IMG/VR virus record: IMGVR_UViG_3300012954_002212
Location: 1 to 23,312 of that record
From: a virus
DNA: 23,312 nt
Reading direction: 5' to 3' (one strand)
The first letter of the stretch is position 1. Each line of letters starts with the position of its first letter. This document shows, piece by piece, positions 1 to 23,312 of this stretch. Made by a program: the position numbers and the translations under genes. The notes beneath the pieces are model-generated. The model did not search any database. It had not been told where the DNA came from and saw nothing but the letters and a program-made list of their open reading frames with translations.

Positions 1-1524
1 AATCCAAGACTATATCATAGTGCAATTCAGTTTACAGATGATAGTATAACTGTGTCCAGCGACGGAAAGCAATTTGAAATTATGCGTGTTATGTCTAGAG
101 ATAGACCAGATATAGAACCTGAAGTTTTTGATGTGCTTTTAGAAGATAAATTATTAAAAGAAGCAATATCACAAAGCGGCGGTGAGTTGCCAGACTTGTA
201 TAGGCAACCTTCTGCAGAAGAAACAAATGGAGCAATACAGGCATTCATTGATGTAATGAATAAAACATATCCAGAAATGGTTAGATTTTATGCACATTTG
301 CCTCCATTTCAAGAATATGCTCCTTTAGGTCCTTTAAGACTAAAAGGTATCATAGAAGAAGGCACAGTTTATCAAAGTGCAGGTACAGATCCTTCATTGT
401 TTTATGAACAATCAATTGCAAAAGATAGAATATGGCTAGTTGGCGATGGTAAGGACAATGACGGCGATGGTGAAGTAGACGGCGGCAATGCAAACATATA
501 CTTTGACGAAAGATATCAACAAGAAGGACTAGACGCAAGACAGTTTGAAATTCCTGACACTGAAGAAAAAGTAGAATTAGACGATGACGAAATGAGCATA
601 GTCCGTGATTTGGCAAGTAGAAAAGAAGACCTTATTTTAGCTGCTATAGACAGATTGTTTAAAATGAACAATTCTAAAAAAGTATATCTTGAAACAATAT
701 ATCCAGGTTTCAAACAAGAAACAGGACAGTTTTTAGAAGAAGAATTAGGTGGCAGAGGTGATGATGCTTGGACATATAAATTTTTCAAAGAAGATACAAC
801 CGAGTCTAATCCATATATGGCAGCATTGTTAGATAGATTTGCAAAATCAATTGGAAAAGGTAGTCCTTTAAATGTTATTGCATTTGTAGCACCTAAGGGC
901 ACTGCTGATCAATTTAAATTAGCATTAGACAGACCATCATTTGCAGGTATATTTAGCACTGTTGACGAACCAATGCTAAGAAAACTTTTTAAGGCTTTGG
1001 TTAGCAGAGAAGACTTTGATATTGTTGACAAGTATTATGATGGTGATTTACAAACAGACATAGAAGATAAAGACTGGTGGGCATCTGAAGAAGATGTTGC
1101 ATCAAGGTTGAAGAAAATTGGTGTAAATCCAAGAAAAATAGCACGTGAAAATATAATCAAAGAGGCTGATGCTATCCGTGCTGAATTAGATCAAATACAA
1201 GATTTACAAGATAAACCAGATGAATTAAAAGCACTTATAGATTCAATTGATATAATGAAAATTGTTGACAAACTTGAAGCGTATATGAAGGAATATGATC
1301 TTCTAGACGGAAATAAACAAGACGAGATAATGATGGAAGTTTTCCAAACATTAAATCCTATTTTGTATATTGCCCGTGATAACCCGAACATCAATTTTGG
1401 CTATAATTATCAGCAAGAAGAGCAAAGAAAGAAAACACTATTTGGTGGTATACCTAACTACGAAAAGGCAAGACAAAAATATATGGAATTAAGAAGAAAG
1501 TATGAGCCTGAAGTGGATAGATGA
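1..1524 (+). CDS. Large acidic protein with Ca-binding-type loop, 5' end outside window
   Basis: The frame is open from the first base of the window, so the protein starts upstream; the ATG-like start near base 52 is not needed. At least 507 residues remain. Residues about 148-163 (from window base 1) read GDGKDNDGDGEVDGGN, a D-x-D-G-D-G-x-x-D loop like those that bind calcium in dockerin and thrombospondin type-3 repeats. The rest is acidic, largely helical, with a charged C-terminus (RRKYEPEVDR). No enzyme motif or signal peptide is visible in the part seen. I do not recognise the family; a virion or structural protein of a T4-like phage is a guess from size and the calcium loop. The stop overlaps the start of the next gene by 23 bases. 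Confidence 0.75.
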   Translation, partial: NPRLYHSAIQFTDDSITVSSDGKQFEIMRVMSRDRPDIEPEVFDVLLEDKLLKEAISQSGGELPDLYRQPSAEETNGAIQAFIDVMNKTYPEMVRFYAHLPPFQEYAPLGPLRLKGIIEEGTVYQSAGTDPSLFYEQSIAKDRIWLVGDGKDNDGDGEVDGGNANIYFDERYQQEGLDARQFEIPDTEEKVELDDDEMSIVRDLASRKEDLILAAIDRLFKMNNSKKVYLETIYPGFKQETGQFLEEELGGRGDDAWTYKFFKEDTTESNPYMAALLDRFAKSIGKGSPLNVIAFVAPKGTADQFKLALDRPSFAGIFSTVDEPMLRKLFKALVSREDFDIVDKYYDGDLQTDIEDKDWWASEEDVASRLKKIGVNPRKIARENIIKEADAIRAELDQIQDLQDKPDELKALIDSIDIMKIVDKLEAYMKEYDLLDGNKQDEIMMEVFQTLNPILYIARDNPNINFGYNYQQEEQRKKTLFGGIPNYEKARQKYMELRRKYEPEVDR

Positions 1525-2188
1525 TTACGATCTAGAAGAACGCGAACTTTACAATCAACTACCACACTTACACAAGTGGTGGAATAAATTATACCTAGCT
1601 GAAACAATGGGATACAGTTGCGGTCCAGGTGCTACAGAAATTCCTGAAACAAAAGAATACGTAATAAGACCTATATATAATTTAGGTGGAATGGGTATTT
1701 GTACAACAATAAAAGTTTTAGAAAAAGGGGATATTTCAAGTGTACCACCAGGATATTTTTGGTGTGAGTATTTTGAAGGCAGACATTTTTCAACAACATA
1801 TTATAAAGAAAACAACGAGTGGAAGTGTTTACATAATTGGCAAGGCTGGAATGATAAAACAAATGTCATAAAATTCACAAGATGGAAAAAAAGTGATGAT
1901 ATACCTGTATTGCCAAAACCTTTAGCAGCCATAGACATACCTATCATTAATGTAGAATACAAAGAAAACAATCCTATTGAAATACATTTCCGTCCTAGTG
2001 GTAATCCAGATGGCACCACTGAAGATAAATGGAATGAATATATACCAATATGGCAAGATACAACAACAGAGTATAAAGAATCTCTTGTCAAAGAAGGTTA
2101 TCAATGGATAGATAATCCTTATGAAGATTGGTATGAAGATATTGAACCATATTTCAAAGAACAAAGGTTAGGTTATTATGTACGGTAG
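1502..2188 (+). CDS. ATP-grasp-like phage protein
   Basis: The protein has 228 residues and starts with ATG inside the end of the preceding gene. Residues 53-65 (YVIRPIYNLGGMG) look like the ATP-grasp small-domain strand and glycine loop, residues 82-93 (PPGYFWCEYFEG) like the adenine-contacting strand, and residues 149-168 carry INVEY and EIHFRPSGN, which resemble the acidic and Asn metal ligands near the end of ATP-grasp folds. ATP-grasp enzymes join a carboxylate to an amine or thiol using ATP. From memory, similar proteins occur in T4-like marine phages without a known role. The substrate is unknown. The next gene, possibly an acyltransferase, overlaps by 11 bases, so the two are probably co-translated. 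The fold call rests on motif reading only. Confidence 0.55.
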   Translation: MSLKWIDDYDLEERELYNQLPHLHKWWNKLYLAETMGYSCGPGATEIPETKEYVIRPIYNLGGMGICTTIKVLEKGDISSVPPGYFWCEYFEGRHFSTTYYKENNEWKCLHNWQGWNDKTNVIKFTRWKKSDDIPVLPKPLAAIDIPIINVEYKENNPIEIHFRPSGNPDGTTEDKWNEYIPIWQDTTTEYKESLVKEGYQWIDNPYEDWYEDIEPYFKEQRLGYYVR

Positions 2189-2624
2189 AATAGATTTATC
2201 TAAGATAGACTATGAATTAGATCCAGACATTGTGAATGTTAAACCAACACTTAAAGAAGCAACAGAAGTATTTGTAACATATTGCAAACATAAAAATTTT
2301 GAAAGTGTACATCCTTTATATCAAGATGATATTGACCTTTATGCCTGGAACTGCTTATACGAAAATAATAAACTTATTGCTTGGGAGCAGACATTAATGT
2401 ATCCTAATGATAAAGTAGGATTTAGTCAACAATTTGCTTGGAATTACGAACAACCTTGGAAGCGTATTGGTTGGCGCTTCAGTCACCACGTTCCTGCTTG
2501 GATGAAGTCACAAGGATATAAGTATCTTTACTTAGGTGACCACCAAGATTACAAAGCAGAAATTATAGGATATGAAATATTGGCGCATATAGATAAACAC
2601 GTAGATGGGTCATTTAAAGCTTGA
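2178..2624 (+). CDS. Unknown protein, possible GNAT-like fold
   Basis: The protein has 148 residues and overlaps the ATP-grasp-like gene by 11 bases. The C-terminal half (about residues 98-135) has PAWMKSQGYKYLYLGD followed by YKAEIIGYEIL, a helix-strand-helix pattern like the end of GNAT or aminoacyl-transferase folds, where a helix precedes the strand and the Gly-Tyr-Glu turn closes the domain. No acetyl-CoA binding Q/RxxGxG/A motif can be seen, so the assignment is weak. Pairing with an ATP-grasp-like protein suggests the two act on one small molecule or polymer. The end of the gene carries the -35 box of the next promoter. Confidence 0.5.
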   Translation: MYGRIDLSKIDYELDPDIVNVKPTLKEATEVFVTYCKHKNFESVHPLYQDDIDLYAWNCLYENNKLIAWEQTLMYPNDKVGFSQQFAWNYEQPWKRIGWRFSHHVPAWMKSQGYKYLYLGDHQDYKAEIIGYEILAHIDKHVDGSFKA

Positions 2625-2649
2625 CATTTTGACAATATTCTATTACTAT
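2621..2649 (+). promoter_or_regulatory. Sigma70-type promoter upstream of dsbA-like gene
   Basis: TTGACA (2621-2626) is separated by exactly 17 bases from TACTAT (2644-2649). The -35 is a perfect consensus and overlaps the stop codon of the preceding gene. The start site would be near 2656, followed by the ribosome site AAGGAG before ATG 2675. Confidence 0.75.
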
Positions 2650-2674
2650 AAAACAAATAACTAAGGAGTACTAT

Positions 2675-2941
2675 ATGAGTGACCGTGTGTATGGCCCAGA
2701 GGAAAAGGCCAAGTTAGAACGCCTAGTGAAAGAAGGTGTAACTGTATTACAGGAAATCGAAGATCTACAAGGTGGACTGAAAGAAACTGTAAAAGCAGTA
2801 GCCGAAGAACTAAACGTAAAGCCTAGTCTAATCAATAAAGCAATAAAAGTTGCACAAAAACGTGATTGGAGTAGAGTATCTGATGAATTTGAGGATTTAG
2901 AAACAATCGTAGCTACCACAGGTTACGATACTGATGAATAA
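2675..2941 (+). CDS. dsbA: DsbA-like double-strand DNA-binding protein (late transcription)
   Basis: The protein has 88 residues, highly charged and helical, with a predicted helix-turn-helix-like stretch around residues 38-62 (AVAEELNVKPSLINKAIKVA). T4 DsbA is 89 residues with a comparable layout (N-terminal acidic helix, central 'DELGV...' helix pair, acidic C-terminus) and binds double-stranded DNA near late promoters. The strong upstream promoter and consensus AAGGAG ribosome site (2662-2667) suggest high expression. It overlaps the next gene by 8 bases. The call is by resemblance in size and layout; a generic DNA-binding regulator is the alternative. Confidence 0.55.
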   Translation: MSDRVYGPEEKAKLERLVKEGVTVLQEIEDLQGGLKETVKAVAEELNVKPSLINKAIKVAQKRDWSRVSDEFEDLETIVATTGYDTDE

Positions 2942-3212
2942 GATTTTAGAATATATAAAAGAAAGCTATAGGTTATCACCCGTGGCTTTTTATTGTGAGA
3001 TGGTTGAAACTACAGTATTGATGGCAGCCAGTGTTATCTTAACTTTTACTGTGTTAGATCCTGCTACTGAGCTTTTTATACCCTTATATTTGTTAGGAAG
3101 TATACTTGGTGTTATAAGTACAGTAATTAGAAAAGCAGCCTTTGCAATCGTACTTTGTGCTTGGTTTGTACTAATGAATTCGATTGCTCTTGTACAGCTT
3201 TTTGTGCTATAA
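2934..3212 (+). CDS. Small membrane protein, unknown
   Basis: The protein has 92 residues with three likely membrane helices at about residues 23-40, 47-65 and 69-91, and a short charged cytoplasmic N-terminus. It begins in the last codons of the dsbA-like gene and its stop overlaps a TATAAT box for the polymerase gene. No motif identifies a function. A role at the cell membrane during infection is all that can be inferred. Confidence 0.6.
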   Translation: MNKILEYIKESYRLSPVAFYCEMVETTVLMAASVILTFTVLDPATELFIPLYLLGSILGVISTVIRKAAFAIVLCAWFVLMNSIALVQLFVL

Positions 3213-3213
3213 T
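3184..3213 (+). promoter_or_regulatory. Possible promoter for DNA polymerase gene
   Basis: A perfect TATAAT (3208-3213) stands 18 bases after TTGCTC (3184-3189), which matches the -35 consensus only in its TTG. It is immediately upstream of the polymerase ribosome site (AAAGGA near 3219). The weak -35 suggests moderate strength or a need for an activator. Confidence 0.4.
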
Positions 3214-3230
3214 AATACAAAGGAATATAA

Positions 3231-5894
3231 ATGCCATACGTAGACGCTTTTTTTGATAGAGATGCAGATATTATCCGTGCAGTAGAACGCAAGGATGGTA
3301 AAAGGCATTTTACTGAATATCAAGCAAAGTATACATTTTACTATGAAGATCCACGTGGCAAATACAAAAGCATTTATGGAGATCCACTACAACGTGTAGT
3401 TTGTAAAAATACAAAAGATTTTAGAAAAGAACTTGCCATTAACAAAGGCAAAAAAATGTTTGAGTCGGATGTAAATCCAATATTTCAATGTTTGAGTGAA
3501 CACTATCTTAACCAAGATGCTCCTAAACTAAATGTTTGCTTTTTTGATATTGAGACTGATTTTGATCCAGATAGAGGCTTTGCTGATCCAAGCGATCCTT
3601 TTATGCCAATTACTGCTATTACTGTGCATTTACAATGGTTAGATGCATTGGTAACATTTGCATTGCCGCCCAAAACACTAACTATGGAAGAAGCACAAGC
3701 AGAATGTGCAGATTTTGATAATACATATTTGTATGAAAATGAAGGAGATATGCTACAAGCATTTCTTGATGTTATAGAAGATGCAGATATATTGAGCGGC
3801 TGGAACAGTGAAGGTTATGATATTCCTTACACTGTAAATCGTGTTTCACGGGTGTTGAGCAAAGATGACACTAGGCGCTTTTGTTTGTGGAAGCAACTTC
3901 CAAGACGTAGAGAGTTTGAAAAGTTTGGCAAAACTGCTGAAACGTTTGATACAATAGGTAGAGTGCATATGGACTATCTTGAACTGTATCGCAAATATAC
4001 ATATGAAGAACGTCACACATACAGACTTGATGCTATTGGTGAAATGGAAGTTGGTGAAAACAAGACTGTGTATGAAGGCACACTTGATCAACTTTACAAC
4101 AACGACTTTAAAAAGTTTATTGAATACAATAGACAAGACGTTGCACTACTAGATAAAATTGATAAGAAGTTACGCTTTATTGATCTTGCAAATGAAATTG
4201 CACACGATAATACTGTGTTATTACAAACAACAGCAGGTGCAGTTGCAGTTACAGAGCAAGCAATTGTTAATGAAGCACACAGAAGAGGTATGCAAGCACC
4301 TAACAGAGTACAACACGAAGGGCAAACTGCCGCGGCAGGTGCTTATGTTGCGTATCCTAAAAAAGGTGTACATAAGTGGATTGGTAGTATGGACTTGAAC
4401 AGTCTATATCCAAGTATTATTCGTGCAATGAATATGGCTCCAGAAACTATTATTGGACAAATACGTCCAGACTTGACTGAAGAGTTTTTACACAATGCAC
4501 AAACACTTGAAAAGAAAAGTTTTGCGGCAAGTTGGGAAGGTAAGTTTGCTACATTAGAATATGATGCTGTAATGGAACAACGCAAAGACGTTGCACTTAC
4601 ATTAGATTTAGAAGATGGTACAAGCCACGTGCTAAGTGGTGCAGAAATATACAAACTTATTTTTGATAGCCATCAACCGTGGATGCTTAGTGCTAACGGT
4701 ACTGTGTTTACAACAGAAGTCGAAGGTGTTATTCCAGGTTTGCTGAAACGTTGGTATGCAGAGCGTAAAGAATTACAAGCAAAAATGCGTAAAGCAATTG
4801 ATGCAGGCAACGAAACAGAAATAGCATTTTGGGACAAAAGACAACTTGTCAAAAAGATTAACTTGAACAGTTTGTATGGTGCTATTTTGAATCCAGGCTG
4901 TAGATTTTTTGATAAACGTATTGGACAGTCAACAACACTAACTGGCAGACAAATTGCAAAGCATATGGCAAGTGAAGTGAATAAGATTATTACAGGCGAA
5001 TATGATCACGTAGGTAAAGCAATTATATATGGTGATACAGACTCTGTTTACTTTAGTGCGTATCCTGTACTTGAAGAAGAAATTACTGCTGGTACTGTGC
5101 CTTGGGGTAAAGATAATGTAATTACATTGTATGACCAGTTATGCGAACAAGCAAACACAACATTTCCAGATTTTATGCGTGACGCATTTCATTGTCCTCG
5201 CCCACGTAGTGAGGTTATTGCTGCCGCAAGAGAAGTTGTTGCAGACACAGGCTTGTTTATTACAAAGAAACGTTATGCAGTGCGAGTGTATGACTTAGAA
5301 GGTGATAGAAAAGATAAAGATGGTGCATTAGGTAAAGTTAAAGCTATGGGCTTGGACTTAAAGCGTAGTGATACTCCAGTGTTTATGCAAAACTATTTGA
5401 AAACATTGCTTGATATGGTATTAGCAGTACAGCCCGAAAAAGAATTACTAGAAAGTATAAGTGAATTTAGGCGTGAGTTTAAAGAACGTCCAGGATTTGA
5501 GAAAGGTTCACCCAAACGTGCAAACAAGATTGGACATTATCAACGACTAGAAGAAAAGCAAGGCAAAGCAAATATGCCTGGACACGTAAGAGCAAGCATC
5601 AACTGGAATACATTGAAACGTATGAATGGTGATAAATATTCCCAAGAAATTGTAGATGGTATGAAAGTTATTGTTTGTAAACTAAAACAAAATCCATTAG
5701 GATATACTTCTGTTGCTTATCCAACAGATCAACTAAGACTTCCTGATTGGTTTAAAGAGCTTCCTTTTGATGGCGATGCAATGGAAGAAGTTATTATTGA
5801 CAACAAACTAGACAACTTAATTGGTGTGTTGAAATATGACTTAGAAAGCACAAAGCAAAAAACAACATTTAACAATTTATTTGAATGGAGTTAA
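3231..5894 (+). CDS. 43: Family B DNA polymerase, T4 gp43-like
   Basis: The phage replicative DNA polymerase, with 3'-5' proofreading exonuclease and polymerase activities. Of its 887 residues (T4 gp43 has 898), the exonuclease motifs are DIE at 106-108, the NSEGYD block near 195-200, and YNRQD at 299-303. Polymerase motif A is MDLNSLYPSII (387-397, catalytic Asp388), motif B KKINLNSLYGA (541-551) and motif C YGDTDS (600-605, Asp602 and Asp604). All catalytic residues are intact. It starts with ATG after AAAGGA, and its partner sliding clamp lies about 2.5 kb downstream. In T4, gp43 represses its own translation by binding an operator at its start; no such hairpin was evident here. Confidence 0.97.
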   Translation: MPYVDAFFDRDADIIRAVERKDGKRHFTEYQAKYTFYYEDPRGKYKSIYGDPLQRVVCKNTKDFRKELAINKGKKMFESDVNPIFQCLSEHYLNQDAPKLNVCFFDIETDFDPDRGFADPSDPFMPITAITVHLQWLDALVTFALPPKTLTMEEAQAECADFDNTYLYENEGDMLQAFLDVIEDADILSGWNSEGYDIPYTVNRVSRVLSKDDTRRFCLWKQLPRRREFEKFGKTAETFDTIGRVHMDYLELYRKYTYEERHTYRLDAIGEMEVGENKTVYEGTLDQLYNNDFKKFIEYNRQDVALLDKIDKKLRFIDLANEIAHDNTVLLQTTAGAVAVTEQAIVNEAHRRGMQAPNRVQHEGQTAAAGAYVAYPKKGVHKWIGSMDLNSLYPSIIRAMNMAPETIIGQIRPDLTEEFLHNAQTLEKKSFAASWEGKFATLEYDAVMEQRKDVALTLDLEDGTSHVLSGAEIYKLIFDSHQPWMLSANGTVFTTEVEGVIPGLLKRWYAERKELQAKMRKAIDAGNETEIAFWDKRQLVKKINLNSLYGAILNPGCRFFDKRIGQSTTLTGRQIAKHMASEVNKIITGEYDHVGKAIIYGDTDSVYFSAYPVLEEEITAGTVPWGKDNVITLYDQLCEQANTTFPDFMRDAFHCPRPRSEVIAAAREVVADTGLFITKKRYAVRVYDLEGDRKDKDGALGKVKAMGLDLKRSDTPVFMQNYLKTLLDMVLAVQPEKELLESISEFRREFKERPGFEKGSPKRANKIGHYQRLEEKQGKANMPGHVRASINWNTLKRMNGDKYSQEIVDGMKVIVCKLKQNPLGYTSVAYPTDQLRLPDWFKELPFDGDAMEEVIIDNKLDNLIGVLKYDLESTKQKTTFNNLFEWS

Positions 5895-5895
5895 T

Positions 5896-6180
5896 ATGGA
5901 AAGAATCGAAGGATTTGAAGAACGCATTATTTACATAGATGGCGACAGTGTTGCGTGTAGTGGAGATAACAATGACCACCCAAAAGTTTATCTTAGAATA
6001 CCACACGATGGACATTATGTTGTTTGTGGATATTGTGATATAAAATATGCACGTAAAGACCCTGATATACCTGAACAAAAAGTTACAGAAGAAAAAGCTA
6101 AAGAATATGGCGGGCCAAAAGAAGCCGAACCAACTAGATATGGAACTTGGGAATATAAAGGAAGGGAGATAGACTTTTGA
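5896..6180 (+). CDS. CHCC zinc-finger protein (NDUFS6-like)
   Basis: The protein has 94 residues. I chose ATG 5896 over the in-frame TTG at 5881 because GGAG lies at 5887-5890. Residues 16-51 read as a CHCC zinc finger: Cys21-Ser-Gly-Asp, His28-Pro-Lys-Val-Tyr-Leu, and Cys44-x2-Cys47. This is the pattern of NDUFS6 and of the short zinc-finger proteins of alphaproteobacteria linked to respiratory complex I. A 43-residue charged tail (52-94) is added, with no recognised motif. It follows the polymerase stop by one base and its stop overlaps the next start. The phage copy could affect host respiration or simply be a zinc-binding adaptor; the role is unknown. The host-like family points to an alphaproteobacterial host. 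Confidence 0.8.
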   Translation: MERIEGFEERIIYIDGDSVACSGDNNDHPKVYLRIPHDGHYVVCGYCDIKYARKDPDIPEQKVTEEKAKEYGGPKEAEPTRYGTWEYKGREIDF

Positions 6181-6518
6181 AAGTAGATATACAAGATATT
6201 GGTGGAGTTATCGCTAAACAAGACGAACGATACATTGTTAAAGATAACACACTGTTACAAAATTTAGTATTAAGTAGTACAACAATGAAGCCTGGCAAAT
6301 CTACGTCAGGACATATACACAAAGGACAAGAAGAAATTTATTTCTTTATTAGAGGTAAAGGCACAATGTATCTAAATGATGAGCCTATGGCAGTTGGTCC
6401 TGGTGATGTTGTATTGATTAAAGATGGTATACATCATAGAGTAGAATCTGATATGTATCAAGGTAAAGACCAAGAACTTTACTTTGTTTGTGCATTTGAT
6501 GGTAGGCGGAATCATTAA
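6177..6518 (+). CDS. Cupin-domain protein, sugar-isomerase-like
   Basis: The protein has 113 residues and starts with TTG overlapping the previous stop (TTGA), with AGGGAG upstream. Cupin motif 1 is present: His46-x-His48, Glu52 and Gly60. Motif 2 has GDVVLIKDGIHH (76-87), with His86 or His87 as the last metal ligand. This is a single-domain metal-binding cupin like the C-terminal part of mannose-6-phosphate isomerase/GDP-mannose pyrophosphorylase enzymes. It is followed by a nucleotidyltransferase and a phosphomannomutase in overlapping genes, so a role in mannose or related sugar metabolism is plausible. The exact reaction cannot be read from sequence. Confidence 0.8.
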   Translation: MKVDIQDIGGVIAKQDERYIVKDNTLLQNLVLSSTTMKPGKSTSGHIHKGQEEIYFFIRGKGTMYLNDEPMAVGPGDVVLIKDGIHHRVESDMYQGKDQELYFVCAFDGRRNH

Positions 6519-6925
6519 TGAAAGTAGGATTTACTTGTTCAACATTTGATTTATTACACGCAGGACACGTACAAATGTTACGTGAAGCAAAAGAACAATG
6601 CGATTATTTAATATGTGCATTACAAATGGATCCTAGTGTAGATCGATCAGAAAAAAATGCTCCTGTGCAAACTATTGTCGAACGCTATACACAATTAAAA
6701 GGTGTAAAGTATGTTGATGAAATTATTCCTTATGGCACTGAAAAAGACCTAGAAGATATATTGACAATGTATCATATAGATGTTAGAATACTTGGAGAAG
6801 AATACAGAGACAAAGATTTTACAGGTAAAGACATTTGTCGTAAGCGTGAAATAGATTTGTATTTTAATAAACGTGATCATAGATTTAGCACTAGTGATTT
6901 AAGAAAGAGAGTATGTGAAGTATAA
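6518..6925 (+). CDS. Cytidylyltransferase-like nucleotidyltransferase
   Basis: The protein has 135 residues and resembles glycerol-3-phosphate cytidylyltransferase (TagD) in length and motifs. Residues 5-18 contain the nucleotide-binding HxGH motif (His14-Ala-Gly-His17) and residues 122-131 (RFSTSDLRKR) correspond to the ISTT-R signature that contacts the nucleotide triphosphate. The family transfers CMP or AMP to a phosphate-bearing substrate such as glycerol-3-phosphate or a sugar phosphate. It overlaps the cupin gene by one base and the phosphomannomutase gene by one base (TAATG junctions), so the three are translationally coupled. The substrate is not known. Confidence 0.85.
   Translation: MKVGFTCSTFDLLHAGHVQMLREAKEQCDYLICALQMDPSVDRSEKNAPVQTIVERYTQLKGVKYVDEIIPYGTEKDLEDILTMYHIDVRILGEEYRDKDFTGKDICRKREIDLYFNKRDHRFSTSDLRKRVCEV
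6761..6789 (+). promoter_or_regulatory. Possible internal promoter before phosphomannomutase gene
   Basis: TTGACA (6761-6766) and TAGAAT (6784-6789) are 17 bases apart inside the cytidylyltransferase-like gene. A transcript would begin about 130 bases before the next gene. Such matches can occur by chance in AT-rich coding DNA. Confidence 0.25.
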
Positions 6926-7638
6926 TGAATAAATTTATATTCGATGTTGACGGCACACTTACACCAAGTAGACAAACTATTCATCCAGAGTTTAAAACAT
7001 TTTTTAAATCATTTATTACACATAATAAAGTATGGTTAGTAACTGGTAGCGATTATAATAAGACAGTCGAACAGCTTGGTGAAGATATTTGTGAAAATGT
7101 TGAGTCTTGTTATAATTGCAGTGGCAATGATGTCTACAAAAAAGGACAAAATGTAGCAAGTAAAACATTTGATGCTCCTAAAGAATTGTATAATTTAATG
7201 CACGGTTGGTTACAAGCAAGTAATTTTCCATTACGTACAGGTAATCATATAGAAGAAAGAACAGGTACAATTAATTTTAGTATAGTAGGACGTAATTGCA
7301 CACTAGGTGAACGTAAACTTTATATACAACACGATTTGCAAAACAAAGAACGTGAAAGTATTGCTTTTCAAATTAATTTAGAATTTCCTGATATAACTGC
7401 AACTATAGGTGGCGAAACAGGAATAGACATATATCGTAAAGGTGGAGATAAAAGTCAAATCTTAGAAGATTTTAACAAGAATGATAAAATTTATTTCTTT
7501 GGTGACAAAATTGTTGAAGGTGGTAATGATTGGCCATTAGCAGTCAAGCTAGATACAAAACGTTGTTTCAATGTTAAAGATTATCGTGATACTTGGGAAA
7601 GACTTGGATACTTTCAGGAAGCGAAGTTAGCACAATGA
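6925..7638 (+). CDS. Phosphomannomutase, eukaryotic-type HAD family
   Basis: The protein has 237 residues, close to the 245-250 of eukaryotic alpha-phosphomannomutases, which interconvert mannose-6-phosphate and mannose-1-phosphate. The HAD nucleophile motif is FDVDGTLTPSRQ (6-17, Asp7 and Asp9), followed by VTGSD and VEQLG. The cap has the family's ERTGTINFSIVGRNC block (about 91-107). IGGETGIDIY and the C-terminal FFGDKIVEGGND (191-202) match the metal-binding end. Bacterial phosphomannomutases belong to an unrelated family, so the eukaryotic-type enzyme is notable here. It lies between a nucleotidyltransferase and a sugar-nucleotide dehydrogenase, consistent with a mannose-nucleotide route. 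Confidence 0.85.
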   Translation: MNKFIFDVDGTLTPSRQTIHPEFKTFFKSFITHNKVWLVTGSDYNKTVEQLGEDICENVESCYNCSGNDVYKKGQNVASKTFDAPKELYNLMHGWLQASNFPLRTGNHIEERTGTINFSIVGRNCTLGERKLYIQHDLQNKERESIAFQINLEFPDITATIGGETGIDIYRKGGDKSQILEDFNKNDKIYFFGDKIVEGGNDWPLAVKLDTKRCFNVKDYRDTWERLGYFQEAKLAQ

Positions 7639-8396
7639 TTATAGCAGGATACGGATTTGTTGGACAGGCATACGAATTACTATTCAAAGACCATAGAAGA
7701 GAAATTGAAATACACGATCCACCTAAAGACAAATATGCTGATTTTTCAAATACAAGTGCTGTGGTAATATGTGTACCTACTCCATCAGCAGAAGATGGTA
7801 GTTGTGATGTAAGTGCTGTGTACAGCACTATAGAACTTTGTAATGAAACAACACCTATATTAATCAAAAGCACAATAAGTTTACAAGGCTGGCAAGATAT
7901 AAAAAATAATTTTCCTAATCATAGATTATGTTTTTCTCCAGAGTTTCTTAGAGCAAAAAACTATATGAATGATATTAAACAATTAGACTGTATTATTTTA
8001 AGTGGTGATACAGATTACTGGCGTGACCAATATAGTTTTAATTGGCCTCAATGCCGTATAAACATTGTTACACCAGAAGAAGCTATTGCTATAAAATATT
8101 TTAGAAATGCTTTCTTAGCAACTAAAGTAAGTTTCTTCAATGAAATTTTTGATTTTTGTAAAGCATATAATTTAGACTATGAAGAAGTGCAAGCAGGTAT
8201 TACAGATGATAAACGTATAGGTTCAAGTCATAGTTATGTATGGCCAGAAGAAGGTATACGTGGATGGGGTGGAATGTGTTTTCCAAAAGACACAAAGGCT
8301 CTATTAAAAATGGCATCAGAAAAAAATATTAATCTAAATACATTGTCGGCAGCAGTTTATTATAACACAAAATTGAAACAAACACTTGACAAATAA
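7635..8396 (+). CDS. Short UDP-glucose/GDP-mannose dehydrogenase
   Basis: The protein has 253 residues from ATG 7635, which overlaps the previous stop (ATGA); an upstream TTG at 7593 lies inside the preceding gene and is not favoured. GYGFVGQA (residues 5-12) is the NAD-binding loop, followed by VVICVPTPS, SPEFLRA and the helix with EAIAIKYFRNAFLATKVSF. The catalytic cysteine is in GGMCFPKDT (Cys about 215). The family oxidises UDP-glucose or GDP-mannose to the uronate and is normally 390-440 residues. Here the C-terminal nucleotide-sugar binding domain is missing after the catalytic motif, so it is either a natural short form or one relying on a partner. The stop is close to a strong promoter for the next gene. 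Confidence 0.85.
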   Translation: MIIAGYGFVGQAYELLFKDHRREIEIHDPPKDKYADFSNTSAVVICVPTPSAEDGSCDVSAVYSTIELCNETTPILIKSTISLQGWQDIKNNFPNHRLCFSPEFLRAKNYMNDIKQLDCIILSGDTDYWRDQYSFNWPQCRINIVTPEEAIAIKYFRNAFLATKVSFFNEIFDFCKAYNLDYEEVQAGITDDKRIGSSHSYVWPEEGIRGWGGMCFPKDTKALLKMASEKNINLNTLSAAVYYNTKLKQTLDK

Positions 8397-8414
8397 AGCA
8401 AAAGTTAGTATAAT
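8386..8414 (+). promoter_or_regulatory. Consensus sigma70 promoter for sliding clamp gene
   Basis: TTGACA (8386-8391), 17-base spacer, TATAAT (8409-8414): a perfect match to the bacterial consensus. The -35 overlaps the last codons of the dehydrogenase gene. Transcription would start near 8421, 15 bases before the clamp start codon, with CGGAG as ribosome site. Confidence 0.85.
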
Positions 8415-8435
8415 TAATCAACAACGGAGAACAAT

Positions 8436-9164
8436 ATGCAAGATATTCTACAAGACATTGTGAGTCATACACACAGACTAGGTTTTATTACTACACTGAA
8501 AGTTACAGCAGAAGAAGATACTCAAATTGATAGTATGGCTGATGATCGTAGTGTGATTATGACAGCAACAACACATTCGCCAGTTGGTGAATTTAACGGA
8601 ACATTTGGTATGCCAGATCTTGGCAAATTAGATTATCACTTGAAAAATCCAGAGTACAAAGACAATGCAAAGATTGAAGTTGTACAAGCAGAACGCAACG
8701 GAGAAGTGATACCAACACACATACACTTTGAAAATGCATCGGGTGATTTTGAAAATGATTATCGTTTTATGAACAAAGCAATTATTGAAGAAAAACTAAA
8801 AAGTGTAAAGTTCAAAGTCAGCACATATGATGTTGAGATTCAGCCTAATATGGCAGCAATTGCACGTATGAAATTGATGTCAGGCGCACACAGTGAAGAA
8901 ACAGTGTTCCAAGTAAAGACTGAAGATAACAACTTGAACTTTTACTTTGGTGACGAAGCAACACACGCAGGTTCATTTACATTTGAACACGGTATTGAAG
9001 GCAAACTTACACATACTTGGGCGTGGCCAGTTGCACAAACACTTGCTATACTAAACTTAGATGGTGACAAAACAATGAGTATCACTGATCAAGGTGCTAT
9101 GAAAATTAGCGTAGACAGTGGTATGGCAAAATATGATTACATTCTACCAGCGCAACAGAAATAA
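8436..9164 (+). CDS. 45: Sliding clamp, T4 gp45-like DNA polymerase accessory protein
   Basis: The protein has 242 residues (T4 gp45 has 228). The family forms a trimeric ring that tethers the polymerase to DNA and, in T4, activates late transcription. Repeating beta-strand and helix units of a two-domain clamp are visible, and the C-terminus (about 221-242) ends in MKISVDSGMAKYDYILPA, resembling the closing strand and Tyr-x-Leu-Pro end of phage and PCNA clamps. It has the strongest promoter in the window. The overlapping next gene starts at the last base of its stop codon. No clamp loader genes are in the window. Confidence 0.75.
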   Translation: MQDILQDIVSHTHRLGFITTLKVTAEEDTQIDSMADDRSVIMTATTHSPVGEFNGTFGMPDLGKLDYHLKNPEYKDNAKIEVVQAERNGEVIPTHIHFENASGDFENDYRFMNKAIIEEKLKSVKFKVSTYDVEIQPNMAAIARMKLMSGAHSEETVFQVKTEDNNLNFYFGDEATHAGSFTFEHGIEGKLTHTWAWPVAQTLAILNLDGDKTMSITDQGAMKISVDSGMAKYDYILPAQQK

Positions 9165-9583
9165 TGCAAGAAAAAAATAGATTACACTGGACTACAGTAA
9201 TGACAGAAAAAGGTATGCTTTCTATAATAGGCATACTTACTGTTGTTGCGGCAGGTTTAGATGTATATTCTATGATTATGGATCTTAAGATAGAACTTGC
9301 AGATTTATTTCTGCTTTTTATATATACTGAGATTGTAGGTATGGTTGGTGCATACTTTATTAGCAACAGAATACCTGTTACATTGCCTATTATAATTGCA
9401 ATGACAGCATTGTGTAGATTAATTGTGCTACACAGTAAAGACGCAAATCCTTGGGTGCTAGTTGCCGAAGCTGGTGCAATTTTAATTCTTGCAGGCGCCG
9501 CATATGTAATGAGTCAAAAAGATAAGTTAAGTTTAGAAAAGAGAGCAATACGTGAAAAAGGATCTAACACAAACACAGAATGA
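9164..9583 (+). CDS. psiE: PsiE-like phosphate-starvation membrane protein
   Basis: The protein has 139 residues, near the usual PsiE length of about 136, with four membrane helices at about residues 17-37, 46-66, 72-90 and 97-115. The central part LFIYTEIVGMVGAYF and the ITA-like block MTALCRLIVLHSKD (80-93) match the family's signature of Tyr-x-Glu and Arg-Leu-Ile-Val-x-His. PsiE is induced by phosphate starvation in bacteria; its molecular role is not settled. Carriage by a marine phage suggests infection under low phosphate. It directly follows the clamp and overlaps the next gene by 32 bases. Confidence 0.8.
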   Translation: MQEKNRLHWTTVMTEKGMLSIIGILTVVAAGLDVYSMIMDLKIELADLFLLFIYTEIVGMVGAYFISNRIPVTLPIIIAMTALCRLIVLHSKDANPWVLVAEAGAILILAGAAYVMSQKDKLSLEKRAIREKGSNTNTE

Positions 9584-11009
9584 TTATGCTGTGTTTCTTC
9601 CAAGTATAAGTGGCTTTTATGCTACATTTGTAGGTAAACAACGTTTCGGTGAATACGTTGATTACAATCGTGTGCCATCTGGACTTAATGAAGTAGAAAG
9701 TCTAAACTTTTTGAATCCTGATAAAGGAGCATTTCATTATAAGTGGGCTTTGTATTCTGCAGGACACGCAGACTTAGATATAAACAAACACGTAGAAAAA
9801 GAAGATATGTTACGCAACCGCGATAGAGAAAATAGTTGGTTGCTTGGTGACTCTGGTGGTTTCCAAATTGCAAAAGGACTTTGGGAAGGTGACTGGACTA
9901 ATCCTAAATGTCCAAAAGCACAAAAGAAACGTGAACTTGTTGTTAACTGGATGGAAGAATATATGGACTATGGAATGATGTTGGATATTCCAACTTGGAC
10001 TTTCCAAGATCCTAAGGCAGCAAAGGCAGCAAATATTCACAGTTATCAAGATGCTGTAGATGCAACACACATAAACGCAAAATACTATATGGCAAATAGA
10101 CGTGGCAACTTCAAAGTGCTGAACGTATTACAAGGTAGTAACCACGCAGATGCAGATAGTTGGTATGAAGAGTTCAAGCATTATTGCGATCCAGCACAGT
10201 TTCCAGATACACACTTTAATGGCTGGGCAATGGGTGGACAAAATATGTGCGATGTTGATTTGATATTGCGTAGACTTGTGCATCAAATACACGATGGGTT
10301 ACTAGAAGAAGGTGTTCACGATGTTATGCACTTCTTAGGCACAAGTAAGTTAGAATGGGCTGTATTGCTTACAGATATCCAACGTGCAGTGCGTAAGTAT
10401 CATAATAAAAACTTTATGATTACATATGACTGTGCATCGCCTTTCTTAGCAACAGCAAATGGACAAGTTTATCACACAATACGTATTGAAGATCGTGGCA
10501 AGTGGAGTTATATGATGTCGCCAGGCGCTGATGATAAGAAGTATGCAACAGACACAAGAACATTTAAAGATGCACTTGAAACAGATGGTCTTTTGAAAGC
10601 ATTTGAAGACTCTCCTATTAGTAAAGAATGTCAAATAAAAGACATTTGTATTTACAAACCAGGCGATTTGAATAAAATTGGTAAAGAAGGCAAAACAAGT
10701 TGGGACTCATTTAGTTATGCATTACAAATGGGTCATAATGTATGGATGCACATTGAAAGCACACAACGAGCAAACGAACGTTATGACACAGGAGAATATC
10801 CTTATATGTTGATTGACGAACGTTTTGAACGTATAGAGTTTAAACAAGTTGTTGATGAGATCTTTAGTTTAAAAGATAGACAAAAAAGTTTAGATTTAAT
10901 AACAAAATATTCTAAGTTTTGGATGCAAGTTATAGGCACAAGACTTAATGTAGGAAAAAAGACTGTAAACGCAAGCACAAAGTTCGGAGAACTATTTGAG
11001 GAGATCTAA
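9552..11009 (+). CDS. dpdA: DpdA-like DNA 7-deazaguanine transglycosylase
   Basis: The protein has 485 residues, starting at GTG 9552 with GAGAG six bases upstream; the next Met is residue 86, past conserved sequence. Residues 97-107 contain LLGDSGGFQIA, the catalytic Asp100 plus DSGGF signature of tRNA-guanine transglycosylases, and a second conserved acidic motif MMLDIP (142-147) is likely the nucleophile region. The Zn-binding Cys cluster of bacterial TGT is not obvious. In phages this branch (DpdA) exchanges guanine in DNA for preQ0 or a derivative. QueD-like, FolE and QueE genes are nearby, as in other DpdA phages. A tRNA TGT is the alternative, but the length and company fit DpdA. Confidence 0.8.
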   Translation: MKKDLTQTQNDYAVFLPSISGFYATFVGKQRFGEYVDYNRVPSGLNEVESLNFLNPDKGAFHYKWALYSAGHADLDINKHVEKEDMLRNRDRENSWLLGDSGGFQIAKGLWEGDWTNPKCPKAQKKRELVVNWMEEYMDYGMMLDIPTWTFQDPKAAKAANIHSYQDAVDATHINAKYYMANRRGNFKVLNVLQGSNHADADSWYEEFKHYCDPAQFPDTHFNGWAMGGQNMCDVDLILRRLVHQIHDGLLEEGVHDVMHFLGTSKLEWAVLLTDIQRAVRKYHNKNFMITYDCASPFLATANGQVYHTIRIEDRGKWSYMMSPGADDKKYATDTRTFKDALETDGLLKAFEDSPISKECQIKDICIYKPGDLNKIGKEGKTSWDSFSYALQMGHNVWMHIESTQRANERYDTGEYPYMLIDERFERIEFKQVVDEIFSLKDRQKSLDLITKYSKFWMQVIGTRLNVGKKTVNASTKFGELFEEI

Positions 11010-11222
11010 ATGGGCGACGACAACGATAAATTAATATCTCACCTTGAAGAATTAAGAAAAAAACACAGAGCACTTGACACAGAAATACAAAAGTTATATA
11101 CTCATCATATTACCGAAGAGTTAAGACGGTTAAAAACAGAAAAACTTTGGTTAAAAGATGAAATTTATAGAATAGAAAGACAACTAATAGACAAAGGCAT
11201 ATATGTAAATGGATACCAATGA
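11010..11222 (+). CDS. YdcH/DUF465-family small coiled-coil protein
   Basis: The protein has 70 residues that are almost entirely helical. The spacing of H-x2-LD-x2-I (around 19-26) and LRRLKTEKLWLKDEI (38-52) matches the DUF465 (YdcH) pattern of a helical hairpin ending in L-x2-K-K-x-L-x-LKDEI. The family is widespread in alphaproteobacteria and its role is unknown. It starts one base after the dpdA-like stop. Confidence 0.7.
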   Translation: MGDDNDKLISHLEELRKKHRALDTEIQKLYTHHITEELRRLKTEKLWLKDEIYRIERQLIDKGIYVNGYQ

Positions 11223-11382
11223 AAAAGAACTTAGGTTACTTGCATTAGAAATGGCTTTAGAAGATTTGGATAAGATTATTGCAAATATGAAAGAAAAAAA
11301 TTATCCGCCAGAACAGTTAAATGAATACATTAAAAAACGTTGGAATACGTGGAACGAAATATATCAGGTGAAACAGCAATGA
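11209..11382 (+). CDS. Small helical protein of 57 residues, unknown
   Basis: ATG 11209 lies inside the end of the preceding gene and the stop overlaps the next start (ATGA). The protein is highly charged and helical (MDTNEKELRLLALE...YIKKRWNTWNE). Tight overlap on both sides and typical codon use support it as real. No homologue is recognised. Confidence 0.65.
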   Translation: MDTNEKELRLLALEMALEDLDKIIANMKEKNYPPEQLNEYIKKRWNTWNEIYQVKQQ

Positions 11383-11882
11383 AAAGAGATTATGATAGCG
11401 GTGTAAATGAAAGTGTAAACTTTTTTATTGGCACAGAAGTAGAACACACGCCAAAGTTTGGTAAGAAAACGCTGTTCGTTGTAGGTGTACAAAACTTTGA
11501 AGATATTGTTGAACACGCAAACAAAGCAGGTGTTGATCATATTTATATTGGTGCCAATATGAGCTTTGAACCAAATGAAGCATATGATAATATGATCTTT
11601 CCATTGTTGAAAGAAGGTTTTTGGATAACATTAGATTTTGATATTAAAGATGTAGAATGGGTATTAGAATCCGGTTACACTGAATACAATCGTTTTATTC
11701 CAATGATTAGTGCAAAACTGCCATACATAAGTCAACTAGGATATAATGCGTGTCTTAAAATAGATGACAAAGACTTTGATGCAACTAATCCGGGTGTATG
11801 GGTGCATAGGATGCACGATTTAAAAGAGAAGGCTGTTTTTACTGATTGGTCTAAATACACCACAGACGAAATCATAGGTTGA
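11379..11882 (+). CDS. Unknown protein between dpdA-like and queD-like genes
   Basis: The protein has 167 residues from ATG 11379, which overlaps the preceding stop; an in-frame TTG at 11340 is less likely. It has an alternating strand and helix pattern: TLFVVGVQNF, DHIYIGANMSF, GFWITLDFDI, FIPMISAKLPY and ACLKIDDKDF are likely beta strands, as in half of a TIM barrel or another alpha/beta fold. It ends with WVHRMHDLKEKAVFTDWSKY. I do not recognise the family. Its place between a DNA transglycosylase and a QueD-like gene makes a part in 7-deazaguanine synthesis or in handling modified DNA worth testing, but the sequence does not show it. Confidence 0.75.
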   Translation: MKRDYDSGVNESVNFFIGTEVEHTPKFGKKTLFVVGVQNFEDIVEHANKAGVDHIYIGANMSFEPNEAYDNMIFPLLKEGFWITLDFDIKDVEWVLESGYTEYNRFIPMISAKLPYISQLGYNACLKIDDKDFDATNPGVWVHRMHDLKEKAVFTDWSKYTTDEIIG

Positions 11883-11886
11883 CAAT

Positions 11887-12360
11887 ATGAGCCAAGAACG
11901 TTATTATGAATATATGTTAAGGCGCTTTAGAGAGGAAAATGCAAAATTGAATAAAACATTAGAAATTGCAAAACGTAGTATATGGGTTACATTTCGTAAA
12001 GAAGGTATACATTTATATCCTGCGGCAAAAGACGATCCAGCACTAGCAACAGGTGGCTGGGACGATGTAAGTTTTTTAGGTGTAGCACATAGACACATCT
12101 TTCATTTCAAAGTGCAAATTGAAGTTACGCACAATGATAGAGATATTGAATTTATTCAATTCAAGCGTTGGTTAGAAAGTTTATATGATGATAAAACTAT
12201 CGAACTCAACCACAAGTCTTGTGAAATGATAGCAGATGACTTGTATACACAGATTAACAACAAATATCCAGGCCGGTTTGTTGTAATTGATGTCGCCGAA
12301 GATGGCGAAAACGGCTGTTCAATCATTTATCCTAACTTAGAAGCAAAAAAGGATTATTAA
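11887..12360 (+). CDS. queD: QueD-like T-fold protein (6-carboxytetrahydropterin synthase-like)
   Basis: The protein has 157 residues. QueD turns the product of FolE, dihydroneopterin triphosphate, into 6-carboxytetrahydropterin on the way to preQ0. Visible T-fold features are His68-x-His70-x2-His73 (HRHIFHF), a likely zinc site in place of the usual HGH, then NDRDIEFIQFKRWLE (83-97), SCEMIADDLY (111-120, the usual S-x-E helix) and VAEDGENG near 135-142, where the family has a conserved Glu. The N-terminal 35 residues are an extra helical part. The motif spacing is unusual for QueD, so a divergent T-fold enzyme is possible. It sits in the same run as the dpdA-like gene. Confidence 0.55.
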   Translation: MSQERYYEYMLRRFREENAKLNKTLEIAKRSIWVTFRKEGIHLYPAAKDDPALATGGWDDVSFLGVAHRHIFHFKVQIEVTHNDRDIEFIQFKRWLESLYDDKTIELNHKSCEMIADDLYTQINNKYPGRFVVIDVAEDGENGCSIIYPNLEAKKDY

Positions 12361-12364
12361 GGAA

Positions 12365-12553
12365 ATGACTATCAAAAATCCTGTCGTTAATAAAATCTTT
12401 AACGACTTAGACGAACTGCACGATTTTTGTCGTACAGAAGGTTATCCATTTAACCAGGCAGATCTTTACAAAAAAGATGCCCGTGTTTGGCAGGCCTTCA
12501 CCAAATATAAAAACTGGATCCGAGCTAAGAATCGGAATAAAGGACGTAATTAA
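12365..12553 (+). CDS. Small conserved phage protein, unknown
   Basis: The protein has 62 residues with an AAGGA ribosome site just upstream and a one-base overlap with the next start. It is helical, with a Lys/Arg-rich end (AKNRNKGRN) that may contact nucleic acid. The pattern FNDLDELHDFC...DLYKKDARVWQAFTKY recalls small proteins of T4-like marine phages; function unknown. Confidence 0.7.
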   Translation: MTIKNPVVNKIFNDLDELHDFCRTEGYPFNQADLYKKDARVWQAFTKYKNWIRAKNRNKGRN

Positions 12554-13716
12554 TGAGAAAACTGTTTTATATGGGCTTAGAGCCTTATGAAGGCAGGTAC
12601 ACATTACAGTTAGAAGAGTGGTCACGAAGAGCGTTTTTAAGACGTGACATCGACTGGGTTAGTGTGCCTGGTACTACTATTGATAACACAAAAGCAATTC
12701 AAGTCGGTCAGGTGTTAGATGCACACGGCCGTTCTTACTTTGCAATGTCGCAAATGATGAACTTAGTGCAAATGATGCGTAACGGTGAAGTTACAGGCGA
12801 AGATGTTGTATTCTTTGAAGATATGTTTCAGCCTGGTATGGAATCGTTGCCTTACATTATGGATCAGATTCCAGCAGAACAACGCCCGCAAGTTTGGATA
12901 CGTTGTTTAGCACAGGCTGTAGATCCAGATGACTTTGTACACGTTTGGGGTATGGGCAAGTGGATGAGTTTGTATGAAGAAATGTGCAATGAGTTTGTTA
13001 CAGGCGTATTAGCAAGTAATGAAGAAATGGTTGCACATATGAAAATAGCAAACTGGAAAGCACCTATTTACAACATTAGTGGACTTGCGTTTGATAAAAC
13101 AGAAGTGCAACTTAGAGTAGGCGAAATTAAGCCTTGGGACGAACGTGAAAATCGTGTAGTATTTGCGGCACGTTTTGATCAAGAAAAACAGCCAGACTTT
13201 TTTATGGATATTGCTGAACAACTCAATGATGCAGATATTGAGTTTGCTATTCTACAAGGTGGTCCATTAAGAAGTAACAATATAAAGTATATTGATAGAG
13301 CAAGAGCTCTTGAAAAAGCAGGTTGCTTAAAAATTTATGAAAACTTAAAAAAGAATGATTACTATCATATTGTAAATCATAGTAAAGTTTTATTTAACTG
13401 TGCATTACAAGACTGGACAAGTAATACAGTAAGTGAAGCAGATGCATTAGGTTGTAATGTATTGTTTCCTGCATATAGAAGTTTTCCTGAAATATTTGCA
13501 AACGATTACACAAGAATGTATGTTCCTTGGAGTACAGAAGATGCAGTCAACAAACTACAGCCATTGCTAGATTCTCCACACAAAGACTTAGGTAAGATTA
13601 GTGATTGGACTAGTGCAACAATTGATCGTTATATTGATATTATGCAAGGCAACGGTGAACAGTGGCGTAGAGATAGCAATCGTTATAGAGATCACGTAGC
13701 GGAGACAAAGTATTGA
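12553..13716 (+). CDS. GT-B glycosyltransferase
   Basis: The protein has 387 residues with two Rossmann-like halves. Residues about 199-213 (NRVVFAARFDQEKQP) match the second-domain opening strand of GT4-type glycosyltransferases, and about 288-310 (SNTVSEADALGCNVLFP and YRSFPE) resemble the E-x7-E donor-binding segment. Such enzymes transfer sugar from a nucleotide sugar to DNA, protein or lipid. The following gene encodes a nucleotide-sugar epimerase and overlaps by four bases, so the sugar may be its product. The acceptor is unknown: modified DNA bases or a virion protein are both possible. Confidence 0.8.
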   Translation: MRKLFYMGLEPYEGRYTLQLEEWSRRAFLRRDIDWVSVPGTTIDNTKAIQVGQVLDAHGRSYFAMSQMMNLVQMMRNGEVTGEDVVFFEDMFQPGMESLPYIMDQIPAEQRPQVWIRCLAQAVDPDDFVHVWGMGKWMSLYEEMCNEFVTGVLASNEEMVAHMKIANWKAPIYNISGLAFDKTEVQLRVGEIKPWDERENRVVFAARFDQEKQPDFFMDIAEQLNDADIEFAILQGGPLRSNNIKYIDRARALEKAGCLKIYENLKKNDYYHIVNHSKVLFNCALQDWTSNTVSEADALGCNVLFPAYRSFPEIFANDYTRMYVPWSTEDAVNKLQPLLDSPHKDLGKISDWTSATIDRYIDIMQGNGEQWRRDSNRYRDHVAETKY

Positions 13717-14588
13717 AAGTTTTAGTTACAGGTGCAACAGGATACATAGGTAGTCACGTTTGTAAACTACTAAAAGAACGTGGACATTTTGTTGTTGGTT
13801 GGGATATTAATATTCACGGCGAACACAATGATGTATCTGCATACTGTGATGATTTTCATAATGTTGATATTACTGGGCAATATGTTGGTGGCATTTATGA
13901 TGCTATTGTGCATTTAGCAGGCCGTAGTGTTGTGCCAGATAGTATGAAGGAGCCTAGTGAATACTATAGAGTAAATGTAATGGGTACACTAAATCTTCTA
14001 AATAAGACAACTTGCCCACACGTTTTGTTTGCTAGTACAAGTAGTGCTTGGGAAATGGCAAGTCCATATGCACGTAGCAAAGTAGCCGCAGAAGATGTAA
14101 TAAAGGAGAAAGCTGATGGATACACTATATTTAGATTTTTTAACGTATCTGGTACTGACGGGCATAATCGTCAATTGGGCGTTCCTACCCATCTTATTCG
14201 TGTTGCTGCTATGGTGGCTGCTGAGAAACTACCCGACCTTAAGATCTTTGGCGTGGACTATGATACTAGGGATGGTACTTGTATTCGTGATTATATTCAC
14301 ATTGCTGATTTGGCTAGTGCCATTGCTAATGCCGTTGAACGAGGACCAGCTAATACAGACTATGAATGTCTTGGTTCTAACGTAGGATATAGTGTACGTG
14401 AAGTTATCAATACTATGGAGAAAGTTACAGGTAAATCAATAATTACTGTAGAGGCACCAAGAAGAGAAGGTGATGCTGTTACAAGTGTTGTTGATAATTT
14501 AAGTGACCTTGTAACACTAGAAAAAACGATTGAGGATATGTGTCTTGATCAATACAAATTAGAAAGGAGCAGAAATGCACTCGAGTGA
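13713..14588 (+). CDS. Short GalE-like nucleotide-sugar epimerase (SDR)
   Basis: The protein has 291 residues, about 45 shorter than GalE. It starts with TTG overlapping the glycosyltransferase stop (TTGA). GATGYIGSH (7-15) is the NAD loop; the active site has STSSAWE (108-114) and Tyr119-x3-Lys123; RFFNVSGTDG (141-150) and GTCIRDYIHIADL (about 186-200) match the UDP-glucose 4-epimerase family. It probably interconverts UDP-sugars for the neighbouring glycosyltransferase. Codon use changes inside the gene: from 14112 to 14354 the 11 Ala codons are GCT or GCC and no ACA occurs, unlike the A-ending codons elsewhere. This suggests a recombined segment. Confidence 0.9.
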   Translation: MKVLVTGATGYIGSHVCKLLKERGHFVVGWDINIHGEHNDVSAYCDDFHNVDITGQYVGGIYDAIVHLAGRSVVPDSMKEPSEYYRVNVMGTLNLLNKTTCPHVLFASTSSAWEMASPYARSKVAAEDVIKEKADGYTIFRFFNVSGTDGHNRQLGVPTHLIRVAAMVAAEKLPDLKIFGVDYDTRDGTCIRDYIHIADLASAIANAVERGPANTDYECLGSNVGYSVREVINTMEKVTGKSIITVEAPRREGDAVTSVVDNLSDLVTLEKTIEDMCLDQYKLERSRNALE

Positions 14589-14850
14589 ACTAAAAGGAAC
14601 TGATAATTTATATTACTGGGTTTTACGTGCCATCGAATATTTAGACGATGGTGAATTTTTGGAAGGTATAATGTGGTTTGAAGAAGAAGCAAAACATATT
14701 TTAGATAATATTCAAGAGTGGCCTGAAAATCCCCAATTGCTTGAAGATTGTAGAGATGCACGTGAAATGATTCAAAATGAAGATTGGCCAGGTGTATTAG
14801 AGGCAATTGAAAATCTTAGAGGACATATGGAAAATATGGGGTATCTATAA
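14575..14850 (+). CDS. Small acidic helical protein, unknown
   Basis: The protein has 91 residues with AAGGAG upstream, overlapping the epimerase end by 14 bases and the next start by one. It is acidic and helical, Trp-rich (WVLRAIEYLDDG, WFEEEAKHILD, WPGVLEAIENL), possibly a TPR-like pair of helical hairpins. No family recognised. Confidence 0.75.
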   Translation: MHSSELKGTDNLYYWVLRAIEYLDDGEFLEGIMWFEEEAKHILDNIQEWPENPQLLEDCRDAREMIQNEDWPGVLEAIENLRGHMENMGYL

Positions 14851-15218
14851 TGCGAGATCACGCTGAAACTGTACATATAACTACTGAGGATCTTATTGAT
14901 AGCGATGTTCAAGTTACAACAACGTACGATCCTTTATATGATATAGATTTAACATCAATAAGTTCAACCGATACTATTACAATTGATACAAATACTGTAG
15001 ATACTTTATTAACAGGTGAAGATCAAGTTTATACACTAACTGGATATAATACGCCAGTTGTTTTTGAAGATATAATGCCAGAAGTATCCAAAGTAGAAGA
15101 TATGTGTAATGAATATCCTGCATTACAAAAAGCATATGAAAATTTTAAAAGCATATATGCAATGGTACATCAGGATTATGTTGGTAACAGAAAAAATGAA
15201 GAAGAGGTTCCATTTTAA
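14850..15218 (+). CDS. Unknown protein with Thr-rich N-terminus and conserved C-terminal helix
   Basis: The protein has 122 residues. The first 70 are rich in Asp, Thr and Ser (strand-forming, acidic), then residues about 77-110 form a helical part, MPEVSKVEDMCNEYPALQK and AYENFKSIYAMVHQDY. The pattern M-C-x-E-Y-P-A-L-x-K is reminiscent of short proteins in marine T4-like phages. Function unknown; it starts at the last base of the previous stop. Confidence 0.7.
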   Translation: MRDHAETVHITTEDLIDSDVQVTTTYDPLYDIDLTSISSTDTITIDTNTVDTLLTGEDQVYTLTGYNTPVVFEDIMPEVSKVEDMCNEYPALQKAYENFKSIYAMVHQDYVGNRKNEEEVPF

Positions 15219-15439
15219 TGCAACATAGTATCGAGCAATGGATTGATAGAATCAATGCAATGAAAGATTTGTGCATACAAGCACACAGAGTACGGAATGA
15301 ATTTTCTGAAATAAGCAATAAAAAATATGATGCCGCAACTTGTAAACATATGCTAGAACAAGTGCAAGAAATGGCACGTGGCATTGCACACGAAAAAATT
15401 ACTGAAATAAAAACAGAGATGGACGAATGGAAAAAATAG
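15218..15439 (+). CDS. Small helical protein, unknown
   Basis: The protein has 73 residues, entirely helical and charged, with a coiled-coil-like C-terminal half (HMLEQVQEMARGIAHEKITE). It overlaps the previous stop by one base and the next start by 13 bases. No recognised family. Confidence 0.7.
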   Translation: MQHSIEQWIDRINAMKDLCIQAHRVRNEFSEISNKKYDAATCKHMLEQVQEMARGIAHEKITEIKTEMDEWKK

Positions 15440-15954
15440 ACAGGAAATATTATTCTTGGGATGATGTACAAAAATGCGCTCATAAGTTAGCACTTGAAAT
15501 GTACAAAAATAATTTTCGTCCTAATTACATTGTAGGACTTAATAGAGGCGGATTGCCTTTAAGTGTAATATTAAGCCACCTACTAGACTGTAATCATTAC
15601 ACACTAGATGTGCGTTTACGTGATAGTAAAGAACAGCCAGAAAGTAATTTATGGATGGCTGAAGATGCACTAGGTTATCACGATGGAAAATGTAAACCAA
15701 AAATGCGTAAACAAATATTAGTTGTAGATGATATCAACGACACAGGCGCTACGTTTGATTGGATCAAACAAGACTGGGAATCGGGTTGTTTACCTGATAG
15801 CATAGGGTGGGAAGATGTTTGGCACGAAAATGTCCGTTTTGCTACAATGTGCGAGAAAACACACACAAATTTTGGCAATGTAGACTATGTATGGGAAGAA
15901 ATAGATACTAGCGAAAAAGATACTTGGATTGTTTTTCCTTGGGAATATGATTAA
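15427..15954 (+). CDS. Phosphoribosyltransferase (type I)
   Basis: The protein has 175 residues. The PRPP-binding signature ILVVDDINDTGAT is at 97-109, and YIVGLNRGGLPLSVIL (34-49) forms the PPi loop. This is the hypoxanthine/xanthine-type phosphoribosyltransferase fold, joining a purine base to ribose-5-phosphate from PRPP. It may salvage purines for phage DNA synthesis; a base other than normal purines is possible given the deazaguanine genes nearby. The C-terminus is rich in Trp and acidic residues (VWEEIDTSEKDTW). Substrate not determined. Confidence 0.85.
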   Translation: MEKIDRKYYSWDDVQKCAHKLALEMYKNNFRPNYIVGLNRGGLPLSVILSHLLDCNHYTLDVRLRDSKEQPESNLWMAEDALGYHDGKCKPKMRKQILVVDDINDTGATFDWIKQDWESGCLPDSIGWEDVWHENVRFATMCEKTHTNFGNVDYVWEEIDTSEKDTWIVFPWEYD

Positions 15955-15960
15955 TAAATA
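15953..15960 (+). promoter_or_regulatory. Possible T4-type late promoter
   Basis: AATAAATA differs by one base from the T4 late promoter box TATAAATA. It lies about 25 bases upstream of the small Cys-rich gene and overlaps the end of the previous gene's stop region. There is no other intergenic space nearby. Confidence 0.35.
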
Positions 15961-15984
15961 ATTATAAACAACAAGGAGGGAAAT

Positions 15985-16116
15985 ATGAGTTGTGGGTGCG
16001 GAAGAAGTCCAACTGGTAGATGTATTGGTTGGCATAGCTTAACTGAGGAACAATACCTCGAAAAGAAAGCTCAATATGAAGAGAGACAGAGACTAAAAAA
16101 GGAGAAAAGCCAATGA
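15985..16116 (+). CDS. Cys-rich mini-protein (43 residues)
   Basis: The gene has a consensus AAGGAGGG site at 15973-15980 and an overlap (ATGA) with the next start. The protein begins MSCGCGRSPTGRCIGWHSL, with Cys3, Cys5, Cys13 and His17 as a likely metal site, then a charged helix ending KKEKSQ. From memory, similar CGCGRSPTG proteins occur in T4-like cyanophages with unknown role. Confidence 0.75.
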   Translation: MSCGCGRSPTGRCIGWHSLTEEQYLEKKAQYEERQRLKKEKSQ

Positions 16117-16319
16117 GTATGAGTGAACAATTAGCCAAAGCTGCCAGGATGCACGCCGAAGGCGAGCTAGAAAGAGCTAAAACGAATATTATGGTATATA
16201 TGAATCAAAGTGTTGGTATAGGCGAACACGCAGATATTGTAGAAGCAATACAAAATGAATTAGACACTATGGCGGCAGCCAGTGATAGAATTGAAATGAT
16301 TGAAAAATATTTTAGTTAA
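16113..16319 (+). CDS. Small helical protein, unknown
   Basis: The protein has 68 residues; ATG 16113 overlaps the previous stop, and ATG 16119 two codons later is an alternative. It is amphipathic and helical, with no cysteines or motif known to me. The stop lies just before the folE promoter. Confidence 0.7.
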   Translation: MSMSEQLAKAARMHAEGELERAKTNIMVYMNQSVGIGEHADIVEAIQNELDTMAAASDRIEMIEKYFS

Positions 16320-16322
16320 TTG

Positions 16323-16351
16323 TTGACAAAAGATCTAAATAGTGTTACTAT
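16323..16351 (+). promoter_or_regulatory. Sigma70-type promoter of folE
   Basis: TTGACA (16323-16328), 17 bases, TACTAT (16346-16351). The layout and -10 variant are identical to the promoter of the dsbA-like gene. Transcription would begin near 16358, which is the first arm of a hairpin. Confidence 0.75.
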
Positions 16352-16356
16352 AAACA

Positions 16357-16374
16357 ATAGACATCCTCGTCTAT
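16357..16374 (+). promoter_or_regulatory. Hairpin at 5' end of folE transcript
   Basis: ATAGAC (16357-16362) and GTCTAT (16369-16374) pair over a six-base loop ATCCTC. The stem would form at or near the first transcribed base, before the ribosome site CGGAG. It could protect the RNA 5' end or act as a DNA operator. Confidence 0.45.
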
Positions 16375-16389
16375 AACTCGGAGAATTAA

Positions 16390-17097
16390 ATGACAGAAGA
16401 AGTAAAAGTCAGTCAAGTTGTACGTGAAAGACTTAAAAAAAATAACGTGCGTTTTTTTGCAAATGATAATATCAGTGAACACATAAGCGAGTGGGAACTT
16501 GAAGAGATCAAGAACGAACTTGCTTATAAGTTTGAAGATGTTTTACAAACATTGATTATCGATACTGAGAACGATCCTAACAGTATTGACACTGGTAGAC
16601 GTATGGCAAAAATGTATGTCAACGAAATTATGTCTGGTCGATATAATCCAATGCCAGCACCTAATGCTTTTCCTAATTATGTAAATGAAGGTGAAGGTTA
16701 TGAAGGTATGTTGGTTGTGCGTAGTGAACTTACAAGTTTGTGTTCACATCATCACCAAACTGTTAAAGGTGTAGCATACATTGGTATTATTGCTGGTCCT
16801 AAGTTACTAGGTTTGAGTAAATACACACGTATTGCACAGTGGTGTGCTATGCGTGGAACACTACAAGAAGAACTAAATGTAATGATTGCTGATGAAATTC
16901 AGAAACATACAGGAAGTGAAAATGTTGGTGTTTATGTACAAGCCACGCACGGTTGTTGTGAAAATAGAGGTATCAAAGCACACAGTAGTTTAACACAAAC
17001 TACAGTGTTACGTGGTGCATTTAAAAATGATCCAGCAACTAAAAAAGAGTTTATCGATAACGTTAAACTACAACAGCAATTTGCACAGGGGTCATAA
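16390..17097 (+). CDS. folE: GTP cyclohydrolase I
   Basis: The enzyme opens GTP to dihydroneopterin triphosphate, the first step toward folate and toward preQ0. Of 235 residues, the zinc and catalytic residues are visible: Cys118 and the HHH run 120-122 in TSLCSHHHQT, Cys189 in THGCCENRG, and Arg193. LGLSKYTRIAQW (140-151) is the usual helix after the active site, and QEELNV follows. It is translated from its own promoter and ends one base into the next gene. The link to queE downstream and to the dpdA and queD-like genes indicates that the pterin route feeds 7-deazaguanine here. Confidence 0.95.
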   Translation: MTEEVKVSQVVRERLKKNNVRFFANDNISEHISEWELEEIKNELAYKFEDVLQTLIIDTENDPNSIDTGRRMAKMYVNEIMSGRYNPMPAPNAFPNYVNEGEGYEGMLVVRSELTSLCSHHHQTVKGVAYIGIIAGPKLLGLSKYTRIAQWCAMRGTLQEELNVMIADEIQKHTGSENVGVYVQATHGCCENRGIKAHSSLTQTTVLRGAFKNDPATKKEFIDNVKLQQQFAQGS

Positions 17098-17261
17098 TGG
17101 CAGAACCAGTAGATGTAAGTAAAAAACACTTTTATATTAGTTTAGTAAAAAGTGGTGTACGTATCGCAGGATGCGTAGTTGCTTTAGCAACAGGTAGTTG
17201 GGGTTGGTTAGCCTTAGGTTTACTTGTTGCTGAAGTCCTCGGTATTGCGGAGGAACTATAA
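17097..17261 (+). CDS. 54-residue membrane protein between folE and queE
   Basis: ATG 17097 overlaps the folE stop and the gene's stop overlaps the queE start by one base. The protein begins MAEPVDVSKKHFY, then has a long hydrophobic stretch (about 20-48) able to form one membrane helix. Function unknown; the tight coupling to both genes supports it as real. Confidence 0.7.
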   Translation: MAEPVDVSKKHFYISLVKSGVRIAGCVVALATGSWGWLALGLLVAEVLGIAEEL

Positions 17262-18157
17262 TGAAGTTACGCTATAGTGAAGCATTTTATAGTGTACAAG
17301 GCGAAGGCAAGTTTGTAGGAGTACCTAGTGTATTCCTACGTACCTTCGGTTGTAACTTTCGCTGTATGAATTTTGGTGTTGATAAAAGCGTTGGCGATCG
17401 TTGGGAACAACACAAGCGTGGTGAACGTTACAATGCAGAAGTAAAGCAATTACTTGCTGATGGCATTCACGAAACTACAAAAGAATTTAATGATCTGCCT
17501 ATTGTACACACAGGTTGTGATACATATGCAAGTATCTATCCAGAATTTAAACATTTCAATATGCTTAAAGATGTAGATGAAGTTGTAGAACATTTACTAA
17601 GTTTATTACCAGAAGGCAAATGGACAATGGATAATGGCCAAGATGTACATTTGATTATGACTGGTGGCGAACCGTTGTTGGCGTGGCAACGACTGTACGT
17701 AGAATTATTTGAACATCCACGGATGAGGGATTTGAAAAATGTCACATTTGAAACAAATACTACACAACATCTTAAAGATGATTTCTATGACTACCTCAAC
17801 ACTCAAGACAGATTTGAAGTCACTTGGTCTTGTTCCCCGAAACTTAGCGTTAGCGGAGAACCTTGGGAAACTGCTATTAAGCCTGCTGTGGCTGCTGACT
17901 ATAGGCGTGTTAACGGCAGCGATATGTATCTCAAGTTTGTTGTCGCTGATCAAGACGATGTTGACGAAGTCGCTAGAGCTGTTAGTGCCTATCGTGAAGC
18001 AGGTGTCAACGTTCCTGTATATCTTATGCCGCTTGGGGGTAGGTCGGAAGAATACACTCTCAACGTACAAGAGGTGGCGGACCTCTGTATGGAACGAGGG
18101 TGGAGGTTCTCGCCTAGACTCCACATCAGCTTATTCGGAAATGCCTGGGGAACTTAA
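17261..18157 (+). CDS. queE: QueE, 7-carboxy-7-deazaguanine synthase
   Basis: A radical SAM enzyme that contracts 6-carboxytetrahydropterin to 7-carboxy-7-deazaguanine. Residues 9-30 (FYSVQGEGKF...RTFG) are the family start. The cluster cysteines are Cys31 and Cys35 (CNFRC), but the third lies at Cys86 in GCDT, after a 50-residue stretch, instead of two residues later. MTGGEPLL (around 133-140) is the SAM-binding GGEP motif, and the C-terminus is RFSPRLHISLFGNAWGT. GAGG near 17249 gives the ribosome site. Codon use in the second part (about 17780-18140) changes to T- and C-ending codons. It overlaps the 29-residue reading frame at its end. Confidence 0.92.
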   Translation: MKLRYSEAFYSVQGEGKFVGVPSVFLRTFGCNFRCMNFGVDKSVGDRWEQHKRGERYNAEVKQLLADGIHETTKEFNDLPIVHTGCDTYASIYPEFKHFNMLKDVDEVVEHLLSLLPEGKWTMDNGQDVHLIMTGGEPLLAWQRLYVELFEHPRMRDLKNVTFETNTTQHLKDDFYDYLNTQDRFEVTWSCSPKLSVSGEPWETAIKPAVAADYRRVNGSDMYLKFVVADQDDVDEVARAVSAYREAGVNVPVYLMPLGGRSEEYTLNVQEVADLCMERGWRFSPRLHISLFGNAWGT

Positions 18158-18230
18158 AAAGAATATTGACAGTGTTCCTAACGGTATTAGAAGCGATGAG
18201 GAATATGAAAAAATAAGGAAATTAATATGA
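18141..18230 (+). CDS. 29-residue reading frame after queE
   Basis: ATG 18141 lies inside the queE end and the stop overlaps the next ATG (ATGA). The peptide begins MPGELKKNIDSV and ends EEYEKIRKLI, with acidic and lysine codons in the A-rich style of neighbours. There is no consensus ribosome site, so the start is uncertain and the frame may use a different one. Confidence 0.4.
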   Translation: MPGELKKNIDSVPNGIRSDEEYEKIRKLI

Positions 18231-18409
18231 AAGATCCAAAAGTAGCCGAAATGGTAAAAGACCTCAATACAATGGTTAAAGAAATAAACAAACTAAATGT
18301 AAAATTGTATAAGCAAGGCGTATCGTACAGAATGGAAGAATCATATGACGATACGTTAGGCGCAAAACAAGTCGAAGTTAATTATCTTAAACAAACAGTG
18401 GAGTACTAA
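18227..18409 (+). CDS. Small coiled-coil protein, unknown
   Basis: The protein has 60 residues with AAGGAA upstream; it overlaps the previous stop and the next start by one or a few bases. MVKDLNTMVKEINKLNVKL (9-27) suggests a coiled coil. Function unknown. Confidence 0.65.
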   Translation: MKDPKVAEMVKDLNTMVKEINKLNVKLYKQGVSYRMEESYDDTLGAKQVEVNYLKQTVEY

Positions 18410-18603
18410 TGGGAAAGCACATTAAAACACAAATGGATTATGATATGATCAATAATCTAACTAGGGAACTAAGCAAAATAGATCCTGAGAATGAAACCCT
18501 TGCACATTATCTTGGTATGGAAAACTTTGAAGGTGCAGAACTAAGAAAACTTGTAAATGGTTTTCCTTGGGCTGATAGAATACCAGCAGTGAATGGAAAA
18601 TAA
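18409..18603 (+). CDS. Small protein, unknown
   Basis: The protein has 64 residues, starting at the last base of the previous stop. It is acidic and helical (DYDMINNLTRELSK) and ends NGFPWADRIPAVNGK. There are no recognisable motifs. The next gene starts immediately after its stop. Confidence 0.65.
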   Translation: MGKHIKTQMDYDMINNLTRELSKIDPENETLAHYLGMENFEGAELRKLVNGFPWADRIPAVNGK

Positions 18604-19029
18604 ATGAAACAATGGCTTAAAAAAGTAACTGGCATTGAAGCAGAAGAAAAACGCATTGCAGAAGAAGAACAGCGTATTTCAGAAGAGAAGGCTGCTTTAG
18701 AAGCCAAAGAAATGGAACAGTTAAAAGTTCGTGATCCTAAAGCATATGCTACAAAAAAGAAAGAACCGTGGGTAAATGTACTTGATGTCAAAGTTAACCA
18801 AGATAACGTAAGAAATGGTTTTTTTGAATTAGATTGGAACAAATATTTTATTGAACAACTTATTGGCGCAGGCTATGGCGAAAAAGGCGATGCTGAAGAA
18901 CAAATTGTTGATAGATGGTTCAAAGATATTGTTTACAATATGTTTGTAGAAGAAGGAATAGACACAGATAGAGGCGCAGGTTATATTAATGTTGTACCTA
19001 TCGATCAAGGAAAAAGTGAAGTTTCGTAA
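18604..19029 (+). CDS. Conserved-looking phage protein with coiled-coil N-terminus, unknown
   Basis: The protein has 141 residues. Residues 10-45 form a Glu/Lys-rich coiled coil, then DPKAYATKKKEPW and FFELDWNKYFIEQLIGAGYG lead to DRWFKDIVYNMF, a pattern I associate with T4-like marine phages where the role is undescribed. It ends one base into the next gene. The length and compact acidic domain suggest a soluble protein; nothing indicates an enzyme. Confidence 0.7.
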   Translation: MKQWLKKVTGIEAEEKRIAEEEQRISEEKAALEAKEMEQLKVRDPKAYATKKKEPWVNVLDVKVNQDNVRNGFFELDWNKYFIEQLIGAGYGEKGDAEEQIVDRWFKDIVYNMFVEEGIDTDRGAGYINVVPIDQGKSEVS

Positions 19030-19433
19030 TGCGTGACGATCTAATGGTTCAACAGCAAGTTGAAAACGTATGGCAACATATGGTAGGTGTTATCTGTTTA
19101 AATTGTACAAATAGAAAACAAGTAAAACGTGTATTACCTCCGTTGTTTGCAACTGCGCCAACTCCTGTACATTTCTTAAACACACCCGAAAAAACAATTA
19201 AAACTATAATCGAAAGTCTCGGTATGGTAAACGTAAGATATAAGCGTTTGAAAAGAATGAGTAAAGAGTTCTTGACTTGGGACGGAAATGATGCTACAAT
19301 GTTATATGGAATTGGGAAATACGGCAGTGACAGCTACAGATTGTTTTACAAAAACGAAGTACCTGACAATGTTGGTGACCACGAATTGAAACGATATGTA
19401 GAAGAAGAGTTTTATGACTTACATACTAATTGA
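19029..19433 (+). CDS. MBD4-like HhH DNA glycosylase
   Basis: The protein has 134 residues, the size of the catalytic domain alone. VGVICLNCTNRKQVKRVLPPLF (19-40) and SLGMVNVRYKRLKRMSKEFL (63-82) match the helical core of MBD4-type glycosylases, followed by the helix-hairpin-helix LYGIGKYGSDSYRLF (92-106). The catalytic Asp is conserved as Asp117 in GDHELKRY. Eukaryotic MBD4 removes T or U mispaired with G and some modified pyrimidines; the phage substrate is unknown. It overlaps the 5' exonuclease gene by 20 bases, so base removal and end-processing are coupled in expression. Confidence 0.85.
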   Translation: MRDDLMVQQQVENVWQHMVGVICLNCTNRKQVKRVLPPLFATAPTPVHFLNTPEKTIKTIIESLGMVNVRYKRLKRMSKEFLTWDGNDATMLYGIGKYGSDSYRLFYKNEVPDNVGDHELKRYVEEEFYDLHTN

Positions 19434-20394
19434 TACAGCAAATACTTTCTTTAGAGCTAGACACGTAGTACGTGGCGATATTGATACTAAAGTAGGTATG
19501 GCAATGCACATTACACTTAACAGTATTAAGAAAGCGTGGCAAGACTTCAGCGGTTCACACGTTGTTTTTTGTTTAGAAGGACGTAGTTGGCGTAAAGATT
19601 ATTATGAGCCTTACAAGCGTAACCGTAAAGAACATCGTGAAGCTATGAGCCCACGTGAGGCAGAAGAAGATAAAATCTTTTGGGAAATATTTGATGAGTT
19701 CAAAGAGTTTGTTACAGACAAAACAAACTGCACAGTTTTACATAATCCTGTGTTAGAAGCAGATGATCTTATAGCAGGTTGGGTGCAAGCACATCCAAAT
19801 GATGAACACGTGATTGTTAGCACAGATGGTGACTTTGCACAACTTATTGCACCCAATGTGCGTCAATACAACGGTGTACAAAATGTTACAATTACACACG
19901 AAGGTTACTTTGATGACAAAGGTAAATCTGTAATAGACAAGAAAACTAAGGAGCCTAAGGCTGCTCCAGAACCACAATTTATGTTGTTTGAAAAGTGTAT
20001 GCGTGGTGACACTAGTGATAACGTGTTTAGTGCATATCCAGGTGTACGTAAAAAAGGTACAAAGAACAAAGTAGGCTTACTAGAAGCATTTGCTGATAAA
20101 GAAAGTAAAGGCTACAATTGGAACAATATGATGTTGCAACGTTGGGTTGATCACGAAGGTGTAGAACATCGTGTGTTAGATGATTACACAAGAAATGTTA
20201 CATTATGTGATTTGACTGCACAACCAGATAACATAAAGCAAGAAATAAATAACACTATCCAATCAGCAAGCAGTAAGAACGTTAGCCAAGTAGGTATGAG
20301 ACTTATGAAGTTTTGTGCTAAGTGGGATTTACAGCGTATTGCAGACAATGCGGCACAATATGCAGAACCGTTACAAGCGAGGTATTATATATGA
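19414..20394 (+). CDS. rnh: RNase H / FEN-type 5'-3' exonuclease
   Basis: The protein has 326 residues, like T4 RNase H (305), which removes RNA primers and flaps at lagging-strand junctions. Asp7 in LIDTAN, Glu115-x-Asp117-Asp118 (LEADDLIAG), Asp138 and Asp140 in STDGDF, and Asp199 and Asp202 in RGDTSDNV form the usual two-metal acidic cluster; YPGVRKKGTKNK (208-219) is the helix-hairpin region that follows. All catalytic acids are present. It starts inside the glycosylase gene and ends with an ATGA overlap into the next gene. Confidence 0.9.
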   Translation: MTYILIDTANTFFRARHVVRGDIDTKVGMAMHITLNSIKKAWQDFSGSHVVFCLEGRSWRKDYYEPYKRNRKEHREAMSPREAEEDKIFWEIFDEFKEFVTDKTNCTVLHNPVLEADDLIAGWVQAHPNDEHVIVSTDGDFAQLIAPNVRQYNGVQNVTITHEGYFDDKGKSVIDKKTKEPKAAPEPQFMLFEKCMRGDTSDNVFSAYPGVRKKGTKNKVGLLEAFADKESKGYNWNNMMLQRWVDHEGVEHRVLDDYTRNVTLCDLTAQPDNIKQEINNTIQSASSKNVSQVGMRLMKFCAKWDLQRIADNAAQYAEPLQARYYI

Positions 20395-20870
20395 CAGTAA
20401 AAGCAAAACCTATTTTAGATGGAAAATTTTGGATTGTTGAAGATGCAGGTGTACGTGTTGGTACACTAGCAAAAGAAGAAGAAGGATTTGTTGTCAGTGC
20501 AAAAGGTAAAATAGACTTTTACAAAAGTGAAAATGCATTGAAAAGAAAACTAGGCAAAGATCTTTTTGTTGCAAAAATTCCTACTGAAAATAATACAGAT
20601 AAAGAAGTACACGGCTATCCTACTAGATCATTGCCATTTAACAGTATGTATGATTTGCAAAGTAAATTACCTTTGTTTACAAAAAGTAGGAAGAGTAAAA
20701 GTTTATACTGTGCTGGATATTATCTAGTGAGATTTAACGTAAATTGGCTTAAAAGTTTTTGCCCTAAATTGATTACTTTACAAAGAAATGAATATATGGG
20801 TCCATTTAAAACAGAAATAGAAATGAAAGCAGCCTTAAGTAATGTCAATAGAGCCTCTAAATACCAGTAG
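20391..20870 (+). CDS. Unknown protein of 159 residues
   Basis: The gene starts at ATG 20391 overlapping the exonuclease stop; earlier in-frame codons lie within that gene. The first 60 residues alternate short strands (GKFWIVEDAGVRVGTLAKE...GKIDFYKSE), suggesting a beta-rich domain. The middle has SLYCAGYYLVRFNVNWLKSFCP with two cysteines. No motif known to me. The next gene starts 29 bases before its end. Confidence 0.7.
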   Translation: MTVKAKPILDGKFWIVEDAGVRVGTLAKEEEGFVVSAKGKIDFYKSENALKRKLGKDLFVAKIPTENNTDKEVHGYPTRSLPFNSMYDLQSKLPLFTKSRKSKSLYCAGYYLVRFNVNWLKSFCPKLITLQRNEYMGPFKTEIEMKAALSNVNRASKYQ

Positions 20871-21084
20871 CATACAACAATTTATTCAGCAAGTTAAATC
20901 TGCAGAATCAAGCAGAGCAAGAGAATTACGTTTAGATATGAATCAAGCAAAAAATCTTGCATTTACTTTAGGAATTGTTATGGCAAGAATGAATGGTGAT
21001 TTAGAAAAGTTTGTAAAAGAAAATGCAGGCGGTGATATTGGAGATATTGAAGTAGTAATAGGTGCTGATTCCGACTGGAAATAA
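20842..21084 (+). CDS. Small protein, unknown
   Basis: The protein has 80 residues, starting inside the preceding gene (overlap 29 bases). Residues 5-55 are helical (IQQFIQQVKSAESSRARELRL), then the acidic tail GGDIGDIEVVIGADSDWK. No family recognised. Its stop lies just before a palindrome. Confidence 0.65.
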   Translation: MSIEPLNTSSIQQFIQQVKSAESSRARELRLDMNQAKNLAFTLGIVMARMNGDLEKFVKENAGGDIGDIEVVIGADSDWK

Positions 21085-21100
21085 TTAAACTATAGTTTAA
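21085..21100. repeat. Perfect 16-base palindrome TTAAACTATAGTTTAA
   Basis: The palindrome is in one of the few intergenic spaces, directly after a stop codon. It is AT-rich, so a repressor-binding operator or weak bidirectional terminator is possible. It has no run of T after it and so does not look like a standard terminator. Confidence 0.6.
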
Positions 21101-21104
21101 AAAG

Positions 21105-21112
21105 GATAAATA
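21105..21112 (+). promoter_or_regulatory. Possible T4-type late promoter
   Basis: GATAAATA matches the late box TATAAATA at seven of eight positions. It sits between the palindrome and the start-codon hairpin, about 30 bases before ATG 21142. A transcript would begin within the hairpin's first arm or loop. Confidence 0.35.
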
Positions 21113-21143
21113 TATGCGTATATAACTAAGAGGATACGCATAT
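21112..21143 (+). promoter_or_regulatory. Hairpin with ribosome site in loop and start codon in stem
   Basis: ATATGCGTAT (21112-21121) and ATACGCATAT (21134-21143) are perfect ten-base inverted repeats around a 12-base loop (21122-21133) that contains AAGAGG. The ATG starts at 21142, in the outer end of the second arm. This layout can control translation of the downstream gene by folding or by binding a repressor. It may equally be a DNA operator. Confidence 0.65.
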
Positions 21144-21426
21144 GAGCAGACCCAAGCCAAATGTATTATTAGAATTTACAAATAGTGTTACATACAAATG
21201 TGAGCAGGTTTTAGAAGCAGATGCAATATGGGCTGTGTTTTACAAAAATAAACCATTTAATTTAAAAAGTAGTAATTCTTTAACTAATTACCCTGGTCCA
21301 AAGTATAAAAAAACTAGTTTTTCAAATCCAGGTCACGCATTTAATCTATCAAAGAAATTAAATGAAATGTTCAAAACAGATGAATTTACAGTAGTAAAAT
21401 TAGTCGAAGGTGAACAAATTGACTAA
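21142..21426 (+). CDS. Unknown protein of 94 residues, translationally structured start
   Basis: The gene starts in the hairpin stem. The protein is basic, beginning MSRPKPNVLLEFTN with a beta-strand-like region (VTYKCEQVLEADAIWAVFY) and ending with FTVVKLVEG. It carries SSNSLTNYPGPKYKK, likely surface loop. No family recognised. The regulated start suggests that its level matters. Confidence 0.7.
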   Translation: MSRPKPNVLLEFTNSVTYKCEQVLEADAIWAVFYKNKPFNLKSSNSLTNYPGPKYKKTSFSNPGHAFNLSKKLNEMFKTDEFTVVKLVEGEQID

Positions 21427-21809
21427 TGTCTAATAAAATTACATACACAAAAATTTTCCTAAAAGAATTAGGCAAAACTTATAATGATATTTCAGTACAA
21501 GAACACTTACATATTTGGTGGTATAATACTAGAAATAAAGAAGTAGGCGGACTACGTTTAACAGATGAAGGGTATGAAGCAATACAAGAATTAGGACTAA
21601 CAACATATGATATTCCATATCCACGTGAAATGCCTTTAACAACACAAATTATAATATTTTTAGATAAGTTTATCGATTGCCCTTATTATTTGACAAATAG
21701 AAGCATAACGGTTACAAATGAGAAGAAAGCAGTTGAATTAACATTGTTTAGTGGTGATTTGCGTAAGTACGGCCTTACAAAAGCAATGAAAAGACAAAAT
21801 GAGGATTGA
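21426..21809 (+). CDS. Unknown protein of 127 residues
   Basis: The gene starts at the last base of the preceding stop and overlaps the Smr-like gene by 11 bases. The sequence mixes helix (TYTKIFLKELGKTYND) and strands (SITVTNEKKAVELTLFSGDL); HIWWYNTRNKEVGGLRLTDEGYEAIQELGL recalls DNA-binding winged-helix-like segments, but not securely. Function unknown. Confidence 0.7.
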   Translation: MSNKITYTKIFLKELGKTYNDISVQEHLHIWWYNTRNKEVGGLRLTDEGYEAIQELGLTTYDIPYPREMPLTTQIIIFLDKFIDCPYYLTNRSITVTNEKKAVELTLFSGDLRKYGLTKAMKRQNED

Positions 21810-22029
21810 TTTACACGGTGCTCACATACACGAAGGTTGGCGTAAATTTAAAAAATCCGTTGATCAAGCATATTATCTTGGACATAGACAATGTATTGTA
21901 ATCACAGGCCAAGGTGCTATGATGAGAGAATTTCCTACTTGGGCAAGTAATCATCCATTTGTTAGAGAATGTAATCAACAAAAATATAATCCAGGAAGTT
22001 TTTTAATAAAATTAAAGAAAAAAGGTTGA
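21799..22029 (+). CDS. Smr-domain protein
   Basis: The protein has 76 residues, a stand-alone small MutS-related domain. It begins RIDLHG (Asp4-Leu-His6-Gly7), followed by an amphipathic helix, then VITGQG (34-39) and the end PGSFLIKL (65-72), which correspond to the family's DLHG, TGxG and Gly-rich final strand. Smr domains nick or cut DNA or RNA, some resolve branched DNA. Active-site residues are consistent, but the domain is short. The -35 box of the next promoter overlaps its end. Confidence 0.8.
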   Translation: MRIDLHGAHIHEGWRKFKKSVDQAYYLGHRQCIVITGQGAMMREFPTWASNHPFVRECNQQKYNPGSFLIKLKKKG

Positions 22030-22054
22030 CCTTTGTGTAAAGATGTCTTATATT
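22026..22054 (+). promoter_or_regulatory. Sigma70-type promoter
   Basis: TTGACC (22026-22031), 17 bases, TATATT (22049-22054). One mismatch from consensus at -35 and one at -10. It overlaps the stop of the Smr-like gene and drives the gene starting at 22091. Confidence 0.65.
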
Positions 22055-22070
22055 ATATGTATAGGGCAAT

Positions 22071-22087
22071 AAAGCAAAGAGGGCTTT
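22071..22087 (+). promoter_or_regulatory. Small hairpin presenting ribosome site
   Basis: AAAGC (22071-22075) pairs with GCTTT (22083-22087) over a loop AAAGAGG that holds the ribosome site for ATG 22091. The stem has five base pairs, so it is a weak signal on its own, but repeats the design seen at 21112-21143. Confidence 0.35.
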
Positions 22088-22090
22088 CAA

Positions 22091-22486
22091 ATGTTTACAT
22101 ACTGTGAAGATACTATTTCAGACTTACACAAAGAAGTGTATGGTGTCCGTCCACGTGAAGCTTTTTACGCAGACTGGAATAACTGTACTCCTGCAGAAAA
22201 GCAGAAAACTTGGGATGAGTACTGCAAAACTCTTGAGCAAAATATGGCTGAAGAGAAAATTCGTGAAGCAGCCTGTGTTGCACGATTTGAAGACCGTGTG
22301 CAAGATGTGATAAATCTTGGTGCAGGCGATCGTACAACAGCACTCCGTTGGATTGCACAACAAGAAACTTTTTATCATATACAAGATGTAGAGCATTTTG
22401 TATGGGAGCAAGGTATCTTGTTTACAGATTATGGTAAAGCTCTTGTAGACGAGCTTTCAGCAGTTGTTGAATATAAAGATATATAA
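22091..22486 (+). CDS. Unknown protein of 131 residues
   Basis: The protein begins MFTYCEDTISDLHKEVYGVRPREAF and has a central helix-rich acidic part with AEEKIREAACVARFEDRVQDV; then GAGDRTTALRWIAQQE (about 93-108), and an acidic C-terminal helix. The pattern 'DLHK-x-GxRP-x6-W' recalls phage and plasmid proteins of unknown role. It has its own promoter. No catalytic motif. Confidence 0.75.
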   Translation: MFTYCEDTISDLHKEVYGVRPREAFYADWNNCTPAEKQKTWDEYCKTLEQNMAEEKIREAACVARFEDRVQDVINLGAGDRTTALRWIAQQETFYHIQDVEHFVWEQGILFTDYGKALVDELSAVVEYKDI

Positions 22487-22491
22487 AAAGG

Positions 22492-22520
22492 TTGACACTG
22501 CAACAAATAAATGTTAATGT
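22492..22520 (+). promoter_or_regulatory. Possible promoter of MoxR-like gene
   Basis: TTGACA (22492-22497), 17 bases, TAATGT (22515-22520). The -35 is perfect; the -10 matches only in half of its positions. It lies in the intergenic space just upstream of the AAA+ gene. Confidence 0.45.
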
Positions 22521-22560
22521 AACGTATAAGCACTGATACAAACAAACAAGGAAATACAAA

Positions 22561-23312
22561 ATGGATACAATGACAAGACAAGTTAGTCCGAATCGAGCTA
22601 AGAAAAGCATTTATCGGGCATTTAAAAAGAAGCGACCTGTGTTTTTATGGGGTCCTCCAGGTATTGGTAAGTCTGATATTATTAGGCAGATTACTGATAG
22701 TATGAAAAACAGCCATCTAATTGATATTAGATTATCGCTGTGGGAACCAACAGACATCAAAGGTATTCCGTACTTTGATGCTAACCAAGGCAAAATGGTG
22801 TGGGGCGCACCTAGCGAATTGCCAGACGAAGAATTCGCAAAAGCATATGATAACATTGTTGTATTCTTTGACGAGATGAACTCAGCTCCTCCTGCTGTAC
22901 AAGCGGCAGCATATCAGTTGATTCTAAATCGTCGAGTAGGACAATACAAATTACCAGACAACGTTATTATCGTTGCCGCTGGTAACCGCGAAGCAGACAA
23001 AGGTGTTACGTATCGAATGCCTGCTCCGCTTGCAAATCGCTTTATACACTTAGAACTTTCAGTATTGTTTGATGATTGGTTTGAGTGGGCAGTTGACAAC
23101 AAGCAACACAAAGATGTTGTTGGCTACTTGCAATTTGCTAAACAGGATCTTTATGATTTTGATCCTAAATCGCCAAGTCGTTCTTTTGCAACGCCACGTA
23201 GTTGGTCGTTTGTTTCTGAACTACTAGACGAAGATGATTCAGATGAATCTACAACTACAGACCTTGTTGCTGGTGCTGTAGGTGAAGGTTTGGCTGTAAA
23301 ATTTATGGCTCA
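22561..23312 (+). CDS. MoxR-type AAA+ ATPase, 3' end outside window
   Basis: At least 250 residues from ATG 22561 with AAGGAA upstream. Walker A is GPPGIGKS (31-38), Walker B VVFFDEMN (100-107, Asp104 and Glu105), sensor 1 is AAGN (139-142), and NR (159-160) is in the arginine-finger region, as in MoxR ATPases that remodel partner proteins with a VWA domain. A VWA partner should follow outside the window. The enzyme may act in virion assembly or host takeover; phage members of this group are common but their targets are unknown. Confidence 0.9.
   Translation, partial: MDTMTRQVSPNRAKKSIYRAFKKKRPVFLWGPPGIGKSDIIRQITDSMKNSHLIDIRLSLWEPTDIKGIPYFDANQGKMVWGAPSELPDEEFAKAYDNIVVFFDEMNSAPPAVQAAAYQLILNRRVGQYKLPDNVIIVAAGNREADKGVTYRMPAPLANRFIHLELSVLFDDWFEWAVDNKQHKDVVGYLQFAKQDLYDFDPKSPSRSFATPRSWSFVSELLDEDDSDESTTTDLVAGAVGEGLAVKFMA

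Follow-up and report, generated by a model that had tools for sequence, protein, structure and literature searches.

The window analysed here, i.e., the whole stretch of 23,312 nucleotides, is a 23-kb fragment of the record of a marine virus of bacteria (IMG/VR record IMGVR_UViG_3300012954_002212). Its features are listed in Table 1; the genes and their order were computed directly. All four genes which had been claimed in an earlier note, encoding a DpdA-like protein, a QueD-like protein, FolE and QueE, were found on the + strand. They had been regarded as a dispersed pathway on two transcripts, separated by a glycosyltransferase and an epimerase. However, the order PolB, sliding clamp, DpdA, unknown protein, QueD-like paralogue, glycosyltransferase, XPRT, FolE and QueE was conserved across about 160 IMG/VR loci, and the genes are co-directional with intergenic gaps of at most 163 bp. 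The glycosyltransferase does not divide the pathway but belongs to this conserved module, and its presence at 101 of 101 informative loci marks it as an obligate member. Promoter-like matches in the window were at chance level overall (47 observed, 42 expected); one perfect sigma-70-like promoter precedes the clamp gene. A tRNA scan of the window yielded no tRNA.

Table 1. Features of the locus and their positions in the window.
Feature	Position	Strand	Remarks
T4/RB69-type family B DNA polymerase	3231..5894	+	phrog_262, E=2e-197
Cupin, cytidylyltransferase-like, PMM/HAD-like and UDP-glucose-dehydrogenase-like genes	6177..8396	+	
Sigma-70-like promoter TTGACA-17-TATAAT	8386..8414	+	12/12 matches
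PCNA-fold sliding clamp, 242 aa	8436..9164	+	immediately upstream of dpdA
DpdA-like DNA-guanine transglycosylase (putative), 485 aa	9552..11009	+	D100SGGFQ, D145, Q194G, D293 invariant
Disordered C-terminal tail of DpdA (predicted), residues 463-485	10938..11006	+	short helix STKFGELFEEI; polymerase-like peptide
Conserved unknown protein, 180 aa	11340..11882	+	adjoins dpdA, 148/160 loci
QueD/PTPS paralogue	11887..12360	+	phrog_17812, E=8e-34
GT1/GT4-type glycosyltransferase	12553..13716	+	Pfam Glycos_transf_1, 2e-7
GalE-like nucleotide-sugar epimerase	13713..14588	+	TIGR01179, E=2e-60, below cut-off
Xanthine/guanine-type phosphoribosyltransferase	15427..15954	+	Pfam 2e-9; PRK09177 3e-11
FolE, GTP cyclohydrolase I	16390..17097	+	Pfam, E=2e-36
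QueE, radical SAM 7-carboxy-7-deazaguanine synthase	17261..18157	+	PHROG phrog_2076, E=5e-53

FolE (motifs CSHHH and HGCC) and QueE (invariant cysteines C31/C35/C86 and TGGEP) are intact. Of 160 loci, a large number of them truncated, 74 have the phosphoribosyltransferase gene; phage BUCT-ZZ01 has it as well. Homologues of the 180-aa protein were found in PA5oct (E=7e-63) and, beside dpdA, in the Acidovorax phage ACP17 (E=2e-27), the latter confirmed with hhalign; a "glycosylase" of Phosso and a small protein of X1 were ruled out as homologues by the same program. The genes listed between polymerase and clamp vary in presence among relatives; they are possibly concerned with sugar-nucleotide supply, or unrelated to the module.

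The transglycosylase

Searches of Pfam, PHROG and NCBIfam with the DpdA-like protein gave no match, and PDB sequence searches with the protein or its profile gave chance matches only. Relatives are encoded by cultured jumbo phages (E down to 3e-71), and more than 570 were present among IMG/VR stretches. According to its AlphaFold model (pLDDT 90), the protein has the TIM-barrel fold of tRNA-guanine transglycosylases (TGT): the top 19 Foldseek matches in the PDB, computed directly, were all TGT (probability 1.00, E from 7e-6 to 5e-4), with modest TM-scores of 0.3-0.54. The DSGGF motif noted earlier at residues 100-104 was confirmed as D100-S-G-G-F104-Q. DSGGFQ, D145, D293 and Q194-G195 were invariant in 63 of 63 DpdA sequences; D100, D145 and D293 presumably correspond to Asp102, Asp156 and Asp280 of the Zymomonas TGT.

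The profile of alignment A1, which includes distant members, matched DpdA2, including that of Vibrio nt-1, in a profile-profile comparison (probability 93.5, E=2e-7); a direct search of nt-1 with this profile gave no match. Alignment A2 reached a probability of 8% only, because it is shallow. Judged by these sequence comparisons, the protein appears related to DpdA2, probably as a separate subfamily. As regards DpdA1 (phages 9g/CAjan), no match was obtained with the A1 profile in 9g, CAjan and CP220, a weak test, since remote members may escape it. Further DpdA subfamilies (DpdA3/DpdA4) and bases were reportedly described by Cui et al. in 2023.

Predicted fold and invariant catalytic residues thus identify the 485-aa protein as a DpdA-type transglycosylase, which would act on DNA; the gene set probably replaces guanine in the viral DNA by a modified base. 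Homology to TGT would also suit an enzyme acting on tRNA, with the genes raising queuosine in the host. We regard this as very improbable: the CxCxxC zinc motif of bacterial tRNA TGT is absent from 82 of 82 rows in three overlapping DpdA alignments (A1, A2, A4), the profile match is to DpdA2, dpdA is grouped with polymerase and clamp, and no QueA, QueG or QueH is known in phages (PMC6884629).

The sliding clamp and the C-terminal peptide of DpdA

Two features add to the earlier note, namely the clamp upstream of DpdA and a clamp-binding-like tail of DpdA itself. The AlphaFold model of the clamp (pLDDT 92.8) matched PCNA (1plq, 6.7e-11, TM 0.69) and hundreds of other clamps in Foldseek, and at 163 of the 164 informative loci the clamp gene precedes dpdA by no more than 1.5 kb. 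The best PDB match of the polymerase was the DNA polymerase 1clq (E=1.5e-67). Its C-terminus, TTFNNLFEWS, through which it seems to hold the replication clamp, served as reference for the peptide. In DpdA, a similar peptide forms a short helix within residues 463-485, which have pLDDT values below 50.

The sharing of this terminus was computed directly. The scan covered eight genomes: in six, no proteins other than polymerase and DpdA carried it; in a seventh, a second glycosyltransferase bears it additionally. Thus, the peptide ends 2 of 185 and 2 of 269 ORFs in two contigs of the source lineage, 2 of 888 in Vibrio 2.275, 2 of 908 in ACP17 (PSLDDLFE in the polymerase, TTLDELFE in DpdA), 2 of 901 in X1 (SSLESLFG, QSLEELFG) and 2 of 758 in Moby (SSLEDLFGW, NSLDDLFG), in each case polymerase and DpdA. 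Three of 508 ORFs in BUCT-ZZ01 carry it, i.e., polymerase (STLDDFFS), DpdA (SLDSFFD) and a glycosyltransferase of the cluster (SLEDFFND). A second DpdA subfamily has the same polymerase-shared terminus. The motif is kept in 106 of 117 distinct DpdAs, and the other 11 have gained a new tail ending LW[EDS]; five entries sorted into tail class B are an artefact of the regular expression and properly belong to class A. In PA5oct and about one third of the DpdA family an acidic tail follows the peptide, which is therefore not terminal, and the peptide is missing from the DpdA2 of nt-1 and the DpdA of pf16.

The shared terminal tag suggests that DpdA binds the clamp through its peptide and modifies the DNA just behind the replication machinery. 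The resemblance could also be a coincidence, since short hydrophobic motifs are readily found, or the peptide could be a structural element of DpdA; the GTRLNVGKKTVNA stretch before it is likewise conserved in the family, and certain DpdA2s lack the peptide. Either appears quite unlikely, however, since the peptide of DpdA tracks the flavour of the polymerase phage by phage (LFEWS/LFEEI, NNTDLFDW/NNNDLFGW, SLDDLFE/TLDELFE and TLDDFFS/SLDSFFD for polymerase and DpdA, respectively), other protein ends in those genomes are without it, it sits in a segment predicted to be disordered, and where lost it was reacquired within the new tail.

QueC, the QueD paralogue and the glycosyltransferase

The canonical set of dpdA with folE, queD, queE and queC is incomplete at this locus: folE and queE are present, the queD-like product lacks catalytic residues and queC is absent. 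The product had been described as QueD-like and divergent. Membership in the QueD/6-carboxytetrahydropterin synthase (PTPS) family holds, since the three zinc-binding histidines and the ring-binding Glu are shared, but the catalytic Cys and Asp-His are missing in 10 of 10 aligned members; by its residues, the protein is not QueD. True QueD occurs together with the paralogue in BUCT-ZZ01, ACP17 and PA5oct.

QueC, noted as absent, was indeed not found in the 23-kb window, itself a fragment of the record, nor in PA5oct, Phosso, BUCT-ZZ01 and ACP17; an artefact of the fragment alone was rejected as the cause, since complete relatives are also without it. A 67-kb contig of the same phage has, 37 kb away, a distant ATP pyrophosphatase of the QueC superfamily, with SGGADS and four C-terminal cysteines and inside a radical SAM array; a QueC-type step would be compatible with this enzyme. 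Weak matches to this superfamily occurred in several relatives.

Among nine isolates bearing DpdA, QueC and the pair of glycosyltransferase and QueD-like protein were mutually exclusive by direct computation (4 versus 5; Fisher p=0.008, for isolates which are few and related, with phylogeny ignored). The QueC-bearing nt-1, pf16, Moby and Vibrio 2.275 have neither gene of the pair; the QueC-less complete relatives PA5oct, Phosso, BUCT-ZZ01, ACP17 and X1 all have both. An ordinary preQ0 pathway, in which the host or a distant QueC-like gene accounts for QueC, preQ0 enters the DNA through DpdA (as in CAjan or nt-1), and glycosyltransferase and QueD-like protein are bystanders, would agree with the usual production of preQ0 by hosts (PMC6884629) and with the QueC-superfamily protein of the same phage. 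This exclusion makes it unlikely, and a phage which retains folE, queD and queE should have retained queC as well, were preQ0 the product. The preQ0-type modification proposed in the earlier note is therefore upheld as to the 7-deazaguanine pathway, which is well supported; preQ0 as the base is weaker, since QueC is replaced across complete relatives by glycosyltransferase and QueD-like protein, and the latter is without the catalytic residues of QueD.

The glycosyltransferase could, by analogy, serve a surface polysaccharide, a role proposed for glycosyltransferase clusters of cyanophages (PMC7824862). DpdA would then make sugar-free DNA containing 7-carboxy-7-deazaguanine (CDG) or 7-deazaguanine, and epimerase and UDP-sugar genes would belong to the polysaccharide pathway. 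For phage Bipper, CDG without QueC had been anticipated (PMC6884629), and the processing of CDG could be the role of the QueD-like paralogue. This explanation is somewhat doubtful, since the glycosyltransferase gene lies between or beside dpdA and the QueD-like gene in the five QueC-less isolates and at all informative loci, across two DpdA subfamilies, and the second glycosyltransferase of BUCT-ZZ01 bears the clamp peptide.

Proposed mechanism and related systems

Fairly probably, then, the locus encodes a system which modifies DNA with a 7-deazaguanine, independent of QueC and tethered to the clamp, possibly with glycosylation. It would be a post-replicative system for base replacement. FolE and QueE would produce CDG together with a QueD which the host or another part of the genome provides; in place of QueC, the QueD-like zinc protein and the glycosyltransferase would act on CDG, or on the base once it is in DNA, with the epimerase possibly supplying the donor. 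DpdA would remove guanine from phage DNA and insert the 7-deazaguanine instead; it would stay at the replication fork through binding of its C-terminal peptide to the clamp encoded upstream, to which the C-terminus of the polymerase is expected to bind likewise. The guanine released could possibly be recycled by the phosphoribosyltransferase. More tentatively, these parts might together constitute a widespread, undescribed hypermodification, in which DpdA follows the fork, a dedicated glycosyltransferase acts on a CDG-derived base to give glycosylated 7-deazaguanine DNA, and the phage enzyme recycles the guanine.

How a transglycosylase reaches a large share of the guanines in finished DNA before packaging has been unexplained so far; a polymerase-type clamp tether on DpdA, which seems to have arisen in two subfamilies, would be a direct and testable answer. 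The mutual exclusion between QueC and the pair of glycosyltransferase and catalytically altered QueD paralogue points to a putative modified base in aquatic jumbo-like phages, which are abundant, and in the cultured phages PA5oct/Paride, Phosso, ACP17, X1 and BUCT-ZZ01; if the proposal is true, the base should be relevant to evasion of restriction and CRISPR, phage engineering and genome sequencing.

DpdA2 of nt-1 and other T4-like phages (Hutinet et al. 2019, PMC6884629) is likewise a member of the TGT superfamily, with DSGG, catalytic Asp and folE/queE genes alongside and without the CxCxxC motif, and the DNA of nt-1 contains dPreQ0 (PMC6884629). The relation is below simple sequence detection, however, and the present locus differs by glycosyltransferase and QueD-like protein in place of QueC and by the clamp peptide. 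The closest cultured relative is the deazaguanine system of PA5oct/Paride (34% identity), whose transglycosylase was noted by Iyer et al. in 2021 (PMC7824862); the order Pol-clamp-DpdA-GT-QueD-like-QueE is the same, but the DpdA peptide is internal and the annotation of that phage calls the clamp a "structural protein". A literature search for clamp-DpdA contacts or glycosylated 7-deazaguanine DNA gave nothing relevant besides the precedent of T4 alpha-glucosyltransferase, also a DNA-modifying enzyme which binds the replication clamp of its phage, gp45 (PMC13216743). It belongs to another enzyme family and acts on hydroxymethylcytosine, and its modification level is not mainly set by the clamp interaction (PMC13216743). 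The C-terminal LDFL motifs of the T4 clamp clients gp33 and gp55 (PMC9690074) are of the same hydrophobic-acidic type as the peptides in the DpdAs of ACP17, X1, Moby and BUCT-ZZ01, although these two proteins are transcription factors and not base-modifying enzymes.

Gene content and order of the module

The phage from which this 23,312-base virus fragment originates has a polymerase of the T4/RB69 type. The earlier note had described a dispersed pathway of four genes (DpdA-like, QueD-like, FolE and QueE) lacking QueC. All four genes are real, and no QueC was found within the window. Rather than being dispersed, however, they form part of a conserved module, with the common order PolB, clamp, DpdA, 11340-type protein, QueD-like, glycosyltransferase (GT), then XPRT, FolE, QueE in 160 IMG/VR loci, all related and some overlapping. 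The clamp gene precedes dpdA at a distance below 1.5 kb in 163 of the 164 loci that were informative, and the GT was found in all loci of sufficient extent (101/101). The 11340-type protein belongs to no family, is conserved and almost always a neighbour of dpdA, and also occurs in ACP17 and PA5oct; it probably belongs to the modification machinery.

Features of the window and, where named, of other genomes
Feature	Position	Strand	Remarks
PolB	3231-5894		family B polymerase
Upstream sugar genes	6177-8396		
Promoter	8386-8414		perfect sigma-70, TTGACA-17-TATAAT; directly 5' of clamp gene
Clamp	8436-9164		242 aa
PsiE-like membrane protein	9164-9583		inserted between clamp and dpdA; this phage and a few relatives
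DpdA-like	9552-11009	+	485 aa; carries D100SGGFQ
11340-type protein	11340-11882		180 aa
QueD-like	11887-12360	+	
GT	12553-13716		
Epimerase	13713-14588		GalE-like
XPRT	15427-15954		xanthine/guanine-type phosphoribosyltransferase; linked to module
FolE	16390-17097	+	intact by family match and motifs
QueE	17261-18157	+	intact by family match and motifs
ATP pyrophosphatase, 67-kb contig	3050-3874		37 kb from dpdA
Second GT, BUCT-ZZ01	14772-16115		between FolE and DpdA
ORF388, Vibrio nt-1	31416-32096		uncharacterised protein

Complete isolates carry the same gene set, arranged as Pol-clamp-DpdA-GT-QueD-like-QueE in PA5oct, as Pol-clamp-QueD-like-GT-FolE-QueE in Phosso (dpdA elsewhere) and, with a DpdA2-type enzyme, as QueE-XPRT-QueD-FolE-GT2-DpdA-QueD-like-GT1 in Synechococcus phage BUCT-ZZ01; ACP17 and X1 also possess the module with a DpdA2-type enzyme.

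The transglycosylase, the clamp and the polymerase-type peptide

The DpdA-like protein was recognised by no profile library searched. Cultured relatives were detected by tblastn in the PA5oct/Paride group of Pseudomonas jumbo phages (34%, 3e-71), Vibrio phage 2.275.O and Sinorhizobium phage Phosso, besides low-scoring hits on proteins whose annotation names a TGT (tRNA-guanine transglycosylase) domain; IMG/VR contains several hundred relatives. With an AlphaFold model built from 63 sequences (pLDDT 90), Foldseek returned TGT structures in places 1-19 (7e-6 to 5e-4), followed by a break in scores. The DSGGF reported for residues 100-104 is present; D100, D145, D293, Q194 and G195 are invariant, and the CxCxxC zinc motif of tRNA-TGT is missing, as it is from DpdA2. 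A DpdA profile with distant members matched a DpdA2 profile (93.5%, 2e-7) including the enzyme of Vibrio nt-1, the DNA of which contains dPreQ0 (PMC6884629). Searches of 9g, CAjan and CP220 gave no match. It is concluded that the protein is a DNA-guanine transglycosylase of the DpdA type and probably forms a separate subfamily, which could coincide with either DpdA3 or DpdA4 as defined by Cui et al. 2023.

The clamp protein corresponds to phrog_12062, labelled "unknown", and its PA5oct counterpart EST35_0314 is annotated "structural protein"; judged from the model (pLDDT 92.8; match to 1plq at 6.7e-11), all three represent a sliding clamp with the PCNA fold.

Disorder is predicted for residues 463-485 of DpdA, except that STKFGELF forms a short helix; the polymerase of this phage terminates in TTFNNLFEWS. 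When whole genomes were searched for the terminal motif of their own polymerase, exactly two proteins, polymerase and DpdA, carried it in a contig of the window's phage (2/185 ORFs), a second contig of the lineage (2/269), Vibrio 2.275 (2/888), ACP17 (2/908), X1 (2/901) and Moby (2/758). In BUCT-ZZ01 (3/508) the third was the second glycosyltransferase, encoded beside dpdA, which terminates in a clamp-type peptide, GSLEDFFND, as if it also acted on DNA at the fork. PA5oct DpdA retains FNSLFD about 30 residues before its end, and otherwise only the PA5oct polymerase matches. From phage to phage, the DpdA peptide varies in step with that of the polymerase (TLDELFE beside SLDDLFE, SLEELFG beside SLESLFG, NNNDLFGW beside NNTDLFDW). 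FxxLF is kept in 106 of 117 distinct DpdAs of the family; 11 have lost it and possess a new tail ending in LW[EDS]. Exceptions are nt-1 DpdA2 and pf16 DpdA, where the peptide was absent. ORF388, a nearby protein in the nt-1 7-deazaguanine cluster, ends in NSLANFF and could be an adaptor.

QueC, the glycosyltransferase and a possible pathway

Among nine DpdA-bearing isolates, QueC was present and a GT of the window's family absent in four (nt-1, Vibrio 2.275, pf16, Moby); five complete relatives (PA5oct, Phosso, BUCT-ZZ01, ACP17, X1) combined the GT with the QueD-like protein, and in none of them did a QueC exceed the cut-off. This exclusion (Fisher p=0.008, which ignores phylogeny) holds inside each DpdA subfamily. 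Counting against QueC-independence, the 67-kb contig of the same phage contains an ATP pyrophosphatase that is a distant member of the QueC superfamily (SGGADS; four Cys near the C-terminus); it is situated within a row of successive radical SAM genes, possibly a separate biosynthetic system. Such a gene in a radical SAM array was also noted in four other loci (L085, L087, L089, L090).

An alignment of the QueD-like protein with PTPS/QueD (E=2e-5) shows that the zinc-binding His triad and the pterin-site Glu are retained, whereas neither the catalytic Cys nor the Asp-His pair is present. Because of these losses, and since true QueDs coexist with it in PA5oct, BUCT-ZZ01 and ACP17, it is probably not QueD but a processing enzyme for a 7-deazaguanine. 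Cui et al. 2023 reportedly described bases made without QueC (dCDG and 7-deazaguanine) as well as DpdL, a decarboxylase of CDG, with which the QueD-like protein might be identical.

Most likely, GTP would be converted to 7-carboxy-7-deazaguanine (CDG) by FolE, a QueD (of the host or unseen) and QueE, and CDG would then be processed without QueC. A clamp-tethered DpdA behind the fork would then most likely exchange guanine for the new base, which the GT may glycosylate; some of the sugar nucleotides for this could come from the epimerase and the sugar genes upstream. The sugar genes may instead serve a surface glycan, as proposed for cyanophage GT clusters (PMC7824862). Since each DpdA exchange releases one guanine, XPRT may be a guanine-recycling enzyme.

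Relation to known systems

In the literature searched, no report was found of the clamp identification, the polymerase-type tail of DpdA (two subfamilies) or the exchange of QueC for a GT. DNA modification by 7-deazaguanines as such is known, and a deazaguanine system in PA5oct had already been noted (PMC7824862). In T4, gp33 and gp55 bind gp45 via a C-terminal LDFL motif (PMC9690074), and alpha-GT also binds gp45 (PMC13216743).

Follow-up and report, generated by a model that had tools for sequence, protein, structure and literature searches.

Predicted late promoters within leader hairpins of T4-related phages

In phage T4, late promoters consist of an 8-bp box, with the consensus TATAAATA, located at -13 to -6 and have no -35 element (PMC2988020), and translation-blocking hairpins gate the genes e, soc, 49 and I-TevI (PMC3014915, PMC2988022). 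In gene e, which encodes lysozyme, the late box lies over the 5' arm of the hairpin and the initiation region by the AUG lies in the 3' arm, the hairpin being present in mRNA started upstream and absent from late mRNA (PMC3014915). A late promoter over the 5' arm is also known for T4 49, I-TevI, I-TevII, I-TevIII and segB and for Aeh1 mobE, and 49, the I-TevI-type genes, segB and mobE are late genes lying within early or middle transcription units (PMC3014915, PMC2988022). In the jumbo phage CBB an ATAAATA motif has been reported as a probable late promoter, and in both CBB and GAP32 this box precedes structural genes and a gp55-like sigma factor is present; the available part of that report describes no hairpin accompanying the motif (PMC5259590).

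Here we describe a leader that, judging from sequence comparison, follows the gate logic known from T4 e, 49 and I-TevI in uncultured T4-related phages and in front of an uncharacterised gene, which is homologous to T4 e neither as a gene nor in sequence. The hairpins of 49, the I-Tev genes, segB and mobE guard nucleases of T-even or Aeromonas phages, whereas the hairpin described here precedes the gene for a short conserved protein.

Organization of the locus

The window, that is, the whole stretch of DNA analysed, is a 23,312-base virus record (positions 1 to 23,312 of IMGVR_UViG_3300012954_002212) whose co-directional genes include those for a family B DNA polymerase, sugar-nucleotide enzymes, GTP cyclohydrolase I and an RNase H-like 5' exonuclease; its right-hand end has its closest annotated DNA matches in RNase H genes from large phages, e.g. 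RaK2 and PA5oct. A terminator-like stem, TACGTATCGCAGGATGCGTA then GTTGCTTTAG, at 17158-17187 separates the GTP cyclohydrolase I gene from the one that follows. Further on, a gene of 80 aa (20842-21084, plus strand) ends with its stop codon at 21084, 20 nt before a T4-type late promoter box, and is followed in order by a 16-nt perfect palindrome (TTAAACTATAGTTTAA, 21085-21100), the box GATAAATA (21105-21112, plus strand), a hairpin and the ATG (21142-21144) of a co-directional 94-aa gene (21142-21426, plus strand).

The hairpin is formed on the plus strand by ATATGCGTAT (21112-21121), whose first base is the last base of the box, and ATACGCATAT (21134-21143), which make 10 perfect pairs around a 12-nt loop; the loop contains the Shine-Dalgarno sequence AAGAGG (21128-21133, plus strand), and the first two bases of the start codon lie inside the stem. 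A first-pass annotation of this DNA had placed the palindrome, the ten-base-pair hairpin, the ribosome site in the loop and the ATG in the stem at exactly these positions, and its reading of the leader left out an essential part, namely the late promoter box that extends into the 5' arm. In the predicted fold it is mainly the AUG that is paired (probability of being unpaired 0.01-0.29 over its three bases) and the Shine-Dalgarno sequence stays in the open loop, mostly unpaired, unlike in T4 gene e, where the Shine-Dalgarno sequence is hidden in the stem. Folding of the T4 e and 49 leaders gave the same anatomy as that of the window leader.

Within the window there is no other perfect palindrome of at least 16 nt and no other perfect 10-bp hairpin with a loop of 3-15 nt, and the numbers expected by chance are 0.85 such palindromes and 0.5 such hairpins. 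Single-sequence folding of the hairpin gave a z of only -1.7, and, judged from this one sequence alone, neither the palindrome nor the hairpin goes beyond chance. A scan of the window against Rfam gave no match at the gathering threshold and two weak sub-threshold chance matches.

Relatives of the 94-aa gene in viral contigs number at least 599. Searches of Pfam and PHROG with its protein gave no match; an AlphaFold model had a confident fold (pLDDT 89), for which no match was found in the PDB (best E 1.2); its matches in BFVD were all uncharacterised phage proteins. Two genes downstream, a 76-aa ORF (21799-22029) matches the Smr domain (PF01713).

Conservation of the box and the hairpin among relatives

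Upstream regions were collected from relatives of the 94-aa gene, including further scans with divergent members, and all 235 distinct regions contain TAAATA at most 70 nt from the start codon, mainly as GATAAATA (211 regions), with CATAAATA in 13 and GCTAAATA in 8. Most boxes lie 31-41 nt from the ATG. The first base of the 5' arm is usually one of bases 6-8 of the box, and the end of the 3' arm coincides with the AUG or lies close to it; loop length varies widely. The segment between box and ATG folds with a mean z of -3.16, and 106 of 132 relatives fall below -2. Because this structure is conserved across relatives, the start-codon hairpin is a real element, even though its signal in the single sequence is at chance level.

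About a quarter of the relatives (66 of 234) failed the hairpin test, all of them keeping the box; among these 66 are the isolates with names, PA5oct, Phosso, Atu_ph07 and SCTP-2, four in all. An upstream terminator taking the place of the hairpin was considered for this group and found only in PA5oct and Phosso (2 of 66), and hence is not a general explanation. When an extended motif with two arm variants was searched in six large relatives, exactly one mismatch-free copy was found in four of them, and two more copies differed or were absent within the limits of the pattern.

Covariation of the stem

The first-pass annotation had proposed looking for paired changes in related phages, and the stem does covary. 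In a MAFFT alignment of 64 variants built without structure, the stem covariation score was 0.245 against 0.168, better than shuffles and slid controls (none of 500 shuffles reached it), and 46 cells were changed on both sides as compared with 13.7 in shuffles, a value again reached by none of 500. The pair at columns 13-38 was never broken (GC 28, AU 25, GU 10, UA 1). Since the numbers of pairs and of pair types in this alignment were not significant by shuffling (176/500 and 93/500, respectively), the signal resides mainly in two pairs, above all that at columns 13-38. Over 150 relatives the latter pair was GC in 107, AU in 37, GU in 6 and AC in none, and parsimony on the tree required at least 24 and 28 changes on its two sides. 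Among five independent, well-supported pairs on this tree a mean of 4.6 changed in the same direction and 0 in opposite directions, a number too small to be significant by itself (p 0.06).

In addition, several relatives have unrelated arms that begin at the end of the box, ATACTGTGCA.../TGCACAGTAT in L041, ATATCATAC/GTATGATAT in L067 and ATAGTATTG/TGATACTAT in L166, the differing arms being found at the same offset from the box.

The late promoter and its predicted start site

The box is a late-promoter-like motif found genome-wide. In a 236-kb relative, 14 of the 28 copies of GATAAATA lie in the 6% of the sequence that is intergenic, compared with mostly 0-3 for scrambled words, and [GC]ATAAATA precedes tail-fibre, tail-tube and head genes. 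A gp55-type late sigma factor (matches to phrog_12791 and phrog_234) was found in five of six large relatives, PA5oct included, the window itself being a fragment; it was looked for and not found in the large relative G001, whose record may be incomplete.

The start site was calibrated with [GC]ATAAATA preceding the ATG of ORFs of at least 80 aa in the six large relatives (about 1.0 Mb). Of 81 cases, 14 (from 11 protein families) have the box 13 nt before the ATG, a single one has it at 14-19 nt and 63 have it at 20-45 nt. A Shine-Dalgarno-like word was present in none of the 14 cases with 13-nt spacing versus 48 of 60 with 24-45 nt, and ten scrambled words had the 13-nt spacing in 5 of 106 cases, with no second peak. 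Four of the six records contribute most of the peak at 13 nt, which is weak in PA5oct (1 of 21).

If +1 is the 14th base counted from the start of the box, as in T4, then mRNAs of genes with the 13-nt spacing would begin at the A of the AUG, and such genes are predicted to have leaderless late mRNAs. The spacing of the T4 box and the 13-nt peak without Shine-Dalgarno sequences together support a predicted late transcription start at 21118 (plus strand), inside the 5' arm. Boxes at 13 nt without a Shine-Dalgarno sequence are seen at L387-L398 (G001) and L405-L430 (G002-G004), one of the families being a tail-tube protein; examples in G001 are 33940, 62134 and 28015 on the minus strand.

A proposed gate for expression of the 94-aa gene

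From the arms, box, conservation, covariation and geometry observed here we infer a transcription start, read-through and an effect on translation that very probably constitute a late-gene gate, in which the hairpin hides the AUG in read-through mRNA and the late promoter within the 5' arm bypasses the hairpin. Read-through mRNA from upstream early or middle genes would carry both arms, and the stem would hide the AUG of the 94-aa gene, which would be translated poorly. Later, RNA polymerase with a phage gp55-type late sigma factor would start at GATAAATA, giving an mRNA from 21118 that retains only about four bases of the 5' arm; since +1 is predicted to lie inside this arm, late mRNA would mostly be without it, the hairpin could not form properly and the 94-aa gene would be translated. 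This corresponds to the hairpin-gated genes of T4 in that the initiation region lies in a helix, the late promoter (with its predicted start) lies over the 5' arm and a late sigma factor is present in the group; the presence of the hairpin in the longer mRNA and its absence from the late one, described for gene e, are predictions here.

The energies predicted to be needed for opening the start region are consistent with this model. Their median over 132 relatives was 9.7 kcal/mol in read-through RNA versus 3.3 in late RNA, as compared with 14.6-15.5 versus 0.7-4.5 kcal/mol for T4 e and 10.5 versus 6.1 kcal/mol for the window; some gain (median 2.9 kcal/mol) is likewise predicted for other G001 late genes that have no such hairpin. 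The predicted gain in the window is below that of most relatives because its Shine-Dalgarno sequence lies in the loop and part of the AUG is still paired in the predicted late RNA.

Read-through may be expected because the upstream genes are tightly packed and terminators are almost absent from hairpin bearers, in which the upstream stop codon is a median of 17 nt from the box and a terminator-like sequence was found in 1 of 168; in the window no terminator-like site lies between that stop codon and the box. Sigma-70 promoter candidates upstream were no commoner than in shuffled sequence, and thus it is the packing of the genes that points to the source of read-through.

Other readings of the hairpin

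The hairpin might instead be bound by a phage protein that blocks translation, either the 94-aa product or a repressor like RegA or gp43, with the promoter being incidental. T4 genes 43 and 32 do use operators of this kind (PMC3014915), and strong conservation is seen in the commonest arm, TATRCGTA, and in the loop bases GTTAAT or ATATAA. However, the offset from the box stays the same in relatives whose arms and loops are entirely different, a constancy that a sequence-specific protein site would not need, and the operator hairpin of T4 gene 43 is located about 40 bases upstream of the start codon, with no overlap with a late promoter described (PMC3014915), and we therefore regard this reading as improbable.

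It is more improbable still that the inverted repeat acts as DNA, the dyad and the 16-nt palindrome binding a repressor over the late promoter. In favour of this, the window has a perfect palindrome and, among 136 relatives, long perfect palindromes occur at the same place in 10 at p<=0.01 versus about 1.4 expected, although their sequence varies. At this position the median p over the 136 relatives was 0.46, with 16 at p<=0.05 and differing sequences; the palindrome is not conserved in general, and the comparison gives an operator role no support. Moreover, the G-U pairs tolerated at columns 13-38, where A.C is absent, fit RNA and not a DNA dyad, and the widely varying loop length also argues against the latter. 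As a conserved structural partner of the hairpin the palindrome was likewise rejected, because the 35 nt upstream of the box are unstructured (mean z across relatives -0.01) and most relatives lack the palindrome or have a different one. As regards the combined DNA operator and translational switch suggested by the first-pass annotation, the switch is supported by covariation, re-formed hairpins and fixed geometry, whereas the operator is not, given that the palindrome is rarely kept. Four relatives that have no start-codon hairpin (L246, L250, L262 and L279) carry a perfect 20-22-nt palindrome, AGTAATATACGTATATTACT, just before the promoter.

The least probable reading is that only a late promoter and its initially transcribed region are conserved, with the hairpin as a by-product: the box and the AT-rich bases that follow are nearly invariant, as in T4-type late promoters (PMC2988020), but TATGCGTA is not shared by the remaining late promoters in these genomes, and it covaries with the 3' arm located about 20 nt downstream.

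Similar hairpins and the translation of late genes

In four large relatives, with 23-51 promoter-like sites each, a few further late-type genes are also preceded by similar hairpins that overlap the box, and some of these hairpins may be due to chance. In G001 a gene of the CsgF family (PF10614) at 126445 (L393:6445-6480) has a late box and a hairpin around its start, CATAAATA-CATGTGGA-gggca-TCCACATG, and at 195264 (L396) a small hydrophobic protein of 98 aa belonging to no family starts within a 10-bp hairpin that overlaps AATAAATA; a membrane or lysis role for the latter is only a guess. A box-overlapping hairpin precedes a gene beginning MALRLRRGT or MPLRLRRGT in G002 and G004, and one further gene in G002.

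Returning to the late-gene gate, a broader and more tentative idea, to which we give somewhat less than an even chance, is that in this group of phages the position of the late promoter sets the translation mode of each late gene: a box 13 nt before the AUG would give a leaderless late mRNA that can do without a Shine-Dalgarno sequence, one at about 26-39 nt an ordinary leader, and a late gene in an early operon would have a box-overlapping hairpin, the stems of some relatives (ACTCAT/ATGAGT) pairing the start codon, with a predicted leader of about 4-5 nt once transcription starts at the late promoter. The leaderless late mRNAs are a prediction from box spacing that is directly testable in cultured relatives. 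With regard to the gate itself, the arrangement used for T4 lysozyme, a late promoter within a translation-blocking hairpin, would, on strong comparative grounds, be used far beyond the T-even phages, in abundant environmental T4-related phages, and the protein that it guards here is small, highly conserved and uncharacterised, and is one that these phages seem to avoid making early.
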